Below are positions 1 to 64,000 of a stretch of 64,000 bases of DNA, piece by piece. The position numbers were made by a program, and so were the translations under genes. The DNA lies in NCBI RefSeq assembly GCF_000309385.1, contig NZ_JH976537.1, positions 4,698,365 through 4,762,364 on the forward strand, read 5' to 3'. Below the pieces are notes generated by a model. That model was not told where the DNA came from and did not search any database. It saw nothing but the letters and a program-made list of their open reading frames with translations. Position 1 is the stretch's first letter; each line of letters opens with the position of its first letter. Source of the stretch: Nodosilinea nodulosa PCC 7104 (lineage in GTDB: Bacteria > Cyanobacteriota > Cyanobacteriia > Phormidesmidales > Phormidesmidaceae).

Positions 1-1
1 A

Positions 2-1249
2 AAGTACATCATCGGTCACCAACAACAAGAGCGCTATACCGCTTTGCGAGATGTGTTGGCCCACAAAGCCAAAGGAATTACACAGCTCTTCAACCCAAAA
101 TCCAAAATCCAAAACCCAAAATCCGAAGAGTTTTGGGCCTTGAAAGATGTGTCATTTGAGGTCAAGCAGGGCGATCGCATTGGTATCATTGGCCGCAACG
201 GCGCAGGCAAATCCACCCTACTCAAAGTTCTCAGCCGCATTACCGAACCAACAGAGGGGCGCATTTCCATTAAGGGACGCGTAGCTAGTCTTTTAGAAGT
301 CGGTACAGGTTTTCACCCGGAGTTAACAGGCAGAGAGAATATCTATCTGAATGGGGCCATTCTCGGAATGGGTAAGGTAGAAATTCGCCGCAAGTTTGAT
401 GAGATTGTAGCCTTTGCAGAGGTAGAGAAGTTTCTAGATACACCTGTAAAACGTTATTCGTCTGGGATGTATGTACGGTTAGCATTTGCAGTCGCGGCAC
501 ACTTGGAGCCGGAGATTTTGATTGTGGATGAGGTATTAGCGGTTGGCGATGCCCAGTTCCAAAAGAAGTGTTTGGGCAAATTGGAGGATGTTGGTAAGGA
601 CGGTAGAACAGTTCTCTTCGTTAGCCACCAAATGGCAACAGTAACTCAACTATGTCGAAACGCAATATGGCTAGACAGAGGAGAAATTTTGTTGCATGGA
701 GAGGCAAACCACGTTGTAAGTCAATATCTTTCAAGTGGCTTGTCAGATAAACCCGTTGTCGTTTTTGAAGAGAAAGCCACTGAAGATTTATCTTTCACAA
801 AAATCTCCCTGCTAAATCATAATGGAGAACCTAATGGTGAATTGGATGTCAGATTTCCATTTTTTATTCAATTGGATTATGTGGTAAGGAAACCACTGAA
901 AAATATAGAGATGTCCGTTCGGATTAAGGCTTCGGATGATATTCCAGTTTTCACAACTATATCTTCAGATTGTTCTGGTTACGAACCAATGAAGGAACCA
1001 GGCTTATATACTTCGACAATCGAAGTTCCAAAGCTATTTCTTATGCCAGGAATGTACACGTTAACCTGTGCAGCATTTGAGTTTGGAAAATGTGTGTACA
1101 GCCATCACCAGAACGTCATGAAGTTTAGCATTGCTGAAACAGGTACAAACGTTGCAAAGTACAATCATCATCGTGATATAGGGGTGGTTTTAGTTCACTT
1201 ACCCTGGATCGAAAACCGATGTAAAACGGCAGTGAGTAACCGAGCCTGA
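2..1249 (+). CDS. ABC polysaccharide exporter ATPase (Wzt type), 5' partial
   Basis: ATP-binding subunit of an ABC exporter for lipid-linked polysaccharide (O-antigen/teichoic acid class). The frame is open to the left edge, so the true start lies outside the window; the TTG at 44 is internal to a conserved lead-in (KYIIGHQQQERYTALRDVL). Walker A is GRNGAGKST, the signature is YSSGMYVRLA, and Walker B is ILIVDEVLAVGD. After the ATPase core, the last ~170 residues are beta-rich and resemble the glycan-binding C-terminal domain of Wzt, which in that family selects finished chains. The permease (Wzm) is not in the window and is expected upstream. A heptamer DNA repeat codes for part of the N-terminal linker. 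First gene of a long plus-strand glycan cluster. Confidence 0.9.
   Translation, partial: KYIIGHQQQERYTALRDVLAHKAKGITQLFNPKSKIQNPKSEEFWALKDVSFEVKQGDRIGIIGRNGAGKSTLLKVLSRITEPTEGRISIKGRVASLLEVGTGFHPELTGRENIYLNGAILGMGKVEIRRKFDEIVAFAEVEKFLDTPVKRYSSGMYVRLAFAVAAHLEPEILIVDEVLAVGDAQFQKKCLGKLEDVGKDGRTVLFVSHQMATVTQLCRNAIWLDRGEILLHGEANHVVSQYLSSGLSDKPVVVFEEKATEDLSFTKISLLNHNGEPNGELDVRFPFFIQLDYVVRKPLKNIEMSVRIKASDDIPVFTTISSDCSGYEPMKEPGLYTSTIEVPKLFLMPGMYTLTCAAFEFGKCVYSHHQNVMKFSIAETGTNVAKYNHHRDIGVVLVHLPWIENRCKTAVSNRA
95..122 (+). repeat. Tandem heptamer repeat CCAAAAT x4
   Basis: Four contiguous 7-bp units, ccaaaat / ccaaaat / ccaaaac / ccaaaat. This resembles the short tandemly repeated heptamers known from cyanobacterial genomes. 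It lies inside the ABC ATPase gene and is translated in frame as NPKSKIQNPKS, just before the conserved FWALKDVSF strand. Confidence 0.7.
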
Positions 1250-1293
1250 CCATAAGAATTTGCATCTAGAATTGAGCCGTGAGGAACTAAAGG

Positions 1294-2142
1294 ATGACGA
1301 ATCTAACGTATGAAGAATCCGTTCAATGGTTGCGACAGCAATCAGAACGGACTGAACTAGTTAAGTTATGTTATCTCGATGTAGATAATCTTGCGGCAGC
1401 AAAGCGGTTTGCAGTGAGTGATGAATTTATTGCTGTAAAAAAGTTGCTAAGACTTGACAACCAACTAGAGCCGTTAAAGATTTTAGACTTAGGATGTGGC
1501 AACGGTATTGCATCTTATGCGTTTGCATCACTTGGGCATAATGTTATAGCGACCGATCCGGACAGCAGCAGTGATGTAGGACTTGAGGCTACTAAAAGAT
1601 TAAATATCGGCGCTTATAATGGTTCTATATCGACTGTTCAAGCATTTGCTGAAGCTTTACCATTTGACGACGCTACGTTTGATATTGTGTATGCTCGTCA
1701 AGCTCTCCATCATTTTTCTGATTTGTATCAGGGACTCGCTGAGTGCTCACGGGTTCTCAAGCCTAATGGATTATTCTTAGCAACTAGAGAGCATGTTGTT
1801 ACTGATGAGAGACAGCTTCAACAATTTTTAGATAATCACATCTTGCACCAACTACATGGCGGTGAAAATGCCCATACTTTAGATGTCTATATTGAAGCGC
1901 TTCGACAAGCTGCTTTTCAAAAAATTAAAGTTTTAAAAACCTTTGACAGTGTTGTTAATCACTTTCCTATGTCTAATCTAGACCTTAGGAAGTTACTTTT
2001 TAAGTCTCTAACAAATAAGTTTGGCGAAAAAGCTGCATTTGTTTTAAGTCGTTTTTCATTTGCCGAGAAAATTTATCGATATCGCCTATCACAATCTTGT
2101 AATAGTCCAGGTAGACTTTACTCCTTTCGTTGCTATAAGTAG
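1294..2142 (+). CDS. Class I SAM-dependent methyltransferase
   Basis: Predicted cytosolic SAM-dependent methyltransferase of the Methyltransf_11/UbiE-like superfamily. The SAM-binding motif I is LDLGCGNGIA near residue 65, followed by an acidic residue at the end of strand 2 (ATDPD) and by DIVYARQALHHF (motif IV region). ATG start with an AAAGGA-type ribosome site just upstream. The C-terminal third has no recognised motif. Its place in a glycan cluster suggests methylation of a sugar or of a lipid-linked intermediate; the substrate cannot be read from sequence. AT-rich relative to the right half of the window. Confidence 0.8.
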   Translation: MTNLTYEESVQWLRQQSERTELVKLCYLDVDNLAAAKRFAVSDEFIAVKKLLRLDNQLEPLKILDLGCGNGIASYAFASLGHNVIATDPDSSSDVGLEATKRLNIGAYNGSISTVQAFAEALPFDDATFDIVYARQALHHFSDLYQGLAECSRVLKPNGLFLATREHVVTDERQLQQFLDNHILHQLHGGENAHTLDVYIEALRQAAFQKIKVLKTFDSVVNHFPMSNLDLRKLLFKSLTNKFGEKAAFVLSRFSFAEKIYRYRLSQSCNSPGRLYSFRCYK

Positions 2143-2152
2143 TTTTTTTGCT

Positions 2153-3250
2153 ATGCGTATCCTTTACGATGGGCAAATTTATGCCTCTCAAATAGCTGGG
2201 GGCATAAGTCGTTATTTTAGTAATTTGATCAATAAGTTGCCAAGATTTATTAATCCAGCTCTAACGACTTGCCAAACCCTGAGTATTAATTATCCCAGCC
2301 ACCCCAACCTAAAAAATTTTCATTACCAAAGGTTTGGCTTTCGCCCTGGTCGGGTTTCCTATTGGCTAGAGCCTTACTATTTCAGAGCAGTAAATTACCT
2401 GAATACATTTGATGTCATTCATCCTACCTACTACAATCTGCTGTCCCAACAAGATATCAGCAAGTGTCGTTATCCCATCGTGCTCTCTGTTTGGGATATG
2501 ATTCATGAAATTTTTCCTGAACAAATGGATGCTAGTGGCAGTCACCGCGAAATGAAACGAAAGGCTATTCTTGCAGCGCAAAAAATCATTTGTATCTCTG
2601 AAAATACAAAAAAAGATTTATTGGAGAGATATTTGATACCAGAGGAAGATATAACAGTTACTTACTTAGCCTCTGAATTGGATATCAGTATGTCCTACGG
2701 TTCCGATTTTGTTCCTGAGTGTGCCTACTTTCTCTACGTTGGCAGTCGTGCAAGCTATAAAAACTTTGAACGTTTACTCATCGCGTTTGCAAAAGTTATT
2801 TCTGGCTACGATGATTTAGCACTCTGCGTAGTAGGTCCGCCCTTTAGAGAGGCTGAAGAGAAGTTGATCCATAATCTCGGATTGGAAGACTACATTGAGC
2901 ATTATGGCTATATCAATAACCGCCATTTGGCAAAACTCTATCGTTGTAGCCTTGCGTTTGTTTACCCATCTCTCTACGAAGGTTTTGGCATCCCTCCTCT
3001 AGAAGCAATGGCCTGTGGAACAGTTGCGATTGTGGCGAACTCCTCGAGTCTCCCCGAAGTTGTTGGGGATGCAGGGCTTTTCTTTGACCCGCAATCTACG
3101 GATGAACTGATTGATCAACTAAGATTTATTCTGGATCATTCAATAGAACGCGATTGCCTGATTAGTGCGGGTCAAATGAGAGCAAAGCAGTTTAGTTGGG
3201 ACAAAACTGTAGCTCAAACCGTAGAGGTTTATCGCACCGTCGCAGCTTAA
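2153..3250 (+). CDS. Glycosyltransferase family 4
   Basis: Predicted retaining GT-B glycosyltransferase (GT4). The ATG at 2153 (MRILYDGQIY) is preferred over an in-frame upstream codon at 2060, because that one would overlap the preceding gene by 80 nt and GT4 proteins begin at this strand. N-terminal acceptor half with an AGGISRYF loop; C-terminal donor half with FLYVGSRASYKNFERL and the E-x7-E signature EGFGIPPLEAMACG. About 365 residues, normal for GT4. It probably adds one sugar during repeat-unit assembly at the inner membrane face. Confidence 0.85.
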   Translation: MRILYDGQIYASQIAGGISRYFSNLINKLPRFINPALTTCQTLSINYPSHPNLKNFHYQRFGFRPGRVSYWLEPYYFRAVNYLNTFDVIHPTYYNLLSQQDISKCRYPIVLSVWDMIHEIFPEQMDASGSHREMKRKAILAAQKIICISENTKKDLLERYLIPEEDITVTYLASELDISMSYGSDFVPECAYFLYVGSRASYKNFERLLIAFAKVISGYDDLALCVVGPPFREAEEKLIHNLGLEDYIEHYGYINNRHLAKLYRCSLAFVYPSLYEGFGIPPLEAMACGTVAIVANSSSLPEVVGDAGLFFDPQSTDELIDQLRFILDHSIERDCLISAGQMRAKQFSWDKTVAQTVEVYRTVAA

Positions 3251-3486
3251 ATAATCTTTAAACAATCTGAGAAGGCTTGAGGAATTCTTATAAGATTAAG
3301 TTTTGAAAGTATGAGAGAGCCATTTTGGTGATCACCTTGTTTAAGAATTTTCCAAACAAGCTTAAAAGAAAAAATAATTGTTATTTAACCTCTTCCCTAA
3401 GAATCCTGGCAGACTGTTCTGTAAATCGTCTTATCGATCTTATTTCCATAGGGGAAAGCTTTGTAGTTGTTTTATCTAAGTAAAAC

Positions 3487-4398
3487 GTGATTACCTTTTT
3501 TACGACCGCAAAGGATTTCACCGGAAAAAACAGAATTGCTCAACTTAATGCTCTCCAAAGCTGGAAGAATTCTTTGGAAGGAGTTGAAATAATTCTTTTT
3601 GCCGAAAGTAAAGGTGCAAATGAAATATCCGAGAGATTAAGAATCACATACTGCCCTAATGTAAGAGTTTCTCGCCAAGGCACCCCTTACGTAAATGAAA
3701 TGTTTGAGGTAGCTAGTAATATAGCAAGTCACAGCATTTGCTGTTTTATTAATGCTGACATTATTATCTATCGTAATTTCTCCCAAAACCTACTTAGGAT
3801 CAACAAGTTACTAACTTCCAATTACTTAATAGTAGGGCAGAGAAAAGATCTAGATTGGGATCAAGAAATTGACTTTAGCCATGACTGGGAAACTGATTTG
3901 AGCAAGACAGTTACTCAAAAAGCTTCTATTCATCCACCTAGAGGCAGTGACTTTTTCGCCTTCCCAAAAGGGCAATATGGTACGGGTGATATTCCCAATC
4001 TACTCGTAGGAAGGCAAGGATGGGATCTATGGATGATTTATGATGGCAGACGCAGAAAGAGAAAAGTTGTCGACATCTCCCCAACTACCATGGTTATCCA
4101 CCAGAACCATGACTATTCTCATCGAAAAACTTATATTACCAATTTGACCACCGAGGAAGAAGCTTTATCAAACTATAGCTACTTACCACATGGCGAATCC
4201 TATATATACACACTTCTCGCCTGCAATTTCTACTTTATAGACGGAAAAATTAAACGAAATTTTGCAAGAGGGGATTTAAGCAGAGCAGTTATATATGAGT
4301 TAAGTTTAAGGAAACATATACCTGGAGCTACACTAGTTAAGAAAATAATAACAAAATTTGGATTACTAAACTTTTTAAGTCAGCGCTATAGCGCTTAA
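3487..4398 (+). CDS. Putative GT-A-like glycosyltransferase
   Basis: About 303 residues from a GTG start; not firmly recognised. The N-terminus (MITFFTTAKDF) and CFINADIIIYRNF around residue 95 look like a GT-A fold with an N-A-D variant of the DxD metal/nucleotide motif. The later GRQGWDLWMIYDG and HQNHDYSH segments recall the conserved C-terminal acceptor side of such enzymes. Strongly AT-rich, preceded by a 236-bp AT-rich gap and followed by a sulfotransferase, so it sits in the most foreign-looking part of the cluster. A role in glycan assembly is inferred from context. Confidence 0.55.
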   Translation: MITFFTTAKDFTGKNRIAQLNALQSWKNSLEGVEIILFAESKGANEISERLRITYCPNVRVSRQGTPYVNEMFEVASNIASHSICCFINADIIIYRNFSQNLLRINKLLTSNYLIVGQRKDLDWDQEIDFSHDWETDLSKTVTQKASIHPPRGSDFFAFPKGQYGTGDIPNLLVGRQGWDLWMIYDGRRRKRKVVDISPTTMVIHQNHDYSHRKTYITNLTTEEEALSNYSYLPHGESYIYTLLACNFYFIDGKIKRNFARGDLSRAVIYELSLRKHIPGATLVKKIITKFGLLNFLSQRYSA

Positions 4399-4442
4399 CT
4401 GAGGGTATTCACCCCATCAAGAAAATCTACATTTCTAGAGGC

Positions 4443-5063
4443 ATGCTAATCTCACGGAAGAAAAAATTTGTCTTCATTCATATTTATAAAAATGCCGGTA
4501 CAAGTATATCAACAGCGCTAATCCGCATCACTAGCAATAAGCTACAAAGATATGCAAGTAAGCAACTCAAAAAAGCTGGCATCATCTACCTTAAAGATCA
4601 GCCTTGTCCGACTCATGCAACAGCTTCTGAAATAATTTCTACTATTGGAGAAGAAGAGTTTAAGGCTCTGTTTTCATTTGCTATCGTACGTAACCCATGG
4701 GATTGGCAGGTATCTCTCTATCACTATATGCTGCAAAATTCTAATCATCCTCAGCACAAACTTGCCCAAGAATTCAAAGATTTTGAAGAATACCTATACT
4801 GGAGATGTGCAAAAGAAATTAGGCTTCAAAAGGACTTTGTTTGCTCTCAAGACGATAAAATATTAGTAGATTTTATTGGAAGGTTCGAATCACTTGACAA
4901 AGACTTTCAGACGATTTGTAGGCGCATAGGTATATCCGCGTGCTTGCCTAAAGTGAATGTTTCAAATACTGTTCCATACCAAGAGTTTTATAACCCAAAT
5001 ACTCGAGAGCTAGTTAGGTCTACATTTGAGCCTGACATCTCTCTTTTCAATTACTCCTTTTAG
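4443..5063 (+). CDS. Sulfotransferase, family 2 type
   Basis: Predicted PAPS-dependent carbohydrate sulfotransferase. FVFIHIYKNAGTSI at residues ~10-23 matches the 5'-phosphosulfate loop of the Sulfotransfer_2 family, and FAIVRNPWDWQVSLYHY near residue 80 matches the 3'-phosphate site with its R-N-P core. About 206 residues, short but complete for bacterial members. AT-rich. It lies 3 nt before the next glycosyltransferase, so the two are probably co-translated. Together with a second, unrelated sulfotransferase at 10,173 it indicates a sulfated polysaccharide. Confidence 0.8.
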   Translation: MLISRKKKFVFIHIYKNAGTSISTALIRITSNKLQRYASKQLKKAGIIYLKDQPCPTHATASEIISTIGEEEFKALFSFAIVRNPWDWQVSLYHYMLQNSNHPQHKLAQEFKDFEEYLYWRCAKEIRLQKDFVCSQDDKILVDFIGRFESLDKDFQTICRRIGISACLPKVNVSNTVPYQEFYNPNTRELVRSTFEPDISLFNYSF

Positions 5064-5066
5064 ACG

Positions 5067-5981
5067 ATGGTTTGCTCTACCCCGGTTGTATTCCTTATCT
5101 TCCGCCGTCCTGCTCTGACGGCTCGGGTGTTTGAAGCCATCCGTCAGGCGCAGCCTACCCAGTTATTGGTGGTAGCTGATGGTCCTCGCAATGAAGCAGA
5201 GGCCGTTCTATGTCAGCAAGCCAGAGCGGTTACCGAAAATATTGACTGGAATTGCGATGTCTTCCGCAATTACTCAGACGTTAATATGGGCTGCCGCGAT
5301 CGCGTTTCCTCAGGCTTAACCTGGGCATTTGAGCAGGTTGAAGAGGCCATAATTTTAGAAGATGACTGTCTGCCCCATCCATCATTCTTTCGCTATTGCG
5401 AAACCTTGCTCGAATATTACCGCAACGATGGGCGAGTAATGGTGGTCAGCGGGAATAACTTTCAAGATGGTAGACAGTATAAGCCGTACAGTTACTATTT
5501 CTCAAAATATAATCACTGTTGGGGATGGGCTACCTGGCGAAGAGCTTGGCAGCATTGGGAGTTTAATCCGCAAAAGTGGGTCGAATTCCGAGATAGTGGT
5601 TTCATTCAATCGCTATGTCGTGACTCCCAAGAAGAAAAATATTGGACTGACATATTCGATAAACTATTTCTAGAAGGCAATATTAACTCTTGGGGCTACG
5701 TTTGGATGTTTGTTTGCTGGTCTCATGGCGGACTAACAGCCTTACCGCATGTCAACCTGGTTTCTAATATTGGCTTTGGCTCAGACTCTACCCACACTGG
5801 TGGCGAAAGCAAACTAGCTAATATTCCTGCAAAAGAAATTGGTACAATTAGACACTCCACTTTTGTCTTACAACATATAGAAGCAGACTACTACACCTTC
5901 AAAAAAATCTTTAAACAGAAGTTTTTTAAGAAATTATATTATACTGCTTATAAACTAAAGTTGAAGGTATATTCTCTTTAA
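5067..5981 (+). CDS. GT-A glycosyltransferase (GT2-like)
   Basis: Predicted inverting GT-A glycosyltransferase. It opens with TPVVFLIFRRPALTARVFEAI, then LLVVADGPR (first nucleotide-binding strand) and AIILEDDCLPHPSFF, in which EDD is the metal-binding DxD. NHCWGWATWRRAW is a conserved tryptophan-rich stretch seen in cyanobacterial and proteobacterial homologues. 304 residues. Starts 3 nt after the sulfotransferase stop. Higher GC than its two neighbours on either side, so the cluster looks mosaic. Sugar specificity is unknown. Confidence 0.75.
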   Translation: MVCSTPVVFLIFRRPALTARVFEAIRQAQPTQLLVVADGPRNEAEAVLCQQARAVTENIDWNCDVFRNYSDVNMGCRDRVSSGLTWAFEQVEEAIILEDDCLPHPSFFRYCETLLEYYRNDGRVMVVSGNNFQDGRQYKPYSYYFSKYNHCWGWATWRRAWQHWEFNPQKWVEFRDSGFIQSLCRDSQEEKYWTDIFDKLFLEGNINSWGYVWMFVCWSHGGLTALPHVNLVSNIGFGSDSTHTGGESKLANIPAKEIGTIRHSTFVLQHIEADYYTFKKIFKQKFFKKLYYTAYKLKLKVYSL

Positions 5982-6077
5982 GAAAGATTTGAAGCAAGTT
6001 TAATTGCACTTTATCTGTTGACTTTTGGAAGGTTCTTCAAAGTTTTCTTGTAACCTTGAATTTATTTAAAAAACAAT

Positions 6078-6854
6078 ATGCCAAAATATTACCCTAGATT
6101 GTTCTTAAATCAACTCAGCTATCTATTTGGAAAAATTAGAAGGTCAACTAAAAAAACAAAAACCTATTTTCCAAAAGATTTTAGTTCGAATGCTATAAAT
6201 ATCATTGAGCGAGTGCAGGCATTCACCATGACTAGTCCTGAGAGGGTTAACGGACTGTTGGAAGCAGTAGATTATATCACTGCTAACAATCTACCAGGAG
6301 CTATTGTTGAATGCGGTGTTTGGAAAGGAGGAAGCATGATGGCTGTTGCTTATCGGCTAAGAGAGATTGAGAGTATTCACCGAGATCTCTATCTATACGA
6401 TACTTATGAAGGCATGTCTCCTCCGACAGAGAAAGATATCACTTGTTTTAATGTGGAGGCTCAAGTGCTATTGAACAGCAAAGATTTATTAGAAAAAGAA
6501 GCTCATCATTGTTACTGCTCTTTGGAAGAAGTTCAGAGGAATTTATACTTAACAGATTATCCGATGGAGCGAGTCCATTTTATAAAAGGCAAAGTTGAAG
6601 ATGTCATTCCTGAGAAAGCTCCAGAAACAATTGCTTTGCTTAGGTTAGATACCGATTGGTACGAATCTACAAAACACGAATTAGAGCACCTTTTCCCGCG
6701 ATTAGTTCCAGGTGGAGTAATCATCATTGACGATTACGGGTATTGGAAAGGGTGCAAAGAAGCTACAGATGAATACTTTCATAACTATAAAATTCCTCTT
6801 TTGCTAAATCGGATCGATGCAACTGGTAGAATTGGCATTAAATGGCAACCTTAG
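6078..6854 (+). CDS. TylF/MycF-family O-methyltransferase
   Basis: Predicted SAM- and metal-dependent sugar O-methyltransferase of the macrocin-O-methyltransferase (TylF/MycF) family. The family pattern is clear: AIVECGVWKGGSMMA (SAM motif I), LYDTYEGMSPP, ALLRLDTDWYESTKHEL with the metal-binding aspartates, and GGVIIIDDYGYWKGCKEA. 258 residues, normal for the family. Family members methylate hydroxyls of deoxysugars, which fits decoration of the exported glycan. AT-rich. 8 nt before the next methyltransferase. Confidence 0.85.
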   Translation: MPKYYPRLFLNQLSYLFGKIRRSTKKTKTYFPKDFSSNAINIIERVQAFTMTSPERVNGLLEAVDYITANNLPGAIVECGVWKGGSMMAVAYRLREIESIHRDLYLYDTYEGMSPPTEKDITCFNVEAQVLLNSKDLLEKEAHHCYCSLEEVQRNLYLTDYPMERVHFIKGKVEDVIPEKAPETIALLRLDTDWYESTKHELEHLFPRLVPGGVIIIDDYGYWKGCKEATDEYFHNYKIPLLLNRIDATGRIGIKWQP

Positions 6855-6862
6855 CTTAGCTA

Positions 6863-7735
6863 ATGAAAGCTCTTAACCTGGGTTGTGGACGGCGCTATTG
6901 CCCGGAATGGGTCAATATTGACTTTTCTGCTCACAGTGAAAAAGTCATTTCATATGATTTATCAGTCGGAATTCCTTTCGATGACAACAGCTTTGATGTA
7001 GTATATCACTCTCATTTGCTTGAGCATTTCTCTAAAGACAAAGCACATATGCTTGTTCAGGAGTGCTTTCGAGTTTTACGACCTAAAGGAATTTTTCGAG
7101 TTGTTGTCCCTGATTTAGAATCTATTGCACATCTTTATCTTACTGCGTTAGAAAAAGCCAACTTTGGGGATTGCGAGTGGGCCGAAAACTATAACTGGAT
7201 GCTGTTGGAGCTGCTAGATCAGCTAGTACGCATTCAGTCAGGCGGGGAAATGCAGACCTATTTAAAGCAAAAGGCCTTACAAAATTCAGACTTTGTAATT
7301 CAGCGTCTAGGAGTTGAAGCGAAAAATCTGATGACTATTATGGGGGAAGAAACATTGAATCACTCTAATGTTTCAAATGCTATTTTTCCTAACCTATCAG
7401 TTTTTATAGATTCTGCCATAAAGCCGATCTATCGCCTGATACGCCATTCTAATTATCGGCGTAATGCACTTCTTCGACTAATCTTAGGCTTTAGAGATTA
7501 TCAGGCTCTCCAAATTGGCCGTTTTCGGCAGTCCGGGGAGGTTCATCAATGGATGTATGATCACTATTCTTTATCACACCTTCTAAAAAGGTGTGGGTTT
7601 ATAGAAGTTGTTCAGCGCACAGCGTTGACAAGTTACATTCCAAATTGGTCTGCTTACAACTTAGATACTGATCCTGACGGCAGTGTTTATAAACCCGACT
7701 CTCTTTTTATCGAGGGTGTAAAGCCTGTTCCATGA
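6863..7735 (+). CDS. SAM-dependent methyltransferase
   Basis: Class I methyltransferase-like protein. LNLGCGRRYCPEWVNIDF is the SAM motif of a subgroup common in glycan clusters, followed by FDVVYHSHLLEHF and FRVLRPKGIFRVVVPD (motifs IV-VI, Methyltransf_11 type). A ~150-residue C-terminal extension has no recognised motif. The stop overlaps the next start by 4 nt, indicating translational coupling. Substrate unknown; a sugar or glycolipid intermediate is the contextual guess. Confidence 0.75.
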   Translation: MKALNLGCGRRYCPEWVNIDFSAHSEKVISYDLSVGIPFDDNSFDVVYHSHLLEHFSKDKAHMLVQECFRVLRPKGIFRVVVPDLESIAHLYLTALEKANFGDCEWAENYNWMLLELLDQLVRIQSGGEMQTYLKQKALQNSDFVIQRLGVEAKNLMTIMGEETLNHSNVSNAIFPNLSVFIDSAIKPIYRLIRHSNYRRNALLRLILGFRDYQALQIGRFRQSGEVHQWMYDHYSLSHLLKRCGFIEVVQRTALTSYIPNWSAYNLDTDPDGSVYKPDSLFIEGVKPVP

Positions 7736-8967
7736 AGGTTCTCCACATCAATCAGTCAGACACTGCTGGCGGTGCTGCGATCGCTGCTTATCGACTTCAC
7801 CAAGGTCTCCTTCAACGACATATAGACTCTAAGCTTTTAGTGGGACGAAAGCAAACAGACGATCCAAAAACTGCTCAAGTAGTGCGTCCTAAGTGGATTG
7901 AGGATCAGCTCCAAAGAATAACCTGTCGAGCAGGTTTTAATTATATCAACCACATCAGCAGTTTTGCCATTTCCAAACATTCGCTCTTCAAAGCAGCAGA
8001 CATTATTAATTTTCATAATTTACATAATAGTTACTTTAGCTATTTAGCCATTCCACATCTTACGGCACAGAAGCCTGCCATTTTAACTCTCCACGATATG
8101 TGGAGTTTTACTGGTCACTGTACTTATAGTTACGACTGTACCCGTTGGCAAATAGGCTGCGGCAAGTGCCCCTATCCCGATACCTACCCAAACATTCGCC
8201 GTGATGCCACCCATTGGGAATGGGCTTTGAAAGACTGGGCATACAACCGCTCAAACTTAACGATAGTCACCCCTAGCCACTGGTTAAAGGAACAGGCAGA
8301 AGCGAGTCTGCTAAGTCGTTTTTCAGTTCACCATATACCCTACGGTATCAACACCGACGTTTATCAGCCCATAGATTCTGAGCTTTGCCGTAAAGCCCTA
8401 AATATCCCACTAAATAAAAAGGTTTTGCTCTTTAGTGCTGTTAAACTTACAGACTCTCGAAAGGGCGGCGATCTGCTGATCAAGGCATTGGAGCAACTGC
8501 CCAAGGCGCTTAAGCAAGGTTGTGTATTGTTGACTTTAGGTGGCTCCAGTCAGCAGCTAACAGCAGCAGCAGACATATCAATCATCGACTTAGGCTATGT
8601 GAATAGCGATCGCCTCAAGTCGATCGCTTATTCTGCGGCAGATCTTTTCATCTTTCCTACCCGTGCCGACAACTTGCCCTTAGTGCTGCAAGAAAGCATG
8701 GCCTGTGGTACTCCTATGGTATCTTTTGATATTGGAGGGGTATCAGATCTCGTGCGCCCTGGAATTACGGGTTATCTAGCACAACCTGAAAACATAGATA
8801 GTTTTTGCCAGGGTATTGTTGATTTGCTAGAAGACGATAAAAAACGCCAGGTTATGGGAAATAACTGCCGCCATATCGCATTAGAAGAATATACCCTTGA
8901 GTTGCAAGCCAAGCGTTACCAAGACCTTTATCAGCAAGTGCTGTCTAGAGAAAACACTAACTTATAA
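7732..8967 (+). CDS. Glycosyltransferase family 4
   Basis: Predicted GT-B glycosyltransferase of GT4. N-terminus MKVLHINQSDTAGGAAIAAY with the G-G-A-A-x-A-A loop of WcaC-like enzymes, then LTLHDMWSFTGHC with a cysteine-rich insertion (C-x-C type, CGKCPYPDTYP) seen in this subgroup. The donor half carries LFSAVKLTDSRKGGDLL and the signature DNLPLVLQESMACGTP. 411 residues. Followed by a 260-bp AT-rich gap without a recognisable gene or clear promoter. Confidence 0.85.
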   Translation: MKVLHINQSDTAGGAAIAAYRLHQGLLQRHIDSKLLVGRKQTDDPKTAQVVRPKWIEDQLQRITCRAGFNYINHISSFAISKHSLFKAADIINFHNLHNSYFSYLAIPHLTAQKPAILTLHDMWSFTGHCTYSYDCTRWQIGCGKCPYPDTYPNIRRDATHWEWALKDWAYNRSNLTIVTPSHWLKEQAEASLLSRFSVHHIPYGINTDVYQPIDSELCRKALNIPLNKKVLLFSAVKLTDSRKGGDLLIKALEQLPKALKQGCVLLTLGGSSQQLTAAADISIIDLGYVNSDRLKSIAYSAADLFIFPTRADNLPLVLQESMACGTPMVSFDIGGVSDLVRPGITGYLAQPENIDSFCQGIVDLLEDDKKRQVMGNNCRHIALEEYTLELQAKRYQDLYQQVLSRENTNL

Positions 8968-9227
8968 CGTCTCAGTTAGTGCTGTTTGGTAAAAGTGTAT
9001 CCAATTCTTCTGCGCATTTTGTCTATCACAGGCATAACTTGCAGGCCCATAGCGGCAAGACTTATCCACCGAATAGTAAATACCAAATTTATCGTTTACT
9101 TATTTACAAATACTGTTTAAGGCTTTCGGCATTTTGAATAAGTATTCCCTGGATTATTTATCAGTTTTTAAGTAACTCCTAAAGAATAGTAAGGCAAGCT
9201 TATTCCCCCTATCTGCTGAGACAGACT

Positions 9228-10154
9228 GTGCTTTCAGAACAATCAAACCGCCGAGCTTTAACCCTTACCGACTTACCCAAACCACCAGAAAATAGAACGG
9301 GCTGGCCATGGACGAAAGCTAGCAGTCCCTTAGCCGAATACATGCCCGATGGCTCAGCATGGCCGCGCATCAGTATTATCACCCCAAGCTACAATCAGGG
9401 GCAGTTTCTAGAAGAGACAGTTCGTTCAGTTTTACTTCAAGGATATCCAAACTTAGAATACATAGTCATTGACGGAGGCAGCACTGATAATTCTGTTGAA
9501 ATACTGAGAAAGTATCAGGCTCACATTACCTATTGGGTTAGCGAAAAAGACAAGGGCCAAGCTCACGCAATTAACAAAGGATTAAAACTAAGCACTGGAT
9601 CTATTCTTGGCTGGGTCAATAGCGACGATTTGTATGCAAAGAGTGCTTTGCGAAAAGTTGCACAGGCGCTTTACAAAAACCAAAGCTGTACAATGTTGCA
9701 TGGCAACAGAATTTTGTTGAATGTAAAAAGCGAGGTTACGGGCTTTTCCCATCTCCCATCCTTTGATCCCAGCACTAATCAATATATTATTTGTTCGGAA
9801 ACTGCTTTTTGGCGGAGAACTGCCATGGATCAAGCTGGTCTCTTAAAGGAAAGTTTACAGTTCGCGATGGATCTGGAATATTTTGGGCGACTATATTTAC
9901 AGGGTAAGTTTCTGAAGCTAGACGATTACTTAGGCTATTTTCGCTGCTATAACCTAAATAAGAGCTCAACTATACCCCACATACGGCTAAAAGAGGCATC
10001 TAGGGAATGGAAACATCTATTTGGTACTGAGTTAATATCAAAACCTACAAGAATTGGCAAATTAAAATCACTAAAAGTTTTAATTACTCATCCATATTCG
10101 ATAGGTTTCCCTTACGTCTCGTACAAGATGTCAACTATTCGTCAATCCAGTTGA
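9228..10154 (+). CDS. Glycosyltransferase family 2
   Basis: Predicted inverting GT2 glycosyltransferase from a GTG start. After a short leader (LPKPPENRTGWPWT) typical of this subgroup comes ISIITPSYNQGQFLEETVRS and YIVIDGGSTDNSVEIL, then WVNSDDLY (DxD). 308 residues. An ATG further in would remove the conserved leader, so the GTG is kept. 18 nt before the next sulfotransferase. Confidence 0.85.
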   Translation: MLSEQSNRRALTLTDLPKPPENRTGWPWTKASSPLAEYMPDGSAWPRISIITPSYNQGQFLEETVRSVLLQGYPNLEYIVIDGGSTDNSVEILRKYQAHITYWVSEKDKGQAHAINKGLKLSTGSILGWVNSDDLYAKSALRKVAQALYKNQSCTMLHGNRILLNVKSEVTGFSHLPSFDPSTNQYIICSETAFWRRTAMDQAGLLKESLQFAMDLEYFGRLYLQGKFLKLDDYLGYFRCYNLNKSSTIPHIRLKEASREWKHLFGTELISKPTRIGKLKSLKVLITHPYSIGFPYVSYKMSTIRQSS

Positions 10155-10172
10155 GAGAATGCATCCCCTTTT

Positions 10173-11048
10173 ATGAATACGTTTTTTGTAATCGGTTGCC
10201 CTAGGTCTGGAACAACGTTTTTGATGAACTGCTTAGAAGCGCTTCCTTATGCCGAGTGTTTATCGGGTATTTCTTTTCCTGTTCCTATCGCGCACCTTGC
10301 GGCTCAGCAGCTACCCGAACATATAAATCACTGCTTGGAATATGCCTTAGAATCAACTTTGAATGTGTATCTTGATTCTATTCCTAATTCTCGGTTTAAA
10401 GCACTTCATCGCTTGGCAACGGGCTCTATGAGGTTTCAGGAGGCCAAAGAATTACTTCAACAGCGACGGCAGTTACAAAGACTGATTTATAAAGAGCCGT
10501 TTTTTAGTTTTGCGCCCGACTTTCTCTACAGAGCGCTACCAAACTGTAAAATCATATATTTATACCGAGACGGTCGTGACTGCGCAAATTCCTTAGTTAA
10601 GAGCTATGGTGTACTAACAGATGAAAAGCTTAAGACTCTTAGAACATCAGAATCATCGCTAGGCTACCAGTATCGAGGTTTATGGATGCCTTGGTGGGTC
10701 TCAATCGATCAGGCCAGTGATTTTATAAGTGCTTCACCCTACGTTCGCGCCATTTGGATGTGGAAGGAGATGGTGCACGCTTGTGAAGGTTTTTTTTCTC
10801 AAGATGATGTTCTGTCAAGCGGACGAATCTTGAAAATAAAGTACGAAGACTTGGCCCATGAGCCTACAGTCTTTGGGGAAAAAATTGTCCATTACATTGG
10901 TGCTGATTTTGATCAGCGGCTTCAGAAAAAGTTCAGGCAAGCCTCAGTGAAGTCCATTGGGAAATATATGCGTCGAGAAGTCGAAGAAATTAAAGCAGCA
11001 GAAAACATTGCATTCCGTGAACTTACCCTATATGGCTATATCAAATAG
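10173..11048 (+). CDS. Sulfotransferase (Sulfotransfer_1/3 type)
   Basis: Predicted PAPS-dependent sulfotransferase. FFVIGCPRSGTTFLMNCL at the N-terminus is the phosphosulfate loop (P-R-S-G-T), and KIIYLYRDGRDCANSLVKSY near residue 130 is the 3'-phosphate motif with R-D-x-R-D. ILKIKYEDLAHEP is the conserved Y-E-D-L element. This is a different family from the sulfotransferase at 4443, so the two probably modify different positions. 291 residues. Confidence 0.85.
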   Translation: MNTFFVIGCPRSGTTFLMNCLEALPYAECLSGISFPVPIAHLAAQQLPEHINHCLEYALESTLNVYLDSIPNSRFKALHRLATGSMRFQEAKELLQQRRQLQRLIYKEPFFSFAPDFLYRALPNCKIIYLYRDGRDCANSLVKSYGVLTDEKLKTLRTSESSLGYQYRGLWMPWWVSIDQASDFISASPYVRAIWMWKEMVHACEGFFSQDDVLSSGRILKIKYEDLAHEPTVFGEKIVHYIGADFDQRLQKKFRQASVKSIGKYMRREVEEIKAAENIAFRELTLYGYIK

Positions 11049-11057
11049 AATAATGGC

Positions 11058-12167
11058 GTGAGCACTTCACAATCAATAATCTCTATAGTGCCTAGGCTCC
11101 CACCTGCTGTTGATGGAGTGGGTGATTATGCTTTCAACTTGGCAAGGCAACTTCGTTTAGACTATGGCCTCGATACTCATTTTTTGATTGGAGACCTAGA
11201 TTGGGTAGGAAGTGAGCAACTAGAGGGATTTCAAATTACAAAGGTTACCGATCGCTCAGCGGCATCTCTTTGTCTTCAATTAGCTCAGATAAACCCTAAA
11301 AGCCCTATTCTTCTACATTATGTAGGCTATGGTTACGCTAAACGCGGGTGTCCGGTATGGTTAGCTACTGGGTTGAAGGCTTGGAAACATCAATGCAAAA
11401 GTGCTCGTTTGGTCACAATGTTTCATGAGACTTCTGCTTCTGGCCCAATCTGGACGAGTGCTTTTTGGCTTTCTGGATTGCAGGAAAACTTAGCTAAGCA
11501 ATTAGTCGGACTAAGCGATCGTGTTCTTACCAGCAAACAGCTCTATGCAGAGATTTTGCAGCGTTTTATTAATCAGAAAGCGAACTCTCAAAACAATTCT
11601 AAGCTACCAATCCCAGCTTTACCAGTTTTTTCTAACGTCGGAGAGCCTGACATTATCTTACCGTTAGATAAAAGGGATCGTACAGTAGTTGTTTTTGGCG
11701 GCTTTGCTACACGCACTCGCGCATATCGGCACAGCCAGAGTGAATTAGTTTATGCGTGCAAGCAATTCAACATCAAAAAAGTTATTGACATTGGTCCTTA
11801 TAATAGGCTTAATCCAGCTAGCATAGGAAATATCCCAATTGATATTTTAGGGCCTAGATCTGCTTTAGAAGTAAGCCAGATTCTTTTGTCTTCCTTTGCT
11901 GGTTTTATCGATTACCCCACTGACTTTTTAGGAAAATCAACTGTATTCGCTGGCTATTGTGCCCATGGTGTTCTGCCAATTGTTAAGGGGATTCATGACT
12001 TAGATGCAGACGGATTGATCAAGCAGCAGCATTATTGGCATGTCGACTCGACTTATACAAGTATTAATGAGTCAATTGCTCAAGAGATTGCTAATAATGC
12101 CTACGCTTGGTATCAAGCTCATAATCTTGCAACTCAGGCAGGTCAATTCACAAAATTTCTTTCTTGA
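11058..12167 (+). CDS. GT-B-like glycosyltransferase
   Basis: Starts at a GTG 9 nt after the preceding stop. The N-terminus ISIVPRLPPAVDGVGDYAF matches the acceptor half of GT4-like proteins with the V-G-D-Y-A loop. The C-terminal donor half is weak: the E-x7-E signature is replaced by STVFAGYCAHGVLPIV. This subgroup occurs in cyanobacterial glycan clusters, and its activity is less certain than for the other GT4 genes here. 369 residues. Confidence 0.65.
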   Translation: MSTSQSIISIVPRLPPAVDGVGDYAFNLARQLRLDYGLDTHFLIGDLDWVGSEQLEGFQITKVTDRSAASLCLQLAQINPKSPILLHYVGYGYAKRGCPVWLATGLKAWKHQCKSARLVTMFHETSASGPIWTSAFWLSGLQENLAKQLVGLSDRVLTSKQLYAEILQRFINQKANSQNNSKLPIPALPVFSNVGEPDIILPLDKRDRTVVVFGGFATRTRAYRHSQSELVYACKQFNIKKVIDIGPYNRLNPASIGNIPIDILGPRSALEVSQILLSSFAGFIDYPTDFLGKSTVFAGYCAHGVLPIVKGIHDLDADGLIKQQHYWHVDSTYTSINESIAQEIANNAYAWYQAHNLATQAGQFTKFLS

Positions 12168-12190
12168 AGTAAACTCAGAGGCTGCTTTTG

Positions 12191-13165
12191 GTGGAAATAG
12201 TAGAGATTGTAGTAGTCATAAACTCTTTTAATCGGTGCCAACTATTAAGTGAAGCACTTCCATCAGCCGTACGTGCGCTAAGGCAGATCTCAAACAAGGC
12301 AGCAATTGTTGTTTTTGATGCGGGGTCTACCGACGGTAGTATTAAATTTATTCAAAATTACTTCTCCCAAACTGTAGACATTGAAACCCATTGCCTGATT
12401 CCGTCTTTAGAAGCTGACCGATCCTTCAGCGCAGGATGTAATGAGGCCATTAAGTTTGCCGGCCAGAAGTATCCAACTCTTAAATACTGCTTTTTCTTTG
12501 AAACTGACAATTTAATTATCAACGATAGAGCCTTAATCCTTGCAATTCAGCTTCTAGAGCAAGAGCAGGATCTCGGTGCCGTAGGATTTACAGTGGAGCA
12601 GTGCAACCAGCGCAAGACAGGATTTGGTAGCCCATTTCCCACCCTTTTATCTTTTGTTATAGGGCAGCAATTATCTAATCGACTGGGTCTAGAAAACACA
12701 ACATCTCTCCAATGGCAGGACTTTCAAGGAACAAGGTGGGGAGCGAGTGATATTGTTTATACTAGTCCTCTGCTTGTTCGCTATCACACGTGGCAAGTCA
12801 CAGGAGGCATGGATCAAAAAAAGTTCCCATTCTCGGACTGCGATAGTGATTGGTGCTGGTCAGCTCGTAAGCAAGGGTGGCGTGTAGCGGTGTTAGATTT
12901 GCCAGGTGTAATTCACGATAACCGAATGCATGCCTCTGTCTGGTCTGGCAATCGAGTAATCGACTTCCACCGAGCTAGATTTCGCTTACTGGCTAAACAT
13001 CGAGGGCAGAGATTAATTTTTCTCAAGCCGCTATTATGGGTGAGACATTGTTTAGAGGCCGTTTTATTGATAATCAAGTCGTGCTTTTCAAAACGTGCTA
13101 GGAAATCATTCCGTCACCGCTTAATTTTATTAAAGACAGTATTTAGTTCTTATGAATCTACATAG
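12191..13165 (+). CDS. Glycosyltransferase family 2
   Basis: Predicted GT2 glycosyltransferase. VVINSFNRCQLLSEALPSAV and IVVFDAGSTDGSIKFIQNY form the nucleotide-binding half, and FFETDNLIIN supplies a T-D-N variant of the DxD. DCDSDWCWSARKQGW is the acceptor-side E/D-D-x-D-W-x-x-R-like motif. GTG at 12191 sits about 9 nt after AGAGG; the TTG at 12188 is an alternative. A basic, hydrophobic C-terminal stretch may bind the membrane. 2 nt before the next gene. Confidence 0.75.
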   Translation: MEIVEIVVVINSFNRCQLLSEALPSAVRALRQISNKAAIVVFDAGSTDGSIKFIQNYFSQTVDIETHCLIPSLEADRSFSAGCNEAIKFAGQKYPTLKYCFFFETDNLIINDRALILAIQLLEQEQDLGAVGFTVEQCNQRKTGFGSPFPTLLSFVIGQQLSNRLGLENTTSLQWQDFQGTRWGASDIVYTSPLLVRYHTWQVTGGMDQKKFPFSDCDSDWCWSARKQGWRVAVLDLPGVIHDNRMHASVWSGNRVIDFHRARFRLLAKHRGQRLIFLKPLLWVRHCLEAVLLIIKSCFSKRARKSFRHRLILLKTVFSSYEST

Positions 13166-13167
13166 CT

Positions 13168-14049
13168 ATGGCGAGCAAAAGTAAAATATCAGTACTGGCC
13201 GAAAAAATTGCCTGGAAAGGGCGCCAAAAGTATTCACAGTTCCGATGCCGGATGGGAGGAGGAAAGTTTGTTTGGAAGGTGGATGAGAAGGTTCAGTTTG
13301 TATCCTATGTAGGCGATCCGTTCTCTCACGTTTTGTTTGTATGCAAAGGACATGAAAAAGTTGAGCTAAACTGGTGCGATCGCTGGCTCAAGCTCGACCA
13401 ATCCGCTCAATCTGTAATCGATTGTGGTGCGAATATTGGCTATTTTTCGGCGATGCTAGCTCAGCGATGTTTCCTCGATAAGGTTTTGGCTATTGAAGGA
13501 AATCGGCATACGGCTAAACTTTGTCAAGCAACGTTTGACATTTTGAATTTGCAAAATAGCCAGGTTATAGAAGCAATCTTGGCTGAAAATTCAGAAGAGC
13601 ACTATCACATATCGGACAAACCCGGATTGGAGCCTTGGCAGAATGCGGTTAGGGTTACTCCTGAAGCAAGCAATATTCATACAACGACCTTAGACCAAGT
13701 AATCCTTGACTCTGGGGTTAATCCAAGTTTAGTAAAGATCGATTGCGAAGGCTCTGAAACATTGATCCTCAAGGGAGCAAATTATACTTTGGAGTCACTG
13801 CGTCCAGCCTTCATGATTGAATGTAACGATACAGCATTAGAGACTGCTGGCACTAACCGTAAAGAGTTATTTGGTTTGCTTAGAAAGAATCATTACAAGC
13901 TATTTCATCTAGCAAGCTTTACTGGATTTTATCCATTTGGCCTAGAGGTTCAAGATAATTTCCCTTCATCAGAATTCAACTTTGCCGCAATTCCCAATGA
14001 TCATGCTAATGTTGCTCGTTGGACAAACTCTGCCAATGCAGATTCTTAG
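13168..14049 (+). CDS. FkbM-family methyltransferase
   Basis: Predicted SAM-dependent O-methyltransferase of the FkbM family, which methylates hydroxyls of polyketides and sugars. VIDCGANIGYFSAMLAQ is motif I, VLAIEGNRH the acidic strand 2 end, LVKIDCEGSETLILKGA the family hallmark, and PAFMIECND the last core strand. 293 residues. Followed 14 nt later by a second, divergent FkbM gene. Confidence 0.85.
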   Translation: MASKSKISVLAEKIAWKGRQKYSQFRCRMGGGKFVWKVDEKVQFVSYVGDPFSHVLFVCKGHEKVELNWCDRWLKLDQSAQSVIDCGANIGYFSAMLAQRCFLDKVLAIEGNRHTAKLCQATFDILNLQNSQVIEAILAENSEEHYHISDKPGLEPWQNAVRVTPEASNIHTTTLDQVILDSGVNPSLVKIDCEGSETLILKGANYTLESLRPAFMIECNDTALETAGTNRKELFGLLRKNHYKLFHLASFTGFYPFGLEVQDNFPSSEFNFAAIPNDHANVARWTNSANADS

Positions 14050-14063
14050 GGCAGCATAATAAC

Positions 14064-14816
14064 ATGTTTAGTATCCTAGCTCATTCTGTCATAGAGCTTG
14101 GCAATCGAATTCAGAACTATGGCTATTGTTTATCGAATCCATCCTACTTAAAGGTTAGATCTGGTAAAGGCTGTGCGGATATTTACAGGCTACTAAACAA
14201 AAGCTGGTTTCCAAAGGACGAGATAGAACTTGTCCTAGATGTTGGAGCAAACGAAGGTCAGTTTATCAACACCTCGCTTGCATTAATGCCTAGTATTCCA
14301 GTTTATGCATTTGAACCAAATCCAAAGTTGGTCAAAATTTTGTGTAGCAAATATACCAATCTTGACGTAAAAATTTTTCCGTTTGCTTTGGGTGAAAGCC
14401 CGTGCCAAGCATCTTTTAACGTCTCAAAGTTTTCTCCTTCATCCTCCTTTCTAAAAGCTAACGATCAGCTAACTGCCGAGTTCCCAGGACTTACGGTAGA
14501 GGAAGTGGTTAAAGTTGAGATTAAGCGGTTAGACAACCTTTTAATCAACGGCGCGGCAAAGGATTTTTTGCTCAAAATTGATGTTCAAGGTTTCGAAATG
14601 GATGTTCTAAGAGGAGCAGTTGGCGTACTTGAGCATGCTCTTGTAGTAGTATGTGAGGTTAATTTTGCTTCTTTGTACGAAGACCAGTGTACTTTTGAAG
14701 AAATTATTTCGTTTCTGCGTACATACGGCCTTTATCTGGTTGACATCGGGCAACCGATACGGTCACGCCACAACCAAGAGGTTCTGTACTTAGATCTTGC
14801 ATTTCTTAAAAAATGA
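14064..14816 (+). CDS. FkbM-family methyltransferase
   Basis: Second FkbM-type O-methyltransferase. LVLDVGANEGQFINTSL is motif I, VYAFEPNPKLV the strand 2 region, and LLKIDVQGFEMDVLRGA the hallmark. ATG at 14064 is chosen over an in-frame upstream codon at 14019 that would run back into the preceding gene. 250 residues, a typical length. It differs enough from its neighbour to suggest two separate methylation positions rather than recent duplication. Confidence 0.85.
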   Translation: MFSILAHSVIELGNRIQNYGYCLSNPSYLKVRSGKGCADIYRLLNKSWFPKDEIELVLDVGANEGQFINTSLALMPSIPVYAFEPNPKLVKILCSKYTNLDVKIFPFALGESPCQASFNVSKFSPSSSFLKANDQLTAEFPGLTVEEVVKVEIKRLDNLLINGAAKDFLLKIDVQGFEMDVLRGAVGVLEHALVVVCEVNFASLYEDQCTFEEIISFLRTYGLYLVDIGQPIRSRHNQEVLYLDLAFLKK

Positions 14817-14828
14817 ATCTAGCCATCA

Positions 14829-15839
14829 ATGCATATACTGATCTATTCACCTGTGTTTTATCCCAGTGTTGGTGGGTTAGAAACAGTTACCTTGATACTG
14901 GCTAGTGAGTTTGCTGCTCAAGGTCATACTGTGAAGTTGATTTCTCAGACCCCCGAAGCTGCTGTAAAGTTATTCAATTTTGATATAATTCGCCGCCCGA
15001 ATGCTCTGCGATTTATAAAACTTGTACACTGGTGCGATGTGTTCTTTCAGCCCAGCATTAGCCTTTGGGGTGTTTGGCCGTTGTTACTTTGCCCAAGGCC
15101 TTGGGTTGCTTCTCACAATAACTGGTACTGCCGCGACAACGGCAGTCTATCCTGGCAAGATTATGCAAAGCGGTTTCTGCTTCGATTTGCCACTAATATT
15201 TCCGTTAGCCAAGCTATTGCTGATCACATTTCGATTTCCTCAATAGTGATACCCAATCCCTATCGAGACGATCTGTTTAAGCAATGTCCTAATGTCGTTC
15301 GCGATCGCGAATTAGTGTTTTTAGGAAGACTCGTTTCTGATAAAGGAGTTGACTTATTGCTCGATGCTCTAGCTCTGCTGAGGGAAAATGGTTTAGAACC
15401 CAGGCTTACTATTGTTGGTGACGGTCCCGAGTTGGAGTCATTAAGTCAACAGTCCCGTGGACTGGGTTTAACCGATCAGGTAGAGTTTGTAGGCGTAAAA
15501 GTAGGGCAGGAACTGGTGGATATACTCAATGGTCACCAGATTTTGGTTGTCCCCTCTCGCTGGCGAGAGCCCTTTGGCATTGTAGCTCTCGAAGGCATTG
15601 CCTGCGGCTGTGTCGTTGTTGGGTCATCGGGCGGCGGACTAAAAGGTGCTATTGGTGACTGTGGTATTACGTTTCCTAATGGCGACAAGGCTGTTCTAGC
15701 TCAAGTTCTCCAACAGCTGCTAACTCAGCCTGCCCTGCTTGCACGTTATCGAGCCAGCGCTGCCCATCACCTGGCAAAGCACCAAAAAAGGTCTATAGCT
15801 AAAGCCTATCTTCAAGTCCTGGAGGGTGCCCGTCTGTGA
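14829..15839 (+). CDS. Glycosyltransferase family 4
   Basis: Predicted GT4 enzyme. It starts MHILIYSPVFYPSVGGLETV with the S-V-G-G-x-E loop; the donor half has LVFLGRLVSDKGVDLLLDAL, LTIVGDGPELESL, and the signature EPFGIVALEGIACG. 336 residues, on the short side but complete. Overlaps the start of the polymerase-like gene by 4 nt (GTGA), so the two are translationally coupled. Confidence 0.88.
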   Translation: MHILIYSPVFYPSVGGLETVTLILASEFAAQGHTVKLISQTPEAAVKLFNFDIIRRPNALRFIKLVHWCDVFFQPSISLWGVWPLLLCPRPWVASHNNWYCRDNGSLSWQDYAKRFLLRFATNISVSQAIADHISISSIVIPNPYRDDLFKQCPNVVRDRELVFLGRLVSDKGVDLLLDALALLRENGLEPRLTIVGDGPELESLSQQSRGLGLTDQVEFVGVKVGQELVDILNGHQILVVPSRWREPFGIVALEGIACGCVVVGSSGGGLKGAIGDCGITFPNGDKAVLAQVLQQLLTQPALLARYRASAAHHLAKHQKRSIAKAYLQVLEGARL

Positions 15840-17248
15840 ACAATATTCTTTTAGCCCTATTTGCTGCGGGCTTCATTTTTCTACTCTCTGCCCAAAACTG
15901 GCAACGGTCTATCAAAGCTGTTTTAGTCTTGGTGGTGCTTGAGGGAGTGCTGCGCAAGTGGGTACTTCCCCAAGCGAGTCAATTTATCTATTTTCTCAAA
16001 GATTTTGTTCTAATTAGTGCATACCTGCGCTACTTTTTGCTGTCACCTGTTCAAATACGGCTGTTCACCCAAAAGACTACTATTTTAGTACTGGTGGGGT
16101 GCATGGCTGTATGGGGAGGGATACAAGCATTTAATCCAAGTTTAGGTTCACCTATTATCGGCCTGTTTGGCCTTAAGAACTATTTCCTCTACATACCTCT
16201 CATTTGGCTAGTGCCTCAAATGTTTGGGACTGAAGAAGATTTATATCGGTTTATCCGCCACTATTTACTGCTCCTAATTCCGGTAGGGTTGCTAGCCACC
16301 GCTCAATTTTTTAGCCCGCCCACCAGCCCACTCAATGTCTATGCCTGGGGAGAAGAGGGTCCTGCTGTTGTTACTTCCGGCTTGGATACAGTGCGGGTGA
16401 CGGGCACGTTTTCGTACTTGACGGGCTACTCAACCTATCTGTTGGCTTGCCTGTGTTTACTGCTACCAATCATCTCTCGTCCCCAGCCTCGCCTATGGCA
16501 AACGCTAACGCTGGTTGAGGGAGCGCTGATTGTAGCAACTTCGTTTATGACTGGTTCTCGTGGCTTAGTCTTTGGCTCAGTGCTGCTGATTGCTGGCTAT
16601 GGGTTTCTGTTGGCAGCAGCTAGCTTTTCCAACTTTTTTAGAAGTGCTCGCAAGCTAATTTTGCCAGGAATAATTAGTTTTTTACTGGTTTCACAGGGAG
16701 CTCGCCTTGCGTTCGACTCTTTTGTTAACCGAGTGGAAACAGTTAATGATAGTGTCACTACTCGGATCAGCAGCTCTTTTTTACAGCCCTTTAGCAACTT
16801 CCAGCTGAAGGGGTTAGACGGTTACGGTCTAGGAGCTACATTTCAGGCCAACAGCATTATTCGGCGACTCTTTCGTCTGCCGCCAGGGGAAACTATTCCG
16901 GTTGGCTACGAGAGCGAAATGGGGCGAGTTGCTCTAGAGGTGGGCCCGATTGGCTTTTTCCTTTGGTATGGATTGCGGCTGGTGCTCCTTTTCAGCTTGT
17001 TTAGAGTTTTTCTTCAGCTTACTCATCCGTTCTTACGTCAGCTGGCGCTCAGTACTTTTGTTTATCAGAGTGTAACCATTATTTCTCAGATGGTCTACAA
17101 CCACACCGCTAGCGTTTATCACTGGTTTTTCTACGGCTTTATTCTTTTGCTCCCGTATTTGGAGCGGGTACATCAGTGGCAGCACACTCAACAATTCGGG
17201 CTTCTCTATGGCCATTCGACGCATTTCACTGGTACATCCCACCAGTAA
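15836..17248 (+). CDS. O-antigen polymerase/ligase-like membrane protein (Wzy/WaaL)
   Basis: Polytopic inner-membrane protein of ~470 residues with roughly ten hydrophobic segments. The motif SFMTGSRGLVFG near residue 240 and the following long periplasmic-type loop (to about residue 370) fit the Wzy_C/O-antigen ligase family, which polymerises or transfers undecaprenyl-linked glycans on the outer face of the membrane. GTG start overlapping the preceding stop; its 3' end overlaps the next glycosyltransferase by 41 nt. Polymerase versus ligase cannot be decided from sequence. Confidence 0.75.
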   Translation: MNNILLALFAAGFIFLLSAQNWQRSIKAVLVLVVLEGVLRKWVLPQASQFIYFLKDFVLISAYLRYFLLSPVQIRLFTQKTTILVLVGCMAVWGGIQAFNPSLGSPIIGLFGLKNYFLYIPLIWLVPQMFGTEEDLYRFIRHYLLLLIPVGLLATAQFFSPPTSPLNVYAWGEEGPAVVTSGLDTVRVTGTFSYLTGYSTYLLACLCLLLPIISRPQPRLWQTLTLVEGALIVATSFMTGSRGLVFGSVLLIAGYGFLLAAASFSNFFRSARKLILPGIISFLLVSQGARLAFDSFVNRVETVNDSVTTRISSSFLQPFSNFQLKGLDGYGLGATFQANSIIRRLFRLPPGETIPVGYESEMGRVALEVGPIGFFLWYGLRLVLLFSLFRVFLQLTHPFLRQLALSTFVYQSVTIISQMVYNHTASVYHWFFYGFILLLPYLERVHQWQHTQQFGLLYGHSTHFTGTSHQ

Positions 17249-18461
17249 TCCAAATTCTCGTAATGCTGCGATCGCACTAGCCGACGCCAACCTGCTCCAT
17301 GAGATTATTACAACTATTGCCTACAATCCCAAAGGCCAACTGGCCCAGGCTATTCAGCGATTGCCCCGCGCGATCAATCGCATTCTCAGTCAAGAACTAG
17401 AGCGGCGCACCTGGGTTGCGCCCGGCAGTGCGAGCACGAAGGCTCATCCGTGGCGAGAAGCGCTCAGGGTCTGTTTGGTGAAGTCGAGGCTAAGTTCTAG
17501 GCTGGGTTTAGGCTCCCAGGGGCCAATCGACTGGGTATATGCCTCCCTCGATCGCCACGTAGCGCGGCATCACCTCGATCACCTCGAAGCCGTCTACGCC
17601 TATGAAGATGGGGCAGCATCTACCTTTCAATCGGCCAAGCAAAGGGGCATACGCTGTTTTTACGAGTTGCCCATTGTTTTTCATCGCGCGGCTCGACAGA
17701 TTCAGCAGGACGAAGCCAATCTTTTTCCGGAGTTTTCCCCATCGCTTCAAGCCATCCACGAGCCGCTTTGGAAGCTAGAGCGCAAGGAGCAGGAAATTGC
17801 CTTGGCCGATCATATATTTGTACCCTCTTCCATGACGCGTCAATCGCTTTTAGATGCGGGTGTAACATCTGAGCGGATCTCGGTGATTCCCTACGGTGCG
17901 CCAGTGGATTACTTTAAGCCCCAGGCTAAACTCGATGACAAATTTCGCGCCTTGTTCGTGGGTCGAGTTGGCCCGCGAAAAGGGGTTCACTATTTATTAC
18001 AAGCATGGCAAAAGCTTCGGCTTCCTGAGGCTGAACTGAAGCTGGTGGGAATTAATGAGTTTCCGCCGGGATGGATAGAATCTTATCGAGATTCCATCCA
18101 CTATTTACCCAGTGTTCCCCATGCCAGTCTGCATCACCACTACTGTAGTTCGAGCGTGCTTGTCTTTCCATCTTTAGTCGAGGGTTTTGGTTTAGTTCAG
18201 CTAGAAGCGATGGCCTGCGGAATTCCGATTATAACCACCCCTAATGCGGCTGGTCCTGATATTATTACTGATGGAGTTGAAGGATTTATAGTTCCTATTC
18301 GTGATTCTGAAGCAATTCAAGAAAAACTGGAGTGGTGCTATCAAAACCCCGATGAACTGGCGGAAATGGGGTCGGCGGCTCGACGAAAAGCTGAGGCTTT
18401 GACTTGGCCAGTCTATCAGCGAAAGCTTGCGGATAAGATCAACAGTCTGCTTTCTCGGTAG
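17208..18461 (+). CDS. Glycosyltransferase family 4
   Basis: Predicted GT4 enzyme. The N-terminus ISLVHPTSNPNSRNAAIALA is shared by a cyanobacterial subgroup, which supports this start despite its 41-nt overlap with the upstream gene. Donor half: FRALFVGRVGPRKGVHYLLQ and EGFGLVQLEAMACGIP. 417 residues. GC content rises here toward the genome level. Confidence 0.88.
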   Translation: MAIRRISLVHPTSNPNSRNAAIALADANLLHEIITTIAYNPKGQLAQAIQRLPRAINRILSQELERRTWVAPGSASTKAHPWREALRVCLVKSRLSSRLGLGSQGPIDWVYASLDRHVARHHLDHLEAVYAYEDGAASTFQSAKQRGIRCFYELPIVFHRAARQIQQDEANLFPEFSPSLQAIHEPLWKLERKEQEIALADHIFVPSSMTRQSLLDAGVTSERISVIPYGAPVDYFKPQAKLDDKFRALFVGRVGPRKGVHYLLQAWQKLRLPEAELKLVGINEFPPGWIESYRDSIHYLPSVPHASLHHHYCSSSVLVFPSLVEGFGLVQLEAMACGIPIITTPNAAGPDIITDGVEGFIVPIRDSEAIQEKLEWCYQNPDELAEMGSAARRKAEALTWPVYQRKLADKINSLLSR

Positions 18462-18486
18462 TTAACGTTTTGGGAAAGCCTGCCCC

Positions 18487-19668
18487 ATGGATAAAAACTT
18501 AGATTGCAGAAAGCTAATTCACTTTTGGGTGCCCAATCTCTTCGAGTTCAAAGGTGGAATTCAGGTTTATTTGCATGATATTTTAGCTGCGATCGCCTGT
18601 CTAAACGAGCAAAGCGATATTTCTCCTAATGCTGAGGTTTTCATTGTCGACAAGCTCGATTTAGGTAAACCAGAAGGTGTATTTGAGTCAAGTTATTTTT
18701 CGTTTGCCTTTATCGGAAAAGCCCCCAAAGCATTACACACCCTGTACTTTAGCTTAAAAAGCTTAGCTGCCGCACTCAAGCAGCGCCCAAACTTGATTTT
18801 ATGTGGGCACTTAAATTTTGCGCCGGTTGCGTATTTACTCAGGCGATGGCTAGGAATTCCGTACTGGATTTTGGTATACGGTGTTGATGCCTGGAACATC
18901 AAAAATCCGCTGCGGAGTCAAGCTTTGCAGGGAGCAGAGAAGGTTATTTCTATTAGTGGCTATACTCGCGATCGCTTAATCAAAGAGCAGAACCTGCGGC
19001 CCAGTGAGGTTTCACTTTTACCTGTCACCTTCGACATAAATCGATTTCACATTCAGCCAAAACCCGCCTATCTACTCAATAGACATAGCCTAGATGCCAA
19101 TCAGCCCATAGTTTTAACCGTGGCTCGCCTAGCTGATGATGAGCAGTACAAGGGATATGATCAAGTCATTCGGGCCATGCCTTCGATTCAGCAAAAAATC
19201 CCTGGCGTTCATTATATTTTGGTCGGAAAAGGCAGCGATCGCCCTCGGGTTGAGGCACTCGTTAATTCCCTGGGAATAGGGGATTGCGTGACGCTGGCCG
19301 GATTTGTCCCCGACGAAGAGATCTGCGATTACTATAGTCTGTGCGATGTATTTGCGATGCCGAGCAAGGGCGAAGGGTTTGGAATTGTGTATCTTGAGGC
19401 CCTGGCCTGTGGCAAACCCACGGTAGGTGGCAATCAGGATGGCGCTATTGATGCTCTCTGCCATGGTGAACTAGGGATTTTAGTTGATCCTGACAACGTA
19501 GACGAAATTGCCGATACGCTCATAGACATTCTTCAGGGGAAAGCGTCCCATCCGGCTTTGTATCAACCAGAAATACTGCGCCAAAAGGTGAACGAAATCT
19601 ATGGATTTGAGAGCTTCCAGGCCAATATTTTGGCCTTGCTGAAAGACGCTAATCTGGTAACGCCCTAG
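18487..19668 (+). CDS. Glycosyltransferase family 4
   Basis: Predicted GT4 enzyme. HFWVPNLFEFKGGIQVYLHD has the K-G-G-I-Q-V-Y acceptor loop typical of cyanobacterial exopolysaccharide transferases. Donor half: VLTVARLADDEQYKGYDQVI, HYILVGKGSDRPRVEAL, and EGFGIVYLEALACGKP. 393 residues. One nucleotide separates its stop from the next ATG. Confidence 0.88.
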   Translation: MDKNLDCRKLIHFWVPNLFEFKGGIQVYLHDILAAIACLNEQSDISPNAEVFIVDKLDLGKPEGVFESSYFSFAFIGKAPKALHTLYFSLKSLAAALKQRPNLILCGHLNFAPVAYLLRRWLGIPYWILVYGVDAWNIKNPLRSQALQGAEKVISISGYTRDRLIKEQNLRPSEVSLLPVTFDINRFHIQPKPAYLLNRHSLDANQPIVLTVARLADDEQYKGYDQVIRAMPSIQQKIPGVHYILVGKGSDRPRVEALVNSLGIGDCVTLAGFVPDEEICDYYSLCDVFAMPSKGEGFGIVYLEALACGKPTVGGNQDGAIDALCHGELGILVDPDNVDEIADTLIDILQGKASHPALYQPEILRQKVNEIYGFESFQANILALLKDANLVTP

Positions 19669-19669
19669 G

Positions 19670-20893
19670 ATGAAAGTTCTTCACGTGCTGCCGTCACTGA
19701 GCTACCGGCTAGGTGGGCCAACCGAGGCGGCGATTAATACCGTGCGATCGCTGCGAGATCTGGGCATTGATACCGAAATAGCCACAACTAACGACGATGA
19801 ATCTGGGCTGCTAGACGTACCGACGGGCCAGCGGACTGACTACGATGGAGTGCCAGTCTGGTTTTTTCCGCGTCTAGCTCGGCTCAAGGCATTCATGCCG
19901 TCGATTGGACTGACCCAGTGGGTGATGAGTAATCTGGGCCGGTACGACATTTTGCATACCTACTATCTGTTTTGCTATGCCCCCACAGTAGCCGCCCGAT
20001 TGGCCCAGTTTCGTCATATTCCCTATGTCTCCAGCACGATTGGTCAGCTAACGCCCTGGGCGCTTCAGCAGAGCCAGCGCAGGAAACAAATTTATAGCCA
20101 CTTGATAGAGCGCCATACCCTCAACCAAGCTGCCGCTATTCATTGCACCACTGCGACCGAAGCTGAGGATGCCCGACGGTTTGGGGTGAGCACCCCTGCC
20201 CTGGTTTTACCCCTGGGGGTTAACCCTGCGCCAGCAATTCTCAATGCAGCGGTGCGGCTGCGCGATCGCTACTCCTTACCGGCTGACTGCACAGTCGCTC
20301 TATTCTTGTCGCGCCTGCACGAGAAGAAGCGGCCCGATTTCTTGCTGCGCGCGTTTGCCCAGCTGCATCCTCAATCCCACGGCTATCACCTACTGCTGGC
20401 AGGCTCTGGGGAGCCAGGCTACTGCGATCGCCTCCAGGCCCTAGCCCAGACGCTAGGAATTGCTGACAGCGTTACCTTTACAGGCTTTGTCTCTGGCCCA
20501 GCCAAAGATCTACTGTTGCAGGGGGTCGATCTCTTCGCGCTGCCGTCTTACTCAGAAAATTTTGGCATCGCTATAGCGGAGGCTTTGGCCGCTAGTCTTC
20601 CAGTCCTCATTACGCCTGATGTTCAGATCGCGCCCGACATTAGAGCGGCCCAGGCGGGGCTGGTCGTTTCCGATCGCCTAGACGATTGGACTGCTGCCCT
20701 GGCCAAACTACTCTGCTCCCCCAATTTGAGAACTCAGCTAGGCCAAAATGGTCAGCAGCTCGCTAAAACAACGTACAGCTGGCCTGCGATCGCTCAAAAC
20801 CTGGCCCAGTCCTACGACGAGATTTTAACTGGGCAGCGCCTCTCGTTTGCCTACCAACCCGGTGAACGGGCGGGTGAGCCGCTAATGGCATAG
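19670..20893 (+). CDS. Glycosyltransferase family 4
   Basis: Last gene of the plus-strand glycan cluster. MKVLHVLPSLSYRLGGPTEA carries the G-G-P acceptor loop of WbaZ/PimB-like GT4 enzymes; AALFLSRLHEKKRPDFLLRA-type and LLLAGSGEPGYCDRLQAL segments form the donor site, with ENFGIAIAEALAASLP as the E-x7-E signature. 407 residues. High GC with several HIP1 octamers, so the end of the cluster looks native. Converges on the small secreted-protein gene. Confidence 0.88.
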   Translation: MKVLHVLPSLSYRLGGPTEAAINTVRSLRDLGIDTEIATTNDDESGLLDVPTGQRTDYDGVPVWFFPRLARLKAFMPSIGLTQWVMSNLGRYDILHTYYLFCYAPTVAARLAQFRHIPYVSSTIGQLTPWALQQSQRRKQIYSHLIERHTLNQAAAIHCTTATEAEDARRFGVSTPALVLPLGVNPAPAILNAAVRLRDRYSLPADCTVALFLSRLHEKKRPDFLLRAFAQLHPQSHGYHLLLAGSGEPGYCDRLQALAQTLGIADSVTFTGFVSGPAKDLLLQGVDLFALPSYSENFGIAIAEALAASLPVLITPDVQIAPDIRAAQAGLVVSDRLDDWTAALAKLLCSPNLRTQLGQNGQQLAKTTYSWPAIAQNLAQSYDEILTGQRLSFAYQPGERAGEPLMA

Positions 20894-20931
20894 CGCCTGG
20901 GGGTTCCGGGGGCTACTCAAGGTGCCAAGCA

Positions 20932-21261
20932 TTAGCGACTTACCAAATCGCAGATAAACTGCTGTACTGCCGTTTCAGATAAGGCTGGGGCAGTCTCTAG
21001 GACAGGCTCTGGGGCTGGGGGCCAAGACGCCTGACGGCAATCGTAACGGCTGAGGGGGCGACTTTTGCCATCTACGCTAACCACCACCCGATATTCCCAG
21101 GGATATTTAGCGCTTCGTTTGATGGTTTCAATACACAGCTGCTGCTCCATTACCTCTCGGCAAACGTGGCTGGCTGCAGCTACGGGGGGCAACCCTGGCC
21201 AGCCCATCACAATTCCTAGCCCCAAAATCGCGGCCAGAACCGCCACAAACGCGTTGATCAC
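20932..21261 (-). CDS. Small secreted protein, unknown function
   Basis: 109 residues. The first ~30 form a signal peptide (hydrophobic run ending VAAAS). The mature part contains three cysteines (HVCREV, QLCIET, YDCRQ) plus one near the end (FICDL), so two disulfides are possible, followed by a Pro/Glu-rich linker. Not recognised. The start is 15 nt downstream of the ubiD stop on the same strand, so it is likely co-transcribed with ubiD. Periplasmic location is inferred. Confidence 0.6.
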   Translation of the reverse strand: MINAFVAVLAAILGLGIVMGWPGLPPVAAASHVCREVMEQQLCIETIKRSAKYPWEYRVVVSVDGKSRPLSRYDCRQASWPPAPEPVLETAPALSETAVQQFICDLVSR

Positions 21262-21276
21262 CTTTTTGCCTCCCCC

Positions 21277-22788
21277 TCAGCGCAGGTCGTAGCCAAATAA
21301 ATTGGGGTCGACATCGCCCAGGTTCAGGTCGCTCAAGCCGTACTCGGCCCAACGGCGGTCAACCAGTACGGCGGTATCCGGGTCGGGGGTGAGCTCCTCG
21401 CTCCAGGGGCGATCGGTTTCGGGGTAGACCTTGGTGGTGGCATCGATGCCCATGCGGCTGCCCAAGCCAGGTTTCTCGGTGGCAAAATCCAGCCGATCAA
21501 ACGGGTTATCGGGCAAAATGAACACGTCCCGCACCGGGTCCACCTTTGAGGTGACGGCCCACATCACCTGGCGGGGATCGCGGATGTTGATCGCCTTATC
21601 GACCACAATCACAAACTTGGTGTAGCTGAACTGGGGCAGGGCCGACCAGAAGGCTAGGGCCGCCCGCTTGGCCTGGCCGGGGTACGACTTTTCGATCGAC
21701 AGCACGGCGGCCTTATAGCTCAGCCCCTCCATGGGCAAAAAGAAATCCTGAATTTCGGGCACCTGCTGGCGCAGGATTGGGTTGTAGATGCGGTTGAGGG
21801 CGATCGCCATCATGGCGTCTTCCTTGGGCGGGCGACCGCTAAAGGTGGTCATGTAGATCGGGTTTTTGCGGTGGGTGAGGCAGTGGAACCGCAGCAGCGG
21901 CGCGGCCTCGTTGACGCCGCCGTAGTAGCCAATGTGGTCGCCCGCCGGGCCATCGACAGCGGTGTCGCCGGGGGTAATGGTGCCTTCCAAAACAATTTCT
22001 GAGGCAGCGGGCACCTCCAGGTCAACGGTTTTGCACTTGGCCAGGCTCAGCCCCTTACCGGCATAGAGTCCGGCAAACAGCCACTCCGACAGGTCGATGG
22101 GCAGCGGCGTGGCGGCGGCGAGAATGACCAAAGGATGTACGCCGATCGCGATCGCCACCTCCAGCTTTTTACCTATCTCAGCGGCCTTGCGCAGGTGGCG
22201 ACTACAGCCGCGCACCGACAGCCACTGCACCGTCGCGGTATTTTTTGACTGGAGCTGAAGCCGGTAAACCCCCACGTTGGGAATATGGGTCTCCGGATCT
22301 TTGGTGATCATCAGCCCTAGCGTAATCACCTTATCGGCATCGCCGGAATAGACCCGCAGCAGGGGCATTTGGTTGAGGTCCACCGCATCGTCCTTGAGCA
22401 CCACCTGTTGGCAGGGCGGCAGCAAGTCGCGCACGGGCTTGGCTTTAACCACGTCAAACAGCGCTTTCCCCAGGTCAATGGCCTGGGAAAACTGCTTGGG
22501 CGGGCGGGGCTGGTAGAGCAGGGCCAGCTTTTCGCCCAGGGTTTCTAGCTCAGCGGGGTGCTCCATGCCCATGGCCCAGCACACGCGCTCTACGGTGCCC
22601 AGCACGTTAATGGCCAGGGGCATCGTGGCCCCCTGCACATTCTCAAACAGCAGGGCAGGGCCGCCGCCGAGCAAAAGGCGGTTGGCGATTTCAGCAATTT
22701 CTAGATCTGGGCTAACGGGGGCGGTAATGCGGCGGAGCTGCCCGCGCTGCTCTAGCAGGGTCAAAAATTGCTGTAGGTCTTTTGCCAT
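21277..22788 (-). CDS. ubiD: UbiD-family decarboxylase
   Basis: Prenylated-flavin-dependent (de)carboxylase; in bacteria UbiD decarboxylates 4-hydroxy-3-polyprenylbenzoate, and cyanobacterial members are assumed to act in plastoquinone synthesis. 503 residues, full length. MAKDLQQFLTLLEQRGQLRRI start, GPALLFENV, VGVYRLQL, HPLVILAAATPLP, GPAGDHIGYYGG and AMMAIALNRI are family landmarks, including the conserved E-x-x-x-R/E catalytic region. Begins with ATG; divergent from the DUF4333 lipoprotein gene across a 208-bp promoter region. Confidence 0.9.
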   Translation of the reverse strand: MAKDLQQFLTLLEQRGQLRRITAPVSPDLEIAEIANRLLLGGGPALLFENVQGATMPLAINVLGTVERVCWAMGMEHPAELETLGEKLALLYQPRPPKQFSQAIDLGKALFDVVKAKPVRDLLPPCQQVVLKDDAVDLNQMPLLRVYSGDADKVITLGLMITKDPETHIPNVGVYRLQLQSKNTATVQWLSVRGCSRHLRKAAEIGKKLEVAIAIGVHPLVILAAATPLPIDLSEWLFAGLYAGKGLSLAKCKTVDLEVPAASEIVLEGTITPGDTAVDGPAGDHIGYYGGVNEAAPLLRFHCLTHRKNPIYMTTFSGRPPKEDAMMAIALNRIYNPILRQQVPEIQDFFLPMEGLSYKAAVLSIEKSYPGQAKRAALAFWSALPQFSYTKFVIVVDKAINIRDPRQVMWAVTSKVDPVRDVFILPDNPFDRLDFATEKPGLGSRMGIDATTKVYPETDRPWSEELTPDPDTAVLVDRRWAEYGLSDLNLGDVDPNLFGYDLR

Positions 22789-22996
22789 GGTGCCTGAATA
22801 TTTGTGAACGAGTGTTAAGGGCTGTCTTCATTATGGTGGAGAGTGGGGGCAGCCCGGCGGCGATTGCGCTCTTCTTTCGAGTCCTTTTTGAACCCTTAAG
22901 GTAATGGGGATAGCATGCGTTAGGAGGCTATCACTGCCACAATCGGGGGATTAGCATGGTCAATACCCGCTTTCAACCTAAGGATTCACTGGTTCG

Positions 22997-23737
22997 ATGG
23001 ACAGGCGTAACCCAAAACTTCGCGTAAATTTTCGGAAATCTCTGCTGGGGCTAGTGGGACTAGGACTCCTGGGTCTGAGCGCCTGTGGCAATCGCCTCAA
23101 CACCACCGATATAGAATCCAGCATTAAAGCCGACATTGAGCGCCAGGGTCGGCGGCTGTCGCTCAACGCCGTACGCTGCCCCAGCGATGTCAGCCGCCAG
23201 GCGGGGGCCTACTTTCGCTGTGTGGGCGAGCTGAATCCTGAAGGCACGTTTACGATTAATGTGACCCAGCAGGACAACCAGGGCAACATCACCTGGGAGG
23301 TGCCTAACTCTAAGGTGCTGCTCAACCTACCCAAGGTCGAAGACACAATTCAGCAGGGGCTGTCTAAGACTTTTGGCAAGCGTGCCCTGATCGACTGCGG
23401 CACCGCCACCTACCGGGTCAACCAGCCGGGCGATCGCTTCCAGTGCCAGGTGGTAGGCGGCATTGAAACCGGCGCTAGCACGATTGAGTCGGTGCTGGTA
23501 AAAATCGACCCTGACGGCAATTTAAGCTGGCAAGAGCTTCAGGCTGCCTCGGCGGTGCCGCCTTTGGCTTTGGCCACTGGCGGTACACAATCCGCTGCTG
23601 GTTTAGCACCGCCTTCGGTAGCTCCCAAGGCGGCGGCACCTTCGCCCCAGACCGATTCCGCAGCCAAAACGACCACCGTGACTGGGCCAACTGGCCGGGT
23701 TATTAACCGTCCCTATCTCCCCGGCGACAGTAACTGA
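22997..23737 (+). CDS. Lipoprotein with two DUF4333-like domains
   Basis: 246 residues. N-terminal lipoprotein signal with lipobox LSAC near residue 31 predicts lipid anchoring. Two similar ~75-residue modules follow, each with an N-terminal helix, a cysteine (RCPSDV; DCGTAT) and a second cysteine (YFRCVGEL; RFQCQVVGG), matching DUF4333. Each module may therefore hold one disulfide. A Pro/Ala/Thr-rich tail forms the C-terminus. Function unknown. Upstream of ExbB/ExbD on the same strand with a 157-bp gap. Confidence 0.7.
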   Translation: MDRRNPKLRVNFRKSLLGLVGLGLLGLSACGNRLNTTDIESSIKADIERQGRRLSLNAVRCPSDVSRQAGAYFRCVGELNPEGTFTINVTQQDNQGNITWEVPNSKVLLNLPKVEDTIQQGLSKTFGKRALIDCGTATYRVNQPGDRFQCQVVGGIETGASTIESVLVKIDPDGNLSWQELQAASAVPPLALATGGTQSAAGLAPPSVAPKAAAPSPQTDSAAKTTTVTGPTGRVINRPYLPGDSN

Positions 23738-23894
23738 TTCGGGAATAATAGAAGTGTAGGCTCGGATTCGCTCTGCTTAATTTGTTCTTAAGGCGCTAAA
23801 TCCCGTGCGTTAATGTGTGTGGCAGCGGCTTTCGATAGGCTTATCCTGGTAGCAATATCTCTAGCACAACCAACTCCAACCTTAGTCCTGGGCT

Positions 23895-24587
23895 ATGACA
23901 ACTGTTCTTGATTTTTTAGCGAAGGGTGGGCCGGTCATGGTGCCCATTATGGGCTGCTCGGTGCTGACCATTGCCACGGCCCTGGAGCGATCCCTATTTT
24001 GGACTAAGCTGTTGCGCCGGGAGGACGAGGTCGTCAACGAAGTGCTGGATGCCTCCCGCCGTGATCTGACCCAGGCCGCCGCGATCGCAGCCCAGGCCCA
24101 AGACCTGCCCATCGGTCGGTTTTTGCTCGCCCCCCTGCGGCTGAAGCAGCCCTCCCCCGACACCTTTCGGCTGGCGATGGAAACGGCGGGCGATCGCGAG
24201 TTTGTCAAAATGCGCAAGGGCGACAAGCTACTCGAAACCATTGTGGCTGTCGCGCCCCTGCTGGGTCTGCTGGGCACGGTAACCGGCCTCATTGCCACCT
24301 TCGGCAACCTCAACATCGGCGGTGGCGGCAGCGGCGATCAGGCCACGGCGGCGGCGGCAGGGATCGGCGAAGCGCTCATTACGACCGCCGCAGGCATGAT
24401 TGTTGCCATCGTGGCGCTGCTGATTTTTCGGGTGCTTGTGACCCTGCAAGCCCAGCAGATCGACTACTTTTCCGATGCCGGCAATGAGCTAGAGCTAATC
24501 TACCGCCAATACTGGTACGAGCCTGCCGCCCTCGCCAATGACACGGCTCGCCACGGAGAGTTCATCGGCACCCCCGAGCGCATTTGA
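23895..24587 (+). CDS. exbB: MotA/TolQ/ExbB proton channel protein
   Basis: Inner-membrane proton-channel subunit that harvests proton-motive force for a TonB- or Tol-type machine. About 230 residues with three hydrophobic segments: PVMVPIMGCSVLTIATALE near the N-terminus, APLLGLLGTVTGLIATF, and EALITTAAGMIVAIVALLIF. The G-L-L-G-T-V motif and the T-A-A-G helix are family hallmarks. Followed by the ExbD gene; no TonB gene is present in the window. Confidence 0.88.
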   Translation: MTTVLDFLAKGGPVMVPIMGCSVLTIATALERSLFWTKLLRREDEVVNEVLDASRRDLTQAAAIAAQAQDLPIGRFLLAPLRLKQPSPDTFRLAMETAGDREFVKMRKGDKLLETIVAVAPLLGLLGTVTGLIATFGNLNIGGGGSGDQATAAAAGIGEALITTAAGMIVAIVALLIFRVLVTLQAQQIDYFSDAGNELELIYRQYWYEPAALANDTARHGEFIGTPERI

Positions 24588-24603
24588 CCCCATCTGGCAA
24601 CCC

Positions 24604-25014
24604 ATGCAGTTTAAGTCTAAGCTCAGCCCCAACCCACCTCAGATTGACCTGGTGCCCATGCTGACGGTCATGATGGGCATCCTGGCGTTTTTTGTCACCA
24701 TCACCATGACCCTGGGCAGCGAAAAGCTGATCGAGGTGCAGCTCCCCGCCGAGCAGCAGGACTCCGCGCCGCCGCCCCTGCCCGCCGATCCCTTCATCGT
24801 GGAGCTAGTGGGCGAAAACCAGGCGCAGCTCAACGGCCAGCCGGTCGAGGTGGAAGCCCTGAAGGGGCAGATGGAGGCCTACCTCAGCCGCAACCCCGAC
24901 AACATTGTGTTTCTGCTGCCCAACCAGGATCTCCCCTACGAGCAGGTCATGCAGTTTTTGGGCGAAATGCGCACCGTGGGCGGCGATCGGGTTTCCCTGG
25001 CGATCGAAGAGTAG
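24604..25014 (+). CDS. exbD: ExbD/TolR-family biopolymer transport protein
   Basis: Partner of ExbB. IDLVPMLTVMMGILAFFVT near the N-terminus is the single membrane helix with the proton-carrying aspartate, followed by a periplasmic domain ending YEQVMQFLGEMRTVG, a conserved ExbD helix. ATG at 24604 (MQFKSKLSPNPPQIDL) fits the family's short cytosolic tail; an upstream ATG at 24538 would add 22 residues and overlap exbB by 50 nt. Either start is possible. Confidence 0.82.
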   Translation: MQFKSKLSPNPPQIDLVPMLTVMMGILAFFVTITMTLGSEKLIEVQLPAEQQDSAPPPLPADPFIVELVGENQAQLNGQPVEVEALKGQMEAYLSRNPDNIVFLLPNQDLPYEQVMQFLGEMRTVGGDRVSLAIEE

Positions 25015-25020
25015 GGACTG

Positions 25021-25172
25021 ATACCAAATCCGAATCCCATAATCCCGACTCCCAAAAGGTAGAACCGTAGGGTGCATTCGCGGCTACACCCTCGCCTGGT
25101 AGCGCCCTGATGGCTTTGATTAGCCGCAATGCACCACTAGGGAATCGGGGGTAGCTGATCAGGATTTGGTAT
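25021..25172. mobile_element. MITE-like element, 152 bp, terminal inverted repeats
   Basis: Bounded by perfect 11-bp inverted repeats ATACCAAATCC (25021-25031) and GGATTTGGTAT (25162-25172). A second inner inverted repeat pairs 25071-25086 with 25121-25135 (ggtgcatt..cggcta / tagccgcaatgcacc, one-base bulge). No open reading frame. It starts 7 bp after the exbD stop. No clear target duplication was seen. Confidence 0.6.
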
Positions 25173-25216
25173 GAGAGAGTTTTTTTAAGCGTTGCTGAAT
25201 GAAGACATAAGTTTGA

Positions 25217-25244
25217 GTCGGTGCAAATGGCCATTTGCACCGAC
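25217..25244. repeat. Perfect 28-bp palindrome
   Basis: Two 14-bp arms with no loop (GTCGGTGCAAATGG and its exact complement). It is flanked by direct copies of GAAGACAT at 25201-25208 and 25246-25253, and more widely by GTTGCTGA / TCAGCAAC at 25191-25198 and 25294-25301. It may be a small inserted element or a strong transcript hairpin in the gap between exbD and the convergent glycosyltransferase. Confidence 0.6.
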
Positions 25245-25339
25245 AGAAGACATTGGTTTTTTGGAGTCAGATCTTTGGCAAGTGACTCTGCGCTCAGCAA
25301 CTCCTTTTTTACTCACCTGCGGTCTCCCTGCGCTCAAAC

Positions 25340-26623
25340 CTACTTCTGCACCGACTGCAGGGCCAGCATAACTTCTCCATCCATGGACTGAGGCTGAGGA
25401 GCAGTCAGGGCATAAAACAGCGCCTCATAGCGATCGATAGCGCGCTTAGCAGAGTAGTGCTCCAGGGCATACTGGCGGCCTCGCCGAGCCAGGGCCTGGG
25501 CTTTCTCAGGATGGTGATACAGGTCCAAAATACCCTTGGCCAGAGAGGTCGGATTCTCCGGTTCAACCACGATCCCGCCTCCACTTGCCATTACCACCTG
25601 GGCCGCCGTGCCGTGGGCGGGTACAGCGGCCAGGATGGGCCGCCCACAGGCCAGCAGCACCTGTGTTTTCGAGGGCATATTAAAACCCACCATGCCGTGT
25701 TTCTGCAAAATTAGCCCCACATCGGCAGCAGCCAGCATATCGGGCAGTTCGGCCCGGGGCACAAAGGGCAACAGCACAACGTTGGTGAGTCCTAGCTGTT
25801 GGCGAAACCGATCTAGAACAGCTATCTGCTTCCCTTCCCCCACAATCACCATGCGAATATCTGGGTAAGCGGTTAACGCCTGAGCGGCGCGAATCGCGGT
25901 TCTAACCCCCTGGGTCTCAGCAATGTTGCCTGTATAGAGCACCACAAATTTATCTTGCAGCCGGTGGCGGCGGCGAAATTCGCTGCTGGCCTGAGGCCGG
26001 GGGGCTATAAAGTTGACATCTACCCAATTCGCAATAGGCACCATTTTGGTGTCCGGTACTCCCTTAGCCAGCAGGTTATCGCGAAACCCCTGGGCAATCA
26101 CGCTAATGCGGGTGGCGCTGCGATAAGCAAAGGTCTCCAGCAGTTCAAACAGACGAATGGCCCAGGGGTTGCTAATCAAGCCTGTCTGGACGGCAGCCTC
26201 GGGCAAAATATCCTGTAGATTAAGCACGCTGGGGCATTGAAACAGCGTCTTTAGCAAGGCTACGGGCAGGCAGGCAGGCAAAGACGGACTGGTGTTGAAA
26301 ATAACATCGGGCCGCCAGCCCCGCAGGGCAGGCCACAGGCTTAGGGTAATAAAGCTTGACTCTAACAGCAGGCGCCCTACTAGCCCCCGCTGCGGGGAAG
26401 CCAGCACAAAACAGCGTTGAATAGTGACGCCATTGCGCACTTCGGTGGCGAAAAGACGGCCTCGATATTCAGGATAAATCGTCCGCTCTGGATAGTTGGG
26501 CATAGCTGTTACAACCCGCACCTGATGACCTCTGGCGGCTAGACCTTCAGCCAGCTCAGTCATCAACGGCGCAATGCCAATTGGCTCGGGGTGGTAGTTG
26601 TAAGAATAAATTAAAATACGCAT
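25340..26623 (-). CDS. WcaI-like glycosyltransferase family 4
   Basis: Predicted GT4 enzyme of the colanic-acid WcaI group. MRILIYSYNYHPEPIGIAPL is the conserved N-terminus, YPERTIYPEYRG and LQDILPEAAVQTG are subgroup markers, and FVVLYTGNIAETQGV plus GFNMPSKTQVLLACGRPIL form the donor half (the usual E-x7-E is replaced by the P-S-K-x-x-x-x-L-A-C-G form of this group). 427 residues. Isolated from the main glycan cluster and on the opposite strand. Confidence 0.85.
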   Translation of the reverse strand: MRILIYSYNYHPEPIGIAPLMTELAEGLAARGHQVRVVTAMPNYPERTIYPEYRGRLFATEVRNGVTIQRCFVLASPQRGLVGRLLLESSFITLSLWPALRGWRPDVIFNTSPSLPACLPVALLKTLFQCPSVLNLQDILPEAAVQTGLISNPWAIRLFELLETFAYRSATRISVIAQGFRDNLLAKGVPDTKMVPIANWVDVNFIAPRPQASSEFRRRHRLQDKFVVLYTGNIAETQGVRTAIRAAQALTAYPDIRMVIVGEGKQIAVLDRFRQQLGLTNVVLLPFVPRAELPDMLAAADVGLILQKHGMVGFNMPSKTQVLLACGRPILAAVPAHGTAAQVVMASGGGIVVEPENPTSLAKGILDLYHHPEKAQALARRGRQYALEHYSAKRAIDRYEALFYALTAPQPQSMDGEVMLALQSVQK

Positions 26624-27078
26624 GGACGACGCTTGCTCTAGAAAACCACGTACACAATGTCTGTAGGGGGGGCAAGATCTGTGTTAGGGCCGAGATTAAT
26701 GAGTAAATTTAGGCTGAGATTGAGGCTACTGCCTGGGCAAAGCCCGCAGCATCTTGCTTTTACTAAGCTGAAGGCCGGTGGGATAATCGGGATGCTTTAG
26801 GATGCTGTTCATGGAAGGTTAATGTACAACCTCGGTTTACCTCATCGAAGCTTTAGCCTGAGGGCGGGCTAGCCAGCTGGGTTGTCAAGTTATTAAAAAA
26901 GCTTAGACTATCTAGTGCATTGATTCTCCAGGCGATCGACATCCCGGCCATCGGTAGATTCAGCATACCCAGGGGAGGCAATTTGGCTAATGGGTAGATC
27001 TACAGAAAAATGAGTTCTCTACTGAGGCAGGCAGATTTACAGAGCTGTGCCATCCGAAATTTTGTGTAAGTTACCGCT
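26624..27078. other. 455-bp intergenic region, divergent promoters expected
   Basis: Separates the WcaI-like gene (minus) from the CIA30 gene (plus). No gene, tRNA or convincing ORF is visible. A weak sigma-70-like pair, TTGTCA near 26883 and TAGACT 16 nt downstream, could serve the plus-strand gene. No repeat of note. Confidence 0.4.
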
Positions 27079-28173
27079 ATGGTTTGGAATCCCCTACGGC
27101 TGCTCAAAACTCTGGTTCACTTCGATGTGGCAGGGCCAATCTCCCCAGTTTTGAAAGTCTTGCCTGGCCTTGCCGATACCGATGCCGCTAGGACTCAAAT
27201 GCTAAACCCCGACGACTTAATACCCACGCCACCGCCACCCGGAGCGCGGCTGCTGGGCGGAGCAACCGATACAGTCGATGGGCTGGTCGAAACGCTGCGC
27301 TCCCTGGGATATTCAGCCGAGGCGGCTCCGTGGACTGCGGTGCCACCTGAGGCCGCCAATATCGCTCTAGTGGTATGCCAGTCGGCTAGCCCTGACCCCA
27401 ACTATCAGGTTTGGATTGAAAAACTGGGGCAGATGACTACCTATCAGGAAGCTATTCTGGTTGACTTTCAGCAGCTCAACCCGGCGATCGCGGCCCTGTG
27501 GGGCAGCCTTGACGATGGGGTAATGGGCGGCGTCAGCGCCAGCCAGGTGCAGTGGCAGGACGGTCTACGGTTTGTAGGCCGGGTCTCTACCGCCAATAGC
27601 GGTGGGTTTGCCTCGATTCGCACCCGCAACATCGATCCGCCGCTCAACTTGAGCCAGTGGCAGGGCACGGTGCTCCACGCCCAAGGGGACGGCCAGCGCT
27701 ACAAGTGGATTTTGCGCGACAATCCTGGCTGGGACAGCCTAGCCTACTGCCGCTCGTTTGATACCGAGGTGGATCGGGTGAGCGAGGTCAGGGTGCCCTT
27801 TTTAGGGATGACGGCAACCCGTCGCGCCCGCACGGTGCCCGAGGCCAGTCCGCTAAATCCAGCCCAGATTTACTCCATGCAGCTGATGCTGAGCAAGTTT
27901 GAGTACGACGGCGATCTCAACCCAGCTTTTCAGGCCGGTCCATTTGAGCTGTCGATGCAGCGGTTGGGCGTTTACCGCCAGGGACCGAAGCCTTTACTGG
28001 TGCTGCCCCAGGGAGGAGATGGCCTGGGCGCGCCCCTGGCGGCGGCAGGGTTAACTGGAGTGGTTCCAGCCGGGACAGGGGTTGCGGTAATTGGGGCACA
28101 AACTAAACTGCCGCCGGAGGTTAAGCCAGTGGTAGTAGAAGCCATCTTTCAGGCGTCTTATTCAGAAAATTAG
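27079..28173 (+). CDS. CIA30-family protein
   Basis: 364 residues. The middle (about 135-300) is a CIA30 (complex I intermediate-associated protein 30) beta-sandwich: WGSLDDGVMGGVSASQVQW, GRVSTANSGGFASIRTRN, and PFELSMQRLGVYR. In cyanobacteria this domain is often joined to an NAD(P)-binding epimerase-like half. Here the N-terminal ~120 residues keep only a trace of it (LLGGATDTVDGLVETLRSLG) with no intact dinucleotide motif. A hydrophobic Gly/Ala-rich tail follows. Role in complex I or photosystem assembly is by family analogy only. Confidence 0.7.
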   Translation: MVWNPLRLLKTLVHFDVAGPISPVLKVLPGLADTDAARTQMLNPDDLIPTPPPPGARLLGGATDTVDGLVETLRSLGYSAEAAPWTAVPPEAANIALVVCQSASPDPNYQVWIEKLGQMTTYQEAILVDFQQLNPAIAALWGSLDDGVMGGVSASQVQWQDGLRFVGRVSTANSGGFASIRTRNIDPPLNLSQWQGTVLHAQGDGQRYKWILRDNPGWDSLAYCRSFDTEVDRVSEVRVPFLGMTATRRARTVPEASPLNPAQIYSMQLMLSKFEYDGDLNPAFQAGPFELSMQRLGVYRQGPKPLLVLPQGGDGLGAPLAAAGLTGVVPAGTGVAVIGAQTKLPPEVKPVVVEAIFQASYSEN

Positions 28174-28183
28174 CCGACTTAGA

Positions 28184-28239
28184 AACCGGGTGCCTCTGCC
28201 GTTTGCCAAGGTCTTGGGCAAAAGCCCAGGCACCCGGTT
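28184..28239. terminator. Bidirectional hairpin between convergent genes
   Basis: Perfect 12-bp arms AACCGGGTGCCT (28184-28195) and AGGCACCCGGTT (28228-28239) with a nested inner stem (tttgcc / ggcaaa). It lies 10 bp past the CIA30 stop and 13 bp past the DUF3318 stop. No T-run follows, so it may act as an RNA-stabilising or factor-dependent end rather than a classical intrinsic terminator. Confidence 0.65.
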
Positions 28240-28252
28240 CCTGGACAGGGCT

Positions 28253-28906
28253 TTAGTAGGCCGATCGCATGTCGCCACGCTCGGCCCGGGCGCTCTCTTT
28301 GGCCTTAGCAGCGCTCTTTTTGAGGGCTTCAAGCCGCTTGATATAGCGATCGCGCTGGCGCTTCTTGGGGGTCTGCTCAATCAGGGTTTTGAGGGCGCTG
28401 CCCAGGCTTTTGTAGGCGTTGGGCAGGGTGTAGCCAAAGCGGGTGGCGATGGCGATCGCTCGTTCGTCAGCGCTGATGCTCTCTTGCAGGGTCTTTTGGT
28501 TGTTGTTGCGCTTGTAGAGCCGCCAGCTCGAAAACCCGCACAGCCCCAGGGCCAGCATGAGCAGCAAGCCGTCCTGCACCCACAGCTCGCCGACGGCCCC
28601 GCCAAGGCCAATGGCTAGGGCAGCCATTTCCCAGCCGTCGCGGGGAATGGTGTCGTTTTGAATGCGGCCCACCTCGTGCCAAAACAGCAGGTTGCGCTGA
28701 TCGAGGGCTAGCTGCTCCCATTTGATGAGATCGATCTGAATTTCAACCTGGTCTTTGCCCAGTTCTTCGCAGGTGACAAGGGGCGGGGTGACATCAATAG
28801 CCGACTCCACCGTCACCCAGCTCTGGAGTTCTGGGGGCAGTAGGCTTCTCAGACGGCGAAGCTCACCCATATCGGCTCTGGCAGTGGCGGTGGCGTACGA
28901 GGTCAT
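28253..28906 (-). CDS. DUF3318-like membrane protein
   Basis: About 217 residues from ATG at 28906 (MTSYATATARADMGELRRL); a longer in-frame start at 28969 lacks conservation logic. N-terminal half: LRSLLPPELQSWVTVESAI and LLFWHEVGRIQND, typical of cyanobacterial DUF3318. Two hydrophobic stretches around WEMAALAIGLGGAVGELW and LLLMLALGLCGFSSW suggest membrane insertion, followed by a basic helix (KKRQRDRYIKRLEALKK). Function unknown. Downstream of dusB on the same strand. Confidence 0.65.
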   Translation of the reverse strand: MTSYATATARADMGELRRLRSLLPPELQSWVTVESAIDVTPPLVTCEELGKDQVEIQIDLIKWEQLALDQRNLLFWHEVGRIQNDTIPRDGWEMAALAIGLGGAVGELWVQDGLLLMLALGLCGFSSWRLYKRNNNQKTLQESISADERAIAIATRFGYTLPNAYKSLGSALKTLIEQTPKKRQRDRYIKRLEALKKSAAKAKESARAERGDMRSAY

Positions 28907-29036
28907 GGAGATTACGGGGGGTGGAAACTGCAAATTAGATTTATTTATAGATCCTACCTTAAAGCCCATTAGTCAAGGGTCGGTTATCCGTCGGATAGAT
29001 AGTCTCTATGCCCTGGGCTGAGGCCTGGCGCTAAGG

Positions 29037-30089
29037 TTATCGCTGGGCAGCCAAGGCGAGGGAGCGATCGACGGTGGCGCTAACCGCTAGGGATGCGATC
29101 GCGCCTTCTAGCAAATCGTAACCGGCCTCCACGGCTTCGATCTGGCAGAGCCGCTGGCGCAGAGGAGCGGCTCCCTCAAAGCCCTTGACATACCAGGCCA
29201 TGTGCTTGCGGGCCTGGTGAATGCCCCGCTGCCCCTTGTACTGCCACAGCAGGCCCAGATGAGTGCGAGCGCAGCGCAGCATGTCCTCCGGCGTAGGGGG
29301 GAGAGGAGCGATTCCAGTTTTGAGAAACCTGTCGATTTCGCCCACCAGGAAGGGATAGCCCAGCGTACCCCGCGAGCACATGACGCCATCGGCCCCGGTT
29401 TGCTCCAGACAGCGCACCGCCGACTCTATCGAGTTAATGTCGCCATTGGCAATCACCGGAATCGTCAGCGCTGCTTTGACCTGGGCGATCCATTCCCAGC
29501 GGGCGGGGCCGTGGTAGCCCTGGGCGCGAGTGCGGCCGTGGAGGGTGAGCATCTGCGCTCCGGCGGCTTCCATGCGGCGGGCAAACTCCACGGCGTTGAT
29601 GTGGTCGTCATCCCAGCCAATGCGAGTTTTGACCGTGACAGGCACGGGCACGGCGGCGGCTACGGTACGCACGATCGCCTCGGCGATCTCTGGCTGGCGC
29701 AGCAGGGAGGAGCCACCGCCTTTTTTGGTGATTTTGTTGACCGGACAGCCCATGTTGATGTCGATGGTTTTGGCCCCTTCGGCCACGGCTTTGCGGGCGG
29801 CTTCGGCCATAAAGTCGGGGCGGCAGTCAAACAGCTGAATGCTGATGGGCTGCTCGCCATCGCCAATGTCCATGAGGTTCTCCAGCGGCCGGGCGCGGCA
29901 TACCCCAGTGGCCTGCACCATCTCGGTGTAGAGCATGGAGTCGGGGGCGTAGCGCCGCACCAGCTCACGAAAGGCGCGATCGGTTACGCCGGAGAGGGGC
30001 GACTGCAATACCCGGCTGTGCACGGTGACACAGCCAATGGGGAGGGGCGATCGCAGCCGCCGCTGGAGCACAGACGATAGCGTAACCAT
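29037..30089 (-). CDS. dusB: tRNA-dihydrouridine synthase DusB
   Basis: FMN enzyme reducing uridine to dihydrouridine in tRNA D-loops. SRVLQSPLSGVTDRAFRELV, TIDINMGCPVNKITKKGGGS (with the catalytic Cys after N-M-G), VTVKTRIGWDDDHINAVEF, MLTLHGRTRAQGYHG and VIANGDINSIESAV are canonical. ATG at 30089 (MVTLSSVLQ) is chosen; an upstream codon at 30191 adds 34 non-conserved residues. About 350 residues. Confidence 0.93.
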   Translation of the reverse strand: MVTLSSVLQRRLRSPLPIGCVTVHSRVLQSPLSGVTDRAFRELVRRYAPDSMLYTEMVQATGVCRARPLENLMDIGDGEQPISIQLFDCRPDFMAEAARKAVAEGAKTIDINMGCPVNKITKKGGGSSLLRQPEIAEAIVRTVAAAVPVPVTVKTRIGWDDDHINAVEFARRMEAAGAQMLTLHGRTRAQGYHGPARWEWIAQVKAALTIPVIANGDINSIESAVRCLEQTGADGVMCSRGTLGYPFLVGEIDRFLKTGIAPLPPTPEDMLRCARTHLGLLWQYKGQRGIHQARKHMAWYVKGFEGAAPLRQRLCQIEAVEAGYDLLEGAIASLAVSATVDRSLALAAQR

Positions 30090-30236
30090 ACGGCGCCAAA
30101 CCTTTTCTCCAAACCTTTTCTCTACGGCAAACGTCAGGGGGTATGGCCTGAGCACTAACTCTGGCCGCAAACCGCTAAGATCCTGCCCCACACAAATCCT
30201 GGCTGTCGGACCAAAGCCTATTTGCCCAGGGCTTGC

Positions 30237-32243
30237 CTAGACTGATCTTATCCCCTCAGACCACAGGCAGTAGCCGTTGCGGCCATTTTCCTTGGCGGCG
30301 TAGAGGGCCTGGTCAGCCCGCTGGAGCAAGACCTCTGTCGATAGGGCTGGGGCCGGGGTCAGAACGGCAATGCCAAAGCTGAGGGTGACATGGCCGTGCA
30401 AGGGTGAGGCCGCATTGGGAATTGCCAGGCGATTTAGATAGGCCTGGGCCTCGGAGGCCAGGGCGATCGCCCCGGCAGCGGTGGTGTTGGGCAAAACCAG
30501 GGCAAACTCCTCGCCCCCGTAGCGAGCCGCCAAATCGGCGGGGCGCTTGGTAATCTGGGCCAACAGACGGGCGATCGATCGCAGGCAGTCATCGCCGGCC
30601 AGGTGGCCATAGGCGTCGTTATACCCCTTAAAGTTATCTACGTCGGTCAGGATCAGGGCAAGGCTGCCGTGCTCTCGCTGAAGCCGCTGCCACTCCTGGG
30701 CCAGATAGCGGTCAAATTCACGGCGGTTGGCAATTTGGGTAAGCCCATCTAAATGGGCTAGCCGCTGTAGCTCATCGTTGGCCGCCTGGAGCTGCTGGTA
30801 CAGGGCCGCCTGCTGTAACGCCTGGCTCAGCTGGGTAGCCACTTCTTCAATCAGTCTCAGGTCGCTGTTTTCCCACAGCTCCAAGTTGTCGGCACTAGGC
30901 GGGTGGTCAGACATGGGGCAGACCCAAAGGATTCCCTGTACCTGATTCTCAAGCCGCAGCGTCGTGGCCAGATAGGTGATTCCGTTTTGGATAACGGGCC
31001 GGGCCACATTGGGCCGCCTCCGCAGCGGGTTCGCCAGGTAGGGTAAAACAACCGGGGTGTCGTTCAAAATTAGCTGCTGCCGTAGCGACTCAGTAATCTC
31101 TAGGGGCGCTAGCGGCTCCGCCAGGGTTGGCGCTTGCATCCTCAAAACAAAGGGTACAGGCAGGCTGGCCAGGTTGTGACGCAGTAGGGTAATGCCGCAC
31201 TGGGATAGGTCAAGGGCCGTGCGCAGGTGCTCTACGGTGCAGGTGAGAATGTGTTCTACGTCCAGGCTGGCGCGAATTTCATCGAGAATGTGGTTGAGCA
31301 ACATCTCCTGGCGGGCCTGGTGACGGACTTGCTCAAACAGGCGGCTTTGCTGAATCGCGATCGCCAGGTGGGCCGACATCTCTTGCAGCAGCTCAATCTC
31401 ATAGGTCTGCCACCGCCGCGGCTGGCGGCACTGGTGCACGATAACTAACCCCCACAGATAGCGATTCTGACCCGGCAGCCGGTGGATGATGGGTGCCACC
31501 AGGTTGGCCCGAATGCCGAAGCTGAGCAGCATGTCTCGGTAGCACTGGCTAATGTTGCCCAGGGCTGCCACATCGTTGATTTGCCCAACTCGCCCCGACC
31601 AGTATTTAGCGGCGTGCTGTTGATCAAAGCAGGCGTCTTCCACCTGGCGATGCAGCACGGTAAAGGCCTGATCGGCGGTGGCTTCGTGGGTCACAACGCC
31701 CCGCCCGCTGCGGCGAAACTGATAAATCACCACGCGATCGGCCTGGGTTTGCTGCCGTACGTCGTCCACCACCGTCTGCAAAATGGTGTCTAGATCTAGG
31801 GTGTTGTGCAGCCGTTGCAAGCTATCTTTCAGCAGTAGGGGGCGCAGAGGCTGGGTGGCGACCACCTCAATCCAGTGATCCACGCGGGCCGCTACGTCTG
31901 CCGCCAGCAGGGGATACTCTAGATAGTCTGCGCCACCCAGGGCAAACACTTGACTACGGCTGGCAGCGTCATCAAACGTACCCGCAAATATGATGGGTAT
32001 AGCTGCTGTGGCGGGGTCCGCCTTGAGCCTTTGCCCCAGGAGATAGCCGGTGCTGTCAGCTCCGGCCACCTGAAGAATCACCAGGTCTGGCATCCGCTCG
32101 GCGTGGTCTCCGAGGGGCAGTAGATCTGCCTCCGAGACCACCTGCACTCGATAGCTGGCGGCAGTCAGCATCTGGGCCAGCGGCTCAGCCCGGTGGTGGG
32201 CGGTCTCTGTAACTAAAACCGTTGCCTGCTGAAGTAGCGTCAT
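30237..32243 (-). CDS. Diguanylate cyclase: pseudo-receiver, cyanobacteriochrome-like GAF, GAF, GGDEF
   Basis: 668 residues from ATG at 32243, preceded by a GAGAGG site; the TTG at 32273 is an alternative. Residues ~5-130 look like a receiver whose phosphoacceptor Asp is Gln (VILQVAG) and whose Lys is lost (YLEYPL), so it is probably not phosphorylated. GAF1 (~150-305) is bilin-type: VEDACFDQQHAAKYWSGRV carries a D-x-C-F motif, and ISQCYRDMLLSFGIRANLV has the canonical chromophore Cys followed by Tyr instead of the usual His. A second, divergent GAF follows. The GGDEF domain is intact (ARYGGEEF) with an upstream RPAD inhibitory-site motif. Predicted light-responsive c-di-GMP synthase. Confidence 0.82.
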   Translation of the reverse strand: MTLLQQATVLVTETAHHRAEPLAQMLTAASYRVQVVSEADLLPLGDHAERMPDLVILQVAGADSTGYLLGQRLKADPATAAIPIIFAGTFDDAASRSQVFALGGADYLEYPLLAADVAARVDHWIEVVATQPLRPLLLKDSLQRLHNTLDLDTILQTVVDDVRQQTQADRVVIYQFRRSGRGVVTHEATADQAFTVLHRQVEDACFDQQHAAKYWSGRVGQINDVAALGNISQCYRDMLLSFGIRANLVAPIIHRLPGQNRYLWGLVIVHQCRQPRRWQTYEIELLQEMSAHLAIAIQQSRLFEQVRHQARQEMLLNHILDEIRASLDVEHILTCTVEHLRTALDLSQCGITLLRHNLASLPVPFVLRMQAPTLAEPLAPLEITESLRQQLILNDTPVVLPYLANPLRRRPNVARPVIQNGITYLATTLRLENQVQGILWVCPMSDHPPSADNLELWENSDLRLIEEVATQLSQALQQAALYQQLQAANDELQRLAHLDGLTQIANRREFDRYLAQEWQRLQREHGSLALILTDVDNFKGYNDAYGHLAGDDCLRSIARLLAQITKRPADLAARYGGEEFALVLPNTTAAGAIALASEAQAYLNRLAIPNAASPLHGHVTLSFGIAVLTPAPALSTEVLLQRADQALYAAKENGRNGYCLWSEGIRSV

Positions 32244-32284
32244 CTCTGCGATCCTCTCTCTGAGCCCTGCCAAGCCCTAAGGCG

Positions 32285-32399
32285 TGTCATCAATTCTTGC
32301 TAAAATCCCTATCCCATAGGCATTGCCGCGCCCGACCCAAAAAACAGGCGGGGGGCTGTAACCGCTGATTCTTAGGCCATTGGCGATTAATTGATGACA
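32285..32399. repeat. MITE-like inverted-repeat element
   Basis: Perfect 11-bp inverted repeats TGTCATCAATT (32285-32295) and AATTGATGACA (32389-32399), no ORF inside. The right end plus flank, TGATGACAGCCCCT, recurs exactly at 61984-61997. It lies in the 367-bp gap between the cyclase and GGDEF genes. Confidence 0.5.
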
Positions 32400-32455
32400 G
32401 CCCCTAGCGCGACTAAATTCAGACCCACCCCGATACCCTAGCCAGACAACCTATC

Positions 32456-32474
32456 TACTGTTTGCAAAACAGTA
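32456..32474. promoter_or_regulatory. Operator-like palindrome
   Basis: TACTGTTT-GCA-AAACAGTA, perfect 8-bp arms around a 3-bp spacer, in the gap upstream of the GGDEF gene. The size and symmetry fit a dimeric regulator site. The regulator is unknown; it does not match the NtcA consensus. Confidence 0.4.
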
Positions 32475-32610
32475 ACGATTCGGTTTTATCCCTATATTTC
32501 CCTTCAGCTGTACCTTCCGCCCAGGGCATTCCGGCTGACAGAATAGAGGTCAAAGGTCCACCGGCTGACCGACCCTGCCTTGCCAATTGGCCCATGCCCC
32601 AAATGGTTAG

Positions 32611-34098
32611 CTACAGCCGCCCCACCAGCCAGTAGGTCATCATTTGGCCCCGGCCTTTGACGGCCACATAGCCCCGCTGCTCAAACTCAAACTGATCTTT
32701 GAGGCGCTCGTATAGTTCTGGGGTTACCTGAATGCGCTGGGCTTCTCCGGTTGCCTCCATGCGGCTGGCAATGTTAACTGTGTCGCCCCAGAGGTCGTAG
32801 GCAAACTTGCGCCGCCCGATTACTCCGGCTACCACCGGGCCGGTATTGATGCCGACTCGAATTTGAAATGTTTTGCCGTCGGGACGGGGAAACTGCTTGA
32901 TGGCGTCACAAATGTCGAGGGCAAACTGCGCGATCGCAGGGGCATGGTCGTCAAACGGGGTAGGCAAGCCCCCCGCCACCATGTAGGCATCGCCGATGGT
33001 TTTAATTTTCTCCAGGCGGTGAAACTCAGCCAGCTGGTCAAACATGGAGAATACTTCGTTGAGCAGCTTGACCAGCTGGCGCGGCGTCATCTGGCTGGAG
33101 GCGGCGGTAAAGTCAACCAGGTCGGCAAACAGCACGCTGACCTGGTCAAGGCTTTCGGCAATGGTGCGGGCTCCACCCTTGAGACGCTGGGCAATGCGGT
33201 AGGGCAAAATGTTGACCAGCAGGCGATCGGCCTGCTGCCGCTGCTGACGCAGTTCGGTTTCCATCTGGCGGCGTTCGCTAATGTCGTGGACAATGCCTTC
33301 GTAGTGCAAAAAGGTGCCGCCCTTGTCCCACACCTTCCAAATGTCTTCGCTGACCCAAAAGGTAGTGCCGTCCTTGCGAAAGACCTCTGATTCAGCGTCG
33401 GTAATTTTGTCGAAGCGGTTGAGATAGACCACCAGTTCATCGCGGCGCTTCGGCTGCAAATAGATTTGGCGGCTGATGTCGGCGACGGTGTCCACCATTT
33501 CCTGGGCCGACTCGTAGCCGTAGAGACGCGCCATGGAGGGGTTAACGCTGAGCAGCTGCCCTTTGGCCGACGCTTTAAAGATGCCCACGGTGGCATTTTC
33601 AAAAATGCTGCGGTAGTTCATCTCGGCGGCAACCAGGGCCTGCTCCATTTGGGTGCGCTCCTGCACCTCCTGGATCAGCAGGGCATTTTGCTGGCTGAGC
33701 TGCTGCCGCTGCTGGGCCAGCCGCAGCTGGTTTTGCACCCGCACCAGCACCTCCTGCACGGCAAAGGGTTTGGTAATATAGTCGGTGGCTCCAGCCTGAA
33801 AGGCCTTGACTTTGTCGAGGGAATCCACCAGCGAACTCAGCACAATGACCGGAATTTCTGCGGTGAGGGGGTTGTACTTGAGCTGCTGACAGAGAGTGTA
33901 ACCGTCCATATCGGGCAGCAGCAGATCGAGCAGCACGAGCCCAGGGCGAGAGGCCATGATTTGGGCGATCGCCTGCTGACCGCTTTCAGCCACTTGAATA
34001 CGGTACCCCTGCTGGCTCAGAAGCCGTTGCAGCAGGCACGATGTCTCAGCATCGTCATCAACGATGACTAAATCAATGGCGGCGGGGGCATCATCCAC
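32611..34098 (-). CDS. Receiver-PAS class III nucleotidyl (adenylate) cyclase
   Basis: 495 residues from a GTG start. Receiver (~8-125) is intact: IVDDDAE, phosphoacceptor in LVLLDLLLPDMDGY, and ITKPF. Short coiled linker, then PAS (~160-285, NATVGIFKASAKGQLLSVNP) and a signalling helix. The class III cyclase domain has both metal aspartates (VLFADLVDFTAA; KTIGDAYMVAGG), the purine-reading Lys (EKIKTIGD) and Asp (YDLWGDTVNIASRME), and the transition-state Asn/Arg pair. Lys plus Asp predicts ATP as substrate. Likely a phosphorelay-controlled cAMP source. Upstream of the diguanylate cyclase gene on the same strand. Confidence 0.88.
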   Translation of the reverse strand: MDDAPAAIDLVIVDDDAETSCLLQRLLSQQGYRIQVAESGQQAIAQIMASRPGLVLLDLLLPDMDGYTLCQQLKYNPLTAEIPVIVLSSLVDSLDKVKAFQAGATDYITKPFAVQEVLVRVQNQLRLAQQRQQLSQQNALLIQEVQERTQMEQALVAAEMNYRSIFENATVGIFKASAKGQLLSVNPSMARLYGYESAQEMVDTVADISRQIYLQPKRRDELVVYLNRFDKITDAESEVFRKDGTTFWVSEDIWKVWDKGGTFLHYEGIVHDISERRQMETELRQQRQQADRLLVNILPYRIAQRLKGGARTIAESLDQVSVLFADLVDFTAASSQMTPRQLVKLLNEVFSMFDQLAEFHRLEKIKTIGDAYMVAGGLPTPFDDHAPAIAQFALDICDAIKQFPRPDGKTFQIRVGINTGPVVAGVIGRRKFAYDLWGDTVNIASRMEATGEAQRIQVTPELYERLKDQFEFEQRGYVAVKGRGQMMTYWLVGRL

Positions 34099-34209
34099 AG
34101 CGCAGGGGCAGGACAGGCTACATCATTAGGTTTAAGCATACGGGCATTGAGCCGAAACGATGCACCGGATCGCTGCCCTCGGCTCTAGGGTAGCGTCATT
34201 ACTCTATCA

Positions 34210-34299
34210 ATGGTCAACTAGACATCGATGGTCAACTAGACCATCGGAGAGTTCCAGCAGTTGGCTGTGGGTATCTACTGGCTTGGGTATCTACTGGCT
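34210..34299. repeat. Two adjacent tandem duplications
   Basis: atggtcaactagacatcg (34210-34227) is followed by a near-identical 19-bp copy (34228-34246). Then gggtatctactggct occurs at 34269-34283 and 34285-34299. Both lie in the 214-bp gap upstream of the cyclase gene and could be duplicated regulator sites or replication slippage products. Confidence 0.6.
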
Positions 34300-34312
34300 A
34301 TGGATGCATACC

Positions 34313-35401
34313 TTAGCGCACTTTGAGGGAACCACCATGATCTCGGTAGCCTGCCACCAGCCCCTGGCGAAAGGTTACTTCACCACTGCCAAAGTGAAAG
34401 ACTTCCTCGCAGTTGTTGTCATTTCGGCTAACGGCTACCGGGGTTTGACCTTCGGCCCGCAGCACATCGAGACGACTGGAACCCATGGTCCAAAACGCAG
34501 GGGTGCTCTGACCGGGCGGCAGGGGCGGCAGCTGGAGTGACACCTTCAGGTTTTGGTCAGCGTTTAGATAGCCAACGGCCTGGCCATGTTCAAACAACAC
34601 CGAGCTTTTGCCGTAGTACAGCGTGGTAAAACGGTCGGAGGTGTACTGCTCCTGGCGGGTGGGCGAACCCTGAAGTTGGATGACGTCGGCTTCGGTTGAC
34701 CCCAGAGTCCAGCTGCCTTTGGCCGCCGCCTCAGAGACCACGGTAGGCCCTTCGGCCAGCACCCGCAGGTTGCTATCGGCGTTGTCATACTGGCTGACAT
34801 AGCCGTTGTGCAGTTCGACGATGCTATTGTCGTAGCGCAGGGTTTGCTGACAGGTATTGTTGTACTGCATGGTCTGGGAAGGGGCACCCTGGATGGCCAT
34901 GACCAGGTCGCGATCGGATCCTAGAGTCCAGTAGGTCTTTTGGTCGGGGGTGCGGCTGGCGCGGGTACCGACATTGCTCTGGGCGTATTTGAGGTTGCGC
35001 GCGTACTCGGTAACTTTTGTCTGGGCGAGGGCGGCGCTGGCGCTGGTGCTGGGCACCGACTGCATATGGGCGATCGCCTGCTGCCAGAGCATAGCCACCT
35101 CAGCCCAGTCTTCGCTAAATTCTGCGGTTTGGGTTAGTTCTGCCGCGGCCATCGCCTGCTCAGCTCCCTGGCGAAAGGGGTCGTCGTGGGCCGTTGCCGC
35201 GGCGCGGTGGGGCGTCCAGGGCCACGATCGCGCCTGGGGAATAAGCAGGAAAATACTGGCCGCTGCCCCCAGACCCACCGACAGACCCACCGCGCCCCAG
35301 GTCAGCCGCTCTCGCAGGGTTTGGCCGGGGCGCTTGAGTTGAAAGGTGTATAGCGTTTGAGGCTTTTGCCCATCTAGCTCAGGGTGGCTATGTTTAGTCA
35401 T
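34313..35401 (-). CDS. Single-pass membrane protein with three SmpA/BamE-like repeats
   Basis: 362 residues. A cytosolic N-terminus (~30 aa) precedes one membrane helix (LTWGAVGLSVGLGAAASIF), then a helical region (~75-150). Three ~65-residue repeats follow, beginning YWTLGSDRDLVMAIQGAPS, SWTLGSTEADVIQLQGSPT and FWTMGSSRLDVLRAEGQTP, each ending with a V-x-G-Y-x-N/D-x-x-x-L-x-V strand. The W-T-x-G-S-x-x-x-D-V-x-x-x-Q-G-x-P pattern resembles the small SmpA/BamE fold. Extracytoplasmic location of the repeats is inferred. Function unknown. Confidence 0.7.
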   Translation of the reverse strand: MTKHSHPELDGQKPQTLYTFQLKRPGQTLRERLTWGAVGLSVGLGAAASIFLLIPQARSWPWTPHRAAATAHDDPFRQGAEQAMAAAELTQTAEFSEDWAEVAMLWQQAIAHMQSVPSTSASAALAQTKVTEYARNLKYAQSNVGTRASRTPDQKTYWTLGSDRDLVMAIQGAPSQTMQYNNTCQQTLRYDNSIVELHNGYVSQYDNADSNLRVLAEGPTVVSEAAAKGSWTLGSTEADVIQLQGSPTRQEQYTSDRFTTLYYGKSSVLFEHGQAVGYLNADQNLKVSLQLPPLPPGQSTPAFWTMGSSRLDVLRAEGQTPVAVSRNDNNCEEVFHFGSGEVTFRQGLVAGYRDHGGSLKVR

Positions 35402-35751
35402 AGTAATTCGTGAAGAGTATACAACCCCAGGGGTGGCCTGATAAACCAGAGGTTAAGCCAGGCTATACCTGAGACTTCCGATAAAAATAAACCCGTTGGC
35501 CATGGGAAATGGCGGAGGATGGCCCAGCCCTGACGCCTTGTCCTAAACCAGATAACTAATATAGATGTATTCAGCCAGATGGACGAATTTTTCAGTACTA
35601 CTCACCCTATCGCAGGACGTTGCCCTACAATTCTAGGCTTTCTTGATTTTACGGAAGCTTATTTAAACTGCCCTGGTCGCCCCAGTTTGCACCAATCTAA
35701 AATCACCTTTTCTTGACCAAATTCCTGGATTTACACCCCTTGATTGACCCT
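35402..35751. other. 350-bp divergent intergenic region
   Basis: Lies between the repeat membrane protein (minus) and recJ (plus), so it should hold promoters for both. It is AT-richer than its flanks. No tRNA or small ORF is seen. A TTG at 35713 is in frame with recJ but lacks a convincing ribosome site. Confidence 0.4.
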
Positions 35752-38079
35752 ATGGATGCCCTATCGCTGCGCTGGCAGGTGCCCCCGGCCCAGCCTTGCC
35801 CCGATCGCTGGATCAAGGCAGTGGCTGAAGCGATGCCGGGGGCGGGCCGTTGGCTCGCTCAGGTGCTGTGGCAGCGGCAGGTGTGCTCGCTCGAAGGTTT
35901 GGCGGGCTGGCTCAACCCGGCGGCCTACACCCCCACCCCCGCCAGCGAGCTGGCGGATATGGCGATTGCCACCGCCCGCCTGCGGCAGGCGATCGCCCGC
36001 CGCGAGCAGGTGGCGATCTGGGGTGACTTCGATGCCGATGGCGTCACCGCTACCGCTGTGCTGTGGGACGGGCTGGGGCAGCTTATTCCTAAGGGCGATC
36101 GCCTCAGGTACTACATCCCCAACCGCCTGGTGGAGTCCCACGGGCTGTCGCGCCGGGGGCTGGACGACCTGGCGCAGTGGGGGGCCACCCTGGTGGTAAC
36201 CTGCGACACCGGCAGCACCAGCGGCGCCGAAATTGCCTACGCCGGGTCGCTGGGGATGGAGGTGATTGTGACCGATCACCACACTCTGCCTGGGGAAGAT
36301 ATTGGTGCGATCGCCCTGATCAACCCCCGCCGTCTGCCGCTGGAGCATCCCCTGGCGACCCTGTCGGGGGTGGCGGTGGCCTATAAGCTGCTGGAAGGCC
36401 TGTATGACTCCCTCGATGGGCGCCCCCCCCTGCCCCTAGAGCATGTGCTCGATCTGGTCGCCATTGGCCTGATTGCCGATCTGGTCGAACTGCGGGGGGA
36501 CTGCCGCTACCTGGCCCAGGTAGGGTTGGCGCGGCTGCAAACCCAAACTCAGCCCCACCCGCCCTACTGCCGACCGGGGCTGGCCGAGCTGCTGACGCTG
36601 TGTAAGGCGACGGGCGATCGCCCCACCGATATTTCCTTTGGGCTGGGGCCGCGCATCAACGCCGTCAGCCGCATTCACGGCGATGCCAGCCTCTGCGTAG
36701 AGCTGCTGACCAGCCAGGAGCGCGATCGCACCAAAACCCTTGCCTACCAGACCGAGCTGGCCAATACCCGCCGCAAAGCCCTCCAGCGCGACCTCTACGA
36801 TCAGGTGATGGCGCGGGTGGCCCAGGTTGATCTGGCCACGACCCGCTGCCTGGTGCTGGCCGATGAGCAGTGGCCAGCGGGCATTTTAGGCCTGGTTGCA
36901 GGGCAGGTGGCCCAGGCCCTGGGGCGACCGACAATTCTGCTGCGCATTGACCCGCCCGCCGCAGACGGCGGGCCTCGGCTGGCGCGGGGGTCGGCCCGAT
37001 CGGTGGCGGGGCTGGATCTATACCAGCTGTTTCGGGCTCAGGCGAATCTGCTGATCGGCTTTGGGGGCCACCCCCTGGCGGCGGGACTGACCCTGCCAGT
37101 GGAGCATATCGAGGTGCTGGCGGCGGCGCTAAACCGCATGGTGCGCGAGCAGTTGGGGGGCGCTCAGGCTCCTCAGCCAGCGCTTGCGATCGATCTCGCC
37201 GTCACCGTGGCCGGCCTGGGCCAACCCCTGTTTCGAGAGCTCAAGGGGCTAGAACCCTGCGGTATGGGCAACCCGGTGCCCAAGCTGCTGATTCGCAACG
37301 CCTGGTTTCAGAACGTTTTTCACCGCAAGCTGCGCGATCGCCAGAACAAAGCCGTAGGATTCATCAGAACTGAATTTGAGCTGTGGGATGACGGCGCCCA
37401 GGCGGGCTTTCCCGGCGAGTGGTGGGGCCACTACCGCGACGAGCTGCCCCAGGGGCGCTGCGACGTGGTGGTAGAGCTAGACTTCAACGCCTACAAACGC
37501 TGCTACCACGTCAAGCTGGTGGATGTGCGTCCAGTGCCGAGCCAATCAGCCGGGTCAGACCCGTCGCGTCAGGCTCCGGCCATGGCTAGCCCTGCCCTGG
37601 CCACCCCCATTTTGGACTGGCGGCAGAGGGTTCCCACCGGGTCAGAGACGGTTCTGCGGGTAGAGCAGACGCCGCTGCGGTGGAGCGATTGGCAGGCCTG
37701 GCAGCGGCAGGCGGCCCAGACCGGACTGCCGCTGGCCCTGGCTTTTTCTGGGCAGACCGACTATCCAGCCCCGGCGGCGGTGTGGCAAGAACTGGTGGGC
37801 ATCGCCAAGTATCTGGCCCGCACCGAGGCCGCCGTGACGCGATCGCAGCTGGCAGATCGGCTGCACCTGTCCTCCACCAGCCTGCCCCTAGGCTTGGCCG
37901 CCCTGGAAACCGCCGGCTTCAAGATCACCTGCCCGGATGAGAACAGGCTCGTGATGCGGTCTGACCCAGATCCGGCTGTGCCCGACTCAGAGCTAGTGCA
38001 GCATTTTTTAGACGTACTGCAAGAGGAGCAGTTTCGCCGCCGCTACTTTGCCCAGGTACCGGTGACGGCCCTTTCCTGA
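35752..38079 (+). CDS. recJ: Single-stranded-DNA-specific exonuclease RecJ
   Basis: DHH-family 5'-3' ssDNA exonuclease of recombination and repair. VAIWGDFDADGVTATAVLW (motif I, D-x-D), VVTCDTGSTSGAEIAYA (motif II), and VIVTDHHTLP (DHH motif III) are intact; LTLPVEH is preceded by the DHHA1 glycine motif IGFGGHPLAAG. A ~200-residue C-terminal extension ends in a winged-helix-like segment (TRSQLADRLHLSSTSLPLGL) seen in cyanobacterial RecJ. 775 residues from ATG at 35752. Confidence 0.92.
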   Translation: MDALSLRWQVPPAQPCPDRWIKAVAEAMPGAGRWLAQVLWQRQVCSLEGLAGWLNPAAYTPTPASELADMAIATARLRQAIARREQVAIWGDFDADGVTATAVLWDGLGQLIPKGDRLRYYIPNRLVESHGLSRRGLDDLAQWGATLVVTCDTGSTSGAEIAYAGSLGMEVIVTDHHTLPGEDIGAIALINPRRLPLEHPLATLSGVAVAYKLLEGLYDSLDGRPPLPLEHVLDLVAIGLIADLVELRGDCRYLAQVGLARLQTQTQPHPPYCRPGLAELLTLCKATGDRPTDISFGLGPRINAVSRIHGDASLCVELLTSQERDRTKTLAYQTELANTRRKALQRDLYDQVMARVAQVDLATTRCLVLADEQWPAGILGLVAGQVAQALGRPTILLRIDPPAADGGPRLARGSARSVAGLDLYQLFRAQANLLIGFGGHPLAAGLTLPVEHIEVLAAALNRMVREQLGGAQAPQPALAIDLAVTVAGLGQPLFRELKGLEPCGMGNPVPKLLIRNAWFQNVFHRKLRDRQNKAVGFIRTEFELWDDGAQAGFPGEWWGHYRDELPQGRCDVVVELDFNAYKRCYHVKLVDVRPVPSQSAGSDPSRQAPAMASPALATPILDWRQRVPTGSETVLRVEQTPLRWSDWQAWQRQAAQTGLPLALAFSGQTDYPAPAAVWQELVGIAKYLARTEAAVTRSQLADRLHLSSTSLPLGLAALETAGFKITCPDENRLVMRSDPDPAVPDSELVQHFLDVLQEEQFRRRYFAQVPVTALS

Positions 38080-38113
38080 TAGGGTGAGCACTGCCCATCC
38101 AAAAAACCTCGCC

Positions 38114-38845
38114 ATGGCCGCCGACTGGTTCTATCCGTTTCCGCCCCTGATTGAGGGCACGCTGCTGTCGCGCTACAAGCGGTTTTTTGCCGACATTGAG
38201 CTAGAAACGGGGGAGGTGATTACCGCCCACTGCCCCAACACCGGACCGATGACGGGGGTCTGCCACATCGGCGGCCGCGTGCTGGTCTCCCACAGCTCCG
38301 ACCCCAAGCGCAAGCTGGCCTATACCTGGGAGCTGGCGGAGGTACGCGATACGGTGCCCACCTGGGCCGGGGTAAATACGGCTTTGCCCAACCGAGTAGT
38401 GAAATCGCTGCTAGAAGCGCGGCAAATTCCAGAACTGGGGGAGTATGTCACCATTCGCCCCGAGGTGCGCTACGGTGGCGACGGTAAAAGCCGGATTGAC
38501 TTTGTGATTTCTGGGGACGAGAACGCGATCGCTACCTACATTGAGGTCAAAAACACCACCTGGGCCAAGGGCACCCTGGCCCTCTTCCCGGATACGGTGA
38601 CCACGCGCGGCCAAAAGCACCTGAAGGAGCTGACAGCGCTGATTCCTGCCGCCCAGTCGGTGATGCTGTACTTCATCAACCGGGGCGACTGCACCGATTT
38701 TGCCCCCGGCGACGCGGCTGACCCTACCTACGGGCTGCTGCTGCGAGAGGCGATGCTCAAGGGTGTGAAAGTGCTGCCCTGCCGCTTTGAAGTCACTCCA
38801 GCAGGAATCCGGTATTTGGGATTGGCGAATTTGAGGCTGGATTGA
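38114..38845 (+). CDS. sfsA: SfsA family protein
   Basis: SfsA (sugar fermentation stimulation) family: an N-terminal OB-fold and a C-terminal nuclease-like domain. LIEGTLLSRYKRFFADIEL, TAHCPNTGPMTG, SRIDFVIS, YIEVKNTTWAKG (E-x-K of the nuclease core) and FPDTVTTRGQKHLKEL are all present. ATG at 38114 is preferred on family length; a GTG at 38084 would start 4 bp after the recJ stop. About 243 residues. Likely co-transcribed with recJ. Confidence 0.9.
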   Translation: MAADWFYPFPPLIEGTLLSRYKRFFADIELETGEVITAHCPNTGPMTGVCHIGGRVLVSHSSDPKRKLAYTWELAEVRDTVPTWAGVNTALPNRVVKSLLEARQIPELGEYVTIRPEVRYGGDGKSRIDFVISGDENAIATYIEVKNTTWAKGTLALFPDTVTTRGQKHLKELTALIPAAQSVMLYFINRGDCTDFAPGDAADPTYGLLLREAMLKGVKVLPCRFEVTPAGIRYLGLANLRLD

Positions 38846-38886
38846 GTTAGCTGAGGTTGCAGAGATTTTCCAGGACCTGAACCCCA

Positions 38887-39708
38887 CTAACGGGCTGAAT
38901 AGGTGAGCGATCGCAGGGCAAAGTGGGGCAGCGCCAGCATGCGCCGCCAGCGCCAGGGCTCTTTGTAGAGTCGGTAGAGCCATTCCAGATGGTTGTCGCA
39001 CATCCACTGGGGAGCGCGAGACTTTACCCCGGCCCAGATGTCAAAGCTTCCCCCCACGCCGATCCAAATGCTGTCGGGGCAGAGATAGCGGTGGTCACGA
39101 ATCCACAGCTCCTGGCGAGGTACCCCCATGCCGACAAAAATAACGCTGGGCTGAAGCTGCCCTAGACGACGCGCAAACTCGGGCTGCTCCTCTGGGCTGA
39201 GGTAGCCGTGCTGGGTGCCCACTACCCTGAGGCCAGCTATCTGGCGCTGCCAGTACATCGCGGCGCGATCGGCCACGCCGGGCACACCGCCGTACATAAA
39301 TATTGTTTCCTGCGTTGACAGGCGCTTGAGCACCGTGGCGGCTAGCTCAATGCCCGGAGTCCGCGCTATGCGCTGCCCCCTGGTGCGAAAATAGAGCACC
39401 ACCCCAGCCCCGTCGGGAATGACCAGTTCGGCCTTGAGAATGACCTGGCGCAGGGCAGGGTTTTGGTCGGCCTGCATGGCCATTTCGGCGTTGAGGGTAA
39501 CCACATGGGCACCCCGCCCCTGGCGATATTGATCTATCAACCAGCCAGCGTAGTCGGCTCGCCAGTGCACGGGCAAACCCATCACTCTCAAGATTTCTGG
39601 GGTATTTGACCGATCTGCCAACACCATGCGACCTTTCCCGATGCTCGTGTTTATTTCTCTGGGTTTCCCCTTAGGCGCTGTAAGCACCAGAGCTAGACAG
39701 TCTGACAT
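38887..39708 (-). CDS. WecG/TagA/CpsF glycosyltransferase (GT26)
   Basis: GT26 enzyme, the family of UDP-N-acetylmannosaminuronate and N-acetylmannosamine transferases acting on polyprenyl-linked acceptors. VVTLNAEMAMQADQNPALR, LVIPDGAGVV (the catalytic Asp), FMYGGVPGVA, GYLSPEE and FVGMGVPRQELWI are hallmarks. 273 residues; M28 (MVLADRS) is an alternative start. It lies 111 nt downstream of cpcF on the same strand but is functionally unrelated to phycobilisomes. Confidence 0.85.
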   Translation of the reverse strand: MSDCLALVLTAPKGKPREINTSIGKGRMVLADRSNTPEILRVMGLPVHWRADYAGWLIDQYRQGRGAHVVTLNAEMAMQADQNPALRQVILKAELVIPDGAGVVLYFRTRGQRIARTPGIELAATVLKRLSTQETIFMYGGVPGVADRAAMYWQRQIAGLRVVGTQHGYLSPEEQPEFARRLGQLQPSVIFVGMGVPRQELWIRDHRYLCPDSIWIGVGGSFDIWAGVKSRAPQWMCDNHLEWLYRLYKEPWRWRRMLALPHFALRSLTYSAR

Positions 39709-39819
39709 GCGAAAGCTCGCAGGCCGCTATCCCTGTACCCTAGTACGCGCATTAACCATAGAGACCATACCTCGAAATTGAGGCAATGTGTTGCATTTCT
39801 CAACATCGAAATACGGGCT

Positions 39820-40491
39820 TTAACGGGGTGCCTCCAGGCTGTCTAAGGCGAGGCGGGCGCGGGCCTGAACCGCAGGAACATCATCCTGCTGGAAGACCTG
39901 AAGTAGGGAGGCAAGGATTGTCGATCGATGGGCTTCAGGGTCTATTAGGTTAGGCGCCAGGGCATGAAGCCCGGCCACAGCCGCGTAGCGAACGATCCAC
40001 TCTGGGTCGACGGTGGCGTTGGTCAAGACCTCCACCACTTCCCTTTGAGCAGCGGCTGCCTGCTCAGACGCCAGCAGCGTCCAGTCGATGGTGCCTAGCC
40101 CGCGAGCGGCGGCGCGACGCACGCTGAGGGCGAAGTCTCCCTTGGCCGTGTCGAGCAGCACCGGCAGAGCTCGGGGGTCGCCAATTAGGGCCACGGCGCG
40201 AATGGCCCAGGCCCGAGCCCCATAGTTGTAGCCGTCGATCTGCTCAAGCAGGGCTGGCACGGCGGCACTCCCCAGAGAGGCCAACCCATCCACGGCGGCT
40301 ACGGCGGCGCCAGGGTTGTTGTAGCCCAGGACTGTGATAAGGGTGGGAATGGCGGCGGCGTCTTGGGCCGCCGCAAGACGATTGACCGCGACTACCATGG
40401 CACCCTTAGAGTCGGCGGCTTCAACGGCCCGAATTAGCTCTGATAGTGTCGCGCCCACGCTGCTGTTAGCTTGCTCTATAACATTAACCAT
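39820..40491 (-). CDS. cpcF: Phycocyanin alpha lyase subunit CpcF
   Basis: HEAT-like-repeat subunit of the CpcE/CpcF heterodimer that attaches phycocyanobilin to Cys84 of CpcA. Start at 40491 (MVNVIEQANSSVGATLSELI) fits CpcF; the in-frame codon at 40536 is rejected. Repeats are visible as AIPTLITVLGYNNPGAAVAAVDGL and similar units. Residues DPRALPVLLDTA and WIVRYAAVAGL are typical. About 223 residues. Last gene of the cpc operon. Confidence 0.9.
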   Translation of the reverse strand: MVNVIEQANSSVGATLSELIRAVEAADSKGAMVVAVNRLAAAQDAAAIPTLITVLGYNNPGAAVAAVDGLASLGSAAVPALLEQIDGYNYGARAWAIRAVALIGDPRALPVLLDTAKGDFALSVRRAAARGLGTIDWTLLASEQAAAAQREVVEVLTNATVDPEWIVRYAAVAGLHALAPNLIDPEAHRSTILASLLQVFQQDDVPAVQARARLALDSLEAPR

Positions 40492-40669
40492 AGTGACTGA
40501 TTGAGACTCGCAAAGGGCAATTGTGCCCTGGAGCAAACACGGCGCATTCCCTGGGCCAGTTTGCTTCCGGAAAACCTAAGCCCACACCTGGCGTTCTAAC
40601 GTACTCCCCACCGAGCGCACCCGCCGCAACAGGCTGACGGGACCAACCTGACAGAGGTAGCCTTCGGCA

Positions 40670-41503
40670 CTACAAAAGCTCATCCATTAGGGCCAAGACC
40701 TGGCGGGCCTCGTCGGTTAGCGCCGCCGCCGGAAATCCGGACTGCTTCAAATGCGATTGCAGCACGCCTTGCAGGGCAATGAGCTTGAGGCTGTTTTCGG
40801 CTAGGGTAGCGGCAATGGGTTGGGCGGCGGGCAGGTAGCCGATCGCACCCAAATCCATCATGGCCGATCGCCGCAGCTGCAAGTTGGGCTCTTGCAGGCG
40901 CTGCACCAGGCGATCGCAGTAGCTTGCCTCCCCGGTGAGCTGGTAGAGGGCGCGGGCGGCAGCATTTTGCACCTGGGGCACCTCGTGGGCTAAGAACGGG
41001 GTAATCTCTGCGATCGCGTCGGTAGCGCCCAGGGTACCCAGGGCCTCTAAAACAGCATTGTAGGGCTGTACCAGGTGGGGCTTGTCGGGCACCGCAACGG
41101 CGGCGGCAACGCCTCCGTCCAGCAACGCCCGCAAGGGTGAAACAGCCCGGACATCCCCCAGGGATTCTAGAGCCTGGGCAGCGGATTCGCGCACGTAATA
41201 GTCGGCGCAGTCTAGGCACCGAATCAGCGCCGGAACAACGGTGCGATCGCCCAGCTTGCCCAGTGCCCTAGCCGCATTGCGCCGCAGGGGATACCCCCCG
41301 TCGGGGGCGCGATCGCTCTCGTCTTCTAGCGCTAATACCAGCGCCTCAACTGCCTCAGGCTCGGCCACGCGAAAGCGACCCAGCCACCAGGCGGCATAGT
41401 AGCGTAGTCCCGTATCAACGGTCTGGCGCAGGTTCTCAATCGCCTGCTCCACTGTTAATGAAGCTCCCTCGGCGTTGACTAGCTGCTGTGGCTCCTGTTC
41501 CAT
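40670..41503 (-). CDS. cpcE: Phycocyanin alpha lyase subunit CpcE
   Basis: Larger HEAT-repeat subunit of the CpcE/F bilin lyase. LTVEQAIENLRQTVDTGLRY and YYAAWWLGRFRV at the N-terminus and YYVRESAAQALESLGD are CpcE hallmarks; PYNAVLEALGTLGA and LRRSAMMDLGAIGYL follow. 277 residues, normal for CpcE. Between cpcD and cpcF on the minus strand, with a 178-nt gap before cpcF. Confidence 0.92.
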   Translation of the reverse strand: MEQEPQQLVNAEGASLTVEQAIENLRQTVDTGLRYYAAWWLGRFRVAEPEAVEALVLALEDESDRAPDGGYPLRRNAARALGKLGDRTVVPALIRCLDCADYYVRESAAQALESLGDVRAVSPLRALLDGGVAAAVAVPDKPHLVQPYNAVLEALGTLGATDAIAEITPFLAHEVPQVQNAAARALYQLTGEASYCDRLVQRLQEPNLQLRRSAMMDLGAIGYLPAAQPIAATLAENSLKLIALQGVLQSHLKQSGFPAAALTDEARQVLALMDELL

Positions 41504-41550
41504 ACCTCAGTGCGTCACCTCAGTGCGTCTCCAGCGCTGATCCTGGCAGC

Positions 41551-41787
41551 CTAGTCGGCGGACAGGGGCTGAATACTGACGATCTTGCCGCCCATGCGGG
41601 TAATCCGCTGCATTTCTTCGTTCATGCGGCTGTAGGGCACCTTGATGAAGGTGCTACCGCTCTGGCGGATGGGATAGTTGTTGTTGTCGGTGGTCTCGTT
41701 TTGACGCAGCCCCTCGACTTCATAGAGGAAGACCCGATTGCCGGCGGGGGAGGTGGTCTGGCTACCAAAGGCGTTTTGAGCGAGCAT
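41551..41787 (-). CDS. cpcD: Phycocyanin rod-capping linker CpcD
   Basis: Small rod-terminating linker (~78 residues). ATG at 41787 (MLAQNAFGSQ) follows AGGAGA at good spacing; the codon at 41811 is upstream of that site. The CpcD fold is visible from RVFLYEVEGLRQ to FIKVPYSRMNEEMQRITRMG and ends in a G-G-K-I-V-S-I strand. It caps the distal end of phycocyanin rods. Confidence 0.92.
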   Translation of the reverse strand: MLAQNAFGSQTTSPAGNRVFLYEVEGLRQNETTDNNNYPIRQSGSTFIKVPYSRMNEEMQRITRMGGKIVSIQPLSAD

Positions 41788-41829
41788 AGGAAACTCTCCT
41801 GGTCGTTGCAAAATCTTGAGTGCGGTGCC

Positions 41830-41864
41830 TAGGCAGGGTACCCTCCAGGGGCATCCCCTGCCTA
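41830..41864 (-). promoter_or_regulatory. Hairpin between cpcC and cpcD
   Basis: Perfect 9-bp arms TAGGCAGGG (41830-41838) and CCCTGCCTA (41856-41864) in the 86-nt gap between the second linker gene and cpcD. It may stabilise upstream mRNA or attenuate transcription. Confidence 0.5.
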
Positions 41865-41873
41865 AACTCGAAT

Positions 41874-42746
41874 TTACATGCTGGCGGGGGTAACGCTGGT
41901 CACCTTGCCACCCATGGCGTTGATCTGCTGCAGCTTGGCCGACAGCTTCTCGTAGGGCACCAGATAGGAGGTGTTGATGCGCCGTACTTTGGGATAGCGG
42001 GGCAGGTTAGCGCCCATTACCTCAATCCGGTAAACCCGGCTGTCGCTGCCGTAGGGGGTGGACCCACCCAGGGCCTGGCTGGGGGTAGCCAGCTTGTTGG
42101 CCTGAGACGACCAACCCGCAGCGGAGCTGGTGGGGCTAATGATCGACGATGAGGTGTTGCGGCCCAGCTCTCCGGCGAGGCGAGACTTTTTGCCGCCGGC
42201 CTGGGAGGTATCGCTGGTGGCGTAGCCCCGATACATTTGAAACATGCGGGTGAAGCCCACCGAGCGCTGACCAGCCTGGTAGACAAAGCTGCGATAGTAG
42301 GGCACCACATTGTCGCCAAAGTTGGCCTGGTACTCTTCGCTGTCGATGAAGGAGTCAACGTCAGCATCGTAGCCCTGGGTTTCGTAGCGATCGAGGTGCT
42401 CAACTACTTCAGATTCGTCGTAGACGGCGCGGCCCAGCAGGTGCTTGGTGTGCAGTTCAATGACGCGGGTCTGGAAGTTGCCGTAGAAAAACTTTTCTTT
42501 GTAAAGCTCGGACTTGGCCACCGCGCGGACAAAGTCACGCACGCTGATGTAGCCATTCTTCAACAGCGACTCGGCACCAACCAGGCGCTCCGATTTCATC
42601 AGATAGTCGTTGCCGAGCAGCTGGCGATATACGGCCCGAATCACTACTTCAGCATCGTCTGGAGACCAGTTGGCACGTAGCTCTATGGGCAAAGTTTCGT
42701 CGTACGCAGCGGTCCCCAGCCGGGATGCTGCCGTTGTAATAGGCAC
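41874..42746 (-). CDS. cpcC: Phycocyanin rod linker (CpcC type, second)
   Basis: 290-residue rod linker joining phycocyanin hexamers. The N-terminal PBS_linker domain (~20-150) has [52 protein letters not shown] and [15 protein letters not shown] Ser-rich hinge then leads to a CpcD-like C-terminal domain ([19 protein letters not shown] to the last G-G-K-V). Fourth gene of the operon, corresponding in position to cpcC1 of other cyanobacteria. Confidence 0.9.
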
Positions 42747-42844
42747 AGGATTATCCTCCTTATCAACACAGTGAGGTTGAGCTCAATCAACCCGTCAAAA
42801 CAAAAACTGGCGCAGTACCCAAGGCCAGCCTCACCTAAAGCGGA

Positions 42845-42872
42845 GCCACCTGGGGCCGTAGCCCGAGGTGAC
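42845..42872 (-). promoter_or_regulatory. Strong hairpin between the two linker genes
   Basis: gccacctggggc and gcccgaggtgac pair around a CGTA loop with one mismatch and one wobble. It sits in the 204-nt gap between the two cpcC genes. No T-run follows, so processing or mRNA stabilisation is more likely than termination. Confidence 0.5.
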
Positions 42873-42950
42873 CCTACCCCAGTGAGATAACCGTTGCAGC
42901 CTCAGCTAAGAGACCAAGCACTCCGCCAGAGAGGGTATTTAAGCCACTGC

Positions 42951-43769
42951 CTAAACCAGGTCGACGTTAGTCACCCGGCCGCCGGCGCGGTTAATTTGCT
43001 GGAGCTTGCGAGACAGCTGCTCGTAGGGCACCAAAAACTCGGTGCAGGTGCGTCGGACCTGAGGGCGACCTGGCACCGTGGCCTGGTTGACCCGTACCCG
43101 GTAGAGCTTCTCGCGATCGCCACCCGACCCGCCGACGATGGCGGCTCCGGTAGCTCCGCTGCCCACGGGCGACGCAGAGTTTTTAGCAATTTCAGATACC
43201 AGCTGCGCGCGCATGCCGCCGCTCTGAACGCGATCGCTGGTGCCGTAGCCTCGATAAAGCTGAAAGAAGCGGGAAAACCCGACCGTCTTTTGACTGCGCT
43301 GGGTGAGGTAGCCGCAGTAGCTGGGCACCACATTGTCCCCAAACTTGTCGCGGTACTCTTGGGAATCAAGGTACGAATTGATTTCCGCTGCGTAGCCTTG
43401 GGTGTTATAGAGGTCGGTGTGAAAGGCGATTTCGTCCTGGCCGTAGGGCGCCCGGCCCAGCAGGTGCTTATAGTTCAGCTCGATAAAACGATTCTGCGGC
43501 CCGCTCAGGAAAAACTTATCCCGATACAAGTCTGACAGGGCCAAGGCCCGGACAAAATCACGAACTGAAATTTCTCCCTGCCGGAGCAAAGACTCGGCGC
43601 TGGTATTGCGCTCACTGGCCATAATGTACTGGTTGCCAAAGACTTGACGGTAAGCAGCACGAATGACTGCTTCCACATCGTCTTCAACCCAGTTTGGCCG
43701 TAGCTCTACCCGCATCGACTCGCTATAGGGCGAAACGCCAAGGCGTCCCGCCGCAGTAGTTACTGCCAT
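42951..43769 (-). CDS. cpcC: Phycocyanin rod linker (CpcC type, first)
   Basis: 272-residue rod linker. ATG at 43769 follows a near-perfect AGGAGG; the longer frame starting at 43817 has no such site. PBS_linker domain: [65 protein letters not shown]. Short hinge, then a CpcD-like domain ([19 protein letters not shown]). Third gene of the operon, in the position of cpcC2. Similar in layout to the next linker but clearly diverged, so the two occupy different rod levels. Confidence 0.9.
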
Positions 43770-43802
43770 GGTTGCCTCCTTGGGCGTGTATAGATACAAC
43801 AA

Positions 43803-43861
43803 TGCCCGGAGCAGCAAACAATCGCTAACAATGCGCTAACAACTGTCTGCCCCTCCGGGCA
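43803..43861 (-). promoter_or_regulatory. Long hairpin after cpcA
   Basis: Perfect 9-bp arms TGCCCGGAG (43803-43811) and CTCCGGGCA (43853-43861) enclose 41 nt. It begins 10 nt after the cpcA stop and ends 33 nt before the linker start. Structures at this place in other cpc operons yield abundant short cpcBA transcripts, and the same role is inferred here. Confidence 0.6.
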
Positions 43862-43871
43862 AATGGCCAAA

Positions 43872-44360
43872 CTAGCTTAGAGCGTTGATGGCGTAGTCGA
43901 TGTAGGAGTTAGCTTCGGTAGCTGCATCACCAGACAGACCGTGGTTAGCTTTGATGTGCTTCAGAGCTTCCACGTACCAGCTGGGAGACAGTTCAAAGGT
44001 GCTGTTGATTTCGTCTAGACCAGCGACCAGGTACTCATCCATAGGACCAGTGCCACCAGCTACGCAGCAGTAGGTGACCATGCGGAGGTAGTAACCAATG
44101 TCACGGGCGCACTTGCTCTTGCCACGCTCGTCAGAAGCGTAGTTAGCCCCCTGCATTTGGGTGGTGTAGGGGAACTTGTTGTAAACGGCTTGAGCAGCAC
44201 TGCTGACGAGGGAGTCAGACTTGTTGGTCAGAGCCTTAGCAGCTTCTAGACCAGCGGTGGCTTGACGTAGACGACCAAAAGCAACTTGTAGCTCAGAAGC
44301 GCTCAGAAAACGACCTTGAGAATCAGCTGCTGCAACAGCTTCGGTTAATGGGGTTTTCAT
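43872..44360 (-). CDS. cpcA: C-phycocyanin alpha subunit
   Basis: 162 residues, exact family length. Globin-like phycobiliprotein with the single chromophore Cys84 in [38 protein letters not shown] is the canonical start. Pairs with CpcB into (alpha-beta)6 discs of phycobilisome rods. The chromophore is attached by CpcE/F, encoded in the same operon. Codon use is highly biased compared with neighbours, consistent with very high expression. Confidence 0.98.
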
Positions 44361-44460
44361 AGTCTTAAGGTTCTCCTTTAATTGTCTTCACAGCAAATGA
44401 ACGAGTAATGAGAATCAAGCCCAACGGCTCGACTCAAGCGTGGTTCAATTTAGGCTGAAC

Positions 44461-44979
44461 CTAAGCAACAGCTGAAGCAGCCAGGTCGAAGTAGCTGCCG
44501 ATCTCAGAGTAGAGGGAGCTGCAATCGCCTTGGGTGATGCCGTTGGTGTCAGAAACGATACCAATAGCAGCAGCCTTCATTTTCTCAACACCAGCGGCTA
44601 CAGACGCGCCGGGGGTGCCCAGAGCAACGTAGGTTTCACGCAGGCCGTTCAGGCAGCGATCGTTGAGAACGCTGGCATCACCGGTGAAGGTTGCGTAGGT
44701 AACGTAGCGCAGGATGATTTCCATGTCGCGCAGGCAAGCAGCCATACGACGGTTGGTGTAAGCGTTGCCGCCGGGAGCGATCAGCTGAGGCTGTTCGGCA
44801 AACAGAGCGCGGGCAGCGTCAGATACGATCTTAGAAGCGCTGCCGGTCATGCGGTTAACAGCATCAATGCGCTTCAAACCGTCGCCGGTAACACGGGACA
44901 GAGCGTCTAACTGGTCGTTAGACAGGAAATCGCCGCGTGCGTCGGCCTGAGAAACAACCTTGGTGTATGCGTCAAACAT
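44461..44979 (-). CDS. cpcB: C-phycocyanin beta subunit
   Basis: 172 residues. [20 protein letters not shown] start; Cys82 ([11 protein letters not shown]) and Cys153 ([11 protein letters not shown]) are both present, as is Asn72, the residue that is methylated in this family. Preceded by AGGAGA 7 nt before the ATG. First gene of the minus-strand cpc operon; its long 5' leader runs to the divergent cpcS gene. Confidence 0.98.
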
Positions 44980-45673
44980 CGACTCAAATCTCCTAATTTT
45001 TGTCGCTGAGTTTGCTTGAAATGGTCAAAGGACCCAGTTAATCATTAGTTCAGCCGGAGCTGTCTAACCAATCTATAGGAAGGATCTTAAAGATCAGCGT
45101 GCTCGGTTTTCTCATCAAGTTTACATTTCTTCAGACTTGTTCAAGCTTCTACACAATTGGCCTGACATTCCTGAAAGGAAGGCTGATGAGAAGGAGGAGA
45201 GGCGTCTCTGTAAGGGATCCGCAACATTCCTCGAAACCGTTGCCTGAATTGGCTTTCGCTAATTCAATTAACCCTCCAGACATGTTTATACACCGCTGGT
45301 GTGTCTTTATTTTTTACAAGTTATTAAGGAAAAGCCGTCGTTACAACAGGGTCAAAGCGAAAGAATTCAGCCGTTACGGGCACTCTAGCCGCCTCGCATG
45401 ATTGCCCAGGCCTTCTCAGGTAACGTAACATTGCGTAATAATTTTGCCGAAAATCGCCCTCTGCGGCGCACATCTAGGGTCTGCTCCGCTGAAGGCGTTA
45501 AGCTGCTTTTGTAAGGACTGTCTCACTCTCTACAACCGAGGCTCAACAGGGATTGGCGGCGATGCCCCCGGGGACAGAGGTATGATCTATGAAAGGCCAA
45601 TTTGATCCCCATTGCCTGGTGTAGTGAGCTGACGCATTTCTGAGAACGCTAGTAAGTAATAGAAATTTGCCCC
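44980..45673. promoter_or_regulatory. Divergent cpcB/cpcS promoter region
   Basis: 694 bp between the two divergent starts. The cpcB half should be a long untranslated leader with its promoter several hundred nt upstream, as in other cpc operons. No unambiguous -35/-10 pair could be assigned. A 100-codon plus-strand frame at 45099-45401 has no coding character and is not called. A short stem ACACC-GCT-GGTGT (45290-45302) followed by a T-rich run is present. Confidence 0.5.
45422..45439 (-). promoter_or_regulatory. Candidate HLR1 (RpaB) site
   Basis: On the minus strand ATTACGCA-AT-GTTACGTT resembles the HLR1 direct repeat (two GTTACAWW-like octamers two nt apart); 12 of 16 positions fit by eye. 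RpaB sites control light-harvesting genes in other cyanobacteria. It lies about 440 nt upstream of cpcB and 235 nt upstream of cpcS. Confidence 0.3.
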
Positions 45674-46261
45674 ATGGACGTAATGGACTTTTTCCGCATG
45701 AGTGCGGGCCAGTGGACCTCCCAGCGCACCACCCACCACCTACCCTTCCGCCGGGCAGAACTCGGCGGCTCGACGATTTCGGTAGAGGCCCTCGATGCGG
45801 GGCATCCCAGCGTAGTAGAGATTTGCCAACTCCACGAGGTGGATCCTGGCTTGGCAGTGGGAGGCGCCTATGTGACCTGGCAGGGCGCTATGGCCTGGGA
45901 TAAAGACGATGAAAACCATGAAGGCAGCACGGTGTTCGCCCTAGTGCCCGATGCCGATGATCCTAGCCGCGGTCAGCTGCTGCGCGAGCGGGGCTATGCC
46001 GAAATTGTGCCGATTATTGGTCGCTACGAGATCGACGACGACGGGGGACTGCTGCTGATAACTGAGTATGAAACCATGAGTTCGGTGGAGCGCTTTTGGT
46101 TTGCCAATTCTGACCTCCGGCTGCGTACCAGCATCGTGAAGCGGTTTGGCGGCTTTAGCACCGCCTCCTTTTGCGCAGAATCGCGCCTGGTAGAGCCAGC
46201 CCCTGAGCGCGACGGCGATCGAGATAAAGTATTGGCACCTGTATCGGCCTTTGGCTGGTAG
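45674..46261 (+). CDS. cpcS: Phycobiliprotein lyase CpcS
   Basis: 195-residue lipocalin-fold bilin lyase of the CpcS/CpeS family, which attaches phycocyanobilin to Cys82-type sites of phycocyanin beta and allophycocyanin. MDFFRMSAGQWTSQRTTHH, AMAWDKDDENHEGSTVFALV, and YETMSSVERFWFANSDLRLR are strongly conserved landmarks. Divergent from cpcB, so pigment attachment for both phycocyanin subunits is largely encoded at this locus; the lyase for beta Cys153 (CpcT) is not in the window. Confidence 0.92.
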   Translation: MDVMDFFRMSAGQWTSQRTTHHLPFRRAELGGSTISVEALDAGHPSVVEICQLHEVDPGLAVGGAYVTWQGAMAWDKDDENHEGSTVFALVPDADDPSRGQLLRERGYAEIVPIIGRYEIDDDGGLLLITEYETMSSVERFWFANSDLRLRTSIVKRFGGFSTASFCAESRLVEPAPERDGDRDKVLAPVSAFGW

Positions 46262-46716
46262 CGGGCTGACGGACTGAGGCTGGACAGGGCGAACGGTTAC
46301 TTCTGGAGAAACCTGCCTTTTGCCAGGTCGAATCTTTTGCGTGCCAGAATCTAGACCTCTCAGATGGGCTGCTATAACTCATCCGAGAGGTTTAGCTGTA
46401 TATGCTGTTTAGCTACCCCCAGCGCTCTGGGGCAAACGCTGTCCGGTCTCTGGCTTAGCTACGCGTGCCTACGCCTCTATGGTTTGACCTTTGTGTCATT
46501 CGGGGTATGCGGCTTGGATAGGGTCTAGCCTTTGTTGCTGTAGCTTTCCGTACATCCTCAGTGGGACAGCAGCAGCAATGCTGGCTGACTAAGGATAAGA
46601 ATGCCGATGCTAAATGAGACCGTCAAATCAACATAGCTTCAACCGCTAAGGCTTGACCCTGCTTCAATATTGGGCTAATAGAGGCATCTCACACCAATCA
46701 GCTATGAGGGATGGGC
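46262..46716. other. Intergenic region downstream of cpcS with hairpins
   Basis: No gene is visible. Arms ACCTCTCAGATG (46355-46366) and CATCCGAGAGGT (46380-46391) pair with one mismatch (a wobble on the minus strand) and could end the cpcS transcript. A second tight stem CCCCAG-CGCT-CTGGGG lies at 46417-46432. The region ends at the left copy of the target duplication of the adjacent MITE. Confidence 0.45.
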
Positions 46717-46882
46717 CTGATTGACTGACAAAAGTTCTAATGTAGGTTGGTGTTGAGCGAAGCGTTCGCGTGGCGTCTCCCGAGGAGAAAACCCAACTCC
46801 AGTAACGGTTTTGTTGGGTTACGCTAATGCTAACCCAAGCTACGGCATTATAAGGGTTTCAAGGGTTTTGTCGGTCAATCAG
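46717..46882. mobile_element. MITE with 17-bp inverted repeats and 9-bp target duplication
   Basis: Terminal arms CTGATTGACTGACAAAA (46717-46733) and TTTTGTCGGTCAATCAG (46866-46882) match at 16 of 17 positions. They are directly flanked by the exact 9-bp duplication GGGATGGGC at 46708-46716 and 46883-46891. The 166-bp element has no ORF. Its interior carries the widespread cyanobacterial motif family around gtaggttgg...gagcgaagcg and ttgttgggttacgct. Mobilisation in trans by an IS transposase with 9-bp duplications is inferred. Confidence 0.8.
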
Positions 46883-46993
46883 GGGATGGGCATAATTCAG
46901 AGGCCAGAATCCTTTTATCAACCCTTCAGGATTTATGCAGCTCCACCATGCTTTGGGATAGAGAGTCTTAAGCTATCGAACTCTAAATAACAG

Positions 46994-47857
46994 CTACCGG
47001 AATAGCAGCACCGGAATATTGCTGCCGCGCAGAATCTGAGTGGTTGTGCTGCCGATCACAAGATAGCGAATGCGGTTGTGGCCATAGGCACCCATCAACA
47101 GCAAATTAATGTTGGCTGCTTCGGCATACTGAGCGATCGCAGTTTCTGGATTTCCTTTAACTGTGCGGCAAATTGGCTCAAATCCACCCGCACGGGCCTG
47201 TTGTTTAGCTGAGTCAAGGCCAGCCATTGACGGTTCATCTTCAGAACTTTTAGTAATGGTCAACAGGTGAAGCTCTAATCCTTTGAAGGCAGGTGAGTCT
47301 ATTAAAAATTGCAGCACTTTCTTGCAGCTTGAGCTGCCATCGTAGGCCAGCAGCAGCCGCTCAATCGGCTGAAAGTGGCTGGAAGTGACCAAGCAAGGCT
47401 TGTGGCTAGCGCGAATAATTCGTTCTGTGTTTGCACCCAAGTGCCCCGAGGCGACTTCCGCTGATTCTCCCCGCTTGCCCAGCAAAATCAGGTCTGCTTG
47501 GGCTTCAAATTCATGAAAGCGATCGACCAGGGATCCTGTTTCATGGATTAGATTGATAATCTCTACGCCATAGCTAGCAATCACCTGGTGGGCATCCTGC
47601 AAAATCTGCTTGGCTCGCTGATGGTTTAGCTTAGCTTTTTCGTGCTCTAGCTCAACCAGCCTGTGGAGCAGCGCGTCTGAGGCATCAACACCAATAGTCC
47701 CGCTAAAATTTCTGGCTTCAGCCGCTGCCTGACTCTGCTCATTGGTAACGTAAAGTACATCTACCGTTGCGGCCAGTCGAATCGCTAACCATGCTGCATA
47801 GTGGTAGCTAACTTGGGAAAAAACTGAGCCATCGGTGCACAGCAGAATTCGCTTCAT
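46994..47857 (-). CDS. Tandem universal stress protein
   Basis: 287 residues with two Usp domains. Domain 1 (~1-155): ILLCTDGSVFSQVSYHYA and DLILLGKRGE...GHLGANTERIIR. Domain 2 (~165-287): RLLLAYDGSSSCKKVLQFL and LLLMGAYGHNRIRYLVIGST with the ATP-binding G-x2-G-x9-G-S/T pattern. Starts 15 nt downstream of the SulP transporter stop on the same strand, so it is co-expressed and probably regulates or reports on that transporter. Confidence 0.88.
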   Translation of the reverse strand: MKRILLCTDGSVFSQVSYHYAAWLAIRLAATVDVLYVTNEQSQAAAEARNFSGTIGVDASDALLHRLVELEHEKAKLNHQRAKQILQDAHQVIASYGVEIINLIHETGSLVDRFHEFEAQADLILLGKRGESAEVASGHLGANTERIIRASHKPCLVTSSHFQPIERLLLAYDGSSSCKKVLQFLIDSPAFKGLELHLLTITKSSEDEPSMAGLDSAKQQARAGGFEPICRTVKGNPETAIAQYAEAANINLLLMGAYGHNRIRYLVIGSTTTQILRGSNIPVLLFR

Positions 47858-47872
47858 AGTGGTTTTATTCCT

Positions 47873-49366
47873 CTAGTGGCCAGGCATTTTTTCGAGGGCA
47901 TTTGGATCGTTGTGAATGGCCAATTTTTCAATCAGGGTGGCACTGGCCTCATTCAGCCCCAGCAGTTCTACATCAGCGCCAGTGCGGCGAAAATTGATTA
48001 CAACTTGATCGATCGCTGCGACCGCTGCCTGATCCCAAATGTGAGCATTGATAAAGTCTAGCGTTACCTTCTCTAGCTCTTCATGGAAATTAAATTTCCC
48101 TAAAAAATCATCAACTGAGACAAAGAAAATTTGACCGGAGATACTATAGGTGCGGTGGTTTTTATCAGCACTTAGAAAGCTATCGACAAAAACAATCTTG
48201 GCAATTTTTCGCGAGAAAAAGACAGTGCTAAGGGCAACACCAACCACCACCCCAAGGGCTAAGTTATGGCTGAATACTGTAATCAGCACGGTTGTTAGCA
48301 TTGCGGCTGATTCGCTGCGCGGCACCTTGCGAATATGGGTCAGCGAGGACCAATTAAACGTCCCGATTGAGACCATGATCATGACCGCTACTAAGGCTGC
48401 CATGGGGATTTGCTCCACCCAATAGCCCAGGGCGAGCATAAAAAACAGGAGCAAAACCCCAGCACTAAACGTAGACAACCGTCCCCGCCCGCCGGACTGA
48501 ATGTTGATTACCGACTGGCCAATCATGGCGCAACCCGCCATGCCTCCAAAGCAATTGCAAACAATATTGGCAATCCCCTGTCCTGTCGCTTCCTGGTTTT
48601 TATCGCTGGGCGTATTCGTTAGTTGGTCTAGCAGAGAAGCTGTTAGCAGCGATTCTAACAAGCCGACAATAGCCAACGTCAGGGCAAAGGGAAGGATGAT
48701 GTTGAGCGTTTCCAGATTTAGCGGCACCTGCGGAAGTGAAAATGGGGGAAAGGTGCTTGGCAAATCTCCCATATCTCCCACTGTTGGCACTTTGATACCG
48801 GCAAAAATAGAGATTGCGGTCATGGCAACGATCGCCACAAGTGGCGACGGTACAACTGTTGTGATGCGCGGCAGTAGGTAAATAATTGCAAGCGATGCCG
48901 CTGTCATTATGTACACAGCTATGGGTACGTTGGTGAGCTGAGGCAGCTGTGCCAGAAAGATTAGAATGGCCAACGCGTTGACAAAACCCACCATAACGGC
49001 GCGGGGAATATATTTCATTTGGCGGCCCAGTTTGAGCCAGCCAAAAATAATCTGAAATATCCCGGTCAAGATACCAGCGGCAAAGAGATACTGCAAGCCG
49101 TGGTCTTGGACCAGATGAATCATGACCAACGCCATGGAACCCGTGGCCGCTGAGATCAGGCCAGGACGCCCGCCAAAAACTGCCGTCACCATGGCGATTA
49201 TAAAGGAGGCATATAGCCCCACTTTGGGATCAACCCCGGCGATAATTGAAAACGCGATCGCCTCTGGAATCAAAGCCAGCGCAACTACTGTTCCGGCTAA
49301 AAGGTCAGCCCGGACATTTGAAAGCCAGTCGCGTTTAATTTTTCGTTTAAGTCTTTTAATATTCAA
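47873..49366 (-). CDS. SulP-family inorganic anion transporter
   Basis: 497-residue SulP (SLC26-like) membrane protein with about 10-12 hydrophobic segments. [34 protein letters not shown] region, [18 protein letters not shown] (anion-site signature) and [20 protein letters not shown] are characteristic. A C-terminal STAS domain (~400-490) is present. Substrate is sulfate or bicarbonate; the sequence resembles general SulP permeases more than BicA, so bicarbonate is not claimed. Sulfate uptake would fit the two PAPS-dependent enzymes in the glycan cluster, but this is only suggestive. Confidence 0.85.
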
Positions 49367-49879
49367 GGTGGCTCCAGTTGGTAATTAAAGATACTGCTCT
49401 GAACAAAGAGCCTGAAAAGAATCAGGCCTCTTGGAAAACCTATCTGCAAAGCCTATGGGCACCTCAGTACATCTGAATCGACGGCAAACCGAGGCGGTTG
49501 ACCGATCAAGGCAGGTAAAGGATAGCTAATCCCAATAATCAATGGGCAGATTTCTGTTTAGCTGTGAAAAGCTACAGCGCAATGCGTCTTAGAAAGCCTG
49601 TTTCAAAGATTTTTCTGCACGTTCTACTGAAGAGGTGTGTCACAGCTAGGGTGGACAGGGCTGCTCGCCATGGCAGATGCTGCAACGGATGGCATCTTGA
49701 TTGTTTATAAATAGAAGATTATTTATAAGTAGAAGCATAATCAGTAAAAATACTAGCTATTTTTTTAGGAATAATAGCGTGTCTAAACGCAGGGCAGAGC
49801 CTGAGTTCGCCAAGATTTTACCATAAAAACATATAGATTCCGATCGCAGATGTAGCTTAGCCATGGCCATGTACCAGGT
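49367..49879. other. 513-bp intergenic region upstream of sulP
   Basis: A hairpin pairs AGAG-CCTGA (49407-49415) with TCAGGCCTCT (49422-49431), one-base bulge, read on the minus strand 40 nt before the transporter start with TTTG following; it may be an attenuator or terminator. Further up, an AT-rich block has the direct repeat TTTATAARTAGAAG at 49704-49717 and 49722-49735 (18-bp period), a candidate tandem regulator site. No gene seen. Confidence 0.45.
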
Positions 49880-50671
49880 TTAGGTCAGACGTACGGCTAC
49901 GGTGTAGGATGGGCGCTGGGATTTTTCCCGCTGGGTTTTGACCAGGCGAAAGTTTGGGTCGATATAGAGATGATCGAGCCGAGGTCTGGCTTGAGAGATT
50001 TGCTGATATTGCTTTGTGGTAACGCGATTTCTCCCCTGCATGGGTATGGGAGGTTGTAGCTGAGATGCAGAATTCTGTTGGTAGCTGGCGACAGTTTGAT
50101 TAAACCAGGTTTGAGCCGCTTCAGCGCTCAAAGAACGCGAGCCAAAGCGTAAAACCTGTCGGATGCAGAGGTTTTGAATTTCCCAATAGTCCTGCCCTGG
50201 CTGTTCTGACGCCGATGAAGGATCGGGTTCTGCCGGAGTCTGAACCGCATAGCTCTGCATGATCATGAAATCGTAGCTGAATAGCCAGCGGGAGATCCAG
50301 TTTAAGATCGGGGCTTTGCGGCCAGGTTTGTAGCGAGCCAGATTGGCGTAAAAGCCGTCTTCGTTGAAGATTTGGTAAGACTCGTGATGCACCCGTCCCG
50401 GCAAGATGTCTTGAAAAGGAATGGTTGACCAGACGGGGTGCCAAATGCCTTTCAGCAGCGGGATTTGCTGCGTTAAGTCGGGGGTGGGGTTACGGTTTTC
50501 TAGCTCGTTGAAAAGGGGCAGTAAGATCTCACTTGCGAACCGGACTTTTTTACCCATGGGCTCGCGATCGCGCCCCTCCACCTGTTTTAGCAGGCTGGAC
50601 TTGAGCGCAGGGGTGCTGGCCGCCGCCAGAACAGCAGGCTCGAAGGGAGCGTCTAGAAGAACAGAATCCAT
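49880..50671 (-). CDS. Conserved cyanobacterial protein, possibly PAP/fibrillin-like
   Basis: 263 residues, no signal peptide or membrane helix. The central stretch LLKGIWHPVWSTIPFQDIL and YQIFNEDGFYANLARY has the L-x-G-x-W and Y-x-I-F pattern of lipocalin-like PAP/fibrillin proteins, but the match is weak. WEIQNLCIRQVLRFG and AAQTWFNQTVASYQ follow; the C-terminal third is Gln/Arg-rich. Function unknown. 77 nt downstream of hisA on the same strand. Confidence 0.5.
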   Translation of the reverse strand: MDSVLLDAPFEPAVLAAASTPALKSSLLKQVEGRDREPMGKKVRFASEILLPLFNELENRNPTPDLTQQIPLLKGIWHPVWSTIPFQDILPGRVHHESYQIFNEDGFYANLARYKPGRKAPILNWISRWLFSYDFMIMQSYAVQTPAEPDPSSASEQPGQDYWEIQNLCIRQVLRFGSRSLSAEAAQTWFNQTVASYQQNSASQLQPPIPMQGRNRVTTKQYQQISQARPRLDHLYIDPNFRLVKTQREKSQRPSYTVAVRLT

Positions 50672-50748
50672 AGCTAACGTAGCCTCAGTGCGGTAAGCCA
50701 GATGTCGCGATCGCCCCTTGGGGCCAGTCCCTTCTCACAGCTCCCTGC

Positions 50749-51519
50749 TCAGGCAAAGGTTGACCCACCCGTGGGGGGCACATCTTGCCAGCGCCCGTTG
50801 CCGACCGCCCGCACCGCTTCTTTGAGGCTGACATCGCCCGTGTAGAGGGCGCGGCCCACAATTACGCCTTCTACCCCCATCGCTTCCAGCGCCAGCAGGC
50901 TGAGCAGGTCGCGCAGGGCACCGACGCCGCCGGAGGCAATCACCGGCACAGATACAGCCTCGGCCATGGCCCGCATAGCAGGGATATTTGGCCCCTGGAG
51001 GGTGCCGTCGCGCTGAATGTCGGTGTAGATGATCGCCGCTGCGCCGCGCTGCTCCATCTGCTGGGCCAGGGCGATCGCATCTACCTCAGAGGTCTCTATC
51101 CAGCCTCGGGTGGCAACCTTGCCGTCGCGGGCGTCAATGCCGACGATGATTTGGCCCGGAAATTCGCCAGCCAGATCGCTGACCAGCTCTGGATTATCTA
51201 CCGCTGCGGTGCCGAGAATGGCGTACCGCACCCCCAGGGAGAAGAGGTCGGTGACGCGGGCGCGATCGCGCAGCCCGCCCCCCACTTCCACCGGCACATT
51301 CACCGCCTGCACAATTGCCGCGATCGCCTGCCAGTTCTCCGGCTTGCCCGACTTGGCCCCGTCGAGATCGACCAGGTGCAGCCGGGTAGCTCCCTGATCC
51401 ACCCACTGGCGCGCCACCTCCACCGGGTTGTCGTTAAACACCTCGGTCTGGGCGTAGTCGCCCTGGTACAGCCGCACGCAGCGACCGTCGATCAAATCAA
51501 TAGCGGGGATGACTTCCAT
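50749..51519 (-). CDS. hisA: Phosphoribosylformimino-AICAR isomerase HisA
   Basis: Fourth step of histidine synthesis; (beta-alpha)8 barrel. [20 protein letters not shown] with the catalytic Asp8, [36 protein letters not shown] with the second catalytic Asp, [14 protein letters not shown], and [13 protein letters not shown]. 256 residues, full length. Divergent from fabI across 150 bp. Confidence 0.95.
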
Positions 51520-51669
51520 GGGTAGTGGAGGGCGTAAATGTTTGTTTCAGGGTTTGTTTCAGGGTTTGCCTCAGGCCTATTCATTCTATCGGGCTATCCC
51601 CTATTCACCGGCCCCACATTCCCGTAAACTCCTAAATGCGAATCACCACCGCCCAAGCGTAACGACACC

Positions 51670-52446
51670 ATGCTAGACCTGACCGGTAAAAACGCCCTGG
51701 TAACGGGCATTGCCAACAATAAATCGATCGCCTGGGGCATTGCTCAGCAGCTCCATGCCGCCGGAGCCAACCTGGGCATTACCTACCTGCCCGACGAAAA
51801 AGGCCGGATGGAAGGCAAGGTCAACGACCTGGTTGCCCCCCTCAACCCCAGCCTGTTTTTGCCCTGCAACGTGCAGGATGAGGCCCAGGTGGAGCAGGTG
51901 TTCAGCACCATTGCCGAGAAATGGGGCAAGCTCGATATTCTGATTCACTGCCTGGCCTTTGCCAAGCGCGATGACCTGACCGGCGACTTCAGCGCTACCT
52001 CCAAAGACGGGTTTCAGCTGGCCCTCGACGTCAGCGCCTACTCGCTGGTTACCCTGGCTCGCGGGGCCAAGCCGCTGATGACCGACGGCGGCAGTATTGT
52101 CACACTCACCTACCTGGGCGGGGCGCGGGTGGTGCCCAACTACAACGTGATGGGTATCGCCAAGGCCGCGCTGGAGATGAACGTGCGCTACCTGGCCGCC
52201 GAACTCGGCCCCCACAGCATTCGCGTCAACGGCATTTCCGCTGGCCCCATTCGCACGTTGGCCTCGTCGGCGGTGGGCGGCATTCTCGATATGATTCACC
52301 ACGTAGAAGAGGTTGCCCCCCTGCGCCGCACCGTGACCCAGACCGAAGTCGGCAACACCGCCGCGTTTCTGTGCAGCGATTTGTCCAGCGGCATGACCGG
52401 GCAGATTCTCTACGTTGACTCGGGCTACTGCATCATGGGCATGTAG
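51670..52446 (+). CDS. fabI: Enoyl-ACP reductase (NADH) FabI
   Basis: Last reductive step of fatty-acid elongation. SDR fold: ALVTGIANNKSIAWGIAQQL (FabI-type dinucleotide loop), DILIHCLAFAKRDDLTG, LTYLGGARVVPNYNVMGIAKAAL with the catalytic Y-x6-K (Tyr in P-N-Y-N-V-M-G-I-A-K), and GPIRTLASSAVGG. 258 residues. ATG start follows the upstream promoter region shared with hisA. Confidence 0.95.
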   Translation: MLDLTGKNALVTGIANNKSIAWGIAQQLHAAGANLGITYLPDEKGRMEGKVNDLVAPLNPSLFLPCNVQDEAQVEQVFSTIAEKWGKLDILIHCLAFAKRDDLTGDFSATSKDGFQLALDVSAYSLVTLARGAKPLMTDGGSIVTLTYLGGARVVPNYNVMGIAKAALEMNVRYLAAELGPHSIRVNGISAGPIRTLASSAVGGILDMIHHVEEVAPLRRTVTQTEVGNTAAFLCSDLSSGMTGQILYVDSGYCIMGM

Positions 52447-52516
52447 GATTATCCCCAACTTAAACTCAATAGCTTGTCAAATGCTTACCCTGGAGCAGCA
52501 GGGATAACTAGGCACT

Positions 52517-53683
52517 ATGACGAGAGCGTTTGTAAGGCCCGGGGTGCTGGCATTATTGGGGCTGGTGGCGGTGGTGGGATTGCTGGGCTTTTCGGTGGAC
52601 TGGCGGCTGCTGGGGCGATCGCTCACCTACCCCGATCGCCCGATCACCGCTGCAAACTGGTACCGACCCCGGCAGGCGGTCGCTGGCGTTGGCCCCCAGG
52701 CGCCGCCGCTTGAGCTGGCAACAAACACCGAAATTCCGCAAAAATCCCTGAAGACGGCGCTGGACTTTGCCGAGGCGCAGAACTCGGTGGCGCTGCTGGT
52801 CATGCACCGCGATCGCCTGGTGCTAGAGCGGTACTGGCAGGGCCAAAAAGCCAGCGATCGCGTCAACTCGATGTCGATGGTGAAAACCCTGCTGGCGCTG
52901 CTGATCGGGGTGGCGATCGACGAGGGAAAAATCACCTCAATTCAAGATCCTGCGGGCACTTATCTACCGGAATGGGCCAACGACCCCAGGGGCAACATCA
53001 CCCTGGCCGACTTGCTCTACATGCAGTCGGGCCTGCGCAACGACGATCGCACCGACACCCTGCGATCGGATCTCGTCAGGCTCTACGGCGGCTCCGATGC
53101 CCAAAAGCTGGCCCTCAGCATTCCCCTGGAGACCACCCCCGGCGAAGTATTTAGCTACAGCAACTTCAACTCCCAGATTCTTAGCATTGTGCTGGAGCGG
53201 GCTACGGGCGAGTCCTTTGGCGACTACCTGAGCAGCCGCCTGTGGCAGCCCCTGGGGGCGGGGGATGGCTTCCTCTGGCTCGATCGCCCCGGCGGCCACG
53301 CTAAGCCCTTTTGCTGCTTTTTTGCCACCCCCCAAGACTGGGTGAGGGTGGGGCAACTGCTGCTGCACGGCGGCAGGGTAGGCAATACCCAGGTCATTCC
53401 CTCAGCCTGGATTCGGCAAATGCTGGGGGAGTCGCCCCTGTCGGCTACCTTTGGCATGCATATCTGGCTGAGGGCGCGCACGATTGACTATCCCGAGGTG
53501 AATGTGGCCTCCTCGGCCCCCTTTGCGGCCGCCGACACCTTTTACCTGGACGGCCGCCACCACCAGCGGGTCTACGTGATTCCGTCGGAGGAACTGGTGA
53601 TGGTGCGCATCGGCGAAGAGCCCCCCGCCTGGGACGATGCGGTGATTCCGAATGCAATCGTAGAGGGGCTGCGGAAGCCGTAG
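52517..53683 (+). CDS. Serine hydrolase, beta-lactamase/PBP-like
   Basis: 388 residues. An N-terminal hydrophobic segment (GVLALLGLVAVVGLLGFSV) is a signal anchor or peptide. The catalytic S-x-x-K is SMVK in NSMSMVKTLLALL near residue 117, and Y-S-N in FSYSNFNSQIL near 213 is the second motif. Resembles class C beta-lactamase family enzymes (esterase or peptidase activity common); a K-T-G-type third motif is not clear, and the C-terminal YLDGRHHQRVYVIP stands in its place. Periplasmic action inferred. Confidence 0.82.
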   Translation: MTRAFVRPGVLALLGLVAVVGLLGFSVDWRLLGRSLTYPDRPITAANWYRPRQAVAGVGPQAPPLELATNTEIPQKSLKTALDFAEAQNSVALLVMHRDRLVLERYWQGQKASDRVNSMSMVKTLLALLIGVAIDEGKITSIQDPAGTYLPEWANDPRGNITLADLLYMQSGLRNDDRTDTLRSDLVRLYGGSDAQKLALSIPLETTPGEVFSYSNFNSQILSIVLERATGESFGDYLSSRLWQPLGAGDGFLWLDRPGGHAKPFCCFFATPQDWVRVGQLLLHGGRVGNTQVIPSAWIRQMLGESPLSATFGMHIWLRARTIDYPEVNVASSAPFAAADTFYLDGRHHQRVYVIPSEELVMVRIGEEPPAWDDAVIPNAIVEGLRKP

Positions 53684-53957
53684 ATCAAGGCCCCGGTGTT
53701 CCCGAGGGTTTGCCAACCTGAGCGGCTGTCCCTAATCAACATTGCTCACGGAGACGAAGCTTTGGTTTTCCTTAAGGCGAACTTTCCGGAGGACCGAATG
53801 TGGTTTGCTAAAGGTCTCCCATTGCCATGGTGATCGCTACCGATGCTACCGTCTCCCGATTCAGGCCTGCCGCCGCGCACCCGCCGCTTGCTCCAGCGAA
53901 TTGCTCTAACCGTTGCTTTGACTTGCCTCCTGGGGCTGCTGGCGACTACAGCAGGCG

Positions 53958-54626
53958 GTGCTGCACCGCCGCCTGGTCCGTTCCCTGCCCAGGCGTCATC
54001 TCCAGAATAGCCCCCGTTTTAGCTCCAACATGCTGTTTGGCGATGGTTTTGTTCTGAGGCTGGTAGCCCAGCGCCTGGCCGAGGCCTGGGCCACCGGCCT
54101 AACTTGGCCCATGGGGTTGCAGGGGCTGGCGGGGCTGGTTCTGTATGGCCTGGTGGCGCTTCCCCTGGGGCTTAAAAGCGGTTTTCTGGTGCGTCAAAAC
54201 GCGATCGCTGGGCCGCTGGAACTGGGGCTAGACGCGCTGCGCCGCTGCATCGCCCCGGCCCTGGTCGAAGAAGCAGTATTTCGGGTGATGCTGCTGCCCC
54301 ACCCCTCCGAGGCGGTGCCCGGCGATCGCTGGCTGCTGTGGAGCACGGTCAGCCTGGTGGTGTTTATTTTGTATCACATAGCGCTCGATAAAACGTTGTA
54401 CAGCGGGGCCGAAGCGGGCCTGGCTGACCCGCGTTTTTTGGCGCTGGCGGGCGGACTGGGGCTGGTGCTCATTGGTCTGTACTGGATGAGCGGATCGCTG
54501 GGGCTGGTGGTGCTGGTGCACTGGCTGGTGGTGCTGGCGTGGATCTATGGCTTTGGCGGCTGGGCGCGGCTGGGCGGGGCGGCGTTGGCTAGGCGGGGGC
54601 ACAAGGCCCCTGAGGTCGATCGGTAG
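53958..54626 (+). CDS. CPBP-type intramembrane protease-like protein
   Basis: About 222 residues from a GTG; ATG at 54030 (MLFGDGFVLRL) is an alternative start. Four to five hydrophobic segments. APALVEEAVFRVMLL has the E-E-x3-R motif and VFILYHIAL the F-x3-H motif of the CPBP (CAAX protease and bacteriocin-processing) family; VHWLVVLAW gives the last histidine, though the usual Asn is Val. Protease activity is therefore uncertain. An overlapping 55-codon frame (53843-54010) encodes a hydrophobic peptide. Confidence 0.65.
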   Translation: MLHRRLVRSLPRRHLQNSPRFSSNMLFGDGFVLRLVAQRLAEAWATGLTWPMGLQGLAGLVLYGLVALPLGLKSGFLVRQNAIAGPLELGLDALRRCIAPALVEEAVFRVMLLPHPSEAVPGDRWLLWSTVSLVVFILYHIALDKTLYSGAEAGLADPRFLALAGGLGLVLIGLYWMSGSLGLVVLVHWLVVLAWIYGFGGWARLGGAALARRGHKAPEVDR

Positions 54627-54777
54627 CGGCGGCTACAATTGTCGCGCCTGCGACGTTACGGGCGTTTGCTCCGCGATCGCGCAAAATTTTCCTGGGCACT
54701 CCTAGATTCCTGTGGCACAATACCCAGCGGAGCGCCGCAGACTGATTTTTACCGTACAGAAAGCAAGGGTGTTCCCT

Positions 54778-55914
54778 ATGTCTTCTACCGATTTGTCCGT
54801 TCTTTCGGCTGACCAAGCTAGCTCCAGCGGGAACGAAACCGCCGCTGAGTTTACGCCCAATTCAGCCTTTTTTGGCAGCAACAGCGTGCTGAGTCTGCTG
54901 GCCGCCTTTGACCCCAGCTTTGCCGATTTTGTCGCTGATGCCGCCGCTGCCCTGCCCGAAGCAGCGGGGCAGGTGACGGTGACCGACGGCCTGTTCGACG
55001 CCAATCTGGCCCTGGCCGACGGCACCACTCTGACCGGCAGCTTCGACGCCCCAGCCACGCTGCGAGACTATGCGGACCTAGCCGCGGTGTCTGACGGCAG
55101 CGTGACCCTGAGCGGGGGAATTTTGGAGGCCGCGATCGCGACCGATGGCCAAACGGCCTCGCTCCCAGCCTTCGACCTGTCTGCCGCCGTCAGCAACCTG
55201 GTGCTCGACAGCATCAACGCCATCGATGCTACGGTGCCTTTCTCCAACGGCGCGTTTGCCCTCGATCTGGCTACGGCCCTAGGCCCCGTCAGCGGCACCA
55301 TTGACGTGGCCGGGGGCGACCTCAACCTCGATTTGGCCACGCCCTTTGGCCAGCTTGTCGCCGCCATGGACTTTAGCGACGATGCCGTTATCCCCTTCAC
55401 CGCCCCGGTAGCCGGGTTGGGCAACATCGACGGCGCGGTGGATTTCAACAGCGGCAGCATTGTGGCCGATGTCGGCCCATTTGGAAACTTATCCGTGCCG
55501 ATTTCAGCCGTGAGCGGGGCGTTTACCCTGGCAGACGGAGTAGGTCACCTGGATGCCACACTGCCCATTGGTTCAGGCCTCAACCTGCCCGTAACCGCCG
55601 ACCTCGACGTTGGCCCCTTGGCCAGCGAGTATGCAGCCGGGTTTGTTCAAGACCTCGACGGCGCTGGCACGCTCACCGACGGCGTTCTCGACGCCACCCT
55701 GGCAAGCCCCATCGGCGTATTCGACACCACCTTTGACGTAGCGGCCTTTGCCAACCAGGGGGCCGACTTCTTTGCCGGTATCGACGGCACTATCGATGTG
55801 GGCGGCGGTATCGCTACGGCATCGCTGACTACGCCCCTGGGCGATATTAACGGCAGCGTTGATCTGGCGGCAGCGGCCCCTGCCCTGGAAACTCCGATCG
55901 CGGAACTGGGCTAG
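54778..55914 (+). CDS. Acidic lysine-free repeat protein, unknown function
   Basis: 378 residues from ATG at 54778, preceded by AAGGG. It contains no Lys, Cys or Trp, a single Arg and a single His, and very many Asp, Ala, Gly, Leu and Thr. After ~60 residues with some helix, it is a run of ~15-residue beta-strand pairs such as LDLATALGPVSGTIDVAGG, LATPFGQLVAAMDFS and LTTPLGDINGSVDLAA. No signal peptide is visible. Composition suggests a secreted or surface beta-solenoid or sandwich; not recognised. Confidence 0.7.
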   Translation: MSSTDLSVLSADQASSSGNETAAEFTPNSAFFGSNSVLSLLAAFDPSFADFVADAAAALPEAAGQVTVTDGLFDANLALADGTTLTGSFDAPATLRDYADLAAVSDGSVTLSGGILEAAIATDGQTASLPAFDLSAAVSNLVLDSINAIDATVPFSNGAFALDLATALGPVSGTIDVAGGDLNLDLATPFGQLVAAMDFSDDAVIPFTAPVAGLGNIDGAVDFNSGSIVADVGPFGNLSVPISAVSGAFTLADGVGHLDATLPIGSGLNLPVTADLDVGPLASEYAAGFVQDLDGAGTLTDGVLDATLASPIGVFDTTFDVAAFANQGADFFAGIDGTIDVGGGIATASLTTPLGDINGSVDLAAAAPALETPIAELG

Positions 55915-56022
55915 TACTCGGAGGCGGAAATATGCCGATTATTCCAGCTCGCTTGGCTCCCTAGCTCCCCTGCTCCCTCGCGATTGGCAATAGTCGTCAC
56001 ACTTGTGCCGCAGTCTACTAGC
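55915..56022 (+). repeat. Direct repeat, copy A (~108 bp)
   Basis: Starts directly after the stop of the acidic protein. Similar (about three quarters by eye) to copy B at 56982-57088. Best-kept blocks are ggctccctagct-cccctgctccct and cttgtgccgcagtctactagc. No coding frame. The two copies bracket the cupin module. Confidence 0.6.
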
Positions 56023-56049
56023 TTGCGCTCAAGCATTAGTCAGCCAAGT

Positions 56050-56079
56050 AAAAGGGGAAGGCGATCGTCTTCTCCTTTT
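56050..56079 (+). terminator. Intrinsic terminator-like hairpin
   Basis: A 30-nt near-perfect palindrome, aaaaggggaaggcgat / cgtcttctcctttt, forms a ~13-bp stem with two G-U pairs and ends in TTTT. It lies 135 nt after the acidic-protein stop and suits that transcript. Confidence 0.6.
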
Positions 56080-56124
56080 GACTTAGGCGTTGCATAACTG
56101 AACGATAAATTAGGGGAATCTGTG

Positions 56125-56196
56125 ATGCAATGTCCGAAATGTGGGGCCACTCATAAAGTTCGAGAATGTTCCAGTCTTGTCAGGTTTATCCCTTAA
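56125..56196 (+). pseudogene. IS1-family InsA N-terminal remnant
   Basis: 23 codons reading MQCPKCGATHKVRECSSL and then a stop. The M-Q-C-P-x-C start is the zinc finger of IS1-type InsA proteins; the remainder of the transposase is absent. Upstream ggcgttgcataactgaac may be the old left end. Confidence 0.5.
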
Positions 56197-56226
56197 TTCA
56201 GCAAAGCCTTTTGTTTGCTCGGCTGT

Positions 56227-56367
56227 CTAGTTTGGCTCTGGGTTTGAATCGGCTGCACTACCCACAAATCTAGCGAAGGCAATGCCAAAATTGTTGGGAT
56301 TGTGATTATCTTGTTTGCCAATGGAATAGATGCGCTCATTTAATTTTTCCTCAGCCGTCCCCAACAC
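56227..56367 (-). CDS. Small ORF, 46 codons, unknown
   Basis: GTG-started frame reading MLGTAEEKLNERIYSIGKQD and, further on, NFGIAFARFVGSAADSN. The composition looks coding, with no low-complexity bias. It sits between the IS1-like remnant and the cupin gene on the opposite strand. It may be the tail of a gene broken by insertion. No ribosome site is seen. Confidence 0.3.
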   Translation of the reverse strand: MLGTAEEKLNERIYSIGKQDNHNPNNFGIAFARFVGSAADSNPEPN

Positions 56368-56455
56368 TGCCCAAAATTAGGACAATGAGAGCTGACGGTT
56401 CCCTTGCGGAGGCTAGAGGCGATCGCTCACCAACCCCATTTCACCCGGAGGACCT

Positions 56456-56959
56456 ATGGCAGACATTCCACACGTTGTGAATATGGCCGAACTGATCTGG
56501 AAAGACGAACACCACTCCGAAGATTACACGGGTTGGTCAAAACGTCTCACCCCCGCCATGGATCATCGTCGGGGTCACATTGGGGTTGTAGTTGAGCGGT
56601 TAAAGCCCAAGAGTCTCTCCTGCCCGCACCACTACCATGTCCATGAAGATGAATTTTGCCTCATTCTCAAGGGCAAAGCGAGGCTGCGCTACGGGCATAC
56701 AACCGTCGAAGTTAAGGAGGGAGACGCCATTTCTTTCCCGCGAGGAGAGCGGGTGGCCCACCAGTTTTACAACCATACCGATGATGTAGTCGATATTTTA
56801 ATGGTGGGAGAAAATCTTCCCTATGAGGCCTGTTATTTCCCCGATTCAAACAAGTGGTTATCTCGATCGATCAGGGGGGTGGGCAAATTTGAAGCCACCG
56901 ATTACTGGGCAGAAGAGCCTGAAATTCCGGTCATGAAGCGCGATCAGCCCGCTTCTTAA
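56456..56959 (+). CDS. Cupin-domain protein
   Basis: 167 residues, start fixed by GGAGG 7 nt upstream. Single cupin barrel: CPHHYHVHEDEFCLILKGKA gives motif 1 with metal ligands H-x-H-x-x-E, and GDAISFPRGERVAHQFYN gives motif 2 with the final His. Resembles small cupins acting as isomerases, dioxygenases or sugar-sensing proteins; substrate unknown. Bracketed by diverged direct repeats and next to an IS remnant. Confidence 0.85.
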   Translation: MADIPHVVNMAELIWKDEHHSEDYTGWSKRLTPAMDHRRGHIGVVVERLKPKSLSCPHHYHVHEDEFCLILKGKARLRYGHTTVEVKEGDAISFPRGERVAHQFYNHTDDVVDILMVGENLPYEACYFPDSNKWLSRSIRGVGKFEATDYWAEEPEIPVMKRDQPAS

Positions 56960-56981
56960 ACCTGCCTGAACCGAAACCGAA

Positions 56982-57088
56982 TACCCGAGGGCTGAAACAT
57001 GCCCACCGTTCCGGATCGCTGGCTCCCTAGCTGCCCTGCTCCCTAGCCCGAAGAGATAGTCTCTAAACTTGTGCCACAGAGTACTAGC
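56982..57088 (+). repeat. Direct repeat, copy B (~107 bp)
   Basis: Second copy of the repeat at 55915, starting 23 bp after the cupin stop. Ends with cttgtgccacagagtactagc, matching copy A at 18 of 21 positions. Confidence 0.6.
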
Positions 57089-57218
57089 CCATGGATCGAC
57101 CCATCTCAGTGATTGATCACCGGCAGCCCCAAATCATCGGCTACTGTTGGGTGACCCTGCGCTTTACCTAACCTAAATTGGACCAACCTATATTGGAAAT
57201 ATATTGGGCAGTCAGGTG

Positions 57219-57950
57219 CTAAACTCCCTGGGGCGTTTCCTGCCAGAGCTGGGTGGTCTGGCGCAGGCTGCGGAAGTCGCCGTTGCCGATGATCAGGTGG
57301 TCGAGCACCGGCACGGCGAGGATTTGCGCCCCCTGCAAGAGCTGCCGGGTCAGGGCCAGATCGTCGGGGGAAGGCTCGAGGTTGCCGCTGGGGTGGTTGT
57401 GCGCCACGATGCAGCGCACCGCGCCGTGGCGAATCACGGTTTTGAAGATTTCTCTCGGGTGGGCCAGGGTTTCGGTGGCGGTGCCGATGGTGATCACCTT
57501 GGTGCCCATGAGCCGGTGGCGGACATCGAGCAGCACCACGGCGAAGCGCTCCTGGGTCTGCCACATCAGCTCGTGGCTGAGGGCGGCGGCGGCAATCGCC
57601 GGATCGTCCACCACAGTTTTCTCGGGCGGAATCGCCTGCAAGACCCGCTTTCCCAGCTCAATGGCGGCTAATATGGTGGTGGCCTTAGCCGGGCCAACGC
57701 CGTCAATGGCCGTCAGGTCGTGGGCTGAGACATCCCGCAGGGAGGTCAGCGGGTCGCGCTGATTCTGCCCCATTTCTTGCAGAATCAGCTGGCCCAGCCC
57801 CACCGCCGACAGTTTGCCCGGCCCCTGGCCCGTGCCCAGCAAAATGGCCAGGAGTTCTGCGGTCGATAGGCTTTTCGCCCCGGAAGATAGCAGCCGTTCG
57901 CGCGGGCGATCGCTAGACGGCATGTCCAACACGCGGACATGGTAGGTCAT
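57219..57950 (-). CDS. radC: RadC-family JAMM/MPN+ protein
   Basis: 243 residues. N-terminal UPF0758 helical part with a helix-hairpin-helix ([16 protein letters not shown]), C-terminal JAMM metalloprotease-like domain with [16 protein letters not shown] (H-x-H-x7-S-x2-D) and upstream Glu. Metal ligands are intact. A DNA-repair role was once assumed, but true function is unsettled. Divergent from the DUF1824 gene. Confidence 0.9.
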
Positions 57951-58047
57951 GGTGGCACCTCTGACAGTTGGGCCTTTAGCCCACTGCTAGTAAGCCCAAA
58001 CGCGCCCTCCCCAAAAACACCCAGCCCTACCCCAGCGAGCTATTTCT

Positions 58048-58473
58048 ATGACCGTGCCGAACCCAACCGCCACCGCTGCTACCGCCGCCCGTCAGCGGCT
58101 GAACCGCTTTAGCTGCCTGACCACGCCCCCGGCCCTCAGCGACGCCGAAGCCGCCCAGGTGCGAACGGATATATGCAACTTTAACGAGTGGTCCGACTAT
58201 CAAACCCTGGGCATTTGCGCCAGCACCCTGGCTGAGGGCAAGCGATCGCTCGAATCATTTCTCGCCGCCCTGGGCATTGCTGTCGATCTGGACCTGCCCG
58301 ATCGCGAGGGGGCGGTGTACGTCAAGTTCAACACCCTCAAAGGGGCCTGGTACCTGGATGACTACAGCGGCCTGTCGCGAGGCGTGCTGATTACCTTTCA
58401 CACCTCCGAACCCGAGATGACTGAGCTGGCGGGCACCTACGGGCCGTTTCCCTTCGATCTGTTTACCGGGTAG
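58048..58473 (+). CDS. DUF1824 family protein
   Basis: 141 residues, cyanobacteria-specific DUF1824. DYQTLGICASTLAEGKRSLE and VYVKFNTLKGAWYLDDYSGLSRGVLI region are the conserved blocks; the C-terminus ends in YGPFPFDLFTG. No signal peptide. Function unknown. Converges on the AMIN-domain gene, with a strong hairpin between. Confidence 0.82.
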   Translation: MTVPNPTATAATAARQRLNRFSCLTTPPALSDAEAAQVRTDICNFNEWSDYQTLGICASTLAEGKRSLESFLAALGIAVDLDLPDREGAVYVKFNTLKGAWYLDDYSGLSRGVLITFHTSEPEMTELAGTYGPFPFDLFTG

Positions 58474-58491
58474 GGCAACATCAAGCCGCTG

Positions 58492-58522
58492 GGGATGCGA
58501 TCCGACAGCTGGATCGCATCCC
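58492..58522. terminator. Bidirectional hairpin, 12-bp stem
   Basis: Perfect arms GGGATGCGATCC (58492-58503) and GGATCGCATCCC (58511-58522) with a 7-nt loop. It lies 18 bp after the DUF1824 stop and 22 bp from the stop of the convergent AMIN gene, so it can serve both. No T-run. Confidence 0.65.
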
Positions 58523-58544
58523 AGGGGCAGGGGACAGGCCAGAG

Positions 58545-60734
58545 CTACCAGCCACCACTGCCCCACTCGCGGCTGTTCTCGGGCGCGGCGGCGATGGGGA
58601 TGGCGCGGGGGATATCCTGAATCACCTGCACCTGAATCACCTGGTTTGGCTCAATGACAACGGTTTGGGGAGAGGTGCCCACCACGGTGGTGGCTCCTAC
58701 CAAGGCGCCGCCCACTAAACCAATGCCGCTAAAACCCGTCAACAGCAGCAGGGCCAGGGCACCCAAGCCAGCCCCGGCGGCCAGACGCGGCGTGCTGACC
58801 TCGGTGTTCCCCACGATGTAGTCGGTGGTGCTGGCAAAGGCAACTTGCTGCCCGGCGGGGGCAATCAGCATTTTGCTGACCCAGCGCTGGCCCTGGAGAG
58901 AAGGCTCAAACTGGCCAATCAGCTGGCTGCCGGCCGGGGCCACAATGCCGTTAGTAATTGGATCGCGAATATCGTGGGCCAGCAGCAGCACCTGGTTTTG
59001 GCTGGAGTTGGTGCTGAGATCGAGGGGCTCATCGCCCACGTATTGCAGCTCTAGAACCGTGCCCGCAGCCACCAGGGTATCGGGGGAGAGGGGGCGATCG
59101 GCGGGGGCAGGGTTAACAGAGCTGGGTAAGGCCGCCTGGCTACCGCCGGGCAGCGGACTGCCAAACAAAATTGGCTCTCCGGCAGAGGCAATGATGACTG
59201 GCTCATCCGGGGGCACTACGGTGCCCTGGCTGGTGGTGGTCGGGGCGGCAGGAACGGTCAGCAGGTTGGGGTCGGTGCCAGTCAGCCCCACCGGCACCGT
59301 GGCGACTGGCGGCGGCTCTTGGCTGATGGAGCTGCCCCCCTCAATGGTACTGGGCTGGGCCGCGATCGCGTCGGCAGGCTGCCCTGGCTCTGGCGATGCT
59401 GTCACGGTCGAGGGCACGGCAGCATCGGCGCTCAAGTCTGGCAGGGCCGGAGGGTTTTCGGCAATTACTGGGGCAGGGCGGCTAGACTCGGCGGCGGGGG
59501 CTGCCGGGGGATCCACCGCGATCGCCCCAGGCGATGGGGTGGGTAGGGCTGGGGCAGGCAGGTCTGGAGCGGTAACCGCCGGGGTCGCTGGTGCCGGGGC
59601 CGCTGCCGGGGCCGCTGGTGCCGCTGGTGCCGCTGCCGTCACCTCTGGCGGCGTTACCGCAATGGGCACACCGCTGGCCTCGCTATCTCGATCGATGGGG
59701 GATAAATCCGCAGGCTGGGCTGCCGGGGGCGCAGCAGGGCTGGCGGGCTGGGCTGCGACGACTTCGGATTGAGGGGCGGCGGTGGGCGGTTCAGGGGCCG
59801 CCGGAGCGGTACCGGGGGTAAGGGGCGGCTCCTGGGTCAGGACCGAACCTGTCCCGCCAGCGGGGGAGGCAACCGGCGATCTGGCGATCGCCCCCGGCTG
59901 GCCGGCGGCCCCGCTGGTTGGCGGTTCCAGCTGGGCCGGACTGGCTCCCTGGGGAAGGGCCGCCACAGGGCCGACGGCGGCATCGAGTTCGGCCAGGCTG
60001 GGCACCGAGACTTGCTCCCCAGGCCGCCCCAGGTTGAACGGATCGACCGGCAGAGCATCGGGCAAATTTGCCAGATTATCGATGTCGCTGGGCAGCATCA
60101 GGTTGGCTGCCGAGGTGCTCAACCGCCCGGCCCCTGCCTCTGGAAAGCCCAGCCGAGGGTCATTTCCCGGAATTATCGGTAGCTCTACAACCATGTCAGC
60201 AGTGCCTGGGGCAGCCGCTGCTGGGGTACCGTTGGAGTCAGGGGCCAGGGCCGTGAGTATCCAGCGGGTTTGGCCTTCAGCGGCGACGGACACCAGGCTT
60301 GGGCCATCTGCTGCGATCGCGCTGTTTGCCGCCAGTTCGAGCACCACCACGGTGTCGCCGCCGACCTGGCTGAGGCTGATCTGACTCACAGCACTACCGC
60401 TGTAGGTCTGCTGGGCTGGCACCGCCCCCAGCTCAGTTTGGGGCAGGGTGAGCACGATGCGGGCCGGGTCCGTCTCGACGGTGTAGTGAGGGGTAATGCC
60501 GCTGGGCAGCGTCAGGGTCAGCTGCTGGGTGGCCGGGTCAAACTGCCAGGCAGATAGGGTCTCTGCCCGTGCGGCAGGGCTGATGACCAGCAGGGTAGAC
60601 ACCATAAGGCCCGCCCCGGCCCAGTTACCCAGGCGATAACCCGTTGTGGGTCGGTCCGTTGTGGGTCGGACCGCTGTGGGTCGGCCCGCTGTTGGTCGGC
60701 CCGATCGAGCGAAATGGTGGATTGGGTGTTCCAT
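58545..60734 (-). CDS. AMIN-domain protein with long Pro/Ala-rich linker
   Basis: 729 residues; ATG follows GGAG. A cytosolic leader with four RPTxx pentapeptides precedes a signal-like segment (AGLMVSTLLVISPAARA). Residues ~60-170 form an AMIN domain (LTLTLPSGITPHYTVETDPA; RIVLTLPQTELG), a cell-wall/envelope-targeting fold. A ~330-residue Pro/Ala/Ser-rich, probably disordered linker follows. The C-terminal ~170 residues (GTVLELQYVGDEPLDLS; GSQLIGQFEPSLQGQRWV) resemble the TrbI/VirB10-like beta-barrel fold and contain a Gly-rich hydrophobic stretch. Envelope-spanning role inferred. Confidence 0.75.
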   Translation of the reverse strand: MEHPIHHFARSGRPTAGRPTAVRPTTDRPTTGYRLGNWAGAGLMVSTLLVISPAARAETLSAWQFDPATQQLTLTLPSGITPHYTVETDPARIVLTLPQTELGAVPAQQTYSGSAVSQISLSQVGGDTVVVLELAANSAIAADGPSLVSVAAEGQTRWILTALAPDSNGTPAAAAPGTADMVVELPIIPGNDPRLGFPEAGAGRLSTSAANLMLPSDIDNLANLPDALPVDPFNLGRPGEQVSVPSLAELDAAVGPVAALPQGASPAQLEPPTSGAAGQPGAIARSPVASPAGGTGSVLTQEPPLTPGTAPAAPEPPTAAPQSEVVAAQPASPAAPPAAQPADLSPIDRDSEASGVPIAVTPPEVTAAAPAAPAAPAAAPAPATPAVTAPDLPAPALPTPSPGAIAVDPPAAPAAESSRPAPVIAENPPALPDLSADAAVPSTVTASPEPGQPADAIAAQPSTIEGGSSISQEPPPVATVPVGLTGTDPNLLTVPAAPTTTSQGTVVPPDEPVIIASAGEPILFGSPLPGGSQAALPSSVNPAPADRPLSPDTLVAAGTVLELQYVGDEPLDLSTNSSQNQVLLLAHDIRDPITNGIVAPAGSQLIGQFEPSLQGQRWVSKMLIAPAGQQVAFASTTDYIVGNTEVSTPRLAAGAGLGALALLLLTGFSGIGLVGGALVGATTVVGTSPQTVVIEPNQVIQVQVIQDIPRAIPIAAAPENSREWGSGGW
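60641..60700. repeat. Four tandem 15-bp units
   Basis: ccgttgtgggtcggt and three close variants, in frame within the AMIN gene, encoding R-P-T-x-x repeats on the minus strand before its signal segment. Confidence 0.75.
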
Positions 60735-61117
60735 GGGTGATGTCTCCCTCTGGGGCGGTGTGAGTGTGGAGTGAGCGGGTAGCCAGCGGTTTCTCGGCGC
60801 AAACGCTAGATGCAGCGTTAAGGCCGGGTCGAGCTAGCCTAAATACAGCGTGAACCCAAAGCCTAACTAAGGATACGCACAATCTTGAAAATTGCAAGTG
60901 GGGCGCTGAAGATTTTGAGGCCATGACAGGACTCAGGCCGGTGGAGCAGATCCGGCGAGCGGGGGAACTTGTGGGGCGGCGATCGCGTCGCGAACTACTG
61001 GAGAATCGCTGTGATTGGGTTAAGCACCGTTGCGGGCTGGTCCACGCTTCAGCCGCCGGGGCACCCTGGGCAAAGATATCCTCACACCCAATGATCGATT
61101 TTTGGAGGCAGCACACC
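60735..61117. other. 383-bp divergent intergenic region
   Basis: Between the AMIN gene (minus) and the COP23 gene (plus). A plus-strand in-frame ATG at 60923 exists, but the signal peptide and GGAGG site place the COP23 start at 61118. No repeats or clear promoter boxes; divergent promoters are expected. Confidence 0.45.
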
Positions 61118-61855
61118 ATGGCCCGTTCTATGACCGGTACGTTGACTAGGTTCCTCATGGGCGGGTTAGCCACCGCGCTACTGACCGGGCCGCTCGGGGC
61201 CGTAGGGCAGGCCCAGACCCCCGAGAGCAGCCCCGAAAATACCCCCGAAAATACTCCAGAAAGCGCCCCTGAAACGACGCCCACCGAGGCCGATGCCACC
61301 CCTCGCTTTACCTGTCAGCTCCAGAACGGGCAGTACACCGTCATGTATTCTCCCACCAGCCAGCCGGGTCAGGCCTACCCCTGGGCCGTCCCCGAGGACA
61401 TGGGTAGCGCCTGGCCCGCCGAGCGCCGCTGCGCCACGATCAGCGATCGCCTCGAGCAGTACCGCCCCGACGGTCTGCTGGCCCTGGAAACCGCCGTGGA
61501 AAATGGCTACAACACGGTCTGTGTGACCACCGAAACCGTACCCGGCTGCCGCATTGTCTTTACCGTGCCCCCAGGGCAAGACCCCGCGCAGACCCGCGAT
61601 CGCGTCTTTGACAACCTAACCATCGCCGATCGGGGCGACCAGACCCAGGGGGTGAATACCTTTACCGGCGGCAATAGCGACGTGCTAGGGCAACTTGGCA
61701 ATATCCTGGGCCTGCCCGGCACCACCCCTGGCAGCTCGCGCCCCGGGGGCATTAACCTGAAACCCTTTTTAGATCCTGCCGATGGCGGAACCGGCGCTCG
61801 CCTGGGCGGTGGCACTTCCTCCGGTCGTTCCCTCAATCCCGACGCCTTTCGCTAG
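61118..61855 (+). CDS. COP23-domain secreted protein
   Basis: 245 residues; ATG at 61118 follows GGAGG by 10 nt. Signal peptide (FLMGGLATALLTGPLGAVGQAQ), then a P-E-N/S-x-x repeat (ESSPENTPENTPESAPETTP). The COP23 (circadian oscillating protein) domain covers ~65-165: RFTCQLQNGQYTVMY, RRCATISDRLEQYRPDGLL, TVCVTTETVPGCRIVFTVPP with four cysteines. A Gly/Ser/Thr-rich tail follows. Peripheral envelope location by family; role unknown. Confidence 0.82.
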   Translation: MARSMTGTLTRFLMGGLATALLTGPLGAVGQAQTPESSPENTPENTPESAPETTPTEADATPRFTCQLQNGQYTVMYSPTSQPGQAYPWAVPEDMGSAWPAERRCATISDRLEQYRPDGLLALETAVENGYNTVCVTTETVPGCRIVFTVPPGQDPAQTRDRVFDNLTIADRGDQTQGVNTFTGGNSDVLGQLGNILGLPGTTPGSSRPGGINLKPFLDPADGGTGARLGGGTSSGRSLNPDAFR

Positions 61856-61885
61856 GGGCACCCCCCCCGGCGATCACGGTGCCTG

Positions 61886-61913
61886 GGCCATGCCTCCACG
61901 AACGGGCATGGCC
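61886..61913 (+). terminator. Hairpin after COP23 gene
   Basis: GGCCATGCC (61886-61894) and GGCATGGCC (61905-61913), perfect 9-bp arms, extendable outward with a one-base bulge. It begins 30 nt past the stop. No T-run follows. Confidence 0.55.
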
Positions 61914-62064
61914 AGAGCCTGGCTCCGACCAAAAGCCCGGCTAGGGGCTAAAGCAGTTGAGGTTGGGGCCATCTGCCGCCAGCTGATGACAGCCCCTCGC
62001 TCCCAGGGTAGTGGGCAAGCGGGCGGGCTTCGTGGTAGTCAGAAGGCAGTAACACCATGGTTTT

Positions 62065-62961
62065 ATGTTTATTCCCCCCGGTTTTAGCCAGCGATCGGTG
62101 CCCCTCAGCCTGGGTACGGTAGCCTACGTCGAGGCCGACGCCGATTTTTGGGCGACGCCCCCAGCCGATGCGGTGCCGCTGCTGTTCGTCCATGGATTTG
62201 GCGGTGGGTCGTCGAGCTACGAGTGGTCAAAGGTGTATCCGGCCTTTGCGGCAGAGCACCCGGTGCTGGCCCCCGACCTAATTGGCTGGGGCCAATCTGA
62301 CCACCCCGATCGCCCCTGCACCACCGACGACTACCTGGCCCTGCTGAGCGAGATCATCGAGAAGCTCTGCCCCCGACCGCCGGTCGTGATCGCCTCTTCC
62401 CTCAGCGCGGCGATGGTGGTTCGGGTCGCTGTCAAGGCTCCCGATCGCCTGCGCGGGCTGATTCTGGTGGCTCCGGCAGGGCTGGCCGACTTTGGTCAAG
62501 ATCCCAGCGGCTCGGTCATCAACCAGATCGTCAAGCTGCCGGTGGTCGATCAGCTAATCTATCGCGGGGCGATCGCCACCAGCGAGGGCATTCGGCTGTT
62601 TCTAGCCCAGCGCCAGTTTGCCGACTCCAGCAAAATTGCCGACGATATCGTTGCGGCCTACCTCCAATCGGCCCAGCAGCCCAATGCCGATGTCGCTGCC
62701 CTGGCCTTCGTGCGGGGCGATCTGAGCTTTGATCTAGCTCCCTACCTGACTCAGCTCACAACTCCCACCGTCATCCTTTGGGGCGAGGCCGCCCAGCTAA
62801 CGCCGGTGGAAACCGGACGCCGTCTGGCCGCCCTCAATCCCACCGCTATTCGCCGCTTTGAGGTTCTGCCCGGCATAGGCCTAACCCCTCAGCTGGAGCA
62901 GCCCGGACTCACCAGCGGGTTGATTCAGCAATGGCTAAGGAGTGATCTTGGGGGTCTCTAA
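62065..62961 (+). CDS. Alpha/beta hydrolase-fold protein lacking canonical Asp/His
   Basis: 298 residues. LLFVHGFGGGSSSYEWSKV (oxyanion loop), VLAPDLIGWGQSDHPDRP, and the nucleophile elbow VIASSLSAAMVVRVA are standard. However, the acid position reads WGEAAQLTPVETG, with Ala where Asp is expected, and the histidine position reads LPGIGLTPQLEQPG, with Leu where His is expected. The triad thus appears incomplete. Either another residue serves or the protein is a non-hydrolytic homologue. Converges on the WG-repeat gene. Confidence 0.8.
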   Translation: MFIPPGFSQRSVPLSLGTVAYVEADADFWATPPADAVPLLFVHGFGGGSSSYEWSKVYPAFAAEHPVLAPDLIGWGQSDHPDRPCTTDDYLALLSEIIEKLCPRPPVVIASSLSAAMVVRVAVKAPDRLRGLILVAPAGLADFGQDPSGSVINQIVKLPVVDQLIYRGAIATSEGIRLFLAQRQFADSSKIADDIVAAYLQSAQQPNADVAALAFVRGDLSFDLAPYLTQLTTPTVILWGEAAQLTPVETGRRLAALNPTAIRRFEVLPGIGLTPQLEQPGLTSGLIQQWLRSDLGGL

Positions 62962-62991
62962 AAATATTGGCAGGGTATTGGGCCGCCAGGG

Positions 62992-63999
62992 CTATTCCAA
63001 ATCCTTGAAGCCAGATCCGGTGAGTAAATTGCCCTCAGGGTCGATAAATCCCCAGCGGTTGTCAATCTGCACCCGCGCCCGCCCCTCCGAAAACGGTCCG
63101 GCATTGCTGTAAAAGGGGGCGATCGCCCAGTCCCCCTGGGGGGTGATGTAGCCGTAGCGACCATCCTGCTGCACAGCGGCCAGGCCCTCCGAAAAATCGG
63201 CGGCGTAGGCAAATTGGGGGGTAATAACGACCCGGCCAGTGCGCTCGATATACCCCCACTGGCCCTCGATCAGCACCGCAGCCAGCCCCTCCGAAAAATC
63301 TGAGGCAAAGGATAGGGAAGGCTCAATGACCATGGTGCCAGCGGAGTCGATAAAGCCAAAATGCTGGCCCTGGCGAACCCGCCCCAGTCCGTCAGAAAAG
63401 CTAAAGGCGCCGTCGTAGCTGGGGGGAATGACCATCGCGCCGCTGGGGTCGATGTAGCCGTAGAGCCGGTCTAACCTGGCCACCGCCAGACCGCCGGAAA
63501 AGCTCCAGGCATCCTTAAGCGTCAGCGGGATAGCCGGGCGGCCGTCGGCATCGACGTAGCCGTAAGCGTCCCCCAGCTTAACCATGGCGCGACCGTTCAC
63601 AAACTTTTCGGCCAGGTCAAACTGGGGCTCAATCACCCATTCACCCTGGAGATTGATGTAACCGTATTTGGTGCCTCCCTGTACCGCCGCCAGATCCTCC
63701 GAGAACGACCCGGCCTGGCGAAACTGCACGGGTATTGCCCACTCTCCCCGGCGGTCAATGTAGCCAAAGTAGCTGCCCGCCTGGGCCACCGCCAGCCCTT
63801 CGGAATAGTCGGCAGCTACGGTGATATTGCTGTCGGCCACCCGGATATCGAGCCTGCCGTCGCGATCGATATAGCCCAAGTTTGATTTGAGGCGAACATG
63901 GGCCACTCCTTCGGAAAAGTCCGACACCGTATCGAAGAGTAGGGGGCTGATCATGGCGCTGGCCAAGGCAATGGGCTGAGGGTTTATGAACTGTATCAT
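62992..63999 (-). CDS. WG-repeat protein, possibly 5' partial
   Basis: 335 residues visible, reaching the window edge; ATG at 63999 may be the start or an internal Met. About nine WG (KWG) repeats of ~35 residues, each with a F-S-E-G-L-A-x-V strand and a Y-G-Y-I-D/N-x-x-G-x-x-x-I-x-P element (GGTKYGYINLQGEWVIEPQF; IEGQWGYIERTGRVVITPQF). Such repeats build beta-rich platforms thought to mediate binding. No signal peptide in the visible part. Confidence 0.85.
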   Translation of the reverse strand: MIQFINPQPIALASAMISPLLFDTVSDFSEGVAHVRLKSNLGYIDRDGRLDIRVADSNITVAADYSEGLAVAQAGSYFGYIDRRGEWAIPVQFRQAGSFSEDLAAVQGGTKYGYINLQGEWVIEPQFDLAEKFVNGRAMVKLGDAYGYVDADGRPAIPLTLKDAWSFSGGLAVARLDRLYGYIDPSGAMVIPPSYDGAFSFSDGLGRVRQGQHFGFIDSAGTMVIEPSLSFASDFSEGLAAVLIEGQWGYIERTGRVVITPQFAYAADFSEGLAAVQQDGRYGYITPQGDWAIAPFYSNAGPFSEGRARVQIDNRWGFIDPEGNLLTGSGFKDLE

Positions 64000-64000
64000 T

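Follow-up and report, generated by a model that had tools for sequence, protein, structure and literature searches.

The locus and its product

The window, that is the whole 64,000-nucleotide stretch of DNA analysed here, carries one gene (the target) whose product is unusual in composition.

54778..55914, + strand: coding sequence of a 378-residue acidic beta-repeat protein without lysine, cysteine and tryptophan

The open reading frame was translated without internal stop and the gene is single-copy in its genome. The composition count (K0, R1, H1, C0, W0, D41, E7) agrees with the original prediction, which had described a protein of 378 residues devoid of Lys, Cys and Trp, with one Arg, one His and many Asp. 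The net charge is about -47 and the computed pI of about 4.05 corresponds to the floor of the calculator. The high solubility that had also been proposed for this protein is doubtful because its GRAVY is +0.55. The lysine plus arginine content was compared with that of 320 ORFs of at least 150 residues, taken from the window and 400 kb of its genome. The mean of this baseline is 9.0% and its first percentile 3.9%, whereas the target has 0.3% and the next lowest ORF 3.0%; the scarcity of basic residues exceeds chance. Furthermore, among 316 sampled ORFs, the target alone combines a GRAVY above 0.4 with a net charge below -0.05 per residue.

The gene order hisA-fabI-serine hydrolase-CAAX protease-target-radC is conserved at the genus level only. 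A conserved operon partner was sought and rejected, none being shared across genera. Seven non-carriers in the genus have the radC-DUF1824 pair, and in this empty-site comparison the target does not lie beside it. In the window, a cupin gene (56456-56959) lies between the target and radC and is absent from this position in the other genus loci compared. Further downstream, 58545-60734 (- strand) encodes a Pro/Ala-rich protein of 729 residues with a single lysine, a second lysine-poor protein in the vicinity; its N-terminal region is presumably AMIN-like and it is probably an envelope protein. At the other end, positions 1-18000 have a G+C content of 39-50%, compared with about 58-67% over most of the remaining window, and this lower value suggests a different origin for the first 18 kb.

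Start codon, promoter-like block and leader

54711..54721, + strand: extended -10-like promoter element TGTGGCACAAT, putative, a near-invariant column block in the leader alignment
54765..54777, + strand: leader AAGGGTGTTCCCT, with a 4-bp AGGG/CCCT hairpin that encloses an SD-like AAGGG, directly before the ATG

A start at the in-frame GTG of 54712 would lengthen the protein by a basic stretch of 22 residues. This alternative was rejected because in most homologues of the genus an in-frame stop precedes the ATG by no more than about 40 nt, and because the conserved noncoding leader ending in AAGGGTGTTCCCT abuts the ATG at 54778. Both the promoter-like block and the leader are conserved even in homologues of 52-54% identity, and the leader core AGGGTGTT is kept in 17 aligned leaders. 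A consensus scan did not call a sigma-70 site at the block. The isolated hairpin folds at -5.2 kcal/mol and is not the preferred structure when the longer leader of the window is folded; translational control through this hairpin is possible. The leader element occurs as one exact copy in the genome, the others being at chance level, so that a genome-wide element was rejected, and an Rfam search of the leader gave no matching element. Two further stem-loops are present upstream in most members of the genus and have been lost in the genome of the window.

Relatives

Homologues were found in 32 of the 65 genomes of the order, i.e. in 31 besides that of the window. Identity to the target is 52-74% for homologues of the genus and 29-38% for those of six further genera; the homologues at 69-73% belong to Nodosilinea, Leptolyngbya, Tildeniella and Phormidium strains. 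A first profile search in a draw of genomes from the phylum did not detect any homologue outside the target's own genome. A second profile, used on a draw from the class, added 18 genomes in three other families, with E-values down to 4e-71, and a restriction of the family to one order was therefore rejected. Since the two draws differ in genomes, no overall prevalence was estimated from them; the order and class draws together give homologues in 50 genomes. Plasmid and phage collections contained no relatives by tblastn and an origin from either was rejected. The target and its homologues form an undescribed cyanobacterial family of stand-alone beta-repeat proteins.

Selection on the gene and against basic residues

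In all pairs compared within the genus, dN/dS lies between 0.09 and 0.24; purifying selection acts on the target, which is a genuine gene. With its codon usage, about 9.8% of the non-synonymous single-base changes are expected to create a lysine or an arginine. Only 4 of 305 substitutions did so in the target (1.3%). For hisA, fabI, serine hydrolase, CAAX protease, radC and DUF1824, six neighbours of the target in the same genomes, the count was 69 of 611 (11%). The Fisher p of 7e-9 is approximate because the counts are distinct residues per column and not events on a tree. The depletion of lysine and arginine is selected, as the original prediction had supposed from its extent. Homologues rich in Lys or Arg, which would have spoken against that proposal, were not encountered: the members of the order have 0-6 such residues and no cysteine, and those outside the order have 0-14 in 212-392 residues, with 0-1 cysteine. 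As the distant members carry up to 14 basic residues, the exclusion is tightest within this order.

Repeat and predicted fold

The family alignment was submitted to AlphaFold2, which gave for the target a mean pLDDT of 80.5 and a pTM of 0.64.

54778..54849, + strand: N-terminal region of about 24 residues, acidic and predicted disordered (pLDDT <50, residues 1-24)
54964..55221, + strand: two predicted beta-beta-beta-alpha units (residues 63-103 and 105-148), reproduced for homologue L022
55225..55605, + strand: predicted long beta-meander (residues 150-276), with a 22-residue TPxG hairpin spacing (166 to 188)
55609..55890, + strand: predicted helix 278-291 followed by two beta-beta-beta-alpha units (294-333 and 336-371)
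55864..55911, + strand: C-terminal amphipathic helix and tail, from comparison of homologue tails

The disordered region contains a stretch resembling DLSPNQDFFNEEEAVVEF which is conserved in the genus, and helices are predicted at residues 29-61. The meander would consist of roughly twelve strands. The C-terminal helix and tail could possibly act as a C-terminal export signal, judging from the homologue tails; the uncleaved C-terminal signal of type I export is not reliably defined at the sequence level. The predicted fold is an antiparallel beta-meander with interspersed helices and amphipathic strands, in agreement with the beta structure anticipated from the repeats. Homologue L022, about 30% identical, yields the same topology at lower confidence (pLDDT 75, pTM 0.43), the two predictions being not fully independent as their alignments overlap. 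The alternation of hydrophobic with small or acidic residues along the strands is 0.48, versus 0.29 ± 0.05 in shuffled sequences, and the invariant columns of the family are glycines nearly throughout.

The TPxGxxxGxxDxA repeat first described for this protein occurs as one exact copy, TPLGDINGSVDLA, and several degenerate ones (TALGPVSGTIDVA, TPFGQLVAAMDFS and SPIGVFDTTFDVA). TPxG-type motifs are also present at residues 310 and 352, and the target retains one 22-residue TPxG step (166 to 188). A minimal relative of 212 residues (L159, 4044-4679, + strand), with neither lysine nor arginine, has seven TPxG-type motifs at exact 22-residue spacing. This regularity suggests that the ancestral unit was a 22-residue TPxG beta-hairpin.

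Searches for known families, folds and motifs

No family match was obtained for the target in Pfam, NCBIfam, PHROGs or PDB sequences, and the initial statement that the protein was not recognised still holds after these homology searches. The PDB sequence matches to SteA (E 0.28) and Eap/Map (E 0.15) were rejected as chance level. Foldseek against the PDB and viral models returned no usable match; the best TM-scores of two models against the PDB were about 0.1-0.2, below the fold criterion of 0.5. Four distant members of the family resemble T2SSN/GspN (PF01203) below threshold (best E=1.1e-4, 22.8 bits for a cut-off of 29.6), while the target itself is unmatched. At the N-terminus MSSTDLSVLSADQASSSGNE, inspection by eye revealed neither a Sec nor a Tat signal, basic residue and hydrophobic core being both missing. 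A literature search on Nodosilinea exoproteomes and on lysine/arginine-free proteins returned nothing on the family.

The target was also scanned for the RTX nonapeptide (no GGxGxD), for PF00353 (no match in Pfam), for EF-hand or DxDxDG-type loops and for metal motifs, all without result, and only 5 of the 369 columns of the family alignment are at least 90% acidic. Because features of Sec, RTX and EF-hand proteins are missing and the acidic columns are mostly unfixed, the overall charge and the absence of cations look selected; the alignment points to conservation of the total charge and not of a particular site.

Proposed export and its alternatives

The favoured reading, to which we give somewhat less than an even chance, is a signal-less type I/ABC export followed by the formation of a negatively charged extracellular beta-structure. 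Hairpin repeats of about 22 residues with a TPxG turn would build the long antiparallel meander, with helices packed at intervals, and every strand would have one aliphatic and one small/acidic face. Purifying selection excludes lysine, arginine and cysteine, most likely for the sake of export: devoid of a Sec signal, the protein would leave the cytoplasm unfolded through a type I (ABC/HlyD/TolC) exporter which disfavours cationic substrates, and would fold outside in the sheath, in the matrix or at cell-surface interfaces. Type I export is favoured because ABC secretion is the established context for a scarcity of cationic residues and cysteines. In experiments, cationic patches prevent secretion by ABC transporters (PMC9223453). 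RTX proteases, with a pI of 4.0-4.6, and S-layer proteins, which contain no cysteine, are both acidic (PMC3034196). In the genome of the window, which encodes RTX proteins and a HlyD that scores above the curated cut-off, the RTX proteins contain 1.8-6.9% lysine plus arginine (five of the seven at most 4.2%) and 0-1 cysteine, for a genome median of 8.8%. The target has the broad type I substrate profile, i.e. it is acidic, cysteine-free and of low cationic density. By analogy, its secretion is plausible, and it is in this way that we infer the export route and an extracellular structural role.

Within the order, HlyD is present in 19 of 31 carriers versus 10 of 33 non-carriers, a weak co-occurrence (p=0.02, phylogeny being ignored). 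The twelve carriers in which a HlyD match at E<=1e-40 is missing count against the type I route, and the low lysine/arginine content of the probably Sec-exported 58545-60734 product counts against an explanation specific to type I. No transporter gene adjoins the target, which stands alone in every genome inspected. This lowers the case for type I export but does not abolish it, and the protein was not filed as a member of that class; orphan type I substrates are common. Three genomes have an ABC-HlyD pair at 7-10 kb upstream of the homologue, the only transporter closely linked to it; in the window's own genome the pair is at 250 kb from the target. The ABC protein of the near-linked pair has a C39 peptidase domain; such transporters usually serve GG-leader peptides, and the target lacks a GG leader.

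The main alternative, although unlikely, is an interface protein, since one face of the sheet is hydrophobic and there is a weak resemblance of distant members to T2SSN. The acidic amphipathic sheet would coat a hydrophobic surface (a lipid or storage granule, the air-water interface or outer-envelope lipid) or hold lipid in a groove, inside or outside the cell, and lysine and arginine would be excluded so that one face stays uniformly negative. The joint hydrophobicity and negative charge that set the target apart among the 316 ORFs and the strand alternation are consistent with such a role, as is the resemblance to T2SSN/GspN, an AsmA-like beta-groove protein. However, these scores are under the cut-off and come from repetitive queries, solved groove-protein structures give TM-scores below 0.2, and the hydrophobic face may just be covered by the helices.

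A role in the cytoplasm, where the acidic protein would bind or buffer partners of positive charge (metals, polyamines or basic proteins), is distinctly unlikely. The missing signal peptide and the conserved strong negative charge agree with it. In addition, in all five related-family loci concerned (L153, L154, L155, L156 and L157), the homologue is divergent from the cobalt/nickel uptake genes cbiM-cbiN, and a common regulatory region is possible; but this link is limited to one clade, and the few fixed acidic columns and the lack of a metal motif speak against such binding. The original prediction had also suggested calcium binding, which is unsupported by the motif scans and column counts above: an RTX- or EF-hand-like surface beta-roll would suit the 41 Asp and the Gly-rich turns, but the acidic positions drift among homologues and this reading is very improbable. 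That the ORF is spurious or a frame shadow, with a low-complexity product, or a decaying gene, as an Ala/Gly-rich protein without database family might be, has practically no probability left, being already refuted by the dN/dS values and opposed by the homologues in 50 genomes, the conserved promoter-like block and leader and the confident fold (pLDDT 80).

Detectability and significance

No tryptic peptide of 7-30 residues is produced by 19 of the 30 order members examined, the target included, and the others give at most three. Members of the family would almost always escape detection by ordinary trypsin-based proteomics. The search of exoproteome data first recommended for this protein would thus mislead if based on trypsin, and absence from such data is uninformative. 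Lysine-directed labelling would find the N-terminus as sole reactive amine, and Coomassie staining of a protein of this kind is expected to be poor.

In a broader reading, possible rather than probable, the TPxG hairpins of 22 residues would fold into an amphipathic, uniformly anionic sheet and would represent a beta-repeat architecture that is new, that of an export-optimised extracellular or interface protein from which selection by the secretion channel or the interface, and not by a binding site, removed almost every cationic residue. If so, the family would have gone unseen by methods based on trypsin, Coomassie or amines. A protein class unseen by standard bottom-up proteomics matters wherever cyanobacterial exoproteomes are treated as complete. 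In the target, moreover, lysine and arginine are almost completely kept out of a folded protein that approaches 400 residues. This exclusion is natural and conserved, and its measurable selection signal, together with the gradient across relatives, makes a cationic limit on non-Sec export testable in vivo.

Comparison with known systems

With cyanobacterial RTX/type I substrates (PF00353), some of them encoded in the same genome, the target shares the lack of a Sec signal, an acidic, cysteine-poor and K/R-poor composition and glycine-rich beta-repeats. It differs by the absence of the GGxGxDxUx nonapeptide and of a PF00353 match, by its hydrophobicity (GRAVY +0.55), by a lysine plus arginine content several-fold below that of the same-genome RTX proteins, and by the family repeat unit, a hairpin of 22 residues instead of 9. 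Repeated amphipathic beta-strands are common to the target family and to T2SS protein N (GspN, PF01203), but the target is unmatched, lacks an N-terminal membrane anchor and does not lie in a type II secretion context, and the similarity of the distant members is under the curated cut-off in all. Oscillin carries RTX-type calcium repeats, which are missing from the target, whose surface location is putative. Like the target, S-layer/oscillin-type proteins of gliding cyanobacteria are acidic and cysteine-free (PMC3034196 for S-layer proteins); they are also lineage-specific and built from repeats.
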